Assembly (NCBI GenBank): GCA_934320895.1
Contig: CAKRFY010000005.1
Span: 70,961-134,960, forward strand
Reading direction: 5' to 3'
Length of the DNA stretch: 64,000 nt
From: an uncultured Lachnospiraceae bacterium
GTDB lineage: Bacteria > Bacillota > Clostridia > Lachnospirales > Lachnospiraceae
Part shown: positions 1 to 64,000 of the stretch, piece after piece
Position numbering within the stretch: position 1 is the first letter of the stretch
Layout: each line of letters begins with the position of its first letter
Program-made: the position numbers and the translations under genes
The notes under the pieces: generated by a model
The model's database searches: none
What the model saw: the letters and a program-made list of their open reading frames with translations, nothing else
Told to the model about the DNA's origin: nothing

Positions 1-180
1 ATAAAGATCATTCGTTCAAAAAAATTTGGAATGAAGCCTATGGATCCTGAAGAAGCATGCATCCAGATGGATCTTCTTGGACACAACTTCTATGTATTCC
101 GCAACGCAGCAACAGACGAAGTAAATGTAGTCTACAAGAGAAAAGGAAATACATTCGGACTTATCGAGCCTGAATTTTAA
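1..180 (+). CDS. hpf: Ribosome hibernation promoting factor, C-terminal end (partial)
   Basis: The first 59 codons are the tail of an open frame that enters from outside the window and ends at TAA 178-180. The residues, including KKFGMKPMDPEEACIQMDLL and the ending NTFGLIEPEF, match the C-terminal dimerisation domain of long-form HPF/RaiA proteins. In the family this domain pairs two 30S subunits to form inactive 100S ribosomes in stationary phase. The N-terminal S30EA domain is not in the window. Its place directly before secA and prfB is the usual Firmicutes order, and a strong terminator follows, so secA is transcribed separately. Confidence 0.9.
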   Translation: MKIIRSKKFGMKPMDPEEACIQMDLLGHNFYVFRNAATDEVNVVYKRKGNTFGLIEPEF

Positions 181-258
181 TCATTGAGATAAACACTTTG
201 GAGAGAGTGTTACATATATAATATCAAAATAAAAAGTATGAAAGATCATTTAAGCCAG

Positions 259-291
259 ACAGCCCCGGAGATAAAACTCCGGGGCTGTTTC
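259..291 (+). terminator. Rho-independent terminator after hpf
   Basis: A perfect 12-bp GC-rich stem (ACAGCCCCGGAG at 259-270 with CTCCGGGGCTGT at 277-288), a 6-nt loop and a short T tract. It separates hpf from secA. A weaker AACACT/AGTGTT hairpin lies upstream at about 191-210. Confidence 0.9.
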
Positions 292-396
292 TGTATGCAA
301 AGAACGATCAAACTTCCATAAATCATGTCAGATTTTTGTCAAATAGACTTGTATCATTTCGGCGTACTTACGCCATTCAAATCAAAAAAACAACAG

Positions 397-425
397 TTGA
401 AAAACCCCCTATTTAATGTTATACT
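397..425 (+). promoter_or_regulatory. Sigma-A promoter of secA
   Basis: TTGAAA (397-402), a 17-bp spacer and TATACT (420-425), about 65 bp before the secA start. A small perfect hairpin (GGCGT-ACTT-ACGCC, 361-374) sits just upstream of the -35; its role is unknown. Confidence 0.75.
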
Positions 426-490
426 AGAAAATAGTTTTTTTAGGTGGTTAAATACTACATAAACAGTAATAATGTATAGGAGTGAAATTC

Positions 491-3055
491 ATGAGTATAA
501 TTAGTAAAATCTTCGGTACTCACAGTCAGCATGAAGTGAAAAGAATTATTCCAATAGTGAATAAAATAGAAGCTCTTGCACCTGAGTTCGAGAAATTAAC
601 AGATGACGAGCTTAAAGCAAAGACACCTGAATTTAAGGCACGTCTTGAAAAGGGAGAAACTTTGGATGATTTACTTCCGGAAGCTTATGCGACAGTAAGA
701 GAAGCAGCAACAAGAGTTCTTGGAATGAGACACTACCGCGTACAGCTTATTGGTGGCGTTATCCTTCATCAGGGACGAATTACCGAGATGCGTACAGGTG
801 AAGGTAAGACCCTTGTTTCAACACTTCCTGCATATCTTAATGCGTTGGAGGGAAAAGGTGTTCATATCGTTACGGTAAACGATTACCTTGCAAAGCGTGA
901 TGCCGAGTGGATGGGAAAAGTTCATGAGTTTCTTGGACTTACAGTTGGTGTTATATTGAACTCGATGGATAATGATGAAAGAAGAGAAGCATACAACTGT
1001 GATATAACATATGCTACAAATAATGAACTTGGTTTCGATTATCTTCGTGATAACATGGTAGTTTATAAAGAAGAACTCGTACAGAGAGAACTTTATTATG
1101 CCATCATTGATGAGGTTGACTCAGTTCTTATCGATGAGGCGAGAACACCACTTATTATTTCAGGACAGAGCGGAAAATCAACAAAACTTTATGAGGCCTG
1201 TGATATATTTGTAAAACAGCTTACAAGAGGTACAGCCAAAGAACTTTCAAAGATGGATCTCATTATGAATGAGGAAGAGCAGGAAACAGGTGATTATGTT
1301 GTTGATGAGAAAGACAAAAATGTAAACCTTACCGAGGAAGGTGTAAGAAAAGCTGAGAGATTTTTCCAGGTTAAAAACCTTGCAGATCCGGACAACCTTG
1401 AATTACAGCATAATATAAATCTTGCATTAAGAGCACATTCGCTTATGTTCAGAGATAAGGATTATGTAGTAAAAGATGATCAGGTACTTATCGTTGATGA
1501 GTTTACCGGTCGTATCATGCCGGGACGCCGTTTCTCTGACGGACTCCATCAGGCAATCGAAGCAAAAGAGCACGTAAAAGTTAAGAGAGAGAGTAAAACT
1601 CTTGCTACTATCACATTCCAGAATTTCTTTAATAAATATGCAAAGAAATCAGGTATGACAGGTACAGCTCTTACAGAGGAAAAAGAGTTCCGTGACATCT
1701 ATGAGATGGATGTTGTTGAAGTACCAACAAACCTTCCGGTAGCACGTATAGATTATGAGGATGCAGTTTACAAGACAAAAGAAGAAAAATTCAATGCTGT
1801 TGTTGCTGATATCGTAGAGGCACATGAGAAGGGACAGCCTGTACTTGTAGGTACTATAAATATTGATACATCTGAGTATTTAAGTGAAAAACTCAAGAAG
1901 AAAGGCATACCTCATAAAGTACTTAATGCCAAATTCCATGAGCTTGAGGCAGAGATCATCGCAGACGCAGGTCAGATGGGTGCTGTTACGATTGCTACTA
2001 ATATGGCTGGCCGTGGTACAGATATCAAGCTTGGTGAGGGTGTAAAAGAGCTCGGCGGATTAAAGATCATAGGTACAGAGAGACATGAATCTCGTCGTAT
2101 TGACAATCAGCTCCGTGGTCGTGCCGGCCGTCAGGGAGATCCAGGTGAGTCACGTTTCTATATCTCACTTGAAGATGATCTTATGCGTCTTTTCGGTTCA
2201 GAAAGACTTATGGGACTCTTCTCAGCAATGCCTGACGGAGAGCAGATCGAGCATAAGATGCTTTCAAATGCTATTGAAAGTGCTCAGAAGAAGATTGAAG
2301 GTAACAACTTCGGAATCAGAAAGAACCTTCTTGAATTTGACCGTGTAAATAATGAACAGAGAGAAGTTATTTACAAAGAGCGTCGTAAGGTACTTGACGG
2401 TGAGAATATGCGTGATACTATCTACAAGATGATTACAGATGTTGTAGAGAAGTGTGTATCATCGATCATTGGTGATGAATCTGCACCGGAAGAATGGGAC
2501 ATTGCAGAGTTAAACAATGTGCTTCGTCCTATCGTTCCTATTCAGAAGATAGTTCTTACAGAAGAGGAAGAAAAGCACGCTACGAAAGCAGAACTTATAC
2601 AGAGACTTAAAGAAGAGGCTGTGAAAGTATATGAAGCTAAAGAAGCAGAGTTCCCTGATGCAGACCAGATCAGAGAAGTAGAGAGAATCATCCTTCTTAA
2701 AGTTATTGACAGAAAATGGATGGATCACATAGATGATATGGATCAGCTCCGTCAGGGTATCGGACTTCAGGCATATGGACAGAGAGATCCTGTAGTTGAG
2801 TACAAATTTGCAGGATTTGATATGTTTGATGCAATGATCGATGCTATTACTGAGGAGACAGTAAAGGCACTTACACATATTCAGATAGAGCAGAAGGTTG
2901 AGCGTGAGCATGTCGCAAAGGTTACTGGAACAAACAAAGATGAAACAGTAGCATCAAAGCCAAAGACACGCGAAGGCAAAAAAGTACAGCCAAATGATCC
3001 TTGTCCATGTGGAAGTGGCAAGAAGTACAAGATGTGCTGTGGAAGAAAGTTTTAA
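491..3055 (+). CDS. secA: Preprotein translocase ATPase SecA
   Basis: SecA is the ATP-driven motor that pushes unfolded preproteins through the SecYEG channel. The 854-residue product has the DEAD-type nucleotide-binding folds (Walker A MRTGEGKT near residue 100, the [20 protein letters not shown] stretch, [10 protein letters not shown] in NBD2), the preprotein cross-linking and helical scaffold regions, and a C-terminal SEC-C zinc motif [14 protein letters not shown] that binds SecB or ribosomes in the family. A GTG at 482 is in frame but overlaps the Shine-Dalgarno AGGAG (478-482); ATG 491, 8 nt after it, is the proper start. It has its own sigma-A promoter and lies 94 bp before prfB. Length is normal for the family. 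Confidence 0.98.
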
Positions 3056-3149
3056 ATAAATGTTATATTGACATATATTGTCAGAAAAATATGCATGATA
3101 TCTATACTTTGAGATAGATATTATGCTATTTATAGAAAGAGGTGAGTTG

Positions 3150-4269
3150 ATGGTAGAGTTTGATAATATAAAGATTGCATTATCAAATTACGATGAACCA
3201 CTGCTTGAAATGGGGAACTCACTTTGACTTAGCTAATAAGCGTGACAGAGTCGAAGAATTGGAACACACCATGGAAGAGCCGGGATTTTGGGATGACCCA
3301 AATAAATCGGCAGCGGTTGTTCAGGATTGTAAAAAGTTAAAGTCAGTTATTGAAAGGTATGAAAAACTCTGTAGTGACAGAGATGATATACTTACACTCA
3401 TTGATATAGCTGAGGAAGAAAATGATTCAAGTCTTCTGCCTGAAGTAGAGGAATCATTTCAGGCATTTGAAGACGAGTATAAGTCGCTTAGGATAGAAAC
3501 ACTGCTAAGTGGAGAGTATGACAAGTGCAATGCTATACTTACACTCCATGCCGGAGCCGGTGGAACAGAAAGCTGTGATTGGGCGAGTATGCTTTGCAGA
3601 ATGTATCAGCGCTGGGCAGAGAAAAAAGGCTTCAGCGTTGAAATGATCGATTTTCTTGATGGTGATGAAGCGGGGTACAAATCTGTTACATTGCAGATAG
3701 ACGGTGAAAATGCATATGGCTATCTGAAATCGGAACATGGTGTACACCGACTTGTAAGAATCTCGCCATTTAATGCGGCAGGAAAGAGACAGACTTCTTT
3801 TGTATCTTGTGATGTTATGCCTGATATAGAAGAAGATCTTGATGTCGAGATAGCAGATGATGATATCCGAATCGATACTTACCGTTCAAGTGGTGCAGGT
3901 GGACAGCATATAAACAAGACATCATCTGCAATACGTATCACACATTTTCCGACTGGGATAGTGGTACAGTGTCAGAATGAGCGTTCACAGCATATGAATA
4001 AAGATAAAGCCATGCAGATGCTTAAAGCAAAGCTTTATATGCTTAAACAGCAGGAGCAGCTTGAAAAAGCAAGCGGTATTCGTGGCGAAGTAAAAGATAA
4101 TGGCTGGGGAAGTCAGATCCGTTCATATGTAATGCAGCCTTATACAATGGTTAAAGATAACAGAACTGGTCAGGAAGTAAGTAATGTGACAGGCGTTTTA
4201 GATGGAAATATCGATCCGTTTATAAATGCTTATCTTGCATGGATTACATCAGCAGACAAAGAGAAATAA
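3150..4269 (+). CDS. prfB: Peptide chain release factor 2, with +1 programmed frameshift
   Basis: RF2 recognises UGA and UAA and triggers hydrolysis of peptidyl-tRNA. Translation starts at ATG 3150 after the SD GAGGTGAG, reads 25 codons, meets an in-frame TGA at 3225-3227, and must shift +1 (CTT TGA C to CTT-GAC) to continue. The full product is about 372 residues, normal for RF2. The SPF stop-codon recognition tripeptide (in RISPFNAAGKRQ) and the catalytic GGQ (in SSGAGGQHINKT) are both present, which separates it from RF1. Upstream reading gives MVEFDNIKIALSNYDEPLLE, a typical RF2 N-terminus, so the shift is functional and not a sequencing error. hom follows 15 bp downstream. Confidence 0.96.
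3222..3228 (+). promoter_or_regulatory. RF2 autoregulatory +1 frameshift site
   Basis: The heptamer CTTTGAC is the conserved slippery site of prfB mRNAs. When RF2 is scarce the ribosome slips forward instead of terminating at UGA. The stimulatory SD-like element here is ATGGGGA, with 6 nt (AACTCA) between GGGG and CTT, where E. coli has 3 nt. Confidence 0.93.
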
Positions 4270-4284
4270 GAGATGGAGGAAGAG

Positions 4285-5499
4285 ATGGTAAAGGTAGGAA
4301 TATTAGGATATGGTACAGTAGGTTCAGGTGTTTTTGAGATATTAAACAAAAACAGCGAGATCATCACAAAAAGAGCAGGTCAGGATATCGAAGTAAAATA
4401 TGTACTTGATCTTAGAGATTTTCCGGGAGACCCTGCAGAAAAGTATGTTGTACATGATTTCTCAATACTTGAAAATGATGATGAAGTAAAAATTGTTGTT
4501 GAGACAATGGGAGGACTGCATCCGGCATATGAATTTGTAAAAGCAAGCCTTCTTAAGGGAAAAAATGTTGTAACATCAAACAAAGCACTTGTTGCTGCAT
4601 TTGGTACTGAACTTTTACAGATTGCCAGAGATAAAAATGTAAACTTTTTATTTGAGGCAAGTGTTGGCGGCGGTATTCCTATTATTAGACCACTTCAGAC
4701 TTCATTAGCACCTGATGAGATAGAAGAGATTTCAGGTATATTAAATGGTACTACAAACTTTATTCTTACTGAGATGACAGAAAATGGTACTGATTTTGAT
4801 TCAGTACTTAAAGATGCACAGGCAAAAGGGTATGCTGAGGCTGATCCTACAGCTGATGTTGAAGGATATGATGCATGTCGTAAAATTGCTATTCTTACAT
4901 CACTTGCATATGGAAAGCAGCTTGACTTTGAAGATATTTATACAGAAGGTATCACAAAGATAACAGACCGTGATATAAACTATGCATCAAAGCTTAAAGC
5001 AAAAGTCAAGATTTTTGGTTCAAGTAAATTAGTAGGTGATAAGGTAAGTGCGATGGTTGCACCTAAGCTCATAACACATGATCATCCACTTTACAGTGTT
5101 GATGGTGTATTTAATGCTATTCTTGTAAAAGGAAACATGGTCGGTGATGTAATGTTTTATGGTCAGGGAGCCGGAAAACTTGCGACAGCAAGTGCAGTTG
5201 TTTCAGATATTATGGAAGCATCAAAAAATCTCGACAGCAATATAAATGTAATCTGGTCTGCAGACAAACTTGAGCTTATGCCTATGGATGAAGTAGTATC
5301 TAAATTCTTTGTCAGAGTATCAGGAAGCAAAGCTGACAATGAGGCAAAGATTAAGGAATTATTTGGTGAAGTTGAATTTGTGGATGCAGGATATACAGAT
5401 GAAACAGGTTTTGTAACAAAAGATATCACAGAAGCAGTATATGAAAATGCGGCAAAAGAGATAGGAAATGTTATAAATAAGATTCGTTTTGATGCATAA
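4285..5499 (+). CDS. hom: Homoserine dehydrogenase
   Basis: It reduces aspartate semialdehyde to homoserine with NAD(P)H in threonine and methionine synthesis. The 404-residue protein begins with a Rossmann motif (VGILGYGTVGSGV), followed by the catalytic-domain signatures GGIPIIRPLQ, GILNGTTNFIL and GYAEADPTADVEGYDA, and ends in a short ACT-like region (about 330-404) that in relatives senses threonine. An ATG at 4273 is in frame, but the SD GGAGG (4275-4279) overlaps it; ATG 4285 is the likely start. It is closely spaced after prfB, so it may be partly co-transcribed, and is followed by a hairpin terminator. Confidence 0.96.
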   Translation: MVKVGILGYGTVGSGVFEILNKNSEIITKRAGQDIEVKYVLDLRDFPGDPAEKYVVHDFSILENDDEVKIVVETMGGLHPAYEFVKASLLKGKNVVTSNKALVAAFGTELLQIARDKNVNFLFEASVGGGIPIIRPLQTSLAPDEIEEISGILNGTTNFILTEMTENGTDFDSVLKDAQAKGYAEADPTADVEGYDACRKIAILTSLAYGKQLDFEDIYTEGITKITDRDINYASKLKAKVKIFGSSKLVGDKVSAMVAPKLITHDHPLYSVDGVFNAILVKGNMVGDVMFYGQGAGKLATASAVVSDIMEASKNLDSNINVIWSADKLELMPMDEVVSKFFVRVSGSKADNEAKIKELFGEVEFVDAGYTDETGFVTKDITEAVYENAAKEIGNVINKIRFDA

Positions 5500-5545
5500 T
5501 GAAACAAAATAGTTAGCGCGGAAAAATTAAATTACTTTTATATCG

Positions 5546-5583
5546 ACAATGGGCGGCTATTTGTATAGTCGCCCATTATTGTT
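5546..5583 (+). terminator. Terminator hairpin after hom
   Basis: AATGGGCGGCTAT (5548-5560) pairs with ATAGTCGCCCATT (5565-5577) with one G-U pair and a TTGT loop, followed by ATTGTT. It ends only 20 bp before the tex start, so tex transcription depends on readthrough or a promoter not recognised here. Confidence 0.75.
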
Positions 5584-5599
5584 AGAAATGAGGGCTATT

Positions 5600-7981
5600 A
5601 TGGAAAGTAAACTTGATATTGCGGCAAAAATTGCCGGGGAACTTGAGATAAAGAAATGGCAGGTTGAGGCTGTTATAAAGCTTATAGATGAAGGAAATAC
5701 AATTCCTTTCATAGCTAGATACAGAAAAGAAGCACATGGTTCGCTGGACGATGAACAGCTTAGAAATCTTAATGAAAGACTTACATACCTTAGAAATCTC
5801 GAAGAAAAGAAAGCGCAGGTTATAGCGAGCATAGAGGAACAGGGAAAACTTACTGAAGAACTTAAAGTACAGATAGAGCAGGCTGAAACTCAGGTTGTAG
5901 TAGATGATCTTTACAGACCATACAGACCAAAGAGAAGGACTAGAGCGACTATCGCTAAAGAAAAAGGTCTTGATCCTCTTGCAGAGCTCATTCTTGAACA
6001 GACAGCCGTAGAACCTATAGAAAAACTTGCAGAAAGTTATATATCAGAAGAAAAGGAAGTTGCTTCTGCAGAAGATGCAATTTCTGGCGCAAAGGATATA
6101 ATAGCAGAAATTATATCTGATAATGCAGATTATCGTATGTACATAAGAAATATAACAATGCAGGAGGGATTACTCGTTTCATCTGCAAAAGATGAAAAAG
6201 CAAAATCGGTTTATGAGATGTATTACGAGTTTCAGGAGAAGCTTGACAAGATCGTGGGTCACAGGATTCTTGCGATTAACAGGGGAGAAAAGGAAAAATT
6301 TCTTACGGTAAAGATAGAAGCACCAGAGGAGAGAATAATTGGTTATCTAAAAAAGATGGTGATAACAAATGATAACATAAATACAAACGGACTTCTCCAG
6401 GAAACAATAGAGGATAGTTATAAGAGACTTATAGCACCTGCGATAGAGCGTGAGATAAGAAATGAACTCACAGAGAAAGCAGAAGATGGGGCAATAAAGG
6501 TATTTGGGAAAAATCTTGAACAGCTCCTTATGCAGCCACCTATCCAGGGAAGAAATGTACTTGGCTGGGACCCGGCATTTAGAACGGGTTGTAAGCTTGC
6601 TGTAGTTGATAGTACCGGAAAAGTTCTTGATACGACAGTAGTATTCCCTACAGAGCCACAGAACAAGGTAGAGGAGACAAAGAGAACAGTTAAGAAACTG
6701 ATAGATAAGTATGACATTTCACTTATATCGGTAGGAAATGGAACGGCATCAAGAGAATCAGAACTTATAATAGCCGAGATGTTAAAAGAAATTAAAAAGT
6801 CTGTTCAGTATATTATTGTAAACGAGGCAGGGGCATCAGTGTATTCAGCAAGTAAACTTGCAACAGAAGAGTTTCCTGATCTTAATGTCGGGGAGAGAAG
6901 TGCTGCGTCAATAGCCAGAAGACTTCAGGACCCGCTTGCTGAACTTGTGAAGATAGATCCGAAATCAATCGGTGTTGGACAGTATCAGCATGATATGAAC
7001 CAGAAAAAGCTTGAGGAAACTCTTACGGGAGTTGTAGAAGCGTGCGTAAATAGAGTAGGTGTTGACATAAACACTGCATCAGCATCACTTCTTGAATATA
7101 TTTCAGGCATTAGCAAGACAATTGCAAAAAATATTGTAGTATACAGGGAAGAAAATGGTAAGTTTACAAACAGAAAACAGCTTTTAAAAGTGGCGAAATT
7201 AGGACCAAAAGCATTTTTACAGTGTGCAGGATTTTTGAGAATAGAAGGAGGAGATAATCCTCTTGATGCAACAAGTGTTCATCCGGAATCTTATGCTGCT
7301 GCTGAGGCACTTCTTAAAAAACTTGGTATCTCACAGGAAGAATTAAAAGAAATCCAGACAGAGGCAGCAAAAACTGGCAGTAAGATAAAGAAAACAGAGG
7401 ATACAAAACCTGAGAGAAAGAAAAAGAAGAAAGACTTTGTTATTAAAAATAAAAATTCGGCATTTGGAGCAGCCCTTATGAAAGCATTAGGTGATGGAGA
7501 TGGTATAGAGTTTAAAGAAGATGGAGATAATTCCAAAAAAGATAAAAATATTTCATCAGGATTTGGAAAAAATGCTAAGAACAGCATAGAATATCGTATC
7601 AAAGATAAGGCTAAGATGGCAGAGGAACTTGGTATAGGCCAGATAACACTTACAGATATTGTAAAAGAACTTGAAAAACCGGGAAGAGATCCGCGTGATG
7701 AGATGCCAAAGCCTATACTTCGTACAGATGTACTTGAAATGAAAGATCTAAAACCGGGAATGATATTAAAGGGAACGGTAAGAAATGTCATAGATTTTGG
7801 AGCATTTGTCGATATAGGAGTACATCAGGACGGGCTTGTTCATATATCGGAACTCTCCGACAACAGATTTGTAAAACATCCGCTTGATGTAGTAAGTGTT
7901 GGCGATATAGTTGATGTCAAGGTTATGAGTGTTGATATGGAGAAAAAGAGGATTCAGCTTACAATGAAGATGAAAGGCTAA
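5600..7981 (+). CDS. tex: Tex family RNA-binding protein
   Basis: Tex is a conserved nucleic-acid-binding transcription accessory factor. The 793 residues show the Tex N-terminal helical domain, a YqgF-like RNase H fold (LGWDPAFRTGCKLAVVDSTG), helix-hairpin-helix segments (INTASASLLEYISGI and ISKTIAKNIVVYREENGKF), and a C-terminal S1 domain (GTVRNVIDFGAFVDIGVHQD). Between the helix-hairpin-helix and S1 parts lies a lysine-rich low-complexity linker of about 90 residues (around KKTEDTKPERKKKKK), which makes it longer than the usual roughly 720-residue Tex. ATG 5600 follows the SD ATGAGGG; the frame is open further upstream, but that stretch lies in the terminator hairpin. Confidence 0.95.
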   Translation: MESKLDIAAKIAGELEIKKWQVEAVIKLIDEGNTIPFIARYRKEAHGSLDDEQLRNLNERLTYLRNLEEKKAQVIASIEEQGKLTEELKVQIEQAETQVVVDDLYRPYRPKRRTRATIAKEKGLDPLAELILEQTAVEPIEKLAESYISEEKEVASAEDAISGAKDIIAEIISDNADYRMYIRNITMQEGLLVSSAKDEKAKSVYEMYYEFQEKLDKIVGHRILAINRGEKEKFLTVKIEAPEERIIGYLKKMVITNDNINTNGLLQETIEDSYKRLIAPAIEREIRNELTEKAEDGAIKVFGKNLEQLLMQPPIQGRNVLGWDPAFRTGCKLAVVDSTGKVLDTTVVFPTEPQNKVEETKRTVKKLIDKYDISLISVGNGTASRESELIIAEMLKEIKKSVQYIIVNEAGASVYSASKLATEEFPDLNVGERSAASIARRLQDPLAELVKIDPKSIGVGQYQHDMNQKKLEETLTGVVEACVNRVGVDINTASASLLEYISGISKTIAKNIVVYREENGKFTNRKQLLKVAKLGPKAFLQCAGFLRIEGGDNPLDATSVHPESYAAAEALLKKLGISQEELKEIQTEAAKTGSKIKKTEDTKPERKKKKKDFVIKNKNSAFGAALMKALGDGDGIEFKEDGDNSKKDKNISSGFGKNAKNSIEYRIKDKAKMAEELGIGQITLTDIVKELEKPGRDPRDEMPKPILRTDVLEMKDLKPGMILKGTVRNVIDFGAFVDIGVHQDGLVHISELSDNRFVKHPLDVVSVGDIVDVKVMSVDMEKKRIQLTMKMKG

Positions 7982-7988
7982 TTTATTT

Positions 7989-9917
7989 ATGAAAAAATTA
8001 TTTGTTGAAGTAAAGAATGGTGGAAAGATGACTTACAGTGTAAGTGATCTGAATAAGTTAGACAGGATGTATGAGACCGAGGTATTTGAAAGAAAAGAAA
8101 AAAAGGTAATGTCACCTTTTAAAAAAGAAATGCAGAAAAGCTTTCAGGCACAGGTAAGAGATTATGCATTTGAAAAAATACTTGACAGACATCTTTATAC
8201 ATTTAAATATCTTCTTGTAATTCCAGATCCATATGGGCTTGCAAAGCAGACCGCCCTTATCCTGTTTAATTCTTCAAAAGAATGTAAAGTTGTGTACAGA
8301 GTACTGGGAGATACACCTGACTGTGATTATGTAGGTGAGACTGTGTATACGACAAGACACCGAGTACCGATACTTGGTCTTTATGGAGGAAGAAATAATA
8401 AGATAGACCTTAAACTTATAGACAGGGATGGTGAGGTCATAAAGCACAGAACATTACAGATATATGTATCCGATATACAGGAGAATATAAGAAATATAGT
8501 GTCTGAAAACGACATGAAAATGTCACATTTTGGCTTTATACTGCTTAATACTGCGATAGGTAGTCCGGTGGCGATTGACGGACATGGGGATGTCAGATAT
8601 TCGCTTCAGATAAAGACGGGAAAGTTAGGTATGATTCCGCTTGCGAATGGTCATTTTCTCCTTGTAGATAAAACAGCGAACAGAGTTGATAAATATGGAA
8701 AAGTTACACCTTGCAGATATCACGAAATGGATTATATGGGAAGAGTTTATAAGACTTATCTTCTTGAATATAAAATAGGAAGAGCCATAACACAGCATGG
8801 AGATTCACTTTTCTTTATAACGGCATCCGATGATGAGCATGTTTCAGACAGGATAGCGCAGCTTAATTTGAACACAGGAGAACTTATAAAATACTGTGAC
8901 ATCCATGATCTTGTAGGAGAACAATACAGAAGGTATGATAACTGGATAGATACATCATATATTGAATATAATGATGGAAAGCTCCTGATAACTGCAAAAA
9001 GATTAAACTCTGTCATAAACATTGACTGGGATGAACTTAAGATTGACTGGATAATAGCACCACCGCAGGTCTGGAAGGGCAGTAAAGTTGAAAAATATGT
9101 TCTTACTGACATATCTGGAAGTGATGGTGAAGGTGCGAAGATACCGGTATGTTCATTCCCTGAGTATGCATCTCTTATGGAAAACAAAAATGGTCAGAAG
9201 AAAATTGTATTGTTTGATGTAAGAAATGTCATGAAATTTGAGGGAAAAGTACTTGTTCCGGGAGGAAAAAGGTCAATAAAAAATTCACTGGTAAAAATCA
9301 TAGACATAAATGAGAAAGATATGTCATTTAAAATAAGTGAGTGTACAGAGGTATTAAATTCACTCAGATATTCAAGAGTACTTCATTCTGAGGATGAAAA
9401 ATATCTTCTCGTAGCCCAGGGATACTTAAGAACGCAGACTGATGATGTTCATGGCATCATACAGGAAATAGATGCATGTACAGGTGAAAAACTGCACAGT
9501 GTCAGCATAAAAAAGGTGTTTTCTAACGCATGGATTTTTGCACCTGATATACATGATTACTGCGTATCAATGGAAAAAAACCACAATGTAATATTTGGAA
9601 AACTCAATCCTTTGGACAAGTTTGAAGGCACATTGCCCGCATTATCTGAAGATAAAATGGATCGTTATTATTTTGGAAACGGCAGGATATGTGATAACTT
9701 GTTTCTGTGTAATATGAGACCGGGAACAGTTGACAGGATTTATTTTATCGGTGAGAAATATGCATATGTTAAAGATATGGAGAATGTCAGGTTTGTCGAT
9801 AAAAAGGAAAGTTTTGCAATTCCTTTAGATGATTTTGGCAAAGATGAATATCATGTATATATTGAATATAACGACGAGGTGCATAAATTAAAAAATGAGA
9901 TCCGCATAGTAAGATAG
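7989..9917 (+). CDS. Arylsulfotransferase (ASST)-like protein, probably catalytically altered
   Basis: A 642-residue protein. Residues about 75-160 match the Ig-like N-terminal domain of aryl-sulfate sulfotransferases (NPYGLAxxTALI-type start, VPILGLYGG), and the rest looks like the ASST beta-propeller (SPVAIDGHGDVRYSLQI, LLITAKRLNSVINIDWDELK, IVLFDV). True ASSTs transfer sulfate between phenols through a histidine intermediate. Where the family has HNS-type and QH-type motifs, this protein has DTS (in NWIDTSYIEY) and PE (in SFPEYASLM), so both catalytic histidines appear replaced; this alignment is from memory. No signal peptide or membrane segment is visible, unlike periplasmic ASSTs. Only weak SDs precede ATG 7989 and the alternative ATG 8028. 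The next gene, cysC, makes the universal sulfate donor, so a sulfur link is plausible but unproven. Confidence 0.65.
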   Translation: MKKLFVEVKNGGKMTYSVSDLNKLDRMYETEVFERKEKKVMSPFKKEMQKSFQAQVRDYAFEKILDRHLYTFKYLLVIPDPYGLAKQTALILFNSSKECKVVYRVLGDTPDCDYVGETVYTTRHRVPILGLYGGRNNKIDLKLIDRDGEVIKHRTLQIYVSDIQENIRNIVSENDMKMSHFGFILLNTAIGSPVAIDGHGDVRYSLQIKTGKLGMIPLANGHFLLVDKTANRVDKYGKVTPCRYHEMDYMGRVYKTYLLEYKIGRAITQHGDSLFFITASDDEHVSDRIAQLNLNTGELIKYCDIHDLVGEQYRRYDNWIDTSYIEYNDGKLLITAKRLNSVINIDWDELKIDWIIAPPQVWKGSKVEKYVLTDISGSDGEGAKIPVCSFPEYASLMENKNGQKKIVLFDVRNVMKFEGKVLVPGGKRSIKNSLVKIIDINEKDMSFKISECTEVLNSLRYSRVLHSEDEKYLLVAQGYLRTQTDDVHGIIQEIDACTGEKLHSVSIKKVFSNAWIFAPDIHDYCVSMEKNHNVIFGKLNPLDKFEGTLPALSEDKMDRYYFGNGRICDNLFLCNMRPGTVDRIYFIGEKYAYVKDMENVRFVDKKESFAIPLDDFGKDEYHVYIEYNDEVHKLKNEIRIVR

Positions 9918-9973
9918 TCTGTTTTTGGCGAGACTATATAATGAGGATAGTTTTATGATTTATGGAGGAAAAT

Positions 9974-10690
9974 ATGGATCAGTTACTGGAATTTTGCACA
10001 GACAAAACAGATACAGTTTGTTCAATGCAGAATATTGTGGGTGGGAACCATTATACGGGAACAGATACAGAGAATGGTGCAGATTTAAAAATGGCAGCAA
10101 ATTCAGAAAGAAATCTTACATGGCATAGCATGGACATAACAAGGGATGTACGTGCCGGTCAGTTAGGACAGCAGCCAAAGACGATCTGGCTTACTGGATT
10201 ATCAGGAGCTGGTAAATCCACAATAGTGAATGAACTTGAGAAAAGACTGTTTGTCTGTGGCAAAAAGACTATGGTACTTGACGGTGACAATGTCAGACTG
10301 GGATTGAATAAAAATCTTGGTTTCAGTGAAGAGGACAGAGTTGAGAACATACGACGTGTAGCCGAGGTGTCAAAACTGATGAATGATGCAGGTATTATTG
10401 TACTTACATCATTTATATCTCCGTTTAGAAAAGACAGAAGAAATGCAAAAGACATAATAGGAAAAGACAGTTTTATTGAGGTGTATATCAGCACTCCTAT
10501 AGAAGAGTGCGAGAGGAGAGATGTAAAGGGCCTTTATAAAAAGGCGAGAGAAGGAAAGATATCAGACTTTTCAGGAATATCAAGTCCTTACGAAGAGCCG
10601 GAAGCTCCTGATATAGAGGTAGATACTACAGGAAGAAGTATAGATGAAACTGTCGATTATATATATTCGCAATTAGAGAAATATTTATAG
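9974..10690 (+). CDS. cysC: Adenylyl-sulfate (APS) kinase
   Basis: It phosphorylates APS to PAPS, the donor for sulfation or assimilatory reduction. The core has Walker A GLSGAGKST, the DGDNVRLGLNKNLGFSEEDR motif, TSFISPFRKDR, and the family C-terminal signature ECERRDVKGLYKKAREG. The product is 238 residues because about 45 unrelated residues (MDQLLEFCTDKTDTVCSMQN onward) precede the normal CysC start at NLTWHSMDITRDVR. ATG 9974 is chosen because GGAGG (9964-9968) lies 5 nt upstream; the in-frame ATG 9962 would overlap the SD. No CysN, CysD or PAPS reductase is encoded nearby. It follows the ASST-like gene by 56 bp and ends in a terminator. Confidence 0.92.
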   Translation: MDQLLEFCTDKTDTVCSMQNIVGGNHYTGTDTENGADLKMAANSERNLTWHSMDITRDVRAGQLGQQPKTIWLTGLSGAGKSTIVNELEKRLFVCGKKTMVLDGDNVRLGLNKNLGFSEEDRVENIRRVAEVSKLMNDAGIIVLTSFISPFRKDRRNAKDIIGKDSFIEVYISTPIEECERRDVKGLYKKAREGKISDFSGISSPYEEPEAPDIEVDTTGRSIDETVDYIYSQLEKYL

Positions 10691-10693
10691 ATT

Positions 10694-10740
10694 AAAGACA
10701 GTATATAGTGAACATACAGGTTTCTATATACTGTCTTTAT
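10694..10740 (+). terminator. Terminator after cysC
   Basis: A perfect 15-bp stem, AAAGACAGTATATAG (10694-10708) with CTATATACTGTCTTT (10724-10738), and a 15-nt loop. The T tract is short. Confidence 0.75.
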
Positions 10741-10759
10741 CAGATTTTAAACCTATCAG

Positions 10760-10819
10760 GCAAGTAGCAGAGCGGATTGAGGATATCTGCTTGACATAGA
10801 TTTAATATCACAATATATT
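10760..10819 (+). promoter_or_regulatory. Repeat-associated promoter, copy A
   Basis: The 37-nt segment 10760-10796 matches the segment 20566-20602 upstream of dnaE at about 30 positions. Both end exactly in a -35 box. Here TTGACA (10791-10796), a 17-bp spacer and TATATT (10814-10819) form a good sigma-A promoter. Just before the -35 is a small hairpin, GCGGAT (10772-10777) with ATCTGC (10785-10790). It would drive the chromate-transporter gene together with a second promoter at 10889. Confidence 0.55.
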
Positions 10820-10888
10820 ACATATTGTGATAAAAATTGATATAAATATTTGATTTTGTAATATAAGTCAACTTTTTTCTAAATAGGC

Positions 10889-10917
10889 TTGCTTTATTCA
10901 TAGTAATCCTATATGAT
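10889..10917 (+). promoter_or_regulatory. Sigma-A promoter of the CHR transporter
   Basis: TTGCTT (10889-10894), a 17-bp spacer and TATGAT (10912-10917), 27 bp before the start codon. Confidence 0.55.
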
Positions 10918-10944
10918 ATAGAAAAAAGATAGGAATTGAATGAT

Positions 10945-12438
10945 ATGAAGGCAAATATACAAAAAGAACTTAAACTTATGGCTTCAATCTTTAAAATAGG
11001 TGTTGTTGGTTTCGGAGGCGGAACGGCACTTATACCTGTTATTGAGAGAGAGGTTGTAGAAGACCAGAAGATAGTTGAAAAAAGTGAATATGATAAGGAT
11101 GTTATAGTTGCAAGTATTACACCGGGTGCTTTACCTGTCGAGATTGCTACAGGTCTTGGAAAGCGTGCATACGGAGCTAAAGGAATGGCGCTTGCGGCAT
11201 TTCTTATGGCATTTCCGGGTGTACTTATGACAGTCCTTATGTTATCTGTATTATCAAAAGTAGATGAAAAACTGTTTGTACAGATAGAGTGCCTTTCTAT
11301 AGGACTTACTGCATTCATAAGCTGCCTTCTTACACAGTATGCCGTAAAGAGTATGCAGGAAACAAAAAAGGAAAGTGATAAAAGATTTCAACGTGCCTTT
11401 ATAATAATGATAGCAGTTTTCATATTGTCATGTGGAAAGTCAGTTTACAGCATCCTTGGAATAAAATCCACACCAATATTTGGTCTTTCGACAGTGCAGG
11501 TTCTTGGAATTGCCTTCTTTGGAATATTTTATACGCATTGCAGATTCAATATTAAAAATACACTTGTATCAGGGATAACAATTATTTTATATATACTCTG
11601 TGTAGGAAAAGCCGGTATCATACAGAATATTTACCTTGAGACAGGCTTAAAGGTATTTATGTTCGTACTTGCCATACATGGACTTTATGTTTGCACAAGA
11701 TACGGTATGAGCAAAGGTAAAAGATCAGAAGAAGAACTTGAAAAAGAAGGACACAGACTCACAACGGCAGGATTTTCAAAAGAGATGATAACATGGTTAT
11801 TATTCATTATCATACTTTCAATACCTGCATTTATCATAACAAAAGATACATGGATCTACTTATTCAGAGGATTTGCATCATCGATCATATCATTTGGAGG
11901 TGGAGATGCATATTTATCTGTAGCCGACGGTATGTTTGTAAGCACTGGAATGATAAAAGAAAATGAATTTTACAGCCAGCTGGTATCAATAGTAAATGTA
12001 CTTCCGGGTTCTATTCTCTGCAAGACACTTGCTGGAATCGGATATTTTATCGGATATGACATAAACAATAGTGTACTTGCTGGATTTGCAGTAGCCCTTG
12101 CCGGATTTGCATGCAGCGTAGCAGCATCAGGCGTAGTATTCTGCATAATCTATTATCTTTATGAGAAGTTTGAGGGAATAGCAGTATTTAAACTTATTGG
12201 AAGATGGATAAGACCTATAATAGCAGGACTTTTGTTAAATGTCATGGTATCTATGATATATCAGAATATAGCAACTGGACTTGCTATAGGTGGAAAAGTA
12301 GCTACAACACTTGTGATAACATTTGTTATTTATATAGTGAATCTTGTACTTATGTTGAAAGTAAAAGCAGGTAACGGAAAGCTTATACTTGTATCTGCAA
12401 TCCTTGGACTTTTACTTTGTAATGGGGTTTTGATTTAG
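10945..12438 (+). CDS. Two-domain chromate transporter (CHR family)
   Basis: A 497-residue polytopic membrane protein with two homologous CHR domains. Domain 1 opens with KIGVVGFGGGTALIPVIERE and domain 2 has SIISFGGGDAYLSVADGMFV; the FGGG motif is the family hallmark. Characterised members export chromate or act as chromate/sulfate antiporters; in anaerobes the real substrate is often unknown. A charged cytoplasmic linker (about 255-280, SKGKRSEEELEKEG) joins the halves. ATG 10945 lies 10 nt after AGGA; a TTG at 10936 is too close to that SD. Two sigma-A promoters precede it. Being near cysC, sulfate is a possible substrate, but this is inference. Confidence 0.85.
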   Translation: MKANIQKELKLMASIFKIGVVGFGGGTALIPVIEREVVEDQKIVEKSEYDKDVIVASITPGALPVEIATGLGKRAYGAKGMALAAFLMAFPGVLMTVLMLSVLSKVDEKLFVQIECLSIGLTAFISCLLTQYAVKSMQETKKESDKRFQRAFIIMIAVFILSCGKSVYSILGIKSTPIFGLSTVQVLGIAFFGIFYTHCRFNIKNTLVSGITIILYILCVGKAGIIQNIYLETGLKVFMFVLAIHGLYVCTRYGMSKGKRSEEELEKEGHRLTTAGFSKEMITWLLFIIILSIPAFIITKDTWIYLFRGFASSIISFGGGDAYLSVADGMFVSTGMIKENEFYSQLVSIVNVLPGSILCKTLAGIGYFIGYDINNSVLAGFAVALAGFACSVAASGVVFCIIYYLYEKFEGIAVFKLIGRWIRPIIAGLLLNVMVSMIYQNIATGLAIGGKVATTLVITFVIYIVNLVLMLKVKAGNGKLILVSAILGLLLCNGVLI

Positions 12439-12445
12439 TATGTAA

Positions 12446-12712
12446 GTGACGACAGGAATAAGGATTATTATTATGCGCTCAGGGACATTTTTGTTCGGAG
12501 AACATGATAATGATCCTTATTTCTGTCTGTTTGGTGTTACAAAGAAAGTTCTTGATGTTCTTGAGAAAGACAGTCTTGATTATGAACTTTATTCAAATAT
12601 CAAGCCAAATCCTATTCTTGCACAGTCAGCATATGATGATGCGTGCCGTCCTGGAAATCCAAAGGAGACAAGTGTAGAGGACATAACAAAACTTTATGAA
12701 TCACTTATCTAG
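12446..12712 (+). pseudogene. Remnant of an iron-containing alcohol dehydrogenase (internal deletion)
   Basis: An 88-codon frame that joins two distant parts of an Fe-type alcohol dehydrogenase. Residues about 32-55 (TKKVLDVLEKDSLDYELYSN then IKPNP) match the N-terminal cofactor-binding region, and the last part (DDACRPGNPKETSVEDITKL) matches the extreme C-terminus. The roughly 290 residues between, including the iron-binding histidines, are missing, so it cannot be an active dehydrogenase. A possible internal start is ATG 12473. It lies directly after the CHR gene and before a bidirectional terminator. A functional short protein cannot be excluded, but deletion is the simpler reading. Confidence 0.7.
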
Positions 12713-12758
12713 ATCAAAAATTTTAAACAGTGATATATTTTTCTAAAGTATAAAATAT

Positions 12759-12800
12759 GCCTGAGATACCGATTTCATCATCGTTATCTCAGGCGTATTG
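12759..12800. terminator. Bidirectional terminator between convergent genes
   Basis: GCCTGAGATA (12759-12768) pairs perfectly with TATCTCAGGC (12785-12794). T-rich flanks occur on both sides, so it can serve the CHR/ADH-remnant side on the plus strand and ktrA on the minus strand. Confidence 0.7.
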
Positions 12801-12845
12801 TTTTAGTGCAATAGTGCTCGTTAAAAAAAGAAAAAGTATTCAGGT

Positions 12846-13496
12846 TTACAGCAGGTTATCGAGGTCTTTCACATCACATGTGATAAGCATAGTCATATTG
12901 TCAGTAAGTTTAATATCAGGAGAAGGGTTTACTTCATATTCTGAAGAAACATCTTTCCTTACTGCTATGACATTAAGATTTTCTTTTTTTCTAAGGTTTA
13001 ATTCTCTGAGAGATTTACCGATCCAGTTTGGTTTTACATCAATTTCAACCATTTTTAATTTATCTGAAATCTCCATAAAATTGATAACACGCCTGTTTGA
13101 AAGTCTTCTTGCAAGGCGGATTCCGGTTTCCTGTTCTGGCATTATAGTCTGGTCAGCTCCAAGTTTTTCAAGAATCTTTTTGTGGGTTTTATCCTGAGCC
13201 TTGCAAACTACGGTACTAACACCGGCATCCTTTGCGTAAATTGTTGCGAGGATACTTATATCAAGCTTTTCGGTAATAGCAATCACAACGGCATCCATAT
13301 TTGAGAGACCGAGAGTGTCCATAGCCTCAGTATCTCTGATATCGACAGCAACAGCGCATGTGACAAAATCGGCAACAGAATGAACACGCTCCTTGTCTAT
13401 ATCTACAGCGAGAACATCAGCACCAGTATTAGCAAGTTCAATAGCAACACTTCGTCCGAATTTTCCAAGTCCGATAACGGCAAATGATTTTTCCAT
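12846..13496 (-). CDS. ktrA: Potassium channel regulatory subunit (KtrA/TrkA, RCK)
   Basis: A 216-residue cytosolic gating ring subunit for the KtrB channel encoded upstream. The RCK N-domain has the nucleotide-binding motif FAVIGLGKFGRSVAIELA and an acidic residue ending beta-2 (VDIDKE); the C-terminal half (about 135-216) is the RCK-C/TrkA-C ligand domain. In the family it binds ATP/ADP and c-di-AMP. The frame is open 37 codons further upstream, but ATG 13496 follows an SD (AAAGGAG) and begins the normal family N-terminus MEKSFAVIGLG. It is separated from ktrB by 125 bp and may be co-transcribed with it. Confidence 0.92.
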   Translation of the reverse strand: MEKSFAVIGLGKFGRSVAIELANTGADVLAVDIDKERVHSVADFVTCAVAVDIRDTEAMDTLGLSNMDAVVIAITEKLDISILATIYAKDAGVSTVVCKAQDKTHKKILEKLGADQTIMPEQETGIRLARRLSNRRVINFMEISDKLKMVEIDVKPNWIGKSLRELNLRKKENLNVIAVRKDVSSEYEVNPSPDIKLTDNMTMLITCDVKDLDNLL

Positions 13497-13621
13497 GAAT
13501 TTACTCCTTTTTATTAGTGAAACTATAGTATTTATATATAGCAAAAATTGTATTGTCAGGTTTTTTGGTACAAAGATTATTTTAATTTGCATATTCAAGT
13601 TTGACAATGACAGTCATTATA

Positions 13622-14992
13622 TTATCCGACAGTGATATCTTCGTTAGGAAATGATACGAGATCTTTCCTGCGGTCTTTATTAAAGAAGATGACCATCGAG
13701 ATTGGACCTATGCGTCCAAGATACATGCATATTATGATGATAAGCTTACCAAAAAGATGAAGATTTGAAGTAAAATCTCTTGTTAATCCTACAGTTGCGA
13801 TCGCACTTGTCGTTTCATAAACAACATCGACCATCGAACCGCCCTCAGCCTGATAAAGACCAAAAGATGCAAGCATAAGAAATGAAATACTTACCATTGT
13901 CACGGCGAGAGCCTTAGTAACAGTCTGATGTGGGATGTTTTTTCTAAAAACAACAAGATGTGTTTTGCCTTTTACAACAGCGCGTGTACTCAAAAATAAT
14001 GTAGCAACGGTAGTTGTTTTAATTCCGCCAGCCGTACCGATCGAAGAGCCGCCTATCACCATTAGGAAATAACAGAGAAGGACAGTTCCGTGTCTTAATC
14101 CTGCCTGTGAGAAAGTAGCAAATCCGGCAGTTCTAAGTGTGACAGACTGGAAAAGACTTGCGACAATTTTATCTAAAAAACTCATATTTCCAATAGTATC
14201 TGAATTTGTATATTCAAGAAAGAATATAAGTAATGCACCACCAAAAATCAAGATAGCAGTAGTAATAAGCGTTATTTTTGTATGGAGCCTGAGTTTCAGG
14301 AAACTTTTTCTAATAGTAAATTTTTTCTCGAAGTGGTTTTTAAATGCCCCTTTAATATCCTGCCATACGATAAAACCGATACCACCAGAAATTATAAGAA
14401 ACATTGTAACAAAATTGATCCAGATATTTGAAGCATATGGTTCAAGGCTGTTTTCACCAAGCAGGTCAATACCTGCATTACAAAAAGCTGAAACTGCATG
14501 AAAAAGAGAAAACCATGCTCCTTTTATCAGACCGAAATCTGGAACAAAAACGAAACTGTAGCAGATGGCACCGATTGCTTCTATTATAAATGTACCTCTG
14601 AAGATAAACTTTAAAAAGCGTACAAGACCTTTGAGTGTGCTTAGATTAAGAGCATCTTCAAGAAGGAGTCTGTCACTTAGAGTAATGCGGCTTCCGGCAA
14701 CCATCATAATACCGGTGACAAAGGACACGATACCAAGACCGCCAAGTTGGATAAGAATAAGAATGACAATCTTTCCAAACAGGCTCCAATGAGCAGCGGT
14801 ATTGACAACAACAAGACCTGTCACGCAGACAGATGTAGTTGAAGTAAATAAAGCATCGATAAAAGGAGTAAAATGACCATCAGCAGAAGATAAAGGCAGA
14901 CAAAGAATAATAGCACCGATAAAAATGGTACCTAAAAAGCCTAAAGCGATGATCTGTGTAGTAGAAAGTTCTTTATTTAAACTTGAAAACAT
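13622..14992 (-). CDS. ktrB: Potassium uptake channel subunit KtrB/TrkH
   Basis: A 456-residue membrane protein of the SKT superfamily. The four pore loops are recognisable with their selectivity-filter glycines: TSVCVTGL, SAFCNAGI, VTLRTAGF and SAIATVGLTRDF. The charged LGRIGP motif near the C-terminus is conserved in the family. With KtrA it takes up K+ driven by the sodium or proton gradient. ATG 14992 (MFSSLNKEL) follows the SD ATGAGGG; upstream in-frame codons would give a longer, atypical N-terminus. It is divergent from murB, with the tRNA-Arg gene between them. Confidence 0.94.
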   Translation of the reverse strand: MFSSLNKELSTTQIIALGFLGTIFIGAIILCLPLSSADGHFTPFIDALFTSTTSVCVTGLVVVNTAAHWSLFGKIVILILIQLGGLGIVSFVTGIMMVAGSRITLSDRLLLEDALNLSTLKGLVRFLKFIFRGTFIIEAIGAICYSFVFVPDFGLIKGAWFSLFHAVSAFCNAGIDLLGENSLEPYASNIWINFVTMFLIISGGIGFIVWQDIKGAFKNHFEKKFTIRKSFLKLRLHTKITLITTAILIFGGALLIFFLEYTNSDTIGNMSFLDKIVASLFQSVTLRTAGFATFSQAGLRHGTVLLCYFLMVIGGSSIGTAGGIKTTTVATLFLSTRAVVKGKTHLVVFRKNIPHQTVTKALAVTMVSISFLMLASFGLYQAEGGSMVDVVYETTSAIATVGLTRDFTSNLHLFGKLIIIICMYLGRIGPISMVIFFNKDRRKDLVSFPNEDITVG

Positions 14993-15065
14993 ATAAACCC
15001 TCATTTCTGCACACATTTTTTTGTGCATAGTGTGAAATATATTATATTTTACACATAAGATCTGC

Positions 15066-15108
15066 AAAAAACAAAAATCCCCATATCATGACAATTCATA
15101 ATACGAGG
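15066..15108 (-). terminator. Terminator of tRNA-Arg
   Basis: On the minus strand CCTCGTAT pairs with ATATGGGG (including wobbles), with an inner ATGA/TCAT stem, followed by TTTTTGTTTTTT. It lies just after the tRNA 3' end and before ktrB. Confidence 0.6.
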
Positions 15109-15117
15109 ATAATCAAA

Positions 15118-15191
<74 letters not shown>

Positions 15192-15226
15192 TTATTATCT
15201 GTCGTGCTCTCGCACCGACGAGTTAT

Positions 15227-15255
15227 ACTATACCCTATCCTAAAAAAAAAATCAA
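15227..15255 (-). promoter_or_regulatory. Promoter of tRNA-Arg
   Basis: On the minus strand TTGATT (15255-15250), a 17-bp spacer and TATAGT (15232-15227), about 35 bp before the tRNA 5' end. Confidence 0.65.
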
Positions 15256-15367
15256 GTACTTTTTTCAAAAAAATTAAAAAAAATCAAAATTTTACTTTTT
15301 TCAGCTTTTTTATTACGATTTCTGTCATTTACCATAAACATTTTTATCGTCTGTCTGGTATAAAAAC

Positions 15368-15397
15368 TTGCAACTCCCATAAGCATTGTGATATAAA
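15368..15397 (+). promoter_or_regulatory. Candidate promoter of the murB-rapZ-whiA operon
   Basis: TTGCAA (15368-15373), an 18-bp spacer and TATAAA (15392-15397), 44 bp before the murB start. Confidence 0.5.
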
Positions 15398-15441
15398 TAT
15401 AAATGCAATGTTTAGGAAAATATAAAAATTTGGAGGGCATT

Positions 15442-16368
15442 ATGGCCGAATCTGAAATCATAAATAAACTTATTGGAATAAATGGAGAACAGCAGGTATT
15501 TGTGTCAGAGCCAATGAGCAGACACACTACATTCAGAATAGGAGGTCCGGCAAAAATATTTGTCAGTCCTGATAATATAGAGAAGATAATAAAGACAATA
15601 GAATTACTAAAAAAAGAAGAGGAAGAATATTTCGTTATTGGAAATGGAAGCAATCTTTTAGTTGCGGATGAGGGATATGACGGGATAGTTGTATCAACTG
15701 AGAATTTAAAGAATGTAAATATAGAGAAAGAAGATGGAGAACTAACTTACATATATGCTGAGGCGGGAGCCATGCTTTCAAAAGTATCAGTACTTGCGTC
15801 AGAAGGTTCTCTTACGGGATTTGAATTTGCGGGAGGCATTCCTGGAACAATAGGTGGAGCCGTATCAATGAACGCAGGAGCATACGGCGGAGAGATAAAA
15901 GATGTAATAGTAAGTGCAGATGTACTTATGGACGATGGAAAAGTTATTAAATTCACAAAAGATGAACTTGAACTTTCATATAGAAACAGTATAATACAAA
16001 AAGAAAAGCTTATCGTATTATCAGCAGAATTTGCTTTTAAAAAAGGAAACAAAAGCGAAATACTAGCACAGATGAAAGACTTTGCACAAAAAAGGCGTGA
16101 CAAACAGCCACTCGAATATGCAAGTGCCGGAAGTACATTTAAGAGACCGGAAGGGCACTTTGCAGGAAAACTTATAGATGATGCAGGTCTTAGAGGATAT
16201 CGTGTTGGAAATGTCATGGTATCTGACAAACACTGTGGTTTTGTAGTAAATGTCGGCGGCGGAACATGTGAGGAAGCAAAAGCTGTGATAGCTCATGTAA
16301 AAGAGGAAGTAGAAAGACAGTTTGGTGTTACTCTTGAACTTGAAGTAAGAAAATTGGGCTGGGAATAA
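15442..16368 (+). CDS. murB: UDP-N-acetylenolpyruvoylglucosamine reductase
   Basis: It reduces the enolpyruvyl group to make UDP-MurNAc, a committed step of peptidoglycan synthesis, using FAD and NADPH. The 308-residue protein is a type II MurB: FAD-binding motifs FRIGGPAKI, IGNGSNLLV and GGIPGTIGGAVSMNAGAYGG, the catalytic serine in ASAGSTFKRP, GFVVN and the C-terminal catalytic glutamate in LELEVRKLG. ATG 15442 follows the SD TGGAGGG; the frame extends upstream without an SD. It begins the cluster murB-rapZ-whiA. Confidence 0.95.
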   Translation: MAESEIINKLIGINGEQQVFVSEPMSRHTTFRIGGPAKIFVSPDNIEKIIKTIELLKKEEEEYFVIGNGSNLLVADEGYDGIVVSTENLKNVNIEKEDGELTYIYAEAGAMLSKVSVLASEGSLTGFEFAGGIPGTIGGAVSMNAGAYGGEIKDVIVSADVLMDDGKVIKFTKDELELSYRNSIIQKEKLIVLSAEFAFKKGNKSEILAQMKDFAQKRRDKQPLEYASAGSTFKRPEGHFAGKLIDDAGLRGYRVGNVMVSDKHCGFVVNVGGGTCEEAKAVIAHVKEEVERQFGVTLELEVRKLGWE

Positions 16369-16423
16369 ACAGCTGGTTATCAAAGTCATAAGAGGGAAAA
16401 TAAAAAGGCTTGGAGAAATGAGG

Positions 16424-17308
16424 ATGAATATGCGTTTTGTAATAGTTACGGGAATGTCAGGTGCAGGAAAGAGTTCGGTACTCAAAATGCTTGAGGATAT
16501 AGGTTATTTTTGTGTAGATAATCTGCCGGTAAAACTTATACCAAAACTCACCAAAATGTTTATATGTGAGACGGACAGTATAGACAAACTTGCACTTGGT
16601 ATAGACATAAGAAATCTTGAGGGACTTTCACATCTTGACAAGATGCTTGATGAGATGAAAAAAGAAGGTTATCCGTATGAGGTACTTTTTCTTGATGCAG
16701 ACAGCAATGTCCTTGTAAAAAGATACAAAGAAACCAGACGAAATCATCCACTTGCACTTCAGGGAAGAGTTGACAAGGCGATAGAGGCAGAGAGAGAAGA
16801 ACTCCAGTTTATAAAAAAACGTGCTGACTATATCATGGATACAAGCCACATGCTCGTGCGTGAATTAAAGCAGGAGATAGATAAGATATTTTTGAAAAAT
16901 GAAGAATATAAAAACTTTTTTGTGACAATATTATCATTTGGATTTAAATATGGAATACCGGCAGACTGTGATCTTGTATTTGATGTGAGATTTTTGCCTA
17001 ATCCATATTATATACCTGAATTAAAAAAGAAAACAGGTAATGACTTTGAAGTATTTGATTATGTAATGAAATCTGAGCAGGCAAAGGAATTTGATGAGAA
17101 ATTATTTGACATGATAAAGTTTCTGATCCCTAATTATATAGCAGAAGGAAAAAATCAGCTTGTGATAGGAATTGGATGTACAGGCGGCAAACATCGTTCT
17201 GTATCATTGGCAAATGCACTTGCAAAACATATGCAGGAACTTCCCTACAGCTTAAAAACAGAGCACAGGGATATTGAGAAAGATGCCAAAACAAAGGGAG
17301 AAAGCTAA
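16424..17308 (+). CDS. rapZ: RNase adapter / nucleotide-binding protein RapZ (YvcJ family)
   Basis: A P-loop protein of about 294 residues: Walker A TGMSGAGKS, then the family stretch YFCVDNLPVKLIPKL, the ALGIDIRN segment, and the C-terminal domain with FGFKYGIPADCDLVFDVRFL and IGCTGGKHRSV. In E. coli RapZ controls GlmZ/GlmS; in B. subtilis YvcJ hydrolyses GTP and affects competence. Possible starts are ATG 16418, 16424 and 16430; 16424 is best placed relative to GGAG (16412-16415), and 16430 is also plausible. Its stop codon overlaps the whiA start (TAATG), which implies translational coupling. Confidence 0.94.
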   Translation: MNMRFVIVTGMSGAGKSSVLKMLEDIGYFCVDNLPVKLIPKLTKMFICETDSIDKLALGIDIRNLEGLSHLDKMLDEMKKEGYPYEVLFLDADSNVLVKRYKETRRNHPLALQGRVDKAIEAEREELQFIKKRADYIMDTSHMLVRELKQEIDKIFLKNEEYKNFFVTILSFGFKYGIPADCDLVFDVRFLPNPYYIPELKKKTGNDFEVFDYVMKSEQAKEFDEKLFDMIKFLIPNYIAEGKNQLVIGIGCTGGKHRSVSLANALAKHMQELPYSLKTEHRDIEKDAKTKGES

Positions 17309-18267
17309 TGTCGTTTGCAAGTGATGTAAAAGATGAAATAGGAAGACAGACTGACAGGGGCAGGCATTGTCAGATAGCTCAGTTTGCAGTATTATTTGCG
17401 CTTACAGGGCATATAAAAAAAGATTTCAGAAATGAGAATTATATTGAAATGCGAACAGAGAACTTGACAGTTGCAAAGAAATCCTATATGTTATTAAAGT
17501 GTATGTTTGATACTTCACCCGAAGTAATGATAAGAACACACAATCTTCAGGTTCAGTCAAAGAACTATTTTATCTGTATAAAAGATCATGCACTTGTAAT
17601 AGAAGTGCTTAAGACCATAAAACTTTTGAGTGATGAAGATCAGTGGGGTGATTTCTCATCAGTTAATAAACTTATAGTGCAGAATATGTGCTGTAAGCGT
17701 GCTTTCCTCAGAGGTGCATTTATGGTAGCAGGTTCAGTGACAAATCCTGAAAAGGGGTATCATCTTGAAATAGCCGTTTTATCAGCAAAACTTGCCATGC
17801 AGTTAAAAGAAGCGATGAGTGCTTTTGAAATTGAGGCAAAGATTGTTGAGAGAAAAAAGTATCAGGTTGTCTATATAAAAGAAGGGGCACAGATTGTAGA
17901 TTTTTTAAATGTCATAGGGGCACATATGGCACTTATGGAGTTTGAAAATGTACGAATAGTAAAGGAAGTGCGAAATTCCGTAAACAGACAGGTGAATTGT
18001 GAGACGGCAAATATCACAAAAATAGTAAATACTGCCGCAAGGCAGATAGAAGATATTAAGTATATTCAATGTAATATGGGGTTTAGTGCATTATCAGACG
18101 GACTTAGGGAGATTGCGAAGTTAAGAATTGAGTATCCTGACAGTTCATTACAGGAACTTGGACAAATGCTTGACAACCCTATAAGTAAATCAGGAGTGAA
18201 TCATCGTCTGAAAAAATTAAGCAATATTGCAAATGAGATCAGACAGGAGAAGGAGACCATAAGTTGA
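17308..18267 (+). CDS. whiA: DNA-binding protein WhiA
   Basis: A 319-residue WhiA: N-terminal LAGLIDADG-like domain (starting MSFASDVKDEIGR, with CCKRAFLRGAFMVAGSVTNP) and a C-terminal helix-turn-helix (LRIEYPDSSLQELGQML then KSGVNHRLKKL). In actinobacteria it activates sporulation genes; in Firmicutes it is a nucleoid-associated protein linked to division and chromosome segregation. It overlaps rapZ by one base. In B. subtilis YvcK lies between these two; it is absent here. The next gene is the HPr/Crh-like gene, displaced by an inserted IS element. Confidence 0.96.
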   Translation: MSFASDVKDEIGRQTDRGRHCQIAQFAVLFALTGHIKKDFRNENYIEMRTENLTVAKKSYMLLKCMFDTSPEVMIRTHNLQVQSKNYFICIKDHALVIEVLKTIKLLSDEDQWGDFSSVNKLIVQNMCCKRAFLRGAFMVAGSVTNPEKGYHLEIAVLSAKLAMQLKEAMSAFEIEAKIVERKKYQVVYIKEGAQIVDFLNVIGAHMALMEFENVRIVKEVRNSVNRQVNCETANITKIVNTAARQIEDIKYIQCNMGFSALSDGLREIAKLRIEYPDSSLQELGQMLDNPISKSGVNHRLKKLSNIANEIRQEKETIS

Positions 18268-18378
18268 TTGGTTGAAAAGAATGTCTGGCAAAAGGAGGAT
18301 TGTTAAGTGATTGAAAATATAGGCAAATAGTTATAAAAGTGGTATAATGTGTTCATTAGAAGGAAGGGAGTATTTTTA

Positions 18379-18606
18379 TGAACACAAAAAATATCACAAA
18401 TTACAAACCAAAAGATTTTGCTGAATTAGTAGGCGTTTTTGTCAAAACCTTACAACGCTGGGACAGAGAAGGCACTCTAAAGGCAAATCGGACTCCAACT
18501 GATAGATGTTATTATACTTATGACCAATATCTACAATATTAAAGGAATACAAACAGAGAATGATATAAGAGATATAGTGATTTATGCAAGAGTTTCAACG
18601 AGAAAT
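18379..18606 (+). pseudogene. IS607-type serine recombinase TnpA, frameshifted and truncated
   Basis: ATG 18379 opens a 52-codon frame with the MerR-like HTH of IS607 transposases (YKPKDFAELVGVFVKTLQRW, then DREGTLKANRTPTDRCYYTY) that stops at TAA 18538-18540. Deleting one T near there restores the expected continuation YKGIQTENDIRDIVIYARVS, which holds the start of the resolvase catalytic domain (serine in YARVSTRN). After about 18606 the recombinase similarity ends, so most of the catalytic domain is gone. A -10-like TATAAT lies upstream at about 18342. The element cannot transpose by itself. Confidence 0.82.
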
Positions 18607-18667
18607 TTACATGTATTTTCTTGTAGATTATATGGATTAAGAAAGTATAAAAAACAGATAAAGGATG

Positions 18668-19828
18668 ATGAGGAAATTGCTAAAGAGCTTCAAGACAGAA
18701 ATAACCCCGACACCAGAACAGAAGGTTAAGATCAACAAAACAATCGGGACTTGCAGATATGTGTATAACTTCTATCTCGGTCATAATAAAGAACTTTATG
18801 ACAAAGGTGAAAAATTCATGACAGGTAAAAGTTTTAGTGTATGGCTCAATAAGGAGTATATTCCAAACAATCCTGATAAAGCATGGATTAAAGAAGTGTA
18901 TTCAAAAGCTGTGAAAAAGTCTATTGAAAATGGATATGCAGCATTTACAAGATTTTTTAAACATCAGAGTGCTTTCCCAAATTTCAAGAAAAAAGGAAAA
19001 TCTGATGTAAAGATGTATTTTGTAAAGAATAATTTAAAAGATTGTTATTGCGAAAGGCACAGAATTAAAATTCCAACTTTAGGATGGGTTCGCATAAAAG
19101 AAAAAGGTTATATACCAACTACGAAAGATGGATGGAAAATCAAAAGCGGTACAGTATCTGTGAAAGCAGGCAGATATTATGTATCAGTTCTTATTGAAAT
19201 GCCAAATATTAAGATTGCCAATAATTCTAATGAAGGTATTGGTATTGATCTGGGATTAAAGGATTTTGCGATTATTTCAAATGGCAAAACCTATAAGAAT
19301 ATTAATAAATCAGCAAGATTAAAGAAACTGGAAAAACAACTGAGAAGGGAGCAAAGATGTCTCTCTCGTAAATATGAAAATTTAAAGAAAGGAGAGTCTA
19401 CTCAAAAGAATATACAAAAACAAAAGCTTAAAGTACAGAAACTTCATCATAGGATAGACAATATTCGTACTGACTACATCAATAAGACAATCTCAGAGAT
19501 AGTGAAAACCAAGCCATCTTATATTACGATTGAGGATTTGAATGTATCAGGCATGATGAAGAACAGACATCTTTCAAAAGCTGTTGCATCGCAAAAGTTT
19601 TATGAATTCAGGACAAAATTAAAAAACAAATGTGTTGATAAAGGTATTGAATTAAGAGTTGTAGATAGATTTTATCCATCTTCTAAATTATGTCATTGTT
19701 GTTGTTCCGTTAAGAAAGATTTGAAACTTTCAGATAGAATATACAAATGTAAATGTGGATATATAGAAGACAGAGATGTTAATGCGGCTCTCAATTTGAG
19801 AGATGCTGTAACTTACGAAATTGCATAA
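18668..19828 (+). CDS. tnpB: RNA-guided endonuclease TnpB (IS607-associated)
   Basis: A 386-residue TnpB, ancestor-type relative of Cas12. The N-terminal part (KLLKSFKTEITPTPEQKVKI) is the wedge/OrfB HTH; the RuvC triad lies in GIGIDLGLKDFAI (Asp near 194), YITIEDLNVSGM (Glu near 289) and EDRDVNAALNL (Asp near 370). A zinc ribbon LCHCCC...YKCKCG sits between RuvC II and III, with the second knuckle written CxC. The frame is intact, though the partner tnpA is broken. In the family TnpB cuts the empty donor site using an omega-RNA from the element's right end. The start may be ATG 18665 or 18668. Confidence 0.9.
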   Translation: MRKLLKSFKTEITPTPEQKVKINKTIGTCRYVYNFYLGHNKELYDKGEKFMTGKSFSVWLNKEYIPNNPDKAWIKEVYSKAVKKSIENGYAAFTRFFKHQSAFPNFKKKGKSDVKMYFVKNNLKDCYCERHRIKIPTLGWVRIKEKGYIPTTKDGWKIKSGTVSVKAGRYYVSVLIEMPNIKIANNSNEGIGIDLGLKDFAIISNGKTYKNINKSARLKKLEKQLRREQRCLSRKYENLKKGESTQKNIQKQKLKVQKLHHRIDNIRTDYINKTISEIVKTKPSYITIEDLNVSGMMKNRHLSKAVASQKFYEFRTKLKNKCVDKGIELRVVDRFYPSSKLCHCCCSVKKDLKLSDRIYKCKCGYIEDRDVNAALNLRDAVTYEIA

Positions 19829-20023
19829 TCAGCAAACGTAAGTATGTACCGAAGGCTATTTCGGGAATTTACGACTGTGGAGTGTACATTGTTGTTCCAA
19901 CATTGGAACTTGTGAGTAGCGTATTATTTATAATCGCCAAAGCATACATGTTGAAACAGTAAGAAGTATTCGTGAGGACTTCAATTCTCGATGTGTATAT
20001 TTAGACACATTTTGAGTAGCAGG
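19829..20023 (+). ncRNA. Candidate omega-RNA (reRNA) at the IS607 right end
   Basis: About 195 nt of noncoding sequence follow tnpB to the proposed element end. In IS605/IS607 elements this segment is transcribed with or from the 3' end of tnpB as the TnpB guide scaffold. A hairpin ATGTGT/ACACAT (19991-19996 with 20005-20010) lies near the end. The guide would begin at the flank AACAATATGATTACAA. Inferred from position only; no covariance model was run. Confidence 0.45.
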
Positions 20024-20029
20024 AACAAT

Positions 20030-20290
20030 ATGATTACAAAAAAAATTCAAATTCAGCTTAAGAACGGCTTAGAGGCAAGACCGGTAGCTGTATTAGTTCA
20101 AGTCGCAAGCCAGTACAACAGCAGTATCTATGTTGAGTGTGATGACAGAAAGGTAAACGCTAAAAGTATCATGGGTATGATGACACTTGGACTTACAGCG
20201 GGTGAGGAGGTTGTAGTCTCAGCAAATGGAGATGATGAACAGACTGCCATGGACGACATTGTAAAGTACTTAAGCACAGCCAATGCATAA
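20030..20290 (+). CDS. HPr-family protein with Glu at position 15 (Crh-like)
   Basis: An 86-residue HPr-fold protein. The active-site loop reads LKNGLEARPVA, so the residue equivalent to His15, the PEP/EI phosphorylation site of HPr, is glutamate. Ser46 is kept in NAKSIMGMM, the HPr kinase target. This is the pattern of Bacillus Crh, which has Gln15 and serves only as a CcpA corepressor. The position after whiA is also that of crh in B. subtilis. So it is more likely regulatory than a PTS sugar-phosphorylation carrier. The SD is poor (AGGA, 20021-20024) because the IS607 element seems to have displaced the original AAAGGAGG. An in-frame ATG at 19991 lies inside the IS end. Confidence 0.88.
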   Translation: MITKKIQIQLKNGLEARPVAVLVQVASQYNSSIYVECDDRKVNAKSIMGMMTLGLTAGEEVVVSANGDDEQTAMDDIVKYLSTANA

Positions 20291-20316
20291 AAATAGGATT
20301 ACCTGAGATAAAGATT

Positions 20317-20355
20317 AAAGCAGACGGTTGCATTAGGCGACATTGTCTGCTTTTT
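20317..20355 (+). terminator. Terminator after the HPr-like gene
   Basis: AAAGCAGAC (20317-20325) pairs with GTCTGCTTT (20345-20353), followed by a T-rich tract. Confidence 0.8.
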
Positions 20356-20388
20356 GTGTTTTGTGAAACTGGTTTTGTAGGCTGTGGG

Positions 20389-20532
20389 GATTGTACAAAG
20401 ATACTAAATAATACCGCCGGCACGCTCCCGCTTATGTCGCTCGTAGCAGTACATAAAGGGTGAGAAAACCACCCTTAAGTACTGACGGCGACAAGAATGC
20501 CGGCTAACATTATTTAGTATCTTTGTACAATC
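20389..20532. repeat. 144-bp near-palindromic element with 24-bp perfect terminal inverted repeats
   Basis: GATTGTACAAAGATACTAAA... (20389-20412) is the exact reverse complement of 20509-20532. Inside, further paired blocks follow the same symmetry: GCCGGCA/TGCCGGC, TGTCGC/GCGACA, CAGTAC/GTACTG and AGGGTG/CACCCT, so the whole unit folds as one long hairpin. It carries no gene. The right half recurs at 27845-27909. It looks like a MITE or REP-type mobile palindrome, lying between the HPr-like gene and dnaE. Confidence 0.8.
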
Positions 20533-20565
20533 TATTTACAGATCACAACAGTTTAACACTACAAA

Positions 20566-20625
20566 GCAAGTAGCAGGGTGGATTGCGAATATCCGTTTGA
20601 CTAAGTGTTTGATTTTGATTATAGA
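20566..20625 (+). promoter_or_regulatory. Repeat-associated promoter of dnaE, copy B
   Basis: Segment 20566-20602 matches 10760-10796. It ends in -35 TTGACT (20597-20602), with a 17-bp spacer and -10 TATAGA (20620-20625). The pre-35 hairpin is GTGGAT (20578-20583) with ATCCGT (20591-20596), differing from copy A at both arms in a way that keeps pairing. Confidence 0.6.
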
Positions 20626-20678
20626 AAAGACTAGTGTACTGTCTCGATGATACAATTACATTAGGGAAGGAGAAAATT

Positions 20679-23600
20679 ATGAGTTTTACGCATCTTCATG
20701 TTCATACTCAGTATTCACTGCTTGATGGGTCCTGTAAGATTGGTGAGATTGTGAACAGGGCTAAAGAACTTGGTATGAAAAATCTTGCTATCACAGACCA
20801 TGGGAATATGTATGGTGTTATAGACTTTTACAGGGCTGCGAAGGCAGCGGATATAAATCCGGTTATAGGATGTGAAGTGTATGTAGCGCCTGGCTCAAGA
20901 TTTGAAAAGAAGAGTGAGAAGGGTGAGGGCAGATACAATCATCTTGTGCTGCTTGCTGAGAATGATAAGGGATATGCAAATCTCATGAAGATAGTTTCGA
21001 GAGGATTTACCGAAGGTTTTTATTATAAACCAAGAGTGGATTATGAACTGCTTGAACAGTTTCATGAGGGCATTATAGCTCTCAGCGCGTGTCTTGCCGG
21101 GATTGTTGCGACAAATCTGAGACAGGGATTTTATGATGAGGCAAAGAAAGAAGCACTTAGACTGAGAGATATATTTGGAGAAAATAATTTTTTCCTGGAG
21201 CTTCAGGATCATGGGATACCTGATCAGGCAACTGTAAATCAGGGACTACTTAGAATGAGTCAGGAAACTGGTATCGAACTTGTAGCAACAAATGATGTGC
21301 ATTATATAATGGCTGATGATGCGAAAGCTCATGATATCCTGCTTTGTATTCAGACACAGAAAAAAGTTACTGATGAGGATAGAATGAGATACGATGGCGG
21401 TCAGTATTATCTCAAATCAGAAGACGAGATGAAACAGCTTTTTCCGTATGCACTTGAAGCCTTGGAGAATACGGAAAAAATAGCAGATAGATGTCATGTT
21501 GAAATAGAATTTGGAAATTACAAACTGCCGCATTATGATGTACCTGATGGTTATACTGCGTGGGAATATCTCAATAAACTATGTAATGAAGGACTTATAA
21601 AACGATACGGTGAGCCTGATGAATCGCTTAAAAAAAGACTTGAATACGAGCTTGAAACGATTCACACAATGGGTTTTGTAGATTACTTCCTTATCGTATG
21701 GGATTTTATTAAATATGCAAGAGACAATGGCATAAGTGTAGGACCGGGACGAGGTTCGGCAGCAGGAAGTGTTGTATCATATACACTTGGAATTACCAAT
21801 ATAGATCCGTTAAGGTATGATCTTCTCTTTGAAAGATTTTTAAATCCTGAGCGAGTTACAATGCCTGATATTGATATAGATTTCTGTTATGAAAGACGAC
21901 CTGAAGTCATAAAATATGTAATGGATAAATATGGCAGGGATCGTGTTGTCCAGATCGTAACATTTGGAACAATGGCAGCGAGAAATGCCATAAGAGATGT
22001 AGGAAGAGCGTTAGATCTGCCGCTAAATTTTGTTGATATGGTAGCAAAGGCAATTCCTATGGAGCTTGGCATAACAATAGAAAAAGCATTAAATGAAAAT
22101 CCTGAATTAAAGTCACTTTATGATACAGATGATCAGGCGAAAAATCTTATAGATATGTCAATGCGTCTTGAAGGACTGCCACGCCATACATCAATGCATG
22201 CAGCCGGAGTGTTGATAAGTCCGGAAGCGGTAGATGAATATGTACCGTTATCGAGGGCATCCGACGGAACGATAACAACACAGTATACGATGACAACCCT
22301 CGAAGAGCTTGGTCTTTTGAAAATGGATTTTCTGGGGCTTAGGACACTTACCGTTATTCAGAATGCGGCACATATGGCAGGTCTTGCAGATGAGACTATG
22401 ATGGACATTGATTATGATGATAAGAAAGTATTTGAAATGATAGGGACCGGAAAAACGGAGGGGGTATTCCAGCTGGAAAGTCCTGGTATGAGACAGTTCA
22501 TGAAAGAACTTAAGCCTCAGAACATGGAGGATATTATAGCCGGAATCTCACTTTATCGTCCGGGACCTATGGACTTTATTCCAAAATATATAGCTGGAAA
22601 AAACAACAGGGATAGCATAGTCTATGATTGTCCGCAGCTTGAGCCTATACTTGCACCGACATATGGCTGTATAGTATATCAGGAGCAGGTAATGCAGATA
22701 GTAAGAAACCTTGCAGGATACAGTTTCGGACGAAGCGATCTTGTTCGTCGTGCAATGGCGAAAAAGAAAACAAAAGTCATGGAGGCAGAGCGCAAAAACT
22801 TTGTATACGGCAACGAGGAAGAGGGCGTAAAAGGCTGTATAGCAAATGGTATAGACGAGCAAACAGCAAATAAGATATATGATGAGATGATAGACTTTGC
22901 AAAATATGCTTTCAACAAATCACATGCGGCGGCATATGCAGTCGTATCATATCAGACAGCATATTTAAAATGCTACTATCCAGTTGAATTTATGGCGGCA
23001 CTTCTCACATCAGTGAAAGACAATACGACAAAAGTAATATCATATATCATGAGCAGCAAAAGCCTTGGAATAGACATACTTCCACCGGATGTAAATGAGG
23101 GCTACAGCAGATTTCATGTAGCAAACGGTGCGATACGCTTTGGGATGTCGGCAATAAAAGGTGTCGGTGAACCCGTTATCGAAGCTATAGTAGATGAAAG
23201 AGAGCGTGGAGGAAAATTTGAGTCCATGCATGATTTTATGATGCGTCTTAATTCAAAAGTAATAAACAGACACACAATAGAAAACTTTATAAAAGCGGGA
23301 GCACTTGACTCAATGCCTGGAAACCGTCGCCAGAAGATGCTGGTCTATGATTCAATGCTTGATAATGCAAACAGAGAAAAAAAAGATGCCATTGTTGGCC
23401 AGATGTCCCTATTTGACATGGGTGATGATGAGCTTGACAAGGCAAATGAGGTAAAATATCCGGATGTTGAAGAATTTGCGAAAGAAGAACTTCTTGGTTT
23501 TGAAAAGGAAGTTTTGGGTATATATATAAGTGGACATCCTCTAAATGATTATACTGAACTTATGCAAAAGAATTGCACAAGAACCTCTCTTGACTTTATG

Positions 23601-24149
23601 GTATCGGAGGATGATGATAATTCGTCAGCAAAGGTTGCAGATGGGGAAAGTGTTATTATAGGGGGCATGATAACTGACAAAAAGGTGAAAGTCACAAAAA
23701 CATCTAACAAGCTGATGGCATATATACAGCTTGAGGATCTCTATGGAACGATCGAAGTGACGATATTTCCAAGAGATTATGAGAGACTTAAACCGCTTCT
23801 TGAAGACGATGCAAAGGTATTTATAAGAGGCAGGGCACAGAATAGTGAAAACGGGGCGGCAAAACTTATCTGCCAGAATATCATACCTTTCAACAAAGTA
23901 CCATGTGAATTGTGGATACGATTTAAAAATCTGGATGAGTTTGTTGATAAAGAACAGGAATTATACAATAAACTGTTGTCATATAGCGGAAAAGATACTG
24001 TGTGCATATATGTTGCAAAAGAAAAACAGGTGAAAAAACTTCCAGAAAAAATGTGCGTTGATGCAAGAAAACTGGTAAAAGATGATAACTTTAGATTTGT
24101 GCCAAAAGAGGCGGTTGCAATTCGTGAAATCAGTATTGAAAAAAAATGA
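20679..24149 (+). CDS. dnaE: DNA polymerase III alpha subunit (DnaE)
   Basis: A replicative polymerase subunit of 1156 residues. The PHP domain opens with HLHVHTQYSLLDG, the catalytic palm aspartates lie in MPDIDIDFCYERRPE, and PGRGSAAGS and RHTSMHAAGVLIS are typical of the family. It ends with tandem HhH and OB-fold (IIGGMITDKKVKVTKTSNK) regions. No 3'-5' exonuclease domain is inserted, so this is DnaE and not PolC. ATG 20679 follows the SD AAGGAG; the frame is open 15 codons upstream without an SD. It has its own promoter within a repeated module, and pfkA follows after 144 bp. Confidence 0.97.
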   Translation: MSFTHLHVHTQYSLLDGSCKIGEIVNRAKELGMKNLAITDHGNMYGVIDFYRAAKAADINPVIGCEVYVAPGSRFEKKSEKGEGRYNHLVLLAENDKGYANLMKIVSRGFTEGFYYKPRVDYELLEQFHEGIIALSACLAGIVATNLRQGFYDEAKKEALRLRDIFGENNFFLELQDHGIPDQATVNQGLLRMSQETGIELVATNDVHYIMADDAKAHDILLCIQTQKKVTDEDRMRYDGGQYYLKSEDEMKQLFPYALEALENTEKIADRCHVEIEFGNYKLPHYDVPDGYTAWEYLNKLCNEGLIKRYGEPDESLKKRLEYELETIHTMGFVDYFLIVWDFIKYARDNGISVGPGRGSAAGSVVSYTLGITNIDPLRYDLLFERFLNPERVTMPDIDIDFCYERRPEVIKYVMDKYGRDRVVQIVTFGTMAARNAIRDVGRALDLPLNFVDMVAKAIPMELGITIEKALNENPELKSLYDTDDQAKNLIDMSMRLEGLPRHTSMHAAGVLISPEAVDEYVPLSRASDGTITTQYTMTTLEELGLLKMDFLGLRTLTVIQNAAHMAGLADETMMDIDYDDKKVFEMIGTGKTEGVFQLESPGMRQFMKELKPQNMEDIIAGISLYRPGPMDFIPKYIAGKNNRDSIVYDCPQLEPILAPTYGCIVYQEQVMQIVRNLAGYSFGRSDLVRRAMAKKKTKVMEAERKNFVYGNEEEGVKGCIANGIDEQTANKIYDEMIDFAKYAFNKSHAAAYAVVSYQTAYLKCYYPVEFMAALLTSVKDNTTKVISYIMSSKSLGIDILPPDVNEGYSRFHVANGAIRFGMSAIKGVGEPVIEAIVDERERGGKFESMHDFMMRLNSKVINRHTIENFIKAGALDSMPGNRRQKMLVYDSMLDNANREKKDAIVGQMSLFDMGDDELDKANEVKYPDVEEFAKEELLGFEKEVLGIYISGHPLNDYTELMQKNCTRTSLDFMVSEDDDNSSAKVADGESVIIGGMITDKKVKVTKTSNKLMAYIQLEDLYGTIEVTIFPRDYERLKPLLEDDAKVFIRGRAQNSENGAAKLICQNIIPFNKVPCELWIRFKNLDEFVDKEQELYNKLLSYSGKDTVCIYVAKEKQVKKLPEKMCVDARKLVKDDNFRFVPKEAVAIREISIEKK

Positions 24150-24293
24150 GATTTGCCGTAATATTATATTGGATAAATGAGAATAAGTGATAGTAAAGTT
24201 TATGTAAAAATGATTATTTGATACTGCACTATACTTATTGTTTCGGAAAATTTATACTAACGTTTTTATTTTACGATACTTAAGGAGGACATT

Positions 24294-25271
24294 ATGAGTA
24301 ATGCTGTTAAGACTATTGGTGTGCTGACAAGCGGTGGAGATGCACCGGGAATGAACGCTGCGATAAGAGCAGTTGTCCGCACCGGAATTTCAAACGGACT
24401 TAAGGTTAAGGGAATCAGAAGAGGATATGCAGGTCTTTTGGACGAGGATATCATTGATATGAACAACCTTTCTGTATCCGACATTATTCAGACAGGAGGA
24501 ACTATTTTATATACTGCAAGATGTCTTGAATTTAAGAAGCTTGAATATCAGAAGAAGGCAGCAGAGATCTGTCGTAAACATGGCATTGACGGTATAGTAG
24601 TTATCGGTGGTGACGGTTCATTTAATGGAGCAAGCAGACTTTCAGAGCAGGGAATAAATACTATCGGAGTTCCTGGAACTATCGATCTTGATATAGCCTG
24701 TACAGAGTATACTATAGGATTTGACACAGCTATAAACACAGCTATGGAAGCTATTGATAAACTTAGGGATACATCAGAATCACATGAGCGCTGCAGCGTT
24801 GTTGAGGTTATGGGACGTACAGCAGGCCACATTGCACTTTGGACAGGTATTGCAAGTGGTGCTGAGTATATTCTTACAACTGAGAAGTATCATGGAGATA
24901 TCCAGAGAATTATTTCAAAGATTCAGGACAGAAGAAAACTCGGCAAGAAAAATCACATCATAGTAAATGCTGAAGGTGTTGGAAATTCAGCAGAGATGGC
25001 AAAGATCATCGAGGTAGCTACAGGTGTTGAAACAAGAGCAACTATCCTTGGACACATCCAGCGTGGTGGAAATCCTACATGTAAAGACAGAGTATTTGCA
25101 TCAGCAATGGGAACAATGGCAGTTGAACTTTTATGTGAAGGCAAGAGCAACAGAGTAGTGGGATACAAAGAAGGAGAGTTCGTTGACTTTGATATTCAGG
25201 AAGCACTTGCAATGACAAAGGACTTAGATCCATATTTATTCCACATTACACATAAACTTACAACAAGATAA
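24294..25271 (+). CDS. pfkA: 6-phosphofructokinase (ATP type)
   Basis: It catalyses the committed step of glycolysis, fructose-6-phosphate to fructose-1,6-bisphosphate. The 325 residues include TSGGDAPGMNAAIR, the nucleotide-binding GGDGSF (glycine after GGD points to ATP and not pyrophosphate), the catalytic PGTIDLDI, VEVMGRTAGHIA and LGHIQRGGNP. The usual TIDND is TIDLD here; the catalytic aspartate is kept. The SD AAGGAGG is strong. dnaE-pfkA neighbourhood is common in Firmicutes. A small acidic gene follows after 30 bp and is probably co-transcribed. Confidence 0.96.
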   Translation: MSNAVKTIGVLTSGGDAPGMNAAIRAVVRTGISNGLKVKGIRRGYAGLLDEDIIDMNNLSVSDIIQTGGTILYTARCLEFKKLEYQKKAAEICRKHGIDGIVVIGGDGSFNGASRLSEQGINTIGVPGTIDLDIACTEYTIGFDTAINTAMEAIDKLRDTSESHERCSVVEVMGRTAGHIALWTGIASGAEYILTTEKYHGDIQRIISKIQDRRKLGKKNHIIVNAEGVGNSAEMAKIIEVATGVETRATILGHIQRGGNPTCKDRVFASAMGTMAVELLCEGKSNRVVGYKEGEFVDFDIQEALAMTKDLDPYLFHITHKLTTR

Positions 25272-25301
25272 GTGCAAAACTATAGAAGGAGGTAATTTGT
25301 T

Positions 25302-25637
25302 ATGAAGAAATTCGTAAAATTTGCTGCTGGAGTAGCAGCAGTAGCCGGTGCAGTATGCGGAGCTGTTTACTGCCTTAAAAAATTCTGTGGGATCGACATC
25401 CTGAAAAAAGATGAAGATTTTGACGAATTTGATGAGGAATTTGATGACGATTTCGATGATGACTTTGAAGATGAAGACGATGATGAAACAGAAGAGGAAA
25501 CAAAAGAAACTGAGACATCAGACGACGAAGAAGAATCAGGTGACAGAGAGTATGTGACACTTGACATGGAAAGTGAAGAAACATCAGAGGAAAACGAAAA
25601 TACATCAGAGGAAGATGAAAAATCAGAAGAAGAGTAA
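25302..25637 (+). CDS. Small acidic protein with N-terminal membrane anchor
   Basis: A 111-residue protein I do not recognise as a named family. Residues 5-27 (KFAAGVAAVAGAVCGAVYCL) form a single hydrophobic helix after MKKFVK, and the rest is almost entirely Asp, Glu, Ser and Thr. It resembles a membrane-anchored acidic tail facing one side of the membrane. The SD AAGGAGGT is excellent. It sits 30 bp after pfkA and ends before a terminator, so it is probably the last gene of that transcript. No function is inferred. Confidence 0.75.
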   Translation: MKKFVKFAAGVAAVAGAVCGAVYCLKKFCGIDILKKDEDFDEFDEEFDDDFDDDFEDEDDDETEEETKETETSDDEEESGDREYVTLDMESEETSEENENTSEEDEKSEEE

Positions 25638-25755
25638 AAATTTACTGTACAATTATCATTGATGTTTTGCCAAATAACTTGTATAAATTCGATTTGCTGT
25701 GTTATTTAGCTGAAAGTCAGTGATATAGTAAATTACTGATTTTTGATATCTGATT

Positions 25756-25802
25756 AAAAAATTCTGTGTAGTTGTAAATTTATACTGCGCAGAATTTTTT
25801 TG
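25756..25802 (+). terminator. Terminator before parE
   Basis: AAAAATTCTGTGTAGT (25756-25771) pairs with ACTGCGCAGAATTTTT (25784-25799) using two G-U pairs, with T-run. Confidence 0.8.
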
Positions 25803-25828
25803 CATTTTTAATTTTTTTCTGATATAAT
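25800..25828 (+). promoter_or_regulatory. Sigma-A promoter of parE
   Basis: TTGCAT (25800-25805), a 17-bp spacer and TATAAT (25823-25828), abutting the terminator's T run. Confidence 0.7.
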
Positions 25829-25893
25829 ATGCAAATGTTTGTTCGTGTTAGAGATGTGCAGCGGACAGTGATTTAGTAAAATTGGAGGTTACA

Positions 25894-27825
25894 ATGAGCG
25901 AGTATACAGGAAAAGAGATAGTGATACTTGAAGGACTTGAAGCAGTCAGAAAAAGACCAGGTATGTATATAGGTTCTACCGGGTCAAGAGGACTTCACCA
26001 TCTTATATGGGAGATTCTTGATAACAGTATAGATGAGCATCTTGCGGGGTTTTGCAGTGAGATACATATTACAATGTTAAAAGACGGAGGAATCTGTATA
26101 GAAGACAATGGTCGAGGGGTTCCCGTAGATATACATCCAACAAAAAAAGTATCAACGGTCCGTGTGGTATATACGATACTTCATGCAGGTGGAAAATTTG
26201 GCAACTCTGCTTATAAAGTTTCAGGCGGATTGCATGGCGTTGGCTCATCCGTTGTCAATGCCCTATCGACACATATGATAGTAGAAGTAAAAAGAGGCGG
26301 GCTTATATACAGAGATGAATACAAAAATGGTGGTCACCCTGTTATTGAACTTAACAAGGGAGCGCTTGAGCCGGTTGGCAAATGTGCAAAATCTGCAACA
26401 GGAACAAAAGTAACATTTTATCCTGATCCTGAGATATTTGAAACGATACATTTTAAAGCAGAAGTTATAAAGAAAAAACTCAAAGAAATTGCATATCTTA
26501 ATAAAAATCTTAAACTTATATTTAAAAATGAAAATGACGGTGAGGAAAAAACATATCTTGAAGAGCATGGTATAAAAAGCTTTGTATCATATATAAATAG
26601 AGATGCACATGTGATTCACAAAGAACCGATCTATTTTGAGGGGACAAGTGGGGACATAGAAGTAGAGGTGGCACTTCAATATACGACAAACTTCACTGAG
26701 CAGATAAATCCTTATTGCAATCGAATAAATGTAGTAGACGGTGGAACACTTGTAACAGGATTTAAAATGGCACTCACAAGAGTTATGAACCAGTATGCAA
26801 GAGAACTCGGAGTGCTCAAAGACAAAGACGAAAACTTTGATGGAAAAGATATAAGAAATGGACTTGTAGCGATCATTTCAATAAAACATCCTGACCCGCA
26901 GTTTGAGGGACAGACAAAGACAAAACTTGGAAATACTGATGCAAAAACAGCAGTAGATGAAGTTGTGACAACAGAAATACAGCGTTATCTTGATAAAAAT
27001 ATAAATGTACTTCAGGCTATACTTGACAATTCAGTAAAAAGCTATAATGCAAGAAAAGCAAGTGACAAGGCGAGAAATACAGTATTAAAACAGCTGAATG
27101 ATGTAGATACAAAAAGTAAACTTGCAGCATGCACATCAAAAAATCCAGAGGAATGTGAAGTTTATATAGTCGAGGGAGATTCAGCCGGAGGAACAGTAAA
27201 AACTGCAAGAAACAGAAAAACTCAGGCGGTTCTTCCACTGAGAGGAAAAATATTAAATGTAGAAAAAGCATCACTTGAAAAAATATTATTAAACAATGAG
27301 ATAAAATCAATGATAGCAGCATTCGGCTGTGGAATAGGTGATGAATTTGATATAAGTAAGCTTAGATATGATAAGATAATAATCCTTACTGATGCCGATG
27401 TAGATGGAGCACATATAAGCACACTTTTGCTGACATTTTTCTATCGTTTTATGCCTGAGCTTATCTATTCAGGTAAAATATACAGAGGACTTCCACCACT
27501 TTACAAAGTGGACTATGAGGCACTTGACAAAAAAACGAAAAAGAAACGCTCAGAGTATGTATTTAATGACTTTGAACTTGAAAAATTCAGAAAAAACAAA
27601 AACAATAAGATACTAAGCATACAGCGTTACAAAGGACTTGGAGAGATGGATGCATCACAGCTCTGGGAGACAACACTCGATCCGGAAAGTAGATTACTTG
27701 CACAGATAACAATAAGTGACAGCGTAGACGCAGACGATGCGACAACAACGCTTATGAGCAGCAATGTGCCACCTAGACGACAATTTATAATGGAAGAAGC
27801 ACAGTATGCAAATCTGGATATATAA
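25894..27825 (+). CDS. parE: Type IIA topoisomerase ATPase subunit (ParE/GyrB-like)
   Basis: A 643-residue B subunit: GHKL ATPase motifs (EILDNSIDEHLAG, EDNGRGVPVDIH, VSGGLHGVGSSVVNALS), transducer with QTKTKLGN, and the TOPRIM segment EVYIVEGDSAGG, PLRGKILNVEKA and LTDADVDGAHI. With the downstream A subunit it forms an enzyme that decatenates or relaxes DNA. I call it topoisomerase IV because the partner lacks a recognisable GyrA-box; a second gyrase-like pair is the alternative. ATG 25894 follows GGAGGT; a TTG at 25882 overlaps that SD. Confidence 0.88.
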   Translation: MSEYTGKEIVILEGLEAVRKRPGMYIGSTGSRGLHHLIWEILDNSIDEHLAGFCSEIHITMLKDGGICIEDNGRGVPVDIHPTKKVSTVRVVYTILHAGGKFGNSAYKVSGGLHGVGSSVVNALSTHMIVEVKRGGLIYRDEYKNGGHPVIELNKGALEPVGKCAKSATGTKVTFYPDPEIFETIHFKAEVIKKKLKEIAYLNKNLKLIFKNENDGEEKTYLEEHGIKSFVSYINRDAHVIHKEPIYFEGTSGDIEVEVALQYTTNFTEQINPYCNRINVVDGGTLVTGFKMALTRVMNQYARELGVLKDKDENFDGKDIRNGLVAIISIKHPDPQFEGQTKTKLGNTDAKTAVDEVVTTEIQRYLDKNINVLQAILDNSVKSYNARKASDKARNTVLKQLNDVDTKSKLAACTSKNPEECEVYIVEGDSAGGTVKTARNRKTQAVLPLRGKILNVEKASLEKILLNNEIKSMIAAFGCGIGDEFDISKLRYDKIIILTDADVDGAHISTLLLTFFYRFMPELIYSGKIYRGLPPLYKVDYEALDKKTKKKRSEYVFNDFELEKFRKNKNNKILSIQRYKGLGEMDASQLWETTLDPESRLLAQITISDSVDADDATTTLMSSNVPPRRQFIMEEAQYANLDI

Positions 27826-27844
27826 CTCAGCAAAAAACGCTGAC

Positions 27845-27909
27845 TAAGTACTGACGGCGACAAAAATGCCGGCTAACATTATTTGTTATATCTGCACAAT
27901 CTATTTACA
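27845..27909 (+). repeat. Half copy of the palindromic element
   Basis: TAAGTACTGACGGCGACAA and the following AATGCCGGCTAACATTATTT match the right half of the 20389-20532 element, and the match continues past its end through CAATCTATTTACA. The left half is missing. It lies in the 138-bp gap between parE and parC. Confidence 0.75.
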
Positions 27910-27963
27910 AGCTTTGACAGTTTTGCAAATATAAATAGTGAATTAAAAAGAATGGGGATTAAA

Positions 27964-30216
27964 ATGAAAACAAAGGAACAACCAATTATTCAGCTTGATT
28001 TCTCGGAAGAAATGAGAAATTCATATAGAGATTATGCTATGAGCGTAATCATAGCAAGAGCACTTCCTGATGTGAGGGACGGTCTGAAGCCTGTTCAGAG
28101 AAGGATTCTTTATGCCATGGATGAGCTTGGTCTTGCACCTGACAAGCCACATAGAAAAAGCGCCCGTATTGTCGGTGATACCATGGGTAAATATCATCCT
28201 CATGGTGATAGTTCGATATATGATGCGCTTGTACATATGACGGAGGATTATTCACTTTCATTGCCACTTGTAGACGGACATGGAAACTTTGGTTCAATAG
28301 ATGGTGACGGAGCAGCCGCTATGCGTTATACAGAAGCAAGGCTTTCAAAACCGGCAATGACTATGCTTGAAAATCTTGACAAAGGACTTGTGCCATTTGG
28401 CCCAAACTTTGACGAGAGCGAAAAAGAGCCACTGGTACTTCCAGCAACACTTCCAAATCTACTTATAAACGGAACAACCGGAATAGCAGTAGGAATGGCG
28501 ACAAACATGCCGCCGCACAATCCGGGCGAGGTGATAGATGGAGTTATCGCATACATGGATAACCCTGAGATTTCTACAAAGGGACTTATGAAATATATAA
28601 AAGGTCCTGATTTTCCAACAGGAGCCTCTATCACAAACACAGATGATCTGTTTGATATATATGATACAGGTGAAGGAAAAATAAAAATTCGTGCAAAAGC
28701 AGAAATAGAACCCGGCACAAACGGAAGAAAAAATATAGTTGTGACAGAGATACCATACACAGTGGCAGGAAATAAAACTAAGCTGCTTGAAAATCTTGTA
28801 TCATTATCAAAAGACAAGGTATTTGATGAGATATATGATGTGCGTGATGAATCATCAAAAGAGGGAATACGAATAGTAGTAGAAGTAAAAAAGGACAGAA
28901 ATGCAGAAAATCTTTTAAACGGACTCTACCAGAAAACATCACTTGAAGACACATATGGTGTAAATATGCTTGCCGTAAAAGACAAACAGCCTATAACATT
29001 TACACTCAAGGGACTCGTACAGGAATTTGTTGAATTTCAGGAAGAACTCTACACAAAGGAGTATGAGCATCTTTTGGAAAAGGCAAAAGCAAGACTAGAG
29101 ATAGTAGCAGGCCTTATAAAAGCCACAGATGTGATAGACCTTATCATAGAAATACTTCGTGGAAGTGATTCAGTAAAACAGGCGAAAAACTGTCTTATAA
29201 ACGGAGTGACAACTGACATAAAATTTAAAACACAGAAGTCAGAGAAAGCAGCGTCAAAACTTGATTTCACAAAAAATCAGGCAGATGCGGTACTTGCAAT
29301 GCCACTTAGCAAGCTTATCGGACTTGAACTGTTAAAACTTCATCAGGAAAACGATTCACTTCTTGCCAATATAGAAGAGTACGATAATGTACTTGGAAAC
29401 ATAAACGAGCTGCACAAAGTAATAAAAGCGAGACTTAAGAATTATAAGAAACAGTTTGGCAGAGGAAGACGGACAATACTCACAAATCTTGATGCAGGAA
29501 AATATGTCGAGGAAGTAAAAGAGGAAAATCTCTACGTGCTTATCGACAGATTTGGATATTGTAAATCTGTAGACGAATCAAGTTATTCAAGGATATCAGC
29601 AGAATCCCTAAACGAATATACGCATAAAATACAGATAAGAAACACAGACAAGCTTTGTGTATTCACAAAAAACGGATTTATGCATCAGATAAAAATGTCG
29701 GCGATACCAAAAGGAAGAAACAGGGACAAAGGAGTGCTCATACAGTCGCTGTGCAAACTTGGAAATGATGAAGTACTCACATATATAGCATTTGAAGATC
29801 TGTTTAACTCACAGCTTTTATTTGTCACGAAAAACGGACTTGTAAAGCTGGTATCAGGCGTAGAATTTGAAACCAACCGCTCAATGATAAACTCAACAAA
29901 ACTTGACGATGAAGACGAACTTATAACAGTGCGTCCACTCACCGACGAAGAATCAATATCGGAAGACAGCAGTGTAGTCATAATAACGCACAAAGAAGCA
30001 TCACTTCGCTTCCCACTCTCACAGGTAAACGAACTCAAAAAAGCCAGCAAGGGAGTAAAAGGAATAACAATGGCAGCAGGCGACTATGCATGGTATGCAG
30101 AAGTAGTCTCAAAAGAAACAGAAACACTGGAATATGAGGGAAAGAAGTATGCGGCAAAGAAGATAAAGATGCATAAAAGGAATGATAAGGCATCCAGGGC
30201 GAAGATACGGGTGTAA
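27964..30216 (+). CDS. parC: Type IIA topoisomerase cleavage subunit (ParC/GyrA-like)
   Basis: A 750-residue A subunit. The N-terminal winged-helix tower region has [20 protein letters not shown], the quinolone-region [13 protein letters not shown] and the catalytic tyrosine in [12 protein letters not shown]. The C-terminal beta-pinwheel (about 480-750) shows repeats such as [15 protein letters not shown] but no QRRGGKG-like GyrA box, supporting topoisomerase IV. ATG 27964 follows GGGGAT; the frame is open upstream into the repeat. Its gap from parE holds a repeat relic. Confidence 0.87.
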
Positions 30217-30234
30217 GTTCTCAAAATGGGGGTA

Positions 30235-30263
30235 TTGATTTAATATAAAATTCAGACTATAAT
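30235..30263 (+). promoter_or_regulatory. Sigma-A promoter of the AAA_14 gene
   Basis: TTGATT (30235-30240), a 17-bp spacer and TATAAT (30258-30263). Confidence 0.65.
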
Positions 30264-30296
30264 AAAATTATATTTTAGATTAGTCGGAGGTGCGGC

Positions 30297-31529
30297 ATGG
30301 CGTATATAAAAAGAGCGATTACTTCGGTGCTAAAAAAGCGTGTAGACACAAATAAATGTACATTGATAGTCGGAGCCAGACAAGTTGGCAAATCTACATT
30401 TGTCAGACATGAATTTCCTGAATTTAACAGGGCAAATTTTGATGACAGATTGACAAGACTACAAGCAAGAGAAGAGCCTAAGTTATTTTTTATAAATAAT
30501 CCATGCCCTCTTTTTATTGATGAAGTTCAAAAAGAGGGCAGTATATTAGAAGATGTAAAAATAATAGTTGACGAAACAGATGAGAGGGGATTATTTATTT
30601 TATCAGGTTCACAAAAATTGGAACTGATGAAGGGTGTTAGTGAATCGCTTGCTGGCAGAGTATCAATTCTTGAACTTGCCGGACTGTCTATGAGGGAAAT
30701 ATATGATGTGGACTTTAACAGGCATTTTATACCATCAGAAGAATATATCAGAGAACGTGAGAAGAAGATAAAACCATATAAGGATATATGGAAGATCATT
30801 CATAAAGGTTCATATCCGGAATTATATGCGTATGACAGAGAGTGGCAGGAGTATTATTCCTCTTATGTTTCAACTTACCTGGAAAGAGACATAAATGAGA
30901 TGATTTCGGCAGACAGCATAACTTTCACAAAATTTCTGACAGTGGTAGCAGCAAGAACTGGTGAAATGTTAAATTATGCCAACATTGCAGGTGAAGTAGG
31001 CGTGAGTGAGCCAACGATAAAGAAGTGGATCTCAATATTAGAAAGAACAGGAGTAGTGTATCTTTTGCAGCCGTATAGTGCAAGTGCTCTTAAACGTGCT
31101 GTAAAGACACCAAAGATTTACTTTAGAGATACAGGACTTGCATGTTATCTGACAAGGTGGCTGACAGCAGATACTTTAAAATGTTCAGCAGTAGCAGGAA
31201 ATATGTTTGAGACATTTGTTGTATCGGAAATTTTGAAATCATATAGTAATGAGGGAAAGGATTATAAATTCAACATCTTTTATTATAGGGGAAAAGATAA
31301 GAATACATCTTCTGAAAATGAGATCGATATTGTAATTGAAGAAGATGGAGTATTATATCCTGTAGAAATAAAAATGTCAGGCAATCCCAAGGCAAACATG
31401 GGAGCAACAAATCCAGTCCTTGACAAAATTGAGAATAAAAAGAGAGGAATGGGAGCGATTGTGTGTCTGATAGATAAAAAAACATTTTTAAGAGAAAATC
31501 TGGTGGCATTGCCAATCGAGTTTATTTAG
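30297..31529 (+). CDS. AAA_14 / DUF4143 ATP-binding protein
   Basis: A 410-residue protein of the widespread AAA_14-DUF4143 family. Walker A is GARQVGKST (about residue 27), Walker B is PLFIDEVQK, and sensor-like SGSQKLEL and LAGRV follow. The DUF4143 part begins near residue 180 with a winged-helix-like segment (YANIAGEVGVSEPTIKKWIS). The C-terminus has NEIDIVIEEDGVLYPVEIKM, the spacing of a PD-(D/E)XK nuclease-like core. The cellular role is unknown; family members are scattered and often horizontally moved. It has its own sigma-A promoter and the SD CGGAGGT, and stands alone between parC and lysA. Confidence 0.88.
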   Translation: MAYIKRAITSVLKKRVDTNKCTLIVGARQVGKSTFVRHEFPEFNRANFDDRLTRLQAREEPKLFFINNPCPLFIDEVQKEGSILEDVKIIVDETDERGLFILSGSQKLELMKGVSESLAGRVSILELAGLSMREIYDVDFNRHFIPSEEYIREREKKIKPYKDIWKIIHKGSYPELYAYDREWQEYYSSYVSTYLERDINEMISADSITFTKFLTVVAARTGEMLNYANIAGEVGVSEPTIKKWISILERTGVVYLLQPYSASALKRAVKTPKIYFRDTGLACYLTRWLTADTLKCSAVAGNMFETFVVSEILKSYSNEGKDYKFNIFYYRGKDKNTSSENEIDIVIEEDGVLYPVEIKMSGNPKANMGATNPVLDKIENKKRGMGAIVCLIDKKTFLRENLVALPIEFI

Positions 31530-31677
31530 GCAATGTTAGTATATTTCTCAAGTTAGGGTATTGAAACCTAAAATGATTTTTGATACCATAGGTAAGGATA
31601 CATTGCTAGCAACTTTATAAACTTTAGTGAATCATAGCTGTACAATGTATCAGGTTAAAAAATGACCTTGAATACAC

Positions 31678-31731
31678 AAAAGCAGACAAAAAGCGAAGAT
31701 CATTTGATCTGTCATACAGAAAGCCTGCTTT
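31678..31731 (+). promoter_or_regulatory. Structured lysA leader
   Basis: AAAGCAG (31678-31684) pairs with CTGCTTT (31725-31731), enclosing a perfect AGATC-ATTT-GATCT hairpin (31697-31710). It ends 4 nt before the SD AAAGGA. It does not resemble the lysine riboswitch. It could limit ribosome access; the function is not shown. Confidence 0.35.
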
Positions 31732-31749
31732 AAGAAAGGACGACACAAC

Positions 31750-33018
31750 ATGAAAAAGATACCATTTGTAACAAAAGAACAGATCGAGGAAATCGCAAAA
31801 ACATACCCTACACCTTTTCACATCTATGATGAGAAGGGCATCAGAGAAAATGCGCGCAAACTCAAGAAAGCATTTTCATGGAACAAAGGCTACCGTGAGT
31901 ATTTCGCAGTAAAAGCAACTCCAAACCCATTTATCCTCAAACTTCTTCAGGAAGAGGGATGTGGTGTAGACTGCTCATCACTCACAGAACTTATGATGTC
32001 AGAGGCATGTGGCTTTAAAAACAGCGATATCATGTTCTCTTCAAATGTTACACCAGCAGCCGAGTACAAGAAAGCAAAAGAACTCGGTGCATATATAAAT
32101 CTTGATGACATTACACATATAGATTTTCTTGACGAGGTAGCGGGAATCCCTGAGACAATCTGCTGCCGTTACAATCCGGGTGGAGTATTCCAGATGGGAA
32201 CAGATATTATGGACAATCCGGGAGATGCCAAATATGGTATGACCAAAGAACAGATGATAGAAGCTTTCAAGAGACTTAAAGCAATGGGAGCAAAATATTT
32301 TGGAATTCATTCATTCCTCGCAAGCAATACAGTAAGCAATGAATACTATCCTACACTTGCAGGAATCCTCTTTAACCTTGCAGTAGAACTTAAAGAGAAA
32401 ACAGGCGTTGAGATTAAATTCATCAACCTCTCAGGCGGTGTCGGAATCCCTTACACAGAAGACAAAGAGCCAAATGATATAGCAGTCATCGGTGAGGGCG
32501 TACACAAGAAATTTGACGAGATCATGGTACCGGCAGGCATGGGAGATGTAGCAATCTTTACAGAACTTGGCCGTTTCATGCTTGCACCATACGGTGGACT
32601 TGTAACAAAAGCAATCCATGAGAAACATATATACAAAGAATATATAGGGGTAGATGCATGTGCAGTAAACCTTATGCGCCCGGCAATGTACGGAGCATAT
32701 CATCATATTACAGTACTTGGAAAAGAAAACGAGCCATGCGACCATAAATATGATGTCACAGGTTCACTCTGTGAGAATAATGATAAATTTGCAATAGACC
32801 GCATGCTTCCAAAGATTGATATGGGAGATTATCTCTTTATACATGACGCTGGAGCACATGGATTTGCCATGGGTTACAATTACAATGGCAAATTAAAATC
32901 AGCAGAACTCCTTCTCAAAGAAGATGGAAGTGTTCAGATGATAAGACGTGCAGAAACACCAAAGGACTACTTTGCAACATTTGATTTCTGCGATATACTT
33001 AAAGATGTTAAATACTAA
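31750..33018 (+). CDS. lysA: Diaminopimelate decarboxylase
   Basis: A PLP-dependent alanine-racemase-fold decarboxylase (422 residues) making L-lysine from meso-diaminopimelate. The PLP lysine is in REYFAVKATPNP, the substrate-binding histidine in FGIHSFLASN, the glycine loop in INLSGGVGIPY, the arginine-containing ELGRFMLAPYG, the CENNDKFA segment and the C-terminal HDAGAHGFAMGYNYNGK. Related ornithine/arginine decarboxylases are less likely because of the lysA-type CENNDKFA/AHGFAMGYNYN signature. A strong terminator follows. Confidence 0.9.
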   Translation: MKKIPFVTKEQIEEIAKTYPTPFHIYDEKGIRENARKLKKAFSWNKGYREYFAVKATPNPFILKLLQEEGCGVDCSSLTELMMSEACGFKNSDIMFSSNVTPAAEYKKAKELGAYINLDDITHIDFLDEVAGIPETICCRYNPGGVFQMGTDIMDNPGDAKYGMTKEQMIEAFKRLKAMGAKYFGIHSFLASNTVSNEYYPTLAGILFNLAVELKEKTGVEIKFINLSGGVGIPYTEDKEPNDIAVIGEGVHKKFDEIMVPAGMGDVAIFTELGRFMLAPYGGLVTKAIHEKHIYKEYIGVDACAVNLMRPAMYGAYHHITVLGKENEPCDHKYDVTGSLCENNDKFAIDRMLPKIDMGDYLFIHDAGAHGFAMGYNYNGKLKSAELLLKEDGSVQMIRRAETPKDYFATFDFCDILKDVKY

Positions 33019-33043
33019 GATTTGTTCAACTTGCATAAAAACA

Positions 33044-33080
33044 AAAAAAGACACCGATAAAATTTGTCGGTGTCTTTTTT
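33044..33080 (+). terminator. Terminator after lysA
   Basis: AAAAAAGACACCGA (33044-33057) pairs perfectly with TCGGTGTCTTTTTT (33067-33080). Its A/T symmetry allows bidirectional function. Confidence 0.9.
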
Positions 33081-33101
33081 GAACTAATATGCATTTTCAG
33101 G

Positions 33102-33129
33102 TAAAGTTTTCTTTACTAAAAGCCGATAA
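33102..33129 (+). promoter_or_regulatory. Sigma-28 promoter of flgM operon
   Basis: TAAA (33102-33105), a 16-bp spacer and GCCGATAA (33122-33129), a near-consensus SigD/FliA promoter 35 bp before flgM. Confidence 0.85.
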
Positions 33130-33164
33130 ATAGAATGAAAATGAATTGACTAGGTGGTGATAAT

Positions 33165-33443
33165 ATGAGAATAGATGCATTAAATCAGGTAAGCCAGTTA
33201 TATCAGGCAAACAAACCTAAAAAAGTTTCAAAAAGCAAAGAGAACGATGCAGCAGATAAGTTCGAGATATCACAGTCAGCAAAAGATTATCAGGTAGCGA
33301 GATCAGCAGTAAATGATTCATCTGATATCAGAGAAGACAAAGTCGCTAAACTTAAGGAAGCAGTAGCAAGCGGTACTTACAATGTTTCAGCAGCCGAGAT
33401 AGCTGACAAAATGGTAAGCAGATATTTTGATTCGATTTTTTAG
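33165..33443 (+). CDS. flgM: Anti-sigma-28 factor FlgM
   Basis: FlgM binds and inhibits sigma-28 until the hook-basal body is complete. The 92-residue product starts MRIDALNQVSQLYQANKPKK, has a disordered polar middle, and ends with the sigma-binding helices (VAKLKEAVASGTYNVSAAEI then ADKMVSRYF). It is preceded by a sigma-28 promoter, so it is both regulator and target. It heads the late operon with flgN. Confidence 0.93.
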   Translation: MRIDALNQVSQLYQANKPKKVSKSKENDAADKFEISQSAKDYQVARSAVNDSSDIREDKVAKLKEAVASGTYNVSAAEIADKMVSRYFDSIF

Positions 33444-33462
33444 AGTAAGCCGGGAGCAGTAA

Positions 33463-34005
33463 ATGCCTGGGCATGAAAAAGAGGAAAAAGATTTGGCTAG
33501 TTTAATGGATGAACTCCTCGAAGCATTAAACGAGGAAAAAGAGATTTACGAAGAACTTGTGCCGATATCTGAGAGAAAAACACAGGTACTTATAAAAGAA
33601 GACCTTGAAGAACTCAAAAAGATTACGGACAAAGAGCAGTTTCTTGTTGACAAAGTAAGCATCGTTGACAGGAAGAGGGAAAAAGTTATAAAAAATATAA
33701 GTGTAGTCTTAAACAAGGATCCGAAGGAACTGGATCTTTCAACACTTGCAAATATATTGTGCAGGCAGCCAGAAGAAAGAAAAAGACTGAATCAGATTCA
33801 TGATTCGCTAAAAAAGATTATGAACAGGCTTGTCATTGCAAATGAACAAAATAAAGAACTTATAGAAAATTCCCTAGGAATGATAGAGTTCAATATGAAC
33901 TATATTAAAAGCACAAGGATGTCGCCGGGAAATAACAATTATGATCGTAACGCCGCTACGAGTTATACAGACTCAGACAGAGGCGGATTTGATGCAAAAC
34001 AGTGA
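33463..34005 (+). CDS. flgN: Flagellar chaperone FlgN
   Basis: A 180-residue, almost all-helical protein (LASLMDELLEALNEEKEIYE, KKITDKEQFLVDKVSIVDRK) typical of FlgN, the export chaperone for the hook-filament junction proteins FlgK and FlgL encoded next. The C-terminal about 30 residues (SPGNNNYDRNAATSYTDSDR) are polar and probably disordered. It begins 19 bp after flgM and is followed by a 161-bp gap before flgK. Confidence 0.85.
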   Translation: MPGHEKEEKDLASLMDELLEALNEEKEIYEELVPISERKTQVLIKEDLEELKKITDKEQFLVDKVSIVDRKREKVIKNISVVLNKDPKELDLSTLANILCRQPEERKRLNQIHDSLKKIMNRLVIANEQNKELIENSLGMIEFNMNYIKSTRMSPGNNNYDRNAATSYTDSDRGGFDAKQ

Positions 34006-34166
34006 TTATATGCTATGCTTAAATAAAGAGTGTATAGCGTATAGTCATAAGCATCAGATATGATTATGGTTATACGGTGTACATTCTTTTTTTATTATAG
34101 GAAAGCATGAAAGGGGATTAAAAGATTTCCTATCACAAAAGTTCATAAAAATATGGAGGAAAAAAG

Positions 34167-36146
34167 ATGAGCTTATTTACGAGTTTACAAAATGGGGTTT
34201 CAGGATTGAATGCAGCGTCCGCTGGTCTTAATACAACCTCGCACAACCTTGCCAATACGAAAACGCAGGGTTATACAAGGCAGCAGAGCATTCAGAAGGA
34301 CATGTATTATCAGACATTTAAGGTTACGGACAAATCAACCATGAAAGTCGGATACGGGACATATGTAGCAGATGTCCGTCAGATAAGAGATATATTCCTT
34401 GACAAAGAATACAGACTTCAGGTCAGCAGACAGAATTTCTATGAAAAGCAGGTTGAGTGTGAGCAGGAAGTAGAAGATATATTCGGTGAGACAGAGGGTG
34501 TTGAATTCAGAAATTCAATGGAAAGCATATGGGAAGCTGTACAGAACCTTTCCACAAACCCTGAAAGTGTCGTAAACAGACAGCTTTTTGTGACACAGTG
34601 CGAGTCATTTATAGAAACAGCAAAGAATGCGTACAATGCTATCACAAAATATCAATCAGGCTTGAACAGTGAAGTACAAAAGCAAGTTGATGCGATAAAC
34701 AGTATAGCAGACCAGATAGCAGAACTAAATAAGATCATATCAGAAAAAGAAGCATCAGGAGTTGAAAATGCAAATGATTACCGTGACCAGCGAAATCTTC
34801 TTATGGACAAACTCGGTGGTTACACATACTATACATACAACGAAGATGTAGACGGAAAAGTACAGATATACATAGGTGATGCACCACTTGTCATAGAAAC
34901 AAAGTCATTCCATATGAAAACGGAAAGTGCCACACAAACAGGTATGTACAACGTAGTATGGGAAGATAAAAGTTTTGGTGATGTGTACAACACAGATGAG
35001 GCATATTCGACAGCCAAAAAGACAGACACAGGTTCACTCCTCGGTATACTTACAGCGAGAGGAAAGAAAAACGCTGTATACAGTGATGTGCCACAGGAAC
35101 CAAATGCCGCTGACAAAAAATACTATGAAAATGGTGTATTCCAGAAAGATAAATATAATGAAGATTATGGAAAGTATAAAACAAAAGTAGAACTTTATAA
35201 CAACACTACAGGAAATTCCATTCTCACACAGGCAGAGGCACAGTTTGATCTTCTTATCAATGGTATTGTTACTATGTTAAATGATGTCTTTTGCCCGAAT
35301 GTAAAGGACAGCAATGGCAGTGATAAGATATCACTAAATGTCGATATTGAAGGTACGGCAAAAGATGCAAATGGCAATGATATTACATTTAAACTTGACG
35401 CATCTAAAAAATATAAGTTCCTTGATGCAACAAACAGCGCAGTAGGAGCAGATGATAAAGAGACAATAGGAACTGAACTTTTCGTCAGAACAGGAACGCC
35501 AAGATATACAAAGATTACTCTTAAGCAGCCGGTGACAGTAACAGGTGCAGATGGAAAGACGACGATAAATCTTACAAATGAAGTAACTGATGAAAATGGT
35601 AATAAAAAGTATGAATTATATGTCTACAATGAAGAAAATGTATCAATAGAACAGGGCACAGATGGAAAGTATACATATGTTGAACATCCAGAAGGATACA
35701 CAGACAAAACAACGATGTATACAGTCACAAATCTTCAGATAAATCCTGATATCCTTGCCGACTACTCACTTTTGCCGGTAAAGAAAAATTCATCAGGCGG
35801 TGACTCAGGAGCATATGCACTTGACATATACAAAGATATACTTACAGCATGGAAATCAGACTTTGCGAAACTTGACCCGAACACAAAGACATCATACACA
35901 TTTGATGAATATTACAATGAAATGATAGGAAACTTTGGCTCAAAAGGTAAAGTATGGCAGAGCAAAGTAGATAATCAGGAAAAACTTGTTGAACAGACAG
36001 AAGATAAAAGACAGCAGGTATCAGGTGTATCAACAGATGAGGAACTCACAAGCCTTCTTACATATCAGCATGCGTACAATGCCGCATCAAGATATATAAA
36101 TGTAGTAAATCAGATGCTTGAACACCTGATAGAAAAACTTGGATAA
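34167..36146 (+). CDS. flgK: Flagellar hook-associated protein 1 (FlgK), copy 1
   Basis: A 659-residue hook-filament junction protein. The N-terminal D0 helix has SLFTSLQNGVSGLNAASAGL then NTTSHNLANTKTQGYTRQ, and the C-terminal helix has GVSTDEELTSLLTYQHAYNA then ASRYINVVNQML. The middle is the variable surface domain, rich in Lys, Asp and Thr. FlgK polymerises at the hook tip as the first junction zone. The SD TGGAGG is strong. A second flgK follows 41 bp downstream. Confidence 0.93.
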   Translation: MSLFTSLQNGVSGLNAASAGLNTTSHNLANTKTQGYTRQQSIQKDMYYQTFKVTDKSTMKVGYGTYVADVRQIRDIFLDKEYRLQVSRQNFYEKQVECEQEVEDIFGETEGVEFRNSMESIWEAVQNLSTNPESVVNRQLFVTQCESFIETAKNAYNAITKYQSGLNSEVQKQVDAINSIADQIAELNKIISEKEASGVENANDYRDQRNLLMDKLGGYTYYTYNEDVDGKVQIYIGDAPLVIETKSFHMKTESATQTGMYNVVWEDKSFGDVYNTDEAYSTAKKTDTGSLLGILTARGKKNAVYSDVPQEPNAADKKYYENGVFQKDKYNEDYGKYKTKVELYNNTTGNSILTQAEAQFDLLINGIVTMLNDVFCPNVKDSNGSDKISLNVDIEGTAKDANGNDITFKLDASKKYKFLDATNSAVGADDKETIGTELFVRTGTPRYTKITLKQPVTVTGADGKTTINLTNEVTDENGNKKYELYVYNEENVSIEQGTDGKYTYVEHPEGYTDKTTMYTVTNLQINPDILADYSLLPVKKNSSGGDSGAYALDIYKDILTAWKSDFAKLDPNTKTSYTFDEYYNEMIGNFGSKGKVWQSKVDNQEKLVEQTEDKRQQVSGVSTDEELTSLLTYQHAYNAASRYINVVNQMLEHLIEKLG

Positions 36147-36187
36147 CTTGGATAAAACGAAAATAAAATTTTCATTGGAGGGAAAAT

Positions 36188-38341
36188 ATGGCATCAACAT
36201 TTTTTGGATTAAATATAGCAGTATCCGGAATGAACACATACAATGCCGTGCTAAATACAACAGCACACAATATATCCAACACAAAAACAAAAGGATATTC
36301 AAAGCAGGTAGTAAACCAGCAGGCAAAAAATGCATTGTCACTTAAGACATCATTCGGAATGCAGGGAACAGGTGTTGAAGTTACCGAAATAGCAAACACA
36401 AGAGATTCCTATTACGATTACAAATATAGAAAAAGCACAACAACATTCGGATATTATGATGCAGCCAAATATTATATGAGCAGCATTGAAGATTATCTGT
36501 ATGTAAAAGATGACAAAAGCGGTGGACTTTCAACATCACTTGACTCATTCTTCAAATCACTTATAAATATGACGACAGATTCGACAGATACTACAAAAAG
36601 AGCAGAAGCAGCAGGATATGCGGATGCACTCGGAGAGTATGCAAGAAAAATGTCAACAAATCTCCAGACACTTCAGAATGATCTGAACACAGAGATAAGC
36701 AATACAATAAGACAGATAAATGGATATGCAGAGCAGATAGCATCACTCACAAAGCAGATAAATTCACTTGAAGTGTATGGAAACAAAGCAAACGACCTTC
36801 GTGACCAGAGAGCGAGAATACTCGACGAACTTTCACAGCTTGCTGACGTTGAAGTCACAGAAAAAGAGCCAGAAGGCGGAAGTGGACTTCATCAGTATAT
36901 AGTTGCACTCGGTGGAAATATTCTTGTAGACACATATTCATACAAGACAATAGAAACAGAAACAGCAACAACAAAAGATAATCAGTGTGATGTTCAGGGA
37001 CTTTACGGGCTCAGATGGAGTGATGGACAGTCATTTAATATAAGAAGTTCGGTACTAGGAGGAAAACTCCAGGCATTATTTGAAATAAGAGACGGAAACA
37101 ACGGAGAAAACTTCTCTGCAAAACTTGCAAATAATGGCACAAATTCATGCATAAACACTGTTAATGGCAGATCAACTATCACATTATCAGCAGAATTCGT
37201 AAGCGGAGCAAACAACTGTGACCTTGCAAAACTAAGCATACCAGAATCAAACGCCTGCCTTACTATAGGTGGGAGAGATTATAAATATGATTCATTTGAA
37301 GTGTCAGTAGCACTAGATGGAACATATACATATACATTTACACTGTCAGAAAATTTGGATGCAGCAGATGAAAAAAACATCAAAGCCGCTTATGACAAAC
37401 AGGAATCAGCCACAATAGGTGATGCAGTAGACTTCAGAGGAATACCTTACTACATGTCACAGTTAAATGAATTTATCCGAACATTCTCGGCTAATATAAA
37501 CCAGCTTCAGAATATAGGATATGACATGGACAATAATCATGGAGTAGACTTATTTGTAGGAACTGATAACAGTACAGGCAAACAGATGGACATGATCGAG
37601 CTTATCAGAAGCACAAAAGACGGCTATTATTATCTGAATGGAAGTAAAGTATTTTCAGGTAAAGTAACAGGAGGCGCTACAGACACTCCAGCAGCAACAG
37701 CAGGTTCAGATCTTGCTACATACCTTAAAAATAATGACTATACGATAAAAGCAAAATCTGAATCAAATGTAAGTGACAATGGAATAAACGGAAATGTATA
37801 TACACTTTTAAATAAAGATGGAGATGAAGTAGAAACAGTATTTGTACCAGATGATCAAAATAGCTTATTTAAATTCAGTTCATCAACAAAGGCAGATGCA
37901 AACGGAAATATCCATTCATCATACTATGGCATAACCGCAGCACGTTTCCAGGCAAACAAAGATGTAGTAAAAGATGGAAGACTTATCGCAGCAGCTAAAT
38001 ATCCAAAGGAAAAAACAGGTATCTCAGAATCAGGAAACCTTGACAGACTAGTAGCACTGCAGAACGATCAGAATGTATTTAAACAGGGAACACCGACAGC
38101 ATTCCTTCAGATAATGACAGCAACGATCGGTGTAGACTCAAACAAAGTCGTTGCAGCAGCAACAAACTCAGAAAATATACAGAAGTCTATCGAAAACAGA
38201 AGACTTTCAGTAATGGGCGTAGATGAAGATGAGGAAGCACAGAACCTCGTGATCACACAGAATCTGTTAAATGCACAGTACAGAGTGATCTCTGTAATGA
38301 ATGAGGTACTTGACAAACTTATAAATCAGACAGGAGTATAA
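36188..38341 (+). CDS. flgK: Flagellar hook-associated protein 1 (FlgK), copy 2
   Basis: A second FlgK of 717 residues. Its D0 helix reads FFGLNIAVSGMNTYNAVLNT, then TAHNISNTKTKGYSKQ, and the C-terminus DEDEEAQNLVITQNLLNAQY then RVISVMNEVLDKL. The terminal helices resemble copy 1, but the roughly 600-residue middle is unrelated in detail, so this is an old duplication and not a recent copy. Both may assemble in the same junction, or one may replace the other under different conditions. Confidence 0.92.
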   Translation: MASTFFGLNIAVSGMNTYNAVLNTTAHNISNTKTKGYSKQVVNQQAKNALSLKTSFGMQGTGVEVTEIANTRDSYYDYKYRKSTTTFGYYDAAKYYMSSIEDYLYVKDDKSGGLSTSLDSFFKSLINMTTDSTDTTKRAEAAGYADALGEYARKMSTNLQTLQNDLNTEISNTIRQINGYAEQIASLTKQINSLEVYGNKANDLRDQRARILDELSQLADVEVTEKEPEGGSGLHQYIVALGGNILVDTYSYKTIETETATTKDNQCDVQGLYGLRWSDGQSFNIRSSVLGGKLQALFEIRDGNNGENFSAKLANNGTNSCINTVNGRSTITLSAEFVSGANNCDLAKLSIPESNACLTIGGRDYKYDSFEVSVALDGTYTYTFTLSENLDAADEKNIKAAYDKQESATIGDAVDFRGIPYYMSQLNEFIRTFSANINQLQNIGYDMDNNHGVDLFVGTDNSTGKQMDMIELIRSTKDGYYYLNGSKVFSGKVTGGATDTPAATAGSDLATYLKNNDYTIKAKSESNVSDNGINGNVYTLLNKDGDEVETVFVPDDQNSLFKFSSSTKADANGNIHSSYYGITAARFQANKDVVKDGRLIAAAKYPKEKTGISESGNLDRLVALQNDQNVFKQGTPTAFLQIMTATIGVDSNKVVAAATNSENIQKSIENRRLSVMGVDEDEEAQNLVITQNLLNAQYRVISVMNEVLDKLINQTGV

Positions 38342-38362
38342 AACATCAAAAGGGGGACTAAC

Positions 38363-39907
38363 ATGCGAGTAACAAATTCCATGATTTCAAATAGTGCTTC
38401 GGCACATATTTCAAATGCAAAAAACAGTCTTTTAAAATATTCGGACCAGTACACAACACAGAAAAAGATACAGAGACCATCGGATGATCCGACAGTAGCT
38501 GTTCGTTCTCTGAAACTTCGCACAACATATTCACAGCTTACACAGTATGCTGAGAAGAATGTAAAAGATGCCATGAGCTGGATGAATACAACAGAAACAG
38601 CACTGACAAACATATCAAAGAAATTTGATAACATGAAATCATACTTTAACCAGGGAGCAAATGATTATCTTAAAGCAGATAATAGAAAAGATGTGTTAAC
38701 AACACTTCAGCAGTATGTAAAATCTATATTTGAAGATGAGGCAAATACTGATTATTCAGGAAGATATGTATTTACTGGGTACAGAACGGATACATCGCTT
38801 TTATTTACGGAAAGAACAGATAAACTTTCGTATCAGATAAATGAGAACTTTTCATATGATTCATTTGACAGCATTACTGTAGTAACAGGTGGTGCAAATT
38901 ATGCAGATGGAAAGACTGGTCAGGATTATATAACTTCTACAGCAAAGAAGAATGATGTTTATCAGTTAAGACTTGCATATGATAACTGTTCAGATAAAGA
39001 ATTTCAGAAATATGGTTCAACTGGGAGCAATATAGTAATATCATTTAAAGATAGCAACGGAAATATTACTAAGACGTATGCACCGAATGGTTACAATCCA
39101 AAACCAGACAAAGAGATCACAACAATGAAATCAACTGATAAAAATCCTGATGCATATGTTGTTGGCGACGATGAAGTTAGGTATCTTTATGATACAGGTG
39201 AAGTGCTTGTTGGAAAGAATGTATATTCCGAAATACAAAATGCTCAGGCTGATTTTACAGTTACATATGTAAAAAATAATTTTGAGAAAAATGATATCAA
39301 ACCTGAAATGTATTTTGAATGTACGGCGTATGATTCTGTGAATAGTAAGACAACCAATTATGCTGATCCAAGTGATCAGGAAATTCAATACGAGATAAAT
39401 TATGGTCAGAACATAATAGTAAATACGCAGGCAAAAGATGCTATAAGCACTGACATCTACAGAGTAGTAGATTATATTGCAACAACAGTAAAATATGTAG
39501 ATGAAGTAGAAACAAAACTTGATGAAGTGGATAAGATGATTAAAAATACCACAGATAAGACAAAACTTGCATCATTAAACAGTCTTAAAACTGCATTAGA
39601 AACGGAAAAAGATCTTCGTGGAAAAGTAATGACAGAAGCTTTTGGAATGGGACTTACCATGATAGACGAGGCAGCACAGAAAGTAAGTGTAGCAACTTCA
39701 GAACTTGGAGCCAAATATAATAGAGCGCAGCTTACATCCAACAAGCTTCTTGATGAACAGACAGATGCCGAAGATAAATTGTCTGAAAATGAGGATGTAA
39801 GTCTTACTGATATATATATAAATCTTACACAGGCAGATAATCTTTATCAGGCATCATTGTCGGCAACAGCAAAGATACTTGGAAATTCGCTTCTTAATTA
39901 TATTTAA
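38363..39907 (+). CDS. flgL: Flagellar hook-associated protein 3 (FlgL)
   Basis: A 514-residue second junction protein between FlgK and flagellin. The flagellin-like N-terminus is MRVTNSMISNSASAHISNAK with KKIQRPSDDPTVAVRSLKLR, and the C-terminus SLTDIYINLTQADNLYQASL then SATAKILGNSLLNYI. The larger size compared with E. coli FlgL (317) is due to an inserted central domain (about 150-340). The SD AAGGGGG is strong. It ends before a 96-bp gap leading to fliW. Confidence 0.94.
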   Translation: MRVTNSMISNSASAHISNAKNSLLKYSDQYTTQKKIQRPSDDPTVAVRSLKLRTTYSQLTQYAEKNVKDAMSWMNTTETALTNISKKFDNMKSYFNQGANDYLKADNRKDVLTTLQQYVKSIFEDEANTDYSGRYVFTGYRTDTSLLFTERTDKLSYQINENFSYDSFDSITVVTGGANYADGKTGQDYITSTAKKNDVYQLRLAYDNCSDKEFQKYGSTGSNIVISFKDSNGNITKTYAPNGYNPKPDKEITTMKSTDKNPDAYVVGDDEVRYLYDTGEVLVGKNVYSEIQNAQADFTVTYVKNNFEKNDIKPEMYFECTAYDSVNSKTTNYADPSDQEIQYEINYGQNIIVNTQAKDAISTDIYRVVDYIATTVKYVDEVETKLDEVDKMIKNTTDKTKLASLNSLKTALETEKDLRGKVMTEAFGMGLTMIDEAAQKVSVATSELGAKYNRAQLTSNKLLDEQTDAEDKLSENEDVSLTDIYINLTQADNLYQASLSATAKILGNSLLNYI

Positions 39908-40003
39908 TTATATTAAAAAAATCAGAACAAATGGAAAGGATGCCGGATGTGATGACAGTGAGCTCATTGCCTCCGGTATTCTAAACTCAGAATGGAGGTT
40001 TGT

Positions 40004-40471
40004 ATGAAGGTAGATACAAAATATTTTGGTGAGATAGAGATAGCTGACGATAAGATAATTCATTTTGAAAATGGAATTATGGGATTTGAGGAATATAAAG
40101 ATTTCACGCTTCTCTATGATATAGAAGCAGAAAAAAGACCATTTTTTTCATGGCTTCAGTGTGTGACAGAAAAAGGACTTGCATTTCCCGTTGTAAATCC
40201 GTTAAATGTCATAAAAGATTATGATCCTGTAGTCGAGGAAGCTTTACTTGAGCCGCTCGGAGAACTCAAAGACGAAGATATAGTACTTCTTGTACTTGCA
40301 ACAATACCAAAAGATGTAAAAGAAACATCAGTAAATATGAAAGCGCCTATCATAGTAAACGCTGCAAATGGCAAGGCTATTCAGGTGATTCTTGAAAAGG
40401 GTGACTATAAGATAAAACATAAAATAATAGAAGATACAAGCAAAGAACAACAGGAGGGGGAGAAATGTTAG
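40004..40471 (+). CDS. fliW: Flagellar assembly factor FliW
   Basis: A 155-residue FliW (MKVDTKYFGEIEIADDKIIH, ENGIMGFEEYKDFTLLYD, FSWLQCVTEKGLAFPVVNP). In Bacillus FliW binds flagellin and CsrA in a partner switch: when flagellin is secreted, FliW is freed and removes CsrA from the flagellin mRNA. ATG 40004 follows GGAGG; a GTG-type extension upstream has no SD. It overlaps csrA by 7 bp, so the two are translationally coupled. The leader contains several GGA triplets (AATGGAAAGGA near 39931, AATGGAGG at the SD) that might bind CsrA for feedback. Confidence 0.95.
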   Translation: MKVDTKYFGEIEIADDKIIHFENGIMGFEEYKDFTLLYDIEAEKRPFFSWLQCVTEKGLAFPVVNPLNVIKDYDPVVEEALLEPLGELKDEDIVLLVLATIPKDVKETSVNMKAPIIVNAANGKAIQVILEKGDYKIKHKIIEDTSKEQQEGEKC

Positions 40472-40695
40472 CATTAGCCAGAAAAATAAACCAGTCTATC
40501 ATGATAGGCAATGATATTGAGATAACATTGCTTGAGATAAAAGGTGATCAGGTGAAGATAGGAATAAATGCACCAAAATCTGTACCTATATATAGAAAAG
40601 AAATTTATGTGCAGATACAGGATGAAAATAAAAAAGCCTCAGAGGGAGAGGTGGATGTAGAAGCATTAAATAAGTTATTTTCGGTTAAAGCCTAA
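40465..40695 (+). CDS. csrA: Translational repressor CsrA
   Basis: A 76-residue CsrA/RsmA. It has the canonical start MLALARKINQSIMIGNDIEI, the VKIGINAPKSVPIYRKEIY core with the RNA-binding basic residues, and a C-terminal extension (EVDVEALNKLFSVKA) as in flagellar CsrA. It dimerises and binds GGA motifs in mRNA leaders; its main target here is likely the flagellin leader at 44052-44086. A sigma-28 promoter for the next operon overlaps its stop codon. Confidence 0.97.
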   Translation: MLALARKINQSIMIGNDIEITLLEIKGDQVKIGINAPKSVPIYRKEIYVQIQDENKKASEGEVDVEALNKLFSVKA

Positions 40696-40719
40696 AAAAA
40701 AGCAGGTATTTGCCGATAT
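40693..40719 (+). promoter_or_regulatory. Sigma-28 promoter of flaG-fliD-fliS
   Basis: TAAA (40693-40696), a 15-bp spacer and GCCGATAT (40712-40719), an essentially perfect SigD consensus. The TAA of the -35 is also the csrA stop codon. Confidence 0.9.
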
Positions 40720-40878
40720 AAAGGATAAAGAAGTTTTTGCTTTTTAGATTGAATTAAAAAGTAAAAATATATGCAGATAATTGTAAAAAAATTTATCTGG
40801 ATTATATTAAATGGATTTTTTGATAATTCAGATAAATGTAACAACATAACATGAAAATCACACGGAGGTGACACTATT

Positions 40879-41298
40879 ATGGAAATAGAATCAATCAAGT
40901 CAATAGGAAACAAAAATTCAGCAGCTTCATATGTACCGCCTGTAGCAGACGCATCTGGTAATTCTGTAAAAGTTGTCAATGATACACCTAAAACAGCAGA
41001 GACAACAAGTGCAAATCAGAATGTAGAAAGTCAGAATGTAGCTAATGAGGCAACTATGGCAACTAAAAAAGTAGCCCAGAGTACTATAGACAGTACTATA
41101 TCTGGAACAAATTCAAAGATAAAGATGTCGAATACACAGCTTCAATATTCAGTTGATAAGGATACTCAGCGTATATCTATCAAGATAATTGACAAAGATA
41201 CTGATAAGGTCATACGTGAGGTACCACCTGAAGAAACATTGGAGGCGATTAAAAAAATATGGGAGATTGCGGGTATTATAGTGGATGAAAAGAGATAA
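40879..41298 (+). CDS. flaG: Flagellar protein FlaG
   Basis: A 139-residue protein with a disordered Ser/Thr/Ala-rich N-terminus and the FlaG core (LQYSVDKDTQRISIKIIDKD, then TDKVIREVPPEETLEAIKKI). FlaG affects filament length in other bacteria; its exact role is unknown. It leads the fliD operon behind a sigma-28 promoter, with a leader of about 150 nt; the SD is GGAGGTGA. Confidence 0.9.
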   Translation: MEIESIKSIGNKNSAASYVPPVADASGNSVKVVNDTPKTAETTSANQNVESQNVANEATMATKKVAQSTIDSTISGTNSKIKMSNTQLQYSVDKDTQRISIKIIDKDTDKVIREVPPEETLEAIKKIWEIAGIIVDEKR

Positions 41299-41323
41299 CA
41301 GATTGATATAAGGAGGAATCACC

Positions 41324-42874
41324 ATGCCAATAAGAATGACGGGACTTACATCAGGACTTGATACAGAATCAATTGTAAGTGCATTGATGTCAGCACAGCG
41401 AACAAAACAGACAAAGGTTGAGAATAAAAAGCAGAAGCTTGAGTGGAAACAGGAAATCTGGAAGGGACTTAATACTAAAATTTATGGATTTTATAAAGAC
41501 TCTCTTTCAAAAATGAAATATAGTTCGAATTATTCTACAAAGAAAGCAGCAGTAAGTGATTCTACAAAGCTTACAGCAACAGCATCAACAAAAGCAGCAG
41601 CAGGGTCATATAAAGTTGCAATAAAATCAATAGCATCAGCACAGTATGTAACAAGTGGAAAATTAGATTATAAAGATAGTGATGGAAAAACAGCAAAAGC
41701 AACAACATCTACAAAGCTTTCGGATCTTGGAATGGCTACAGGTACTGTTTTGAAATTAGGTGTTGGAGATAAGTCAGCGGATTTAGAAGTAAAAGATGAT
41801 ACTACAATCAGCGACTTTGTGAAATTTTGCAGTGATGCGGGAATTAATGCTACATTTGATGAAAAACAGCAGAGATTTTTCCTAAGTTCTAAAGATAGTG
41901 GGTCTGAAAATTCATTTTCTTTATCTGCAAATGGAATAACTAATAAAGATGCTTCAGCACTATCAAAACTTGGACTTAGTAATTTTGATGGTTCAACAGA
42001 TGTTAAGGAGTCAGATACAGATAATGATGTAAAAATGGTCGTTACTAAAGCTGATGACACAGAAGTTGTATATAATGGTGCAACACTTACAAGCAACAAT
42101 ACAAGTATAGATGTTGCAGGAGTTACATTAAACCTTTTAGGAACTACAGCAGCAGGAGAGACAGTGAATGTAACTGTAAGTAATGACACATCGGCTGTAT
42201 ATGATAATATCAAGGAGTTTATTACTGAATATAATAGTATTCTTAAAACAATGAATACATATTATGATGCATCATCAGCGAGTAGTTATGAAGTACTTAC
42301 AGATGACCAGAAAAAAGCAATGTCAGATGATGAAGTAGACAAGTGGAATACAAAGATTAAAGATTCTCTTCTTCGTAGAGACAGTACATTAAGTGGTCTT
42401 ATAACTACAATGAAAAGTGACATGATGGGAACTGTGACTGCATCAAATGGAAAGACATATTCACTTGCCAATCTTGGTATCACAACATCTGCAAAAAACT
42501 ATAGTGAAGGTGGGCTTCTCCACATAAAAGGTGATGAGGATGATGATGAGTTTGCAGATTCTACAAATACGCTTATGCAGATGCTTGAGGAAGATCCTGA
42601 CACGGTGAAAGAGGTATTATCAGGCCTTGCATCAAATCTTTATGATAGTTTAAACAAGAAAATGGGAACAACTACGATGAGTAGTGCGCTTACATTTTAT
42701 AATGATAAGGAAATGGCATCTCAGCTTTCTGATTATAAAAAAGAAATATCAGATTGGGAGTCGAAATTAAGTAGTATGGAAGAAAGATATTATTCCCAGT
42801 TTAGTGCAATGGAAACGGCACTTGCAAAACTTCAGAATCAGCAAAATACATTGTCTAGTTATCTAGGAAGTTGA
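41324..42874 (+). CDS. fliD: Flagellar filament cap protein FliD
   Basis: A 516-residue FliD/HAP2. The N-terminus is IRMTGLTSGLDTESIVSALM and the C-terminal coiled coil is around WESKLSSMEERYYSQFSAME then TALAKLQNQQNTLSSYLG. The cap pentamer rotates at the tip and folds incoming flagellin. The SD AAGGAGG is strong, and it begins 25 bp after flaG. Confidence 0.95.
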   Translation: MPIRMTGLTSGLDTESIVSALMSAQRTKQTKVENKKQKLEWKQEIWKGLNTKIYGFYKDSLSKMKYSSNYSTKKAAVSDSTKLTATASTKAAAGSYKVAIKSIASAQYVTSGKLDYKDSDGKTAKATTSTKLSDLGMATGTVLKLGVGDKSADLEVKDDTTISDFVKFCSDAGINATFDEKQQRFFLSSKDSGSENSFSLSANGITNKDASALSKLGLSNFDGSTDVKESDTDNDVKMVVTKADDTEVVYNGATLTSNNTSIDVAGVTLNLLGTTAAGETVNVTVSNDTSAVYDNIKEFITEYNSILKTMNTYYDASSASSYEVLTDDQKKAMSDDEVDKWNTKIKDSLLRRDSTLSGLITTMKSDMMGTVTASNGKTYSLANLGITTSAKNYSEGGLLHIKGDEDDDEFADSTNTLMQMLEEDPDTVKEVLSGLASNLYDSLNKKMGTTTMSSALTFYNDKEMASQLSDYKKEISDWESKLSSMEERYYSQFSAMETALAKLQNQQNTLSSYLGS

Positions 42875-42932
42875 TAAAGAGTTATAAAATGTATAGTATT
42901 GCTTTTTTGTTGGAAAAGATATAAAATTATGA

Positions 42933-42966
42933 GTAGCGGCGGATGTGTAGATGTATTCGTCGCTAC
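42933..42966 (+). other. Hairpin between fliD and fliS
   Basis: GTAGCGGCG (42933-42941) pairs with CGTCGCTAC (42958-42966) with one G-U and a 16-nt loop. No U-run follows, so it may be an mRNA stability or processing element and not a terminator. Confidence 0.45.
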
Positions 42967-43000
42967 AATTAAAATTTATGAGAAACGGGGAAGAAAATAT

Positions 43001-43399
43001 ATGACACCGAACAAAAGAAATGCAGCACAGGCATATAAAATTAACGCCATAAAAACGGCATCTCCTGCAAGGCTGACAAGTATGCTATATGATGCAGCGG
43101 TTAGATTTACAGATATAAGCATAGAACTCATGGAAAATGATCCTAAAAATTATGAAGAAATAAATAAAAATTTGAAAAAGGCTCAGGAATGTATAATGGA
43201 ACTTAGGATGGGATTAGATTTTAAATATCCTGTGGCAGGAGAATTTGAGAAGGTTTATGACTATATTTACAGAAGACTCGTGGAAGGAAATATGAAAAAA
43301 GATGTTGAGATAGTTAAGGACACACTTACTCATATTCATACGATGCGTGATACATGGAAAGAAGTAGTCAGATTAAATAATGAAGGAAAAGCAAAGTAG
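43001..43399 (+). CDS. fliS: Flagellin export chaperone FliS
   Basis: A 132-residue helical chaperone (KRNAAQAYKINAIKTASPAR, LTSMLYDAAVRFTDISIELM) that binds the disordered C-terminus of flagellin and delivers it to the export gate. ATG 43001 lies after GGGGAAGA and gives the normal family length; the frame is open about 34 codons upstream, but that part is leader sequence with the hairpin. A helical gene follows 23 bp downstream. Confidence 0.93.
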   Translation: MTPNKRNAAQAYKINAIKTASPARLTSMLYDAAVRFTDISIELMENDPKNYEEINKNLKKAQECIMELRMGLDFKYPVAGEFEKVYDYIYRRLVEGNMKKDVEIVKDTLTHIHTMRDTWKEVVRLNNEGKAK

Positions 43400-43422
43400 A
43401 AAGGGGAGTTTGATAGCAGATA

Positions 43423-43917
43423 ATGGAAAACACAGTTGTTTATGTAACGATTCTCTTGGATTCACTTAAGAAAAAGGTTAAAATATTAAAAAAAATTTTT
43501 GAGTTGACAAAAGAACAGAATAGTATACTGAGTGAAAAAAATATTGAAAAAGTTGATGCGGAAGCATTTGATGATATCGTTGATAAAAAAGCAATATTGC
43601 TTGAAAAAATGCAGGAACTTGATGATGGCTTTGATACGATTTATAAAAAGGTATGTGTTTTTCTTAGTGAAAATAAAGAAGAGTATAAGCCACAAATTCT
43701 TGAAATGCAGAATTTAATAAGAGTGATTACAGAGATTGGCGTACAGATACAGCATCTTGAAATGCAGAATAAGACTAAGTTTAATACATTTATAAGAAAC
43801 AAACGGCATGCAATAAACGATTTTAAGCAGTCAAATAGGGTAGCAACATCATATTACCAGAATATGTCTAATCAGCATAGGGAGTGGCAGTCTCATTTTC
43901 TTGATCAAAAAAAATAA
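43423..43917 (+). CDS. Helical FlgN/FliT-like flagellar chaperone
   Basis: A 164-residue predicted coiled-coil protein (LLDSLKKKVKILKKIFELTK, KAILLEKMQELDDGFDTIYK). Shape, composition and place after fliS suggest the FlgN or FliT class of export chaperones; Clostridia often encode such a second FlgN-like protein here. I cannot tell which partner it serves; FliD is the natural guess for a FliT-like role. It is the last gene before the flagellin promoter. Confidence 0.65.
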   Translation: MENTVVYVTILLDSLKKKVKILKKIFELTKEQNSILSEKNIEKVDAEAFDDIVDKKAILLEKMQELDDGFDTIYKKVCVFLSENKEEYKPQILEMQNLIRVITEIGVQIQHLEMQNKTKFNTFIRNKRHAINDFKQSNRVATSYYQNMSNQHREWQSHFLDQKK

Positions 43918-43939
43918 ATAAAAAAGTTTCAAAAAACAC

Positions 43940-43966
43940 TAAAGTGATATATCAATTAACCGATAT
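43940..43966 (+). promoter_or_regulatory. Sigma-28 promoter of flagellin
   Basis: TAAA (43940-43943), a 15-bp spacer and ACCGATAT (43959-43966), with an expected leader of about 120 nt. Confidence 0.88.
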
Positions 43967-44051
43967 ATATATTGAGTAAGTTAATACTTATAAGAGCTTT
44001 TAACTATATGTGTACGGACAGATAGAAAAGCAGAACTATTAATTATTATCT

Positions 44052-44086
44052 CAATGGCATGGAAGCCATTGTAAATTCAAGGAGGA
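44052..44086 (+). promoter_or_regulatory. Two-site CsrA target in the flagellin leader
   Basis: Site 1: a 7-bp stem CAATGGC (44052-44058) with GCCATTG (44065-44071) holds loop ATGGAA, presenting AUGGA. Site 2: AAGGAGGA (44079-44086), the Shine-Dalgarno. A loop GGA plus an SD GGA is how CsrA blocks translation of B. subtilis hag. FliW and CsrA are encoded 3.4 kb upstream. Confidence 0.8.
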
Positions 44087-44093
44087 AAACATT

Positions 44094-44921
44094 ATGATAG
44101 TACAGCATAATATGACAGCGTTAAATGCTAACAGACAGTTAAGCATCACAAACACAAACCTTGCAAGAAGCACAGAAAAACTTTCTTCAGGTTATAGAAT
44201 CAACCGTGCATCAGATGATGCGGCAGGACTTTCTATTTCAGAAAAGATGCGTGGACAGATTAGAGGTCTTAATCAGGCATCTACAAATGCTCAGGATGGT
44301 CAGTCACTTATTCAGACAGCAGAAGGTGCTATGGGTGAGATTCATTCAGTTCTTCAGAGAATGAGAGAACTTGGAGTTCAGGCAAAGAACGATACATATG
44401 AGAATGCTGATCGTACAAAGATTCAGGATGAGGTTAAAGCACTTGAATCAGAAATCACTAGAATTGCTAGTCAGACACAGTTTAACCAGATGAATCTTCT
44501 TGATGGTACATTTACAGGTAAGCAGTTCCAGGTTGGTGCTAATGATGGTCAGACAATTGGAGTTGCAATTACTACATTAACAGCAGCAGCTCTTTCTGTA
44601 AATGGTATTGCAAGCAAGATTGGTAAGGCTGCTAAGGGTTCATCAGTTGGTAGTATTCTTACTACAATTGATAAAGCTATTACAAATGTATCTGCAAAGA
44701 GATCAGCTCTTGGTGCTCTTTCAAATAGACTTGATCATACAATTACAAATGCTGATAATATGGCGGAAAATCTTCAGTCTTCAGAGAGTAAGATTCGTGA
44801 TGTAAATATGGCAACAGAAATGGTATCTTACTCAAGCAAGAGCATTCTTCAGCAGGCTGGACAGTCTATGCTTTCTCATGCAAATCAAGCTACACAGGGT
44901 GTACTTTCATTACTTCAGTAA
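44094..44921 (+). CDS. fliC: Flagellin
   Basis: A 275-residue flagellin made almost only of the conserved D0/D1 helices: N-terminal [54 protein letters not shown] (residues 87-100), and C-terminal [20 protein letters not shown]. The variable D2/D3 region is reduced to about 60 residues (150-210), so glycans would sit on a short surface-exposed segment rich in Ser and Thr. Its own sigma-28 promoter, CsrA leader and terminator make it a single-gene unit. The glycosylation island begins right after. Confidence 0.97.
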
Positions 44922-45016
44922 TTAAGAATAAGAAATGTTTTGGAAAGCATATTTATATGTGTAAGAGACTAGGCAGAGTGTTATATATTTGTGTTATATT
45001 TATCACATGCACTCTG

Positions 45017-45047
45017 AAAGGAGTTGGCAATATGCCAACTCCTTTTT
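45017..45047 (+). terminator. Terminator of flagellin
   Basis: AAAGGAGTTGGCA (45017-45029) pairs perfectly with TGCCAACTCCTTT (45033-45045), loop ATA, then TT. Confidence 0.92.
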
Positions 45048-45083
45048 GAAATTAAAGTAAATGTAGGGAGAATAAAAATTGTT

Positions 45084-45398
45084 ATGAGTGAAAAGAAAGA
45101 ACAGATAAAAGCTACCATTGATGAAGTACAGGATATTATAGATTTATTTTACCAGCAGAATGATAAAGAAGCATTTGAAAAGTTAGATACTGTTTTAGAA
45201 AATATGACAATTTCTATAGATAATCTTGAATTGTACAAATTAGAAAATTCGGATTTTGATTTTGATGAAACAAAACTTTGTGAGATATTGAAAGAGTCCA
45301 TGGAAGCTTTACAGTCTGATGATAAAGTACTTATGGCGGATATACTTCAATATGATTTTATAGAGTATATAAATGAATTATTAGAACAAATGAAATAA
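45084..45398 (+). CDS. Small acidic helical protein of the glycosylation island
   Basis: A 104-residue protein starting at ATG 45084 (MSEKKEQIKATIDEVQDIID). It is predicted almost fully helical and acidic (ENSDFDFDETKLCEILKESM). It is not a family I can name with confidence; position between flagellin and the maf genes suggests a flagellar or glycosylation accessory factor, perhaps a chaperone-like subunit. The frame is open upstream through the flagellin terminator, but that is not coding. The SD (GGGAG) is rather distant. Confidence 0.6.
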   Translation: MSEKKEQIKATIDEVQDIIDLFYQQNDKEAFEKLDTVLENMTISIDNLELYKLENSDFDFDETKLCEILKESMEALQSDDKVLMADILQYDFIEYINELLEQMK

Positions 45399-45428
45399 TG
45401 TTATAATAGTTTGGAGTGATATGCATTT

Positions 45429-47270
45429 ATGGAATATTTACATGAAAATTTATTATATATAAAACAAAAAGATATTCGATTATATGAAAAAATATCTGCG
45501 ATAGTATCAGATGCTCAAAAAATTAACGGTATTAAAAGTAAATTTAATGTTATTGAAACAAAAGATAATGAAAAGACTATAGAAATCCTACAAGAAACAA
45601 ATAGGGGAGCAAGACTAAATAGTGTATATAATTCTAAAAAAGAGGCAGAGAAATTTGTAAAAAAATATGAAAATATTGATCGTATAACAGTGTTGATTAT
45701 GTATGGAAATGGAAATGGTATTTTTTATAATGAATTTCAAAATAAATTAGATGATGCTTCGATGGTATTTATTTATGAACCTGACATAGAATTATTTATT
45801 TTTTGCCTTATGAATTTTAATATGTCTAATATATTATTAAATAATAGATGTTTTATTTATGTTCAAAATGTAAATGAAAATGAATTTTTAATGGATTTAT
45901 ATAAAAAAACTAATTGGTTGATGTTACAAGGGCAGATTACATTTTATCATCCTTCATATGACAAAATAGATAAAATAAAAATTAACAAATTTAAGATTAT
46001 TATTGAAAGATATATATATGCATTAAAAGTTCAAAAAAATACTTCAATAAAATATTCAAAATTATTTACAATTAATGCAATAAACAATATGTCTTTTATT
46101 AAAAATAGTAATTATGTTGGAGAACTTGTAGGAAAAATAGATGTTGATATTCCTGTAATAATAGTGTCGGCAGGTCCATCATTAGATAAAAATATTGACG
46201 ATTTGAAAAAGGCAGAAAAAAAATCTTTTATATTGGCAACAGATACATCTGTTAAGTATTTATTAGAGCATGGCGTGGAATTTGATGCTATAGTGACAGT
46301 AGATGGAGATAAGCAGATTGATGACTTGGGTGGAACATTGTGTGAATATAAGCCAGTATTTACTATTTTAAATGCAAAAAATCAATTGTTAAGAGAGAAT
46401 AAAGGTAGAAAAATATGGATAACAGGACAGGGATATTTGGAAGAAATCTATAAAAAATATGGACATATATTCCCTGATTATATAGCAGGGGGATCGGTTG
46501 CAACGGCAGCATTTGAAGTCGCCAGGATACTTGGAACTAAAAAAATAATATTAGTTGGACAGGATTTAGCATATTTAGGTAAGAGTACACATGCGGGAAG
46601 TATTATAGATTATCATACTGAAGAAAAAGAATGTCTGTACGTTGATGGAATTAATGTTGAAAAAGTAAAAACAAGGGGAGATTGGGTTAAATATTTACAA
46701 TGGTTTGAAAATGCAATAGCTCAGTTGGGAAATGACATTCAAGTTATAGATGCAACAGAAGGTGGCGCTAAAATAAAAGGAACGAAAATCATGAAGCTAT
46801 CTGATACTATAGAAGAATATTGTCAAAAAGGTTTTGATTTTGAAAAAGTAATGTTTGAAATGTACCCAACTTTTGTTTCAAATAAATATGATTCTGTAAA
46901 AAACGATATTTGTAGTATCATGTATGAATTAGACATAATCAGTAAAGCATCAATGAGTGGAATATTAGCAGCTGAAAGAATAATAGATGGCATACAAAAA
47001 AATAAAGTACACGATAATCTTGTGCAGTATACTTTGGGAAAAATTAGTGAAGTTCGATATACTATTCAGCAACAGAAAGTGTATGTGCTTATTGATGAAT
47101 ATATTAGTGCTGACAGTGCATATATACTGGACTATGAAAATAGAAAATATGCAGATGAAATAGAAAAATTATATTATTATGCGAAAAAAAGTATAATAGT
47201 ATTTAAGGCGTTGAAAAGAGCAGTAACAGATTTGAAGCCAATTGTCAGTGAGATGGTAAGGCAATTGTGA
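45429..47270 (+). CDS. Motility accessory factor (Maf) flagellin glycosyltransferase, copy 1
   Basis: A 613-residue Maf/DUF115 protein. The GT-A-like core has VPVIIVSAGPSLDKN-type motif (PVIIVSAGPSLDKNIDDLKK), FDAIVTVDGD, AGGSVATAAFEVARILG and KIILVGQDLAYLG, with a helical C-terminal domain. Maf proteins transfer CMP-activated pseudaminic or legionaminic acid to Ser/Thr of flagellin in the cytoplasm before export. Codon use is much more AT-rich than in the flagellar genes. A second maf follows after 12 bp. Confidence 0.9.
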   Translation: MEYLHENLLYIKQKDIRLYEKISAIVSDAQKINGIKSKFNVIETKDNEKTIEILQETNRGARLNSVYNSKKEAEKFVKKYENIDRITVLIMYGNGNGIFYNEFQNKLDDASMVFIYEPDIELFIFCLMNFNMSNILLNNRCFIYVQNVNENEFLMDLYKKTNWLMLQGQITFYHPSYDKIDKIKINKFKIIIERYIYALKVQKNTSIKYSKLFTINAINNMSFIKNSNYVGELVGKIDVDIPVIIVSAGPSLDKNIDDLKKAEKKSFILATDTSVKYLLEHGVEFDAIVTVDGDKQIDDLGGTLCEYKPVFTILNAKNQLLRENKGRKIWITGQGYLEEIYKKYGHIFPDYIAGGSVATAAFEVARILGTKKIILVGQDLAYLGKSTHAGSIIDYHTEEKECLYVDGINVEKVKTRGDWVKYLQWFENAIAQLGNDIQVIDATEGGAKIKGTKIMKLSDTIEEYCQKGFDFEKVMFEMYPTFVSNKYDSVKNDICSIMYELDIISKASMSGILAAERIIDGIQKNKVHDNLVQYTLGKISEVRYTIQQQKVYVLIDEYISADSAYILDYENRKYADEIEKLYYYAKKSIIVFKALKRAVTDLKPIVSEMVRQL

Positions 47271-47282
47271 GAGGAAAAAGAC

Positions 47283-49115
47283 ATGGAATATATATACAAA
47301 AATCTTGAAAGTTTGAAAAAGAATAGAAATAAATTATATGAGAAAGTGAAAGAAAGAATAGATAATGGCAGATATAGTTTTAATAGGTTTAATATTATCA
47401 ATACAAAAAATGGACAAAAGACGATAGAAATTATTAATGGTGATAGGAATGTGAGATTAAATAGTATATATAATCCAGATTTGGAGGCGGATAGATGGGC
47501 AAATAAATATAGCTTTAAAGACTTAGATAAATTGATTATTATGTTTGGAATTGCTAATGGTATATTTGTAAAAGCTATATTGAGTAGAATGAAAAAAGAT
47601 TACTTTTTAATTTTGATGGAGCCAGATGAATCTTTATTTATATATTGTTTATATAATTTTGATTTGACTGAGATTTTAGACAATAAAAATGTTTGCATAC
47701 TTGTAAATAAAATTAATGGGGAGCAATTTAGTGATGTATTGAGAGAATGTTTAGGGGAAAAAAATTTGAATACAACGCTTGTTTGCTCACATCCAAAATT
47801 AAATGAATATTATCAAAAAGAAGCAGCACAATTTACTGAGAAGATAAGATATCAGTATGGTGAGAATGGCGCTGAGTATATAATGGCAAATTTATTTGGC
47901 AAATCAGAGATGACCAATACATTAAAAAATTTACATTTTATAAAGGACAGTAATAATGTTACGGAACTTGTTGGCAGAATTCCGAAGGATGTACCATTTA
48001 TTATAGTTGCAGCGGGACCATCGCTTGATAAAAATATAGATGAGCTTAAACGAGCGGAAGGTAGGGCATTTATCCTTGCAACGGATAGAGCTGTTAATAT
48101 ATTACTTGAACATAATATAAATTTTGATGCTATTATTACAGTTGATTCAGCTAAAAGCGTTGAATATGTAAATAATCCTAAGTGTTTTAAATATCCTATT
48201 TTTGCAGGAATTGATGCACAAAATTCCATGTTAGAGTTAAATAAGGGGAGAAAAATTTGGGTTGTAACATCTGAGTTTTTTAAGGCATTTTTGACTAAAT
48301 ATAATGTGAAGATGAGAATATATTCGGTTGGTGGATCAGTAGCAACAGCTGCTTTTAATATAGCTAGAGTTATTGAGGCTAAAAAGATAGTTCTTATAGG
48401 TCAAGACTTGGCTTATAATGGTGAAATCTCTCATGCTGGGGGTACTATTGAAAAGGGCAATTTAAATGATTGTGATGAGGTATATGTAGATGGAATTGAC
48501 GGAAATAAAGTAAAAACAAGGCTTGATTGGGTTAGATATCTGAATTGGTATGAAAAAGCAATAAGTGAGCTTGAAAAAGATGTTGAGGTTATAGATGCAA
48601 CAGAAGGTGGTGCGAGGATAAAAGGTACTAAAATAATGAGTTTGTCTGAAGTTATTGATACATATTGTACACAAAAATTTGATTTCGCAGATATGTTAAA
48701 AAAACTTTCTCCAACATTTGATGATAAACAATATTTAACTGTTAGGAGTGATTTGTTACATTTGGAGAATGAAATTAATAAAATAAAAAAATATGCTCAA
48801 AAAGGAATAAATGCATCAAAAAATTTACTTCAATTATTGGAAAGTGGTGAACAGGACTTTGAAATAGAACAGAGTTGTTCAGAAATAATAAAAGATATGA
48901 ATGATAAAATTGAAAAACAACTGGTATATCAAATAATATATAATTATATAAAGAAAGATATATATAATGTTGTGACTATGGTAAATCAAATGACTGATGA
49001 TAAAAAGGAAGATTTAAAGACCACATGTATGATTTCAAAATTTTTATATGAAAAGATATTAAAAGCAATTGAGGATATTCTTCCTATATTAAAAGATGGA
49101 TTAAAAAAAATATAG
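47283..49115 (+). CDS. Motility accessory factor (Maf) flagellin glycosyltransferase, copy 2
   Basis: A 610-residue paralogue of the preceding Maf, with PFIIVAAGPSLDKNIDELKR, FDAIITVDSAKS, GGSVATAAFNIARVIEAKKI and VLIGQDLAYNGE, and the shared segment VEVIDATEGGARIKGTKIMS. Both copies keep the family motifs and so both may be active, possibly on different Ser/Thr sites or with different donor sugars. They have diverged clearly, especially in the C-terminal third, so the duplication is not recent. Confidence 0.9.
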   Translation: MEYIYKNLESLKKNRNKLYEKVKERIDNGRYSFNRFNIINTKNGQKTIEIINGDRNVRLNSIYNPDLEADRWANKYSFKDLDKLIIMFGIANGIFVKAILSRMKKDYFLILMEPDESLFIYCLYNFDLTEILDNKNVCILVNKINGEQFSDVLRECLGEKNLNTTLVCSHPKLNEYYQKEAAQFTEKIRYQYGENGAEYIMANLFGKSEMTNTLKNLHFIKDSNNVTELVGRIPKDVPFIIVAAGPSLDKNIDELKRAEGRAFILATDRAVNILLEHNINFDAIITVDSAKSVEYVNNPKCFKYPIFAGIDAQNSMLELNKGRKIWVVTSEFFKAFLTKYNVKMRIYSVGGSVATAAFNIARVIEAKKIVLIGQDLAYNGEISHAGGTIEKGNLNDCDEVYVDGIDGNKVKTRLDWVRYLNWYEKAISELEKDVEVIDATEGGARIKGTKIMSLSEVIDTYCTQKFDFADMLKKLSPTFDDKQYLTVRSDLLHLENEINKIKKYAQKGINASKNLLQLLESGEQDFEIEQSCSEIIKDMNDKIEKQLVYQIIYNYIKKDIYNVVTMVNQMTDDKKEDLKTTCMISKFLYEKILKAIEDILPILKDGLKKI

Positions 49116-49136
49116 TTAAAAGAAAAGGAGACAAAT

Positions 49137-50114
49137 ATGTTAAATGGTAAGACAATTTTAATTACGGGTGGGACAGGTTCATTTGGAAATCATTTTGTTG
49201 ATTATGTATTAAAAAATTATAAACCTAAGAAAATTATAATTTATTCAAGAGATGAGTTTAAACAATTTAATATGGCAAATAAATATAAAAAATATAGTGA
49301 AATATTTAGATTTTTTATAGGAGATGTGAGGGATAAGGATAGACTGAAAAGAGCTTTAAATGGTGTTGATTATGTTATTCATGCAGCAGCATTGAAACAG
49401 GTACCAGCATGTGAATATAATCCGATAGAAGCAGTAAAAACAAATGTGAATGGTGCAATGAATATTGTCGATGCTGTGCTTGATTCTCCAAATGTAAAAA
49501 AGGTAGTTGCACTCTCTACAGATAAAGCAGTTAATCCTATAAATTTGTATGGCGGAACTAAATTAGTGTCAGATAAGTTGTTTATTGCAGCAAATGCATA
49601 TGTGGGAGAACGGGATTTAGCTTTTTCTGTAGTTAGATATGGAAATGTTGCTGGAAGTAGAGGCTCTGTAATACCATTTTTTAAAGAGATTGTTGCAAAA
49701 GGTGGAAAGGAACTTCCTATAACAGATTACAGAATGACAAGATTTTGGATTAGTTTAGAGCAAGGTGTTGAATTAGTTATAAAAGCTTTACATGATGCAA
49801 AGGGAGGAGAAACTTTTATTTCTAAAATTCCATCATTTAAGATAACTGATCTGGCACAGGCTATTTTACCTGGATGTGAAATGCCGGAAGTTGGTATTCG
49901 TGAGGGAGAAAAACTTCATGAAATTATGGTAACTAAGGAAGATTCATCTACTACATATGAATATGATAAACATTTTATCATTTATCCACATTATAATTGG
50001 TGGAAGAATGAGATTTTGCCAGGAGGAAAAAAAGTTTCAGATGGATTTGAATATAGTTCCGGAAAAAATGTAGAATGGTTAGATGTTGAAATGTTAAAGG
50101 AAAAAATTAAATAG
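49137..50114 (+). CDS. pseB: UDP-N-acetylglucosamine 4,6-dehydratase (inverting), PseB
   Basis: First enzyme of pseudaminic acid synthesis: UDP-GlcNAc is dehydrated with C5 inversion to UDP-2-acetamido-2,6-dideoxy-beta-L-arabino-hexos-4-ulose. The 325-residue SDR has the cofactor motif LITGGTGSFGNHFVDYVL, HAAALKQVPACEYNPIEAVK, STDKAVNPINLYGGTKLVSD (the usual YxxxK is Y-G-G-T-K) and RYGNVAGSRGSVIPFF. The SD AAAAGGAG is good. pseF follows after 13 bp. Confidence 0.93.
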   Translation: MLNGKTILITGGTGSFGNHFVDYVLKNYKPKKIIIYSRDEFKQFNMANKYKKYSEIFRFFIGDVRDKDRLKRALNGVDYVIHAAALKQVPACEYNPIEAVKTNVNGAMNIVDAVLDSPNVKKVVALSTDKAVNPINLYGGTKLVSDKLFIAANAYVGERDLAFSVVRYGNVAGSRGSVIPFFKEIVAKGGKELPITDYRMTRFWISLEQGVELVIKALHDAKGGETFISKIPSFKITDLAQAILPGCEMPEVGIREGEKLHEIMVTKEDSSTTYEYDKHFIIYPHYNWWKNEILPGGKKVSDGFEYSSGKNVEWLDVEMLKEKIK

Positions 50115-50127
50115 ATAGAAGAGGATT

Positions 50128-50838
50128 ATGAAAAGAGAAAAGATAATATTGGAATCATTAGCTGTTATAACAGCAAGAGGTGGAAGTAAAAGAATACCAC
50201 AGAAAAACATAAAAGATTTTTGTGGAAAGCCAATAATTGCTTATTCTATTGAGGCTGCCTTGGCGAGTGGCATTTTTAATGAGGTAATGGTATCTACAGA
50301 TGATGATAAAATTAAAGAAGTTGCAGTAAAATATGGTGCTAAAGTTCCTTTTATGAGATCAGAAGCCACTTCAAATGATTATGCTGCAACACACGAAGTG
50401 TTATTAGAAGTTTTGAGCGAATACAAAAAAATGGGAATTTATTTTAAAAAAATATGTTGTATTTATCCAACGGCACCTTTTATTAATGCTGAAAAATTGA
50501 GAAGTGCAGATGAAATTATGAAAAAGATGGATGTTGATTTGGTATATCCTATAGTTGCATATTCATTTCCACCACAGCGGGCTGTTAAGATAGAGAACAA
50601 TCATGCAAAATTTTTACATCCAGAGAATATTTTTACAAGAACGCAGGATTTAGAAAAAATATATCATGATTGTGGTCAATTTTATTACTTAAATGTAGAT
50701 GTTTTTGAAAATGAGAGAAAATTAATTTTGGATAATAATACTCCAATTATATTTGATGAAATGGAAGTGCAGGATATTGATAACTATGAGGATTGGGAGT
50801 TAGCAGAATTAAAATATCGTATTGTAAACTTAAAGTGA
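50128..50838 (+). CDS. pseF: Pseudaminic acid cytidylyltransferase PseF
   Basis: It activates pseudaminic acid with CTP to CMP-Pse, the donor for Maf. The 236-residue protein has the CMP-sialate synthetase-type motif AVITARGGSKRIPQKNIKDF, then MVSTDDDKIKEVAVKYGAKV and YPTAPFINAEKLRSA, and the PseF-type FPPQRAVKI and HDCGQFYYLNVDVF. An upstream SD AAGAGGA is present. A 388-bp noncoding gap follows. Confidence 0.93.
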   Translation: MKREKIILESLAVITARGGSKRIPQKNIKDFCGKPIIAYSIEAALASGIFNEVMVSTDDDKIKEVAVKYGAKVPFMRSEATSNDYAATHEVLLEVLSEYKKMGIYFKKICCIYPTAPFINAEKLRSADEIMKKMDVDLVYPIVAYSFPPQRAVKIENNHAKFLHPENIFTRTQDLEKIYHDCGQFYYLNVDVFENERKLILDNNTPIIFDEMEVQDIDNYEDWELAELKYRIVNLK

Positions 50839-51226
50839 TATTATAAAAAAAATATATATAAAATATGTTTTTTGTTTTATAAATGTAATATACTTACTTG
50901 TACATTAAAATGGATATATGAGGCTGAAAAATTAAAGAATAAAAACATAATAGAATAGAGAAGAGTAGTATAGTAAAATAAAGGTCTATAAGTACAATTT
51001 ACGATTATATAAGAATGTTAGATGTAGATGATAATTTTAATGCTTTTATGAGTACATCTTGAAATTTACTAATTCAAAGTAAAAAATGTTAAGATTACTG
51101 TGAATGTAGAAATTGAGTAGAAAATCAAGTATCTAAATATAAATGCAAAAAAATGTGGCAAGGATTGAGTGCGTAGAGATATTTGAAGTTGTAAAATGTA
51201 TTAAGTAATTATAGTGAGGTGGATAT
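50839..51226 (+). other. 388-bp AT-rich gap without a recognisable gene
   Basis: All frames are broken by stops. A fragment reading MLDVDDNFNAFMSTS ends at TGA near 51060, but I see no continuation on either side. It could be a decayed gene, or an untranslated leader of pseI. No clear terminator hairpin or consensus promoter was found. Confidence 0.5.
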
Positions 51227-52264
51227 ATGCATTTATTAGAGAGTATACAAAATAGTAGAACATACATAATAGCTGAGATGTCAGCTAATCATGCAGGAGA
51301 TTACAACAGAGCAATAGATATAATTCATGCGGCTAAAAAGGCAGGTGCAGATTGTATAAAAATACAAACATATACACCTGATACAATGACAATTGATTGT
51401 GATAATAAATATTTTTCAATCGGCGATGGAACTTGGAGGGGTGAAAGGTTATATGAATTATATGAAAAGGCATATACACCATGGGAATGGCAAGCTGATT
51501 TAAAAAAAGAAGCTGATAAAGTAGGAATAGACTTTTTGTCTACACCTTTTGATAATACATCTGTAGATTTTTTAGAAAATTTAGGAATAGAATTTTATAA
51601 AATTGCTTCTTTTGAATTAGTGGATATTCCATTAATAGAATATGTTGCTAGTAAAGGTAAGCCTATAATTATGTCTACAGGAATGGGAACTCTTGGAGAA
51701 ATAGAAGAAGCTGTTAATGCTGTTAGAAAATATGACAATGATCAAATATATTTATTAAAGTGCTCAAGTACATATCCAGCAGTAAGTTATAATATGAATT
51801 TAAATACGATGGTAAACATGAGGGAAACTTTTGGTGTTTCAGTGGGTCTTTCGGATCATTCAATGGGATCTATTGGAGCTGTAACGGCTGTGGCAATGGG
51901 GGCGGATATAATTGAAAAACACTTTTGTATAAGTAGAAGAGTAAAAAGTCCAGATTCATCATTTTCAATGGAAAAAGATGAATTTAGGAGAATGGTTGAT
52001 GATATCAGAAATGTTGAGAGGGCTAAGGGAATAGTAAAATATGGATTATCTAATGAAGAAAAGAATAGTTTGATTTTTAGAAGATCCATATTTGTAGTAA
52101 AAGATATAAAAAAAGGTGAAAAAATAACTAATGAAAATATTAGGATAATAAGACCGGGATATGGATTGCTACCTAAATATTATAACGATGTTATAGGAAA
52201 ATATGCTACTGTAGATATAGAAAGAGGCACTCCGTTGAAATTTGATATGTTTGGACATGAATAA
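51227..52264 (+). CDS. pseI: Pseudaminic acid synthase PseI
   Basis: It condenses 6-deoxy-AltdiNAc with phosphoenolpyruvate to pseudaminic acid. The 345-residue protein has the NeuB TIM-barrel signatures IIAEMSANHAGDYNRAIDII, GADCIKIQTYTPDTMTID, STPFDNTSVDFLENLGIEFY, STGMGTLGEIEEAV and GLSDHSMG, and a C-terminal SAF antifreeze-like domain (about 285-345; RRSIFVVKDIKKGEKITNEN). The SD GTGAGGTGG is strong. It is followed closely by the formyltransferase gene. Confidence 0.94.
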   Translation: MHLLESIQNSRTYIIAEMSANHAGDYNRAIDIIHAAKKAGADCIKIQTYTPDTMTIDCDNKYFSIGDGTWRGERLYELYEKAYTPWEWQADLKKEADKVGIDFLSTPFDNTSVDFLENLGIEFYKIASFELVDIPLIEYVASKGKPIIMSTGMGTLGEIEEAVNAVRKYDNDQIYLLKCSSTYPAVSYNMNLNTMVNMRETFGVSVGLSDHSMGSIGAVTAVAMGADIIEKHFCISRRVKSPDSSFSMEKDEFRRMVDDIRNVERAKGIVKYGLSNEEKNSLIFRRSIFVVKDIKKGEKITNENIRIIRPGYGLLPKYYNDVIGKYATVDIERGTPLKFDMFGHE

Positions 52265-52280
52265 AAAGGAAAATAGAAAA

Positions 52281-52877
52281 ATGAGAATATTACTTTTATA
52301 TAGTAATGATAATGCTAAGGTTTTATATAAAAAACTATATGATTTTGGAGAAAATGTAATACTATGTTCAGAAAAAATAACGTTAAACATTGTACAAAAA
52401 ATTAAACCAGAATATGTAATTAGTTATAACTATAGTTTTATAGTAGATGAAGATATTATAAAATTTATGAATGGAAGGATTGTAAATTTGCATACGTCGT
52501 ATTTGCCTTGGAATAGAGGTTCACATCCTAATTTGTGGAGCTTTATAGAAAATAGTCCTAAAGGGGTAACAATTCATCAGTTATCTGAGAAATTAGATAG
52601 AGGTCAGATTTTATTACAAAAGGAAATGATGTTTGATGTAAGAAAAGAAACATTTGCAACATCATATGATAAATTAAATGCTGAAATTGTAAAACTATTT
52701 ATTTCTAATTGGGAAGCGATAAAGAAAGGTGAAATTATCTTAAAAAATCAAGAGGGAGAGGGATCCTACCATAGAACTAAAGATTATCTTAATCTTAAAA
52801 AAAGGATAGATTTTTCTTGGAATGATAATATATATGAATTTTTGAAAAAATACGATAATTTGAAAAAAAGCAGGTGA
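52281..52877 (+). CDS. Formyltransferase-family protein in the Pse cluster
   Basis: A 198-residue protein with the formyltransferase fold: ILLLYSNDNAKVLYKKLYDF at the start, and the core NLHTSYLPWNRGSHPNLWSF with GVTIHQLSEKLDRGQILLQ. The pattern N-H-x-S/x-LPWNRG-x-PN resembles N10-formyl-THF-dependent transferases that act on sugar amines, with the usual catalytic Asn, His and Asp (N-L-H and the D of LDRGQ). It is located where pseH, the GNAT acetyltransferase, would be expected; no GNAT gene is seen. So it likely N-formylates the 4-amino sugar made by PseC. ATG 52281 was chosen for AAGGA 10 nt upstream; an in-frame ATG 52257 is possible. Confidence 0.82.
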   Translation: MRILLLYSNDNAKVLYKKLYDFGENVILCSEKITLNIVQKIKPEYVISYNYSFIVDEDIIKFMNGRIVNLHTSYLPWNRGSHPNLWSFIENSPKGVTIHQLSEKLDRGQILLQKEMMFDVRKETFATSYDKLNAEIVKLFISNWEAIKKGEIILKNQEGEGSYHRTKDYLNLKKRIDFSWNDNIYEFLKKYDNLKKSR

Positions 52878-52882
52878 TTAAT

Positions 52883-54010
52883 TTGTACATACCATATGGA
52901 AAACAGGTAATAGATGATGATGATATAAATGCAGTTGTACAGACTTTAAAGTCTGATTTTATAACAACAGGACCCAAAATAGAAGAATTTGAAAAAAAAG
53001 TTGCTGATTATGTAGGTACGAAATACGCGGTTGCAATAGCAAATGGAACAGCAGCACTTCATGCGGCATGTTTTGCAGCAGGAGTAGGTGAGGGTGATGA
53101 AGTGATTACCACACCTATAACATTTGCAGCATCAGCTAATTGTGCTTTATATTGTGGTGCAAAGCCAGTTTTTGCAGATATAGATGAGGAAAGTTATAAT
53201 ATATCTCCAGCAGATATAAGAAAAAAAATTACTGATAAAACTAAAGCAATAGTCGCTGTTCATTTTACTGGACAGCCTTGTGAAATGGATGAAATACATC
53301 AAATTGCAGAGGAAAATAATCTGATTGTGATTGAAGATGCCGCACATGCTCTTGGAGCTGACTATAAAGGTAAAAAAATTGGAAGTCTTTCGGATATGAC
53401 AACATTCAGTTTTCATCCTGTAAAGCATATAACTACAGGTGAGGGTGGGATGATAGTAACAAATAATCAGAAATTATATGAAAGGCTTAAATTATTTAGA
53501 GCTCATGGGATAACGAGAGAAGAAAAGTATCTTGGTAAAAGTGATGGACCATGGTATTATGAGCAGATTGATTTGGGATATAACTATAGAATAACAGATA
53601 TACAATGTGCATTAGGGATATCGCAAATGAATAAGTTAGATGATTTTGTTGCAAAAAGAAGAAAGCTTGTAGAAACATATAACAATGCATTTCAAGATAT
53701 TTCAGAAATAGTGACGCCAAAGCAGGTAGAAGGATGTAATAACAGTTATCATTTGTATGTTATTCAGATTGATAACAGGTTGGAGGTATTTAACAATTTA
53801 AGGGCGGCTGGAATCGGTGTGAATGTTCATTATATACCTGTATACAAACACCCATATTATCAGAAAATTGGTTATGATAATGTATATTGTCATAATGCAG
53901 AGGAGTATTATAGGCATTGCATAAGTTTACCGTTATATCCTAAACTTACAATTGAAGAACAGGATTATATAATAGAAAATGTTATAAAGTCAGTAATAGA
54001 AAAAAGATAG
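52883..54010 (+). CDS. pseC: UDP-4-amino-4,6-dideoxy-N-acetyl-beta-L-altrosamine transaminase PseC
   Basis: A PLP-dependent DegT-type aminotransferase (375 residues) that converts the PseB product to the 4-amino sugar. The PLP lysine is in TFSFHPVKHITTGEGG, with VAIANGTAALHAAC, GDEVITTPITFAASANC and IEDAAHALGADYKG. The start is probably TTG 52883, because AGGTGAT (52872-52878) is correctly spaced for it; GTG 52874 would overlap the stop of the formyltransferase and lack an SD. The overlap or near overlap implies coupling of the two genes. Confidence 0.94.
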   Translation: MYIPYGKQVIDDDDINAVVQTLKSDFITTGPKIEEFEKKVADYVGTKYAVAIANGTAALHAACFAAGVGEGDEVITTPITFAASANCALYCGAKPVFADIDEESYNISPADIRKKITDKTKAIVAVHFTGQPCEMDEIHQIAEENNLIVIEDAAHALGADYKGKKIGSLSDMTTFSFHPVKHITTGEGGMIVTNNQKLYERLKLFRAHGITREEKYLGKSDGPWYYEQIDLGYNYRITDIQCALGISQMNKLDDFVAKRRKLVETYNNAFQDISEIVTPKQVEGCNNSYHLYVIQIDNRLEVFNNLRAAGIGVNVHYIPVYKHPYYQKIGYDNVYCHNAEEYYRHCISLPLYPKLTIEEQDYIIENVIKSVIEKR

Positions 54011-54048
54011 AAATTTTAAAATATATCTATTATTAATAGAGGTGTTAA

Positions 54049-55101
54049 ATGTTTTATATAAGAGTAGATGCTAATAATAAGATAGCGACAGGGCATGTGA
54101 TGCGTTGTATGTCAATAGCAGATGAAATAAAAAAGAGAAATATAGATGTATGTTTTTTGACTGCAGATCATAATGCAGATGGGTTGTTGCATAAAAAGGG
54201 GTTTATTACTAAATGTCTTGATTCCAAGTGGGATAATCTTGAAAATGAAATGATATCAGGAAAAATTAATTCTGTACTTGAAAATGACAATAATATTAAG
54301 GGGATATTAGTTGATACTTATTATGTGACAGAGAAATATCTTGATAGGCTTAGAAAAATATGTAAAACTATATATATTGATGATATTTTTGCATTACATA
54401 GATATCCTGTTGACTTCTTGCTCAATTATAATATATATGGAACTGATTTGGATTATAAAAGTAGATGTTTGCCAGAAACTAAATTATTATTGGGAACAAA
54501 ATATGTGCCTTTGAGAAAAGAGTTTCAAAATATAAAACCAAAATTCAGAAAAATAGTAAAAAATGTTTTTATTAGTACTGGTGGAACAGATAATTTTAAT
54601 ATAGCTGGAAAAATTTTAGATACCATATTTCAAAAATCAGTTTTAGAAAAAAGTTCAATATTTAAAGAAATAAACTATCATGTAATATCTGGGGCTATGA
54701 ATAAGAATTTATCCTATTTGTTAGAAGTTAGTAATAGGCATAATAATGTTTTTGTACATCAAAATGTGTCAAATATGGTTGAAATAATGCTTATGTGTGA
54801 TATAGCTATAAGTGCTTGCGGTTCTACTATGTATGAATTGTGTGCGTGTGGAATGCCGATAATTACATATTCATTTGCCGACAACCAGATATATGGAATT
54901 AAAAAATTTTATGAACTTGGAATAGCAATCAATTGTGGAGATGTAAGAGATGGAATTGAAAAGGTAGTCCAGTTAATTTTAGATAATGTAGTTATGATGT
55001 GCAGAAATAATGTACAAAGATTGGTGTATTCAAGAAATGCTAGTGCGTTGATTGATGATAGGAGTATAAGTAATATCGTAAATATGATTATGAATAATTA
55101 G
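54049..55101 (+). CDS. pseG: UDP-sugar hydrolase PseG
   Basis: It removes UDP from the modified altrosamine before PseI acts. The 350-residue GT-B-fold protein starts MFYIRVDANNKIATGHVMRC; the histidine in GHVMRC corresponds to the catalytic base of PseG. Later motifs are LLGTKYVPLRKEF, FISTGGTDNFNIAGKIL, SACGSTMYELCACGMPIITY. Compared with the roughly 275-residue Campylobacter enzyme it is longer, mostly at the C-terminus. The SD AGAGGTG is good. Confidence 0.9.
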   Translation: MFYIRVDANNKIATGHVMRCMSIADEIKKRNIDVCFLTADHNADGLLHKKGFITKCLDSKWDNLENEMISGKINSVLENDNNIKGILVDTYYVTEKYLDRLRKICKTIYIDDIFALHRYPVDFLLNYNIYGTDLDYKSRCLPETKLLLGTKYVPLRKEFQNIKPKFRKIVKNVFISTGGTDNFNIAGKILDTIFQKSVLEKSSIFKEINYHVISGAMNKNLSYLLEVSNRHNNVFVHQNVSNMVEIMLMCDIAISACGSTMYELCACGMPIITYSFADNQIYGIKKFYELGIAINCGDVRDGIEKVVQLILDNVVMMCRNNVQRLVYSRNASALIDDRSISNIVNMIMNN

Positions 55102-55116
55102 GCGATTGGAGAAAAA

Positions 55117-56097
55117 ATGCAATTTAAAGAAAATTTTTTTATAGATGAGATAAGAAATGATTTTAAGATTCCTGCCATGATGAAAAGGGCGTGGGCGGCA
55201 GAAATGGAAGTACTTGAAGTTGTATCTGATTTATGTCGAAAAAATAACATTAAATATTTTGCAGATTGGGGAACAATGCTTGGAGCTGTCAGACATAATG
55301 GATTTATTCCATGGGATGACGATATTGATATATGTCTATTGCGTAAGGATTACAATAGGTTGATTAAGATTCTTAAGACTGATTTACCATATGGTTTTGT
55401 TCTTGCAGGAATGTATAGTGATTCAAAAAGATTACAGGAAGCAGCCTTTGTTCCTCATGCAAGGGTGATAGCTGATGAAACACTTTGGGATTTTAACGAC
55501 TATATGGTGAGATTTCATGGTTTTCCATATCAGAGGATAGGAATAGATATTTTTCCAGTTGATAAGGTTTCTAGTGACAATGAGGCAGACAAAAAACAGC
55601 AGAGGATTATAAAAAATGGAGTAGCGATTTTACAGAATTGGAATTACATGTTGGAAAATGATATACTGGAGAATAAACTGTCGGCTTTTGAAAAAGAGGC
55701 TGGAATTAGCCTTAGCAGAGATGAAAATATAAAAAATAAAATGTGGCGTGAGATTGACAATATAAGTATGTGGCACGAAAATGAAGATTGTGAAAATGTA
55801 GCTGAAATAATTTTTTATATTGATAATGAGGGGAATAGATGTAAACGGCAATGGTTTTCGGAGATGATGCCAATGAAGTTTGAAAATATGGAGATAATGA
55901 TTCCAAAGGATTATGATAAAATATTACATACATATTATGGAGATTATAATGAGTTTGTAAAATTTGCAGGTGATCATAACTATCCATTTTATAAACATAT
56001 GCAGAAGGAATTATTAAAACAAATAAGAGCTGTGGGATTTAGGGGATCTGTAGAAATGTTTTGTCAAGCAGTAGCTAGTGGCAAGTTAAGAGTCTGA
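55117..56097 (+). CDS. LicD-family phosphotransferase
   Basis: A 326-residue LicD protein: IKYFADWGTMLGAVRHNGFI then PWDDDIDICLLRKDYNRL carry the nucleotidyltransferase-like DDDID metal site. LicD enzymes transfer phosphocholine or a similar phospho-alcohol from a CDP carrier to a sugar. The next gene encodes a LicC-type nucleotidyltransferase fused to an aminotransferase, which would make the CDP-linked substrate. So this is the likely transferase of a phospho-linked decoration on the flagellin glycan. It starts 15 bp after pseG. Confidence 0.85.
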   Translation: MQFKENFFIDEIRNDFKIPAMMKRAWAAEMEVLEVVSDLCRKNNIKYFADWGTMLGAVRHNGFIPWDDDIDICLLRKDYNRLIKILKTDLPYGFVLAGMYSDSKRLQEAAFVPHARVIADETLWDFNDYMVRFHGFPYQRIGIDIFPVDKVSSDNEADKKQQRIIKNGVAILQNWNYMLENDILENKLSAFEKEAGISLSRDENIKNKMWREIDNISMWHENEDCENVAEIIFYIDNEGNRCKRQWFSEMMPMKFENMEIMIPKDYDKILHTYYGDYNEFVKFAGDHNYPFYKHMQKELLKQIRAVGFRGSVEMFCQAVASGKLRV

Positions 56098-56134
56098 TTT
56101 TTATTAAATTTTTTTAATTTATAAGGGGGTAGAT

Positions 56135-57961
56135 ATGCAGGCTATAATTTTGGCAGCGGGAATGGGAAAAAGATTACAGGAATTAACTAAAGATAATACA
56201 AAATGTATGGTAAAAGTAAATGGAATAACAATGATTGAGAGATGTCTTAGAATTTTGGACTACAAACATTTATCAAGAATTGTTATTGTTGTGGGATACA
56301 AAGGTGATAATTTAATAGAATTTATTGATAGTTTGAAAATTGTTACACCTATATGTTATATAAATAATCAGGTATATGATAAGACAAATAATATCTATTC
56401 ACTTGCTTTAGCAAAAGAGTATTTGTGTAGTGATGATACATTGCTTCTTGAGTCAGATTTAGTGTTTGAAGAAGAAGTTATAGATTTATTGATTAGTGAT
56501 AGCAGAAGTACACTTGCACTTGTGGACAAGTTTGAAAGCTGGATGGATGGGACATGCATGGAGCTTGATGATGATGATTGTATTGTTGATTTTATACCTG
56601 GAAAACATTTAAAGTTTAGTGAGAAAGAAAAGTATTATAAAACAGTTAATATATATAAATTTAGTAAATATTTTTCAAATAATATTTATGTACCTTTTTT
56701 GTCAGCATATGAAAAGGCTATGGGGGAAAATGAATATTATGAATCTGTAATCAAACTTATTGCTATGTTAGAAACTAAAGAAATACGGGCAAAAAGACTT
56801 TGTGGACAGAAATGGTATGAGATTGATAATGCTCAGGATTTAGATATAGCTGAGTCAATATTTGCAGACAGCACACGGGAAAAATTGGAAAAAATATCAG
56901 GAAGATATGGGGGATATTGGAGATATCCTAAAATGATTGACTTTTGCTATCTTGTTAATCCATATTACCCACCAAAGAAAATGGTTGAAGAGATTAAGTC
57001 AAATTTTGATATATTGTTGACACAGTATCCATCAGGAATGAAAGTGAATTCATTATTGGCTGCAAATAATTTTGGAATAAGTGATAAATGTATAATTGTT
57101 GGAAATGGTGCGGCTGAACTTATAAAAACTTTAATGCAAAAAATTTCTGGAAATACAGGGGTTATATATCCGACATTTCAGGAGTATCCAAATAGATATA
57201 ACAAAGAAAAAATTATTGCATTTAATTCAGGAGAATATAATAACAATTTTAGGTATTCTGAAGATGATATAATAGATTATTATAATGATAATGAAATAAA
57301 TAACCTGATTATAGTAAATCCTGATAATCCTAGTGGAAATTATATTTCATATAATGGTTTATTAAAATTGATAGATTGGTGCAAAAGTAAAAATATTAAA
57401 TTTATATTAGATGAAAGTTTTGTTGATTTTGTTGAACTTGAGGGTGTAGAAACTGATATATCTGAATTGACACTTTTAAGACAGGATATATTAAATAGAT
57501 ATACAGGCTTGTATGTTATAAAAAGTATATCAAAGTCATATGGTGTGCCAGGATTGAGACTAGGGATAATGGCAAGCTCAGATATTAATATGATTGCTGA
57601 GTTAAAAATGGATGTGGCAATTTGGAATATAAATTCGTTTGCTGAATTTTGGATGCAGATTGCTGAAAAGTATAAAAAGGATTATACATTGGCTATTGAG
57701 AAGTTTAGGATAAGCAGAAAGAGGCTTGTTGAAGAACTAGAAAAAATATCATGGATTAAAGTGCTGCCATCACAGGCAAATTATGTTATGTGCGAACTTA
57801 TTAGTAAAGAGAGCACCGAGATATGTGCAAATTTGCTTGAAAAAGGTATTTTTATTAAAGATTTATCTGATAAGATAAATAATGGAAAACAGTATATAAG
57901 AATTGCAGTAAGAGATGAAGATGGCAATAAAAAGCTTATAGATGTTTTAAAGGTGATGTGA
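56135..57961 (+). CDS. Nucleotidyltransferase / PLP aminotransferase fusion
   Basis: A 608-residue two-domain enzyme. Residues 1-240 are a LicC-type sugar/alcohol-phosphate nucleotidyltransferase (IILAAGMGKRLQELTKDNTK, CMVKVNGITMIER, LLLESDLVF). Residues about 255-608 are a HisC/CobD-like class I PLP enzyme (GNGAAELIKTLMQ, IIVNPDNPSGNYIS, FILDESFVDF, SISKSYGVPGLRLGI with the PLP lysine in SKSYG). CobD-like proteins decarboxylate threonine phosphate to aminopropanol phosphate; others transaminate. The same fusion architecture occurs, as I recall, in the C. difficile type A flagellin operon. I infer that it prepares and activates a phospho-amino compound for LicD. The start has SD AAGGGGG. Confidence 0.85.
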   Translation: MQAIILAAGMGKRLQELTKDNTKCMVKVNGITMIERCLRILDYKHLSRIVIVVGYKGDNLIEFIDSLKIVTPICYINNQVYDKTNNIYSLALAKEYLCSDDTLLLESDLVFEEEVIDLLISDSRSTLALVDKFESWMDGTCMELDDDDCIVDFIPGKHLKFSEKEKYYKTVNIYKFSKYFSNNIYVPFLSAYEKAMGENEYYESVIKLIAMLETKEIRAKRLCGQKWYEIDNAQDLDIAESIFADSTREKLEKISGRYGGYWRYPKMIDFCYLVNPYYPPKKMVEEIKSNFDILLTQYPSGMKVNSLLAANNFGISDKCIIVGNGAAELIKTLMQKISGNTGVIYPTFQEYPNRYNKEKIIAFNSGEYNNNFRYSEDDIIDYYNDNEINNLIIVNPDNPSGNYISYNGLLKLIDWCKSKNIKFILDESFVDFVELEGVETDISELTLLRQDILNRYTGLYVIKSISKSYGVPGLRLGIMASSDINMIAELKMDVAIWNINSFAEFWMQIAEKYKKDYTLAIEKFRISRKRLVEELEKISWIKVLPSQANYVMCELISKESTEICANLLEKGIFIKDLSDKINNGKQYIRIAVRDEDGNKKLIDVLKVM

Positions 57962-57972
57962 GGAGATTTGTT

Positions 57973-58686
57973 ATGAACAAATGGGATATGATATGGAAAA
58001 ATAGAGATGTGGGAACAGATATAAATTTAGAAGATGATGTATTTAAAATGTTTTGTAAGTTAAAGCGAGCAGACGGATTTGATACACAGGAAATATCCGG
58101 GTATTATGAAGCATTTTTTGAAGAATGGAAAAGATTTGAATCAAATATTAGGGAGATAGCAGGTAAATATAGTAGCGTGTTTGAAGTAGGATGTGGAAGT
58201 GGTGTAAATTTATATTTGTTCAAAAAATTAGTTGGATGTACCCAATTGGGCGGAGTGGATTATTCTCAAAAATTAGTAGATGTTGCAAAAAAGATAATAC
58301 TATCAGAAGATATAAGATGTATGGAAGCGATAGATGTTGATGTAGAAAAGAAATATGACATTGTCATATCAGATAGTGTATTTCAATATTTTCAGACTCG
58401 TGAATATGGTATAGATGTGCTTGAAAAGATGTATAATAAAGCGAATAAGTGTATAGTTATAACAGAAATACATGATATTGATAAAAAAACTGAACATTTA
58501 AATTACAGAAGACAATGTGTAGAGGATTATGATAAGAAATATGAAGGTCTAGACAAAACATTTTATTCTAAGAATGATTTTATAAATTTCTCAAATAAAG
58601 TTGGAGCAAAATGTTTGATAAGACAACCAGAAAATCAGTTATATTGGAACAATAAATTTGTGTTTGACTGTTATATTGTGAAGTAG
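57973..58686 (+). CDS. Class I SAM-dependent methyltransferase
   Basis: A 237-residue methyltransferase with a Rossmann motif I VFEVGCGSGVNLYLFKKL, motif post-I GVDYSQKLVDVAKK and motif IV-like YDIVISDSVFQYF. The next-to-aminotransferase position fits N-methylation of the phospho-amino compound or of a sugar amine. The frame is open from a GTG at 57958, but ATG 57973 follows the SD AGGAGA by 6 nt. It overlaps no gene and starts 11 bp after the fusion gene. Confidence 0.82.
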   Translation: MNKWDMIWKNRDVGTDINLEDDVFKMFCKLKRADGFDTQEISGYYEAFFEEWKRFESNIREIAGKYSSVFEVGCGSGVNLYLFKKLVGCTQLGGVDYSQKLVDVAKKIILSEDIRCMEAIDVDVEKKYDIVISDSVFQYFQTREYGIDVLEKMYNKANKCIVITEIHDIDKKTEHLNYRRQCVEDYDKKYEGLDKTFYSKNDFINFSNKVGAKCLIRQPENQLYWNNKFVFDCYIVK

Positions 58687-58736
58687 AAAAATATTGGATA
58701 GATTAAAAATTAGAGTTGATATAGAGGAATGACAAT

Positions 58737-60800
58737 ATGGAACCAAAAGTAAAAAATTTTAATAATGAAAAACAGAGAATAATAAATGCAGTTAAAAATG
58801 ATGAAACAAATATGGAGATAATAGCAGGGGTTGATGATTATCTTAATAAATATCCAGGTGATACAGATATAATAATTGTTAAAGCTTATATGGAGTTGAT
58901 AAATGATAATGTAGAACATGGAATAGAATTACTTAAGTTTGTACTAGAAAAGTGTCCATTTTCAATAGATGCTTTGTTTTTGATTGGACAGGCATATAAT
59001 GAACTTGGTGAATATTATAATGCAATGAATTGTTTAGGAATTGCCGAAAGACTTGATGATTGGTTTTATTTGCTTAATCGTGAATATGTATATTTATTTT
59101 ATAATAATGAGATATGTGTTAGTTTGTTAGATAATGTGAGAGAAAAATTAGCTTATTTGGCGAATATTGTCCCCGAACAAAAACAATTGTTGGAAAAATT
59201 TGAATTGGACTTAAAAAATAATTTTTGGCTATTTAAAGACATAGTACGTATGGATGATGAAATTATAGGAAATTATTTTTGTAATGAAATGTCAGATATA
59301 CATTTTTGTGCTATATATGATCCATATTCATATTTAGCATACAAAAAGGAATATCCTAAAAACTTACAATTACTAAAAACAGAAATGTTAAAACCATTAA
59401 AATCTGGAACCAATATAGAATTGAGGTTAAAGTCGGAATCATTGGTTCCTATTTTAAATAAAGAGAAATTAACTCAGATAGAGATCAAACAAAATAATGA
59501 TAATAGTGTGTTAATACCAGAATATCATAATATGCATTTTAATTATTTTAAAATGAAAAAAGGAAATATAAAAATCTCTTCTGATAAGGAATTAATTGTA
59601 GCAGAACCAGTGCCATTAGTACACCATAAAAATAATAAAAAACTTGTGATAAGTTTATTTGTAGATGGAATTTCTCAAAAAGTACTTAAAGAATATGGGC
59701 TGGAAAATATAATGCCAAATACATATAATTTTTTTAAGAATGGAATGATATGTAATAATACATTTTCATCATCAGATTGGACATATCCAAGTGTAGGGAG
59801 TTTAATGTCAGGTCTTTCAGTAACAAATCATATGATGATTCATCCATATATAAATGTAAAATTTCCTAAAAATCAAAAATTGTTGTTTGAATATTTTAAA
59901 GAAGCTGGATATCATACAACCCTTATGAGTGGTGATTGGCGTTCAACATCTGCAACATACGATGCAACAAGAGGTGTTGATCGATATATTGCAAAGCATC
60001 AGAATTGTGGATTTAGGACAGAAGATGTAATTTCAAATGTAATAGACCATTTAGAAACATTTAATGGAACAGATGAATATGTCTGGGTTGGAACAGGAGA
60101 TTTACATGATATTGCAGATGAATATAGTCTTCCAACTGATATTCAGGCAAAAATGGATTTGGAAGAGTTTAATATAGGTAAGAAATCTAAAACTTCAGTT
60201 AAACAGGAATATAATATAAATAAAATTAGTATGTATGTAAAAACTGCTACGCATATTGATTCAAAATTAAAGGTTTTATATGATTATATTGAAGAAAATT
60301 ATAAAGAAGATGAATTTGTTGTAACATTATTTGGTGATCATGGTCAGGCATATATCGTTAAACCAACAGAATTTCATTTATCGAGAGGTATGACCAATAT
60401 TGGGTTTATGACAAGAGGTGGTGGAGTTTCTGGAGTAAGTGATGAATATATAAATATAGTTGATTATACAAATATAATTACGAAATTAGCAGGCATGGAA
60501 AATGTAAATATAGACAGCGATGGAAGGCTGCCTAAAACATTTGGTGGAGATAGAGAAAATGATTTTGCTATATCAGAGACTATTCATCCAGGTGATCCAT
60601 ATATGATAGCAATGCATGGTTCAGAGTATACTTTTTATATGGAATCAGATGCAAGTGTTACTGATTATGGAAAGGTCGATTTGTCAGTGTATAATACTAA
60701 ATTGTATGATTCTGATGGAAATGAAGTTTTTGATAAAAGTATTATAGATAAATTTGTTGACTTTGTTTTAGATAGGACAAAATATATACAGATTTATTAA
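58737..60800 (+). CDS. TPR / alkaline-phosphatase-superfamily protein, copy 1
   Basis: A 687-residue cytoplasmic protein (no signal peptide or TM segment). Residues about 40-130 are helical TPR-like repeats (IDALFLIGQAYNELGEYYNA). From about residue 300 it is a sulfatase/alkaline-phosphatase fold: first metal Asp in LVISLFVDGIS (Asp310), nucleophile Thr/Ser in SSDWTYPSVGSLMSG (about 347-359), GDLHD near 455 and LFGDHGQA (533-536) for the second metal site. Such enzymes transfer or hydrolyse phospho- or sulfo-groups, including phosphoethanolamine and glycerophosphate. The neighbours suggest the phospho-decoration of flagellin glycan as substrate. A close paralogue begins at 62331. Confidence 0.8.
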   Translation: MEPKVKNFNNEKQRIINAVKNDETNMEIIAGVDDYLNKYPGDTDIIIVKAYMELINDNVEHGIELLKFVLEKCPFSIDALFLIGQAYNELGEYYNAMNCLGIAERLDDWFYLLNREYVYLFYNNEICVSLLDNVREKLAYLANIVPEQKQLLEKFELDLKNNFWLFKDIVRMDDEIIGNYFCNEMSDIHFCAIYDPYSYLAYKKEYPKNLQLLKTEMLKPLKSGTNIELRLKSESLVPILNKEKLTQIEIKQNNDNSVLIPEYHNMHFNYFKMKKGNIKISSDKELIVAEPVPLVHHKNNKKLVISLFVDGISQKVLKEYGLENIMPNTYNFFKNGMICNNTFSSSDWTYPSVGSLMSGLSVTNHMMIHPYINVKFPKNQKLLFEYFKEAGYHTTLMSGDWRSTSATYDATRGVDRYIAKHQNCGFRTEDVISNVIDHLETFNGTDEYVWVGTGDLHDIADEYSLPTDIQAKMDLEEFNIGKKSKTSVKQEYNINKISMYVKTATHIDSKLKVLYDYIEENYKEDEFVVTLFGDHGQAYIVKPTEFHLSRGMTNIGFMTRGGGVSGVSDEYINIVDYTNIITKLAGMENVNIDSDGRLPKTFGGDRENDFAISETIHPGDPYMIAMHGSEYTFYMESDASVTDYGKVDLSVYNTKLYDSDGNEVFDKSIIDKFVDFVLDRTKYIQIY
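58983..59201 (+). repeat. 219-bp identity tract shared with 62577-62795
   Basis: This stretch of copy 1 is identical at every base to 62577-62795 of copy 2, although flanking parts of the two genes differ clearly. This is the pattern left by gene conversion or recent unequal exchange. Confidence 0.85.
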
Positions 60801-60859
60801 ATATGTATATAGTAAGCTTCCTGTATACTTTAAATAAGCCAAGAGATTGACACAAAAAA

Positions 60860-60929
60860 ATACCTCAAGTAAATTTAGATTATTACTGAACTGACCCGTT
60901 GGTAAAAATCTAAAGAATACAAGAGGTAT
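60860..60929 (+). ncRNA. Possible IS110 bridge-RNA region
   Basis: Nested inverted repeats ATACCTC/GAGGTAT (60860-60866 with 60923-60929) and TTTAGATT/AATCTAAA (60874-60881 with 60907-60914) precede the transposase start. In IS110 elements a left-end noncoding RNA guides recombination. Structure and position fit, but this is not proof. Confidence 0.35.
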
Positions 60930-60934
60930 CTAAC

Positions 60935-62181
60935 ATGAATCTTAAAGGCACAAAGAAGAAAAATCAAGTAGTAACAACAAATATTTTTGAAGAGCAGGAA
61001 CTTTTGAAAAAAGCAGAGGTGATCAGAAAGAATCTCATGGCATCAACTTGGCATGAGTTGGAAACGAATGGAAAATTTGATAAGAACGCAAAGCTCTCTT
61101 TTATCAGTGATGACATGCTTATTTTAGGATGCGATGCAGGCAGTGAAACACATTATCTGAGGGCGATTGATACCAGAGGAAGAGAACTCAGTAAGTCCGC
61201 ATATCCATTCAGTAATAGTTCAGAAGGATTTCAAAGTGCAAAAGAATGGGCGATAGAAATTGCTGCGAAAAATAACAAAAAGCAGATTGTTTTAGGATTA
61301 GGCCTACAGGACACTATTGGTTCTGTCTTGCTACATGGATGATTGCGAATGGAATCAGTGTTGTACAGGTAAATCCATATGCAGTAAAACAGACTAAAGA
61401 AGTGGAAGACAACAGTCAGCTGAAGGATGATACAAAAGATCCGAAACTGATTGCGAATCTCGTGAAAGACGGGAACTTTGGAATGCCGTATCTTCCGGAA
61501 AAGGTTTATGCGGAGCTTCGAAGATTGTCCATGTTTAGAGACCAGCTGAATGAGGATAGGATCCGTGCAATCAATCGGATGCACAGAGAGATGAAGATTT
61601 ATTTTCCGGAATATAAAGAAGCATTGGGAAAAGTGGAAGGAACATTCAGCCTGGAATTATTGAAACGTACACCATTTCCAGAAGAGATACAGGCACTTGG
61701 AGAAGAAGGTATCCGAGAGATCTGGCATAATGCGAAGCTCAGAGGACGCGGTTATAGCAGAGCCAGAGATATCGTAGAATACGCAAAGACAAGTGTTGGA
61801 ATTAAAGATGGAGCCGAAGCATCAGCAATGGCAGTGAAATGGTTTGTGAAAGAAATCAGGGAACTGAATGAGAAACTTGCAGAAATAGAAGAAATGATGC
61901 AAGAAAAATATCAGGAGATTCCCTATGCAAAAAACATACTTGAGATATCAGGAATAGGTGAAAACACGCTTACAGGTATTCTAGCAGAGATGGGAGATGT
62001 ATCAAGATTCAGTAATGCGAAAGAGATACAAAAATTAAGTGGATTGAGCCTGGTAGCATGCAGTTCTGGCAAGCATAAAGGAGAGACCAAGATAAGTCAT
62101 AGAGGACGCAAAAGACTTAGATATTGTCTGTTTCAGTATACAACAAGAGATGAGAATCCATTAAAGAAAAAAATACTATGA
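60935..62181 (+). pseudogene. IS110 transposase, frameshifted and internally deleted
   Basis: The first part (60935 to about 61302) carries the first DEDD Asp (LILGCDAGSETHYLRAID). At 61301-61302 one base, probably A, is missing: GGATTAGGCCT where GGATTAGAGCCT would encode GLEPTGHYW. Restoring it joins the second frame (VVQVNPYAVKQTKEVEDNSQ, LKDDTKDPKLIANLVKDG). The lost codon is the DEDD Glu. Near the end, RKRLRYCLFQ runs directly into YTTRDENPLKKK, so a segment of the serine-containing C-terminal domain is deleted. It cannot act as a transposase. Confidence 0.88.
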
Positions 62182-62330
62182 CTGTCATACACTTTTGGCT
62201 CTGTTTTAAGAGGTAAATATTTAAAGAAAAGCCCATAAAATCAATGATTTAGGGCTTGACATTATAGGAAGGGATAAAAAGTATTTTGTGTTGATTAAAA
62301 ATAATATTTATAAACAAGAGGAATTATGCA

Positions 62331-64000
62331 ATGGAAGAGAAAATAAAAAAATTTAATGTTGAGAAACAGAATATAATAAATGCAATTCAAAATGATGACA
62401 AAAATGTAAAAATAGAAGAAAAAGTTGAAGCTTATCTTAACAAATATCCGGGTGATACAGATATAATAATTGTTAAAGCTTATATGGAATTGATAAATGA
62501 TAATGTAAAACATGGAATAGAATTACTTAAATTTGTATTAGAAAAATGTCCATTTTCAATAGACGCCTTGTTTTTAATTGGACAGGCATATAATGAACTT
62601 GGTGAATATTATAATGCAATGAATTGTTTAGGAATTGCCGAAAGACTTGATGATTGGTTTTATTTGCTTAATCGTGAATATGTATATTTATTTTATAATA
62701 ATGAGATATGTGTTAGTTTGTTAGATAATGTGAGAGAAAAATTAGCTTATTTGGCGAATATTGTCCCCGAACAAAAACAATTGTTGGAAAAATTTAAGTT
62801 AAATTTAGATGATAATTTTTGGTTATTTAAAGATATAGTACGTATGAATGACGAAATTGTAGGAAAATACTTTTCAACTAGATTAGGAGATATGCGATTT
62901 TGTGGAATATATGATTCATTTAATGCAGCATATATAAAAGAATACCCTAGAAATTTACAATTGTTTAAAATAGAGATGCTTAAACAATTAGCAGATGGAA
63001 AAGAAATGCATATAGAATTAAATTCAGATGCATTGGTTCCTATTTTAAATAAGGAGCAATTAACTCAAATAGAAATTAAACAAAATGATGATGATAGTGT
63101 GCTCATACCACAATATTATAATATGCATTTTAATTATTTTAAAATGAAAAAGGGAGATATACAAATTCGTGCGGATAAGGAATTGATTTTAGCAGAACCA
63201 GTGCCATTAGTGCATCATAAAAATAATAAAAAACTTGTAATAAGTTTATTTGTAGATGGAATTTCTCAAAAAGTACTTAAAGAATATGGTCTGGAAAATA
63301 TAATGCCAAATACATATAATTTTTTTAAGAATGGAATGATATGTAATAATGCATTTTCATCATCGGATTGGACATGTCCAAGCATAGGGAGTTTAATGTC
63401 AGGTCTTTCAGTAACGAATCATATGATGATTCACCCTGAAATAAATATAAAGTACCCTCGGAATCAAAAATTATTATTCGAATATTTTAAAGAAGCTGGA
63501 TATCATACAACACTTATCAGTGGAGATTGGCGTTCATCATCGGCAACATATGATGCAATAAGAGGTGTTGACCGATATATTGCTAAGCATCAGAATTGTG
63601 GGTTTAGGACAGAGGATGTAATCTCTAATGTAATAGATCATTTAGAAACATTTAATGGGACAGATCAATGTATTTGGATTGGAACTGGGGATTTACATGA
63701 TGTTGCTGATGAATTTAGTCTTCCAACTCCTATTCAGGCAAAAATGGATTTGGAAGAGTTTGATATAGGTGAAAAATCTAAAACTTCAGTTAAACAAAAA
63801 TACAGCACTAATAAAATTAAGATGTATATAAAAGTAGCTACTCATATCGATTCAAAATTAAAGGTTTTATATGATTATATTGAAGAAAATTATAAAGAAG
63901 ATGAATTTGTTGTAACATTATTCGGTGATCATGGTCAGGCATATATCGTTAAACCAACAGAATTTCATTTATCGAGAGGTATGACCAATATTGGGTTTAT
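62331..64000 (+). CDS. TPR / alkaline-phosphatase-superfamily protein, copy 2 (cut by window end)
   Basis: ATG 62331 follows AGAGGAA and opens a frame that stays open to the window end (about 556 codons). The order of domains matches copy 1: TPR segment, then LVISLFVDGIS, SSDWTCPSIGSLMSG, GDLHDVADEFS and LFGDHGQA. The first 25 residues and the region corresponding to about 155-290 differ from copy 1 much more than the rest. Active-site motifs are kept, so both copies may work. Confidence 0.85.
   Translation, partial: MEEKIKKFNVEKQNIINAIQNDDKNVKIEEKVEAYLNKYPGDTDIIIVKAYMELINDNVKHGIELLKFVLEKCPFSIDALFLIGQAYNELGEYYNAMNCLGIAERLDDWFYLLNREYVYLFYNNEICVSLLDNVREKLAYLANIVPEQKQLLEKFKLNLDDNFWLFKDIVRMNDEIVGKYFSTRLGDMRFCGIYDSFNAAYIKEYPRNLQLFKIEMLKQLADGKEMHIELNSDALVPILNKEQLTQIEIKQNDDDSVLIPQYYNMHFNYFKMKKGDIQIRADKELILAEPVPLVHHKNNKKLVISLFVDGISQKVLKEYGLENIMPNTYNFFKNGMICNNAFSSSDWTCPSIGSLMSGLSVTNHMMIHPEINIKYPRNQKLLFEYFKEAGYHTTLISGDWRSSSATYDAIRGVDRYIAKHQNCGFRTEDVISNVIDHLETFNGTDQCIWIGTGDLHDVADEFSLPTPIQAKMDLEEFDIGEKSKTSVKQKYSTNKIKMYIKVATHIDSKLKVLYDYIEENYKEDEFVVTLFGDHGQAYIVKPTEFHLSRGMTNIGF

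Follow-up and report, generated by a model that had tools for sequence, protein, structure and literature searches.

A Lachnospiraceae flagellin island that may add a phosphorylated amine to a pseudaminic-type glycan

INTRODUCTION

How might a bacterium come to decorate the pseudaminic acid (Pse) of its flagellin with a phosphorylated amine? This question is raised by a gene island of an uncultured Lachnospiraceae bacterium, in which genes for the synthesis of a pseudaminic-type sugar are followed by licD, a gene for a two-domain fusion protein and a methyltransferase gene. The window analysed here, that is the whole stretch of DNA, is 64,000 nucleotides long. Our best reading, to which we give an even chance, is that a phosphoserine-type substrate is decarboxylated, CDP-activated, N-methylated and then attached by LicD to a formyl-Pse glycan that flagellin carries. 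Gut Lachnospiraceae flagellins are major immune antigens. If the reading is true, a zwitterionic phospho-amine on the Pse glycan would change the surface charge and the recognition of the flagellin.

RESULTS

Gene order of the island

The island lies on one strand and runs from flagellin and two Mafs through pseB, pseF, pseI, a formyltransferase gene, pseC and pseG to licD, the fusion, a SAM methyltransferase (MT) and a last gene, which encodes a TPR/alkaline-phosphatase-like protein (Table 1). An IS110-type transposase is found downstream of the last gene. All eight genes listed in a preliminary description of this DNA (pseB, pseF, pseI, pseC, pseG, licD, the 608-residue fusion and the MT) were recovered, the Pse enzymes above their NCBIfam cut-offs, and LicD reached 132.5 bits with PF04991 against a gathering score of 22.6; the PseJ-like formyltransferase, the Mafs and the last gene had been omitted. 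The description of the genes as following one another without a break holds from pseG onward to the last gene, where the spacing is 15, 37, -4 and 50 bp, but not between pseF and pseI, which are separated by 388 bp. Upstream, the unit probably takes in flagellin (44094) and the two Mafs, and downstream the TPR + PF00884 protein; the Pfam scan of the island took in 13 ORFs. No Rfam match at the gathering score was obtained within 43900-62500, megablast returned no copy of the island in a plasmid collection, and a promoter scan was uninformative (140 candidates, against 122 with sd 11 in shuffles).

Table 1. Features of the island, with positions in the window
Feature	Position	Strand	Evidence
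Flagellin (FliC), presumed acceptor protein	44094..44921	+	PF00669 4e-45, PF00700 8e-24
Maf-type flagellin glycosyltransferase 1	45429..47270	+	PF01973 1.5e-33
Maf-type flagellin glycosyltransferase 2	47283..49115	+	PF01973 3.1e-34
pseB, UDP-GlcNAc 4,6-dehydratase (inverting)	49137..50114	+	TIGR03589 529 bits, cut-off 408
pseF, CMP-Pse synthetase	50128..50838	+	TIGR03584 297 bits, cut-off 206
pseF-pseI gap, possible decayed formyltransferase C-terminal-like stretch	50839..51226	.	no ORF >=90 aa
pseI, Pse synthase	51227..52264	+	TIGR03586 474 bits, cut-off 340
PseJ-like N-formyltransferase, in PseH's place	52281..52877	+	PseJ 6ci4 E 1.8e-36; PF00551
pseC, aminotransferase	52874..54010	+	TIGR03588 521 bits, cut-off 424
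pseG, UDP-sugar hydrolase	54049..55101	+	TIGR03590 203 bits, cut-off 154
licD, putative CDP-head-group phosphotransferase	55117..56097	+	PF04991 3.2e-38
608-aa fusion, cytidylyltransferase (~1-245) + CobD/SMUL_1544-like PLP domain (~250-608)	56135..57961	+	NTP_transf_3 + Aminotran_1_2
SAM methyltransferase (MT), proposed head-group N-methyltransferase	57958..58686	+	PF13649 1e-8
TPR + alkaline-phosphatase-superfamily protein (last gene)	58737..60800	+	PF00884 2.9e-18

The sugar pathway

PseB, PseC, PseG, PseI and PseF, all five over their equivalog cut-offs, cover the route from UDP-GlcNAc to CMP-Pse. Pfam detected no GNAT (PseH-type) domain in the 13 island ORFs, and the best solved relative of the formyltransferase is PseJ. 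To judge from sequence, the N4-acylation step would be carried out by this enzyme and, since a formyltransferase replaces the acetyltransferase, CMP-Pse bearing an N-formyl at C7 is the most likely product. The formyltransferase ORF opens at TTG 52242, and the alternative ATG at 52281 is the more likely start. The pseF-pseI gap contains a weak formyltransferase-like remnant of 33-36 aa with 44-45% identity (E 1.4e-6 and 3.7e-6, each calculated for a single query in a search of the gap only, the queries being the ORFs of 64 loci); one of the two relatives matching it is a GNAT + formyltransferase protein.

The fusion protein

The nearest solved structure to the N-terminal domain of the fusion is PntC, a 2-aminoethylphosphonate (AEP) cytidylyltransferase, with LicC second. 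Residues R13 and K23 correspond to PntC R15 and K25, the catalytic Arg and Lys of the nucleotidyltransferase motif, and Glu106 aligns with PntC Glu104, where LicC has Asp105; all three are present in 24/24 rows chosen from at least 120 fusions listed. Glu203 aligns with LicC Asp192. Counting against our reading, the second PntC Glu (Glu196) is one column off, Tyr is carried at the positions of LicC Y190, W191 and Y215, which we take to be part of the choline pocket, and the AlphaFold2 model is weak in part of this domain, with residues 197-236 under pLDDT 50. A second look at the Foldseek matches (VIA-align) was included, and families missing from it may still be relatives. PntC Glu104 is reported to lie near the amine of AEP (PMC6697681).

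The C-terminal PLP domain belongs to class I/II (PF00155). Its closest solved relative is SMUL_1544, a decarboxylase, and both fold and sequence resemble SMUL_1544 and CobD. Room is left for an aminotransferase, because the domain scores 162.3 bits with the CobD equivalog TIGR01140, below the cut-off of 290.55, because a chain labelled HisC (3ftb) comes second by sequence, before CobD, and because a Lys invariant in the 24 chosen fusions occupies the position where CobD and SMUL_1544 carry Arg. The head group is more likely to be an amino alcohol than an amino acid, given that the relative of the PLP domain is a decarboxylase, that the relative of the cytidylyltransferase is PntC and that the MT and the last gene are also found with phosphonate modules. 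The earlier proposal of a CDP-linked phospho-amine, N-methylated and transferred by LicD, remains the best fit, with its amino alcohol option preferred over its amino acid option. A phosphonate module in the island itself was rejected: there is no PEP mutase among the 13 ORFs scanned, and a phosphate ester is therefore expected rather than a phosphonate.

The methyltransferase and the last gene

The MT family adjoins the fusion in 4/80 other fusion loci (the best 80 of 568 confirmed) and also in L196, and a search with the MT alone found three loci, two of which contain PEP mutase. Pairing with the MT was mapped on a tree of fusions (82 of 87 candidate rows, after length and match filters), where seven rows carry the label, three of them being near-copies; at least 5 changes are required, against a shuffled mean of 6.8, and 5/500 shuffles were as low.

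The model of the last-gene protein has a pLDDT of 93, and its TPR part consists of helices in the model and is detected by Pfam in relatives. Sulfatases, YejM and LtaP all match the fold, which does not by itself separate a sulfatase from a phosphotransferase. Sulfatases carry a Cys or Ser that becomes formylglycine. Here Thr349, in the stretch WTYPS, is presumed from reading the sequence by eye to hold the nucleophile position, and Thr349, Asp310, Asp534 and His535 are invariant in 53/53 chosen rows (50 chosen of at least 120 relatives listed, plus 3 Selenomonas copies). The reading as an S1 sulfatase was rejected on account of this invariant Thr349. With 142 matches the family is much smaller than that of the fusion; its partners are the fusion in some genomes, phosphonate genes in others and also choline-kinase/LicC-like genes. 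A search with the last gene alone gave head-group genes in 5/8 stretches, and two of the eight (L205 and L206) are without a head-group module and without a glycan or flagellar marker.

Related loci in other genomes

The fusion family is very large, with at least 7999 scored candidates, all at E 0.001 or better. In the source annotations consulted, its members are called simply a PLP enzyme or given a name that does not fit. The 80 loci studied are the best of the 568 confirmed rather than a random sample, some of them shorter than 5 kb. In five of the 80, FliC is no more than 10 kb from the fusion, a raw count uncorrected for background, and 75/80 have no FliC match in the retrieved stretch. 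The flagellin setting of the island had been proposed before, and it is supported by the flagellin and two Mafs directly upstream and by a Selenomonas MAG, where the order LicD-fusion-MT-last gene is repeated about 22 kb from FliS-FliD-FliW, inside a glycosyltransferase block. The same setting is met in L034, L050, L061 and L195. A TagF-like gene, recognized by eye, stands beside the fusion in L050, L061, L021 and L195, with no Pfam match for the three scanned; neighbour gene names are otherwise also given by eye. In two near genera the fusion occurs in 1/28 and 2/3 genomes.

Is the union of Pse and phosphorus head-group genes peculiar to this island? The preliminary description had presented it as not a described system, and the idea that it is singular finds no support: PEP-mutase, LicA/LicC or LicD markers are carried by 6/60 Pse stretches (55 of 78 PseI places and 5 from another search, four under 6.2 kb), and L201 is a further locus with both pathways. 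No fusion match over 60% of length was found in the 60 stretches; a looser cut gave Maf in 12, PseJ in 5 and five partial fusion matches of 18-39% of length (L147, L148, L160, L175, L177). The genome search suggested earlier for the same gene set produced no exact copy in the 60 Pse stretches, the best 80 of 568 fusion loci or the fusion-bearing loci of the 28 + 3 near-genera genomes; in a related genome, the contig of L194 carries the fusion together with the last gene and a PseG-like gene. In the open-licence literature we found no paper on pseudaminic acid, flagellin and licD together, which does not establish absence from print, and none on a PseJ formyltransferase with pseudaminic acid; nor, judged by titles and the beginnings of abstracts, anything on Lachnospiraceae flagellin glycosylation with pseudaminic acid.

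DISCUSSION

We propose that the island directs flagellin glycosylation through two joined parts, the synthesis of a pseudaminic-type acid and then the synthesis and attachment of a head group. In the first part, PseB, PseC, PseG, PseI and PseF together with the formyltransferase would yield CMP-Pse with N-formyl at C7. Mafs are nonulosonate transferases, and the two Mafs would place Pse on flagellin in the cytoplasm. In the second part, the PLP domain may decarboxylate O-phospho-L-serine to give phosphoethanolamine, or phosphothreonine to give aminopropanol phosphate, a product which the fused cytidylyltransferase domain would convert to a CDP derivative, CDP-ethanolamine or a close homologue. 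The MT would methylate the nitrogen of the head group, and LicD would transfer the phospho-amino-alcohol to the flagellin-bound sugar, with the TPR/phosphatase-fold protein acting as a second phosphotransferase or as an editing phosphodiesterase. What has been observed is which genes are present and in which order, together with residue conservation and repeated partnerships; the substrates, the site of methylation, the acceptor and the function of the last protein are proposed.

Could the island instead follow the type A-like flagellin modification of Clostridium difficile? The fusion would then make CDP-threonine or CDP-serine, its PLP domain being a transaminase or supply enzyme, and the product would be N-methylated by the MT and transferred by LicD. 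The shared arrangement, in which a CTP enzyme, a methyltransferase and a phosphotransferase are encoded close to flagellin, speaks for this possibility, as do the precedents of N-methylthreonine on C. difficile flagellin and of N,N-dimethylthreonine on that of Pseudomonas aeruginosa PAO1 (PMC10714395, PMC11833859). We nevertheless consider it unlikely. The nearest solved relative of the PLP domain is a decarboxylase, no HAD-type gene occurs among the 13 island ORFs scanned, and relatives of the MT and of the last gene accompany genes for 2-aminoethylphosphonate, a product that lacks a carboxylate. Moreover, a nucleotidyltransferase-aminotransferase fusion like that of the island had been ascribed to the C. 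difficile operon, but CD0242 is described as a nucleotidyltransferase and not as a fusion, a pyrophosphorylase having served as the template for modelling 97% of the sequence (PMC10714395).

A second alternative, which strikes us as rather improbable, is that licD, the fusion and the MT form a cassette for a different surface polymer (capsule, wall teichoic acid or other glycan) that stands behind the Pse genes by chance. The size of the fusion family and the loci without a FliC match in the retrieved stretch favour it, together with the MT-fusion pairs of L006, L011 and L196, which stand beside acyltransferase-like, YidC-like or pseudopilin-like genes, with a PF04464 gene in L196. A role of the fusion and LicD in capsule or wall loci had been named beforehand as a point against the flagellin reading, and to judge by the 75/80 loci without a FliC match it applies in part. 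The tight, same-strand spacing with the pse and Maf genes and the flagellin-linked cases in Selenomonas, L034, L050, L061 and L195 argue against chance. Least probable is an MT that acts on the sugar (O- or N-methylation of Pse) with the remainder as in our best reading. In its favour, the best Pse-related HMM for the MT is the Pse-associated methylase TIGR03587, far under the cut-off (38 versus 112); against it, the MT family adjoins the fusion with no Pse match in the retrieved stretch in L006, L011, L066, L068 and L196 and occurs with phosphonate genes in L198 and L199.

What would decarboxylation, CDP activation, N-methylation and LicD transfer onto formyl-Pse mean beyond this locus? The type A/b-type flagellin modification would be extended to a new sugar and a new head group, and testable assignments are offered for the very large fusion family and the smaller last-gene family, which tracks phosphonate, phosphocholine-type and phospho-amine modules. 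We speculate, as a possibility that is itself doubtful, that Lachnospirales and Selenomonadales share a general, undescribed form of flagellin tagging: interchangeable CMP/CDP modules would supply one of several phosphorus head groups (hydroxyethylphosphonate, 2-aminoethylphosphonate, N-methyl-phosphoethanolamine or a phosphocholine type) to a glycan, nonulosonic-acid or other, synthesized in the cytoplasm, the last-gene protein with its invariant Thr being the common cytosolic head-group transferase. 2-Aminoethylphosphonate has been observed on C. difficile flagellin, its origin being left open in that report (PMC8861647), and this fits the wider pattern of flagellin loci with head-group modules.

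How does the island compare with known systems? C. difficile type A (cd0240-cd0244) and P. aeruginosa PAO1 b-type (pa1088-pa1091) flagellins bear a sugar with a phosphodiester-linked N-methylated amine, and the likeness lies in a proposed activating enzyme that uses CTP, accompanied by a methyltransferase and a phosphotransferase (PMC10714395, PMC11833859). In the island, however, the sugar pathway is that of Pse, and the activating enzyme carries a fused, decarboxylase-like PLP domain, whereas CD0242 appears there as a stand-alone cytidylyltransferase. The island transferase is LicD rather than TagF-like as CD0244, with no PF04464 among the island ORFs scanned, and these ORFs include no ThrH-like HAD (CD0241). 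In PntC/AEPT phosphonate tailoring, Treponema denticola PntC is likewise fused to a PLP enzyme (PMC6697681), but the PLP domain of the island is of class I/II and not class V. SMUL_1544, CobD and Campylobacter jejuni Cj1436, the last likened by description and not by sequence, are O-phospho amino acid decarboxylases; the island enzyme differs in being fused to a cytidylyltransferase, outside a cobamide locus and under the CobD cut-off. With licABC/licD phosphocholine systems the island shares a LicD family transferase and a LicC-like cytidylyltransferase, but no choline-kinase domain is present among the ORFs scanned, and the amine would come from an amino acid and methylation instead of choline uptake. 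Finally, the island shares PseB, C, G, I and F, and a pair of Mafs behind flagellin, with Pse flagellin glycosylation, from which it departs by its PseJ-like formyltransferase in place of PseH and by its additional head-group cassette.

Organization of the island

The genes of the island are tightly packed on one strand, from flagellin to a TPR protein of the alkaline-phosphatase superfamily (hereafter the last gene). The preliminary description had named pseB, pseC, pseF, pseG and pseI, and all five proteins score above the NCBIfam cut-offs. The nearest solved relative of the formyltransferase is PseJ, which we take to stand in for PseH, yielding 7-N-formyl Pse. In the gap between pseF and pseI, 33-36 residues resemble the end of a formyltransferase; from this short match, the gap is possibly an older acyl-transfer gene that has decayed. 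A relative of the remnant is a formyltransferase fused to a GNAT domain in another genome (L135). Upstream of the island lie flgK-, flgL-, fliW-, fliD- and fliS-like genes (named by eye) and flgN.

Features of the window
Feature	Position	Strand	Remarks
Arylsulfotransferase, then directly APS kinase	7989-10690		PF05935; PF01583
Flagellin	44094-44921	+	First gene of the island
124-aa ORF			Between flagellin and Maf genes; no match in Pfam scan
Two Maf proteins			PF01973; upstream of pseB
pseB, pseF			In this order after the Mafs
Gap	50839-51226		388 bp
pseI, formyltransferase, pseC, pseG, licD			In this order after the gap
Cytidylyltransferase-PLP fusion	56135-57961	+	608 aa
SAM methyltransferase	57958-58686		
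Last gene	58737-60800		PF00884
IS110-type transposase	60935-62181		Two ORFs, directly after the island; surrounding GC up to 0.41

Relatives of the methyltransferase and the last gene

Searched alone, the methyltransferase matched 3 of 397 family genomes (threshold 1e-40) and the last gene 8 of 392 order genomes (1e-50) at nine places, of which eight stretches were inspected. One methyltransferase locus (L199) combines the last gene with AEP transaminase, PEP mutase, LicD and a cytidylyltransferase-kinase fusion, and another (L198) has PEP mutase; on the 7.6-kb contig of the third (L200) neither the last gene nor phosphonate genes were seen. Among the last-gene stretches, PEP-mutase genes occur in L201 and L207 together with PntC-like and phosphonopyruvate-decarboxylase-like ones, whereas choline-kinase/LicC-like genes are found in L202, L203 and L204 (L207 and L204 partly by BLAST only). 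Five stretches (L201, L202, L203, L207 and L208) have either Pse-like or Neu-like matches, at 24-57% identity, or a flagellin match, the latter in L203; L205 and L206 lack head-group genes and Pse-/Neu-like or flagellin matches. Both families thus tend to go with head-group chemistry in which a small group is linked through phosphorus. In L203 (1-4379) a flagellin-like gene precedes a cytidylyltransferase-choline kinase fusion and the TPR/phosphatase-fold protein. APS-kinase-like genes adjoin the last-gene family in L207 (Pfam) and L205 (by eye); these genes and the arylsulfotransferase-APS kinase pair of the window may be connected with sulfation or with CDP donors phosphorylated at the 3' position.

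Head-group genes at Pse loci

PseI was found at E 1e-90 or better in 77 of 348 family genomes. We inspected 60 Pse stretches (55 of the 78 PseI places and five from a separate search), which held FliC (9), Maf (11), PseJ (4), PEP mutase (3), LicA (2), LicD (2) and the last gene (1). The fusion was absent from all 60 at 60% coverage; a looser cut gave Maf 12, PseJ 5 and five partial fusion matches. Head-group markers occur in six: AEP genes in L177 and, with the last gene, Maf and Pse, in L147; LicA/LicC in L160 and L175; FliC, Maf and Pse with TarI-like and LicD genes in L166, or with LicD and a PntC-PEP-mutase fusion in L148. Likewise, L201 has two Mafs, the last gene, PntC-PEP-mutase, PseF and PseI. 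In L148 (3140-8494) LicD, the PntC-PEP-mutase fusion, phosphonopyruvate decarboxylase and an Fe-alcohol dehydrogenase accompany two flagellins, Maf and Pse, and the flagellin is a candidate for tagging with hydroxyethylphosphonate. The nearest genera offer one related case (G301), in which the last gene and the fusion (with one in-frame stop) share a contig with a 393-aa ORF and a PseG-like gene on the strand opposite the fusion; Maf-PseI-PseB lies on another contig.

Neighbourhoods of the fusion

The fusion was followed in 80 loci from named genomes, the best 80 of 568 confirmed, with counts taken within the fetched stretch. An octopine-dehydrogenase-type gene is present in 29 (27 within 200 bp of the fusion), where the amine may be N-carboxyalkylated instead of methylated. 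LicD occurs in 28 (14 within 200 bp), the methyltransferase in four, a TagF-like gene in four and the last-gene family in three; FliC occurs in five (a raw count). In L034, LicD, four further genes and then the fusion come after FliD-FliS-FliC. L061 reads FliC, GT2-TPR, TagF-like protein (by eye), fusion; L050 has the same layout, but three ORFs separate FliC from GT2-TPR. The octopine-dehydrogenase-type gene comes next in both. A Selenomonas ruminantium MAG carries LicD-fusion-methyltransferase-last gene amid GT41, GT2 and TibC-like genes, ~22 kb from FliS-FliD-FliW. The methyltransferase-fusion pair stands without a flagellar match in L006, L011 and L196; in L196 (8959-13507) the pair's neighbours include a PF04464 protein and genes that look pseudopilin-like by eye. 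On the tree of 82 fusion rows this pairing requires at least five changes, so the two genes have repeatedly joined or separated. From these neighbourhoods and the tree we conclude that the fusion is a general head-group maker, brought into flagellin loci several times, which weighs against a flagellin-specific role.

Discussion

The window locus is real and well built. What is its head group? The preliminary description proposed an N-methylated phospho-amino acid or amino alcohol on the Pse sugar or flagellin. That reading was sensible, although several genes and one precedent needed correction and the relatives widen its scope. We prefer the amino alcohol to the amino acid mainly because the methyltransferase and last-gene families keep company with genes for 2-aminoethylphosphonate (2-AEP), the counterpart of phosphoethanolamine with a direct carbon-phosphorus bond. 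Within the searched open-licence literature we found no paper combining pseudaminic acid, flagellin and licD. 2-AEP on C. difficile flagellin is the nearest observed chemistry to the proposed head group (PMC8861647).

No CD0241-like gene was detected among the island ORFs scanned. In L050, L061, L195 and L021 flagellin lies near the fusion, GT2-TPR or GT2 genes and a protein that looks TagF-like by eye. The layout is similar to that of C. difficile type A, with the fusion standing where CD0242 would be. The window locus resembles the type A and the P. aeruginosa PAO1 b-type flagellin glycans in its working, but differs in transferase, activating enzyme and sugar, and is hence a member of neither.
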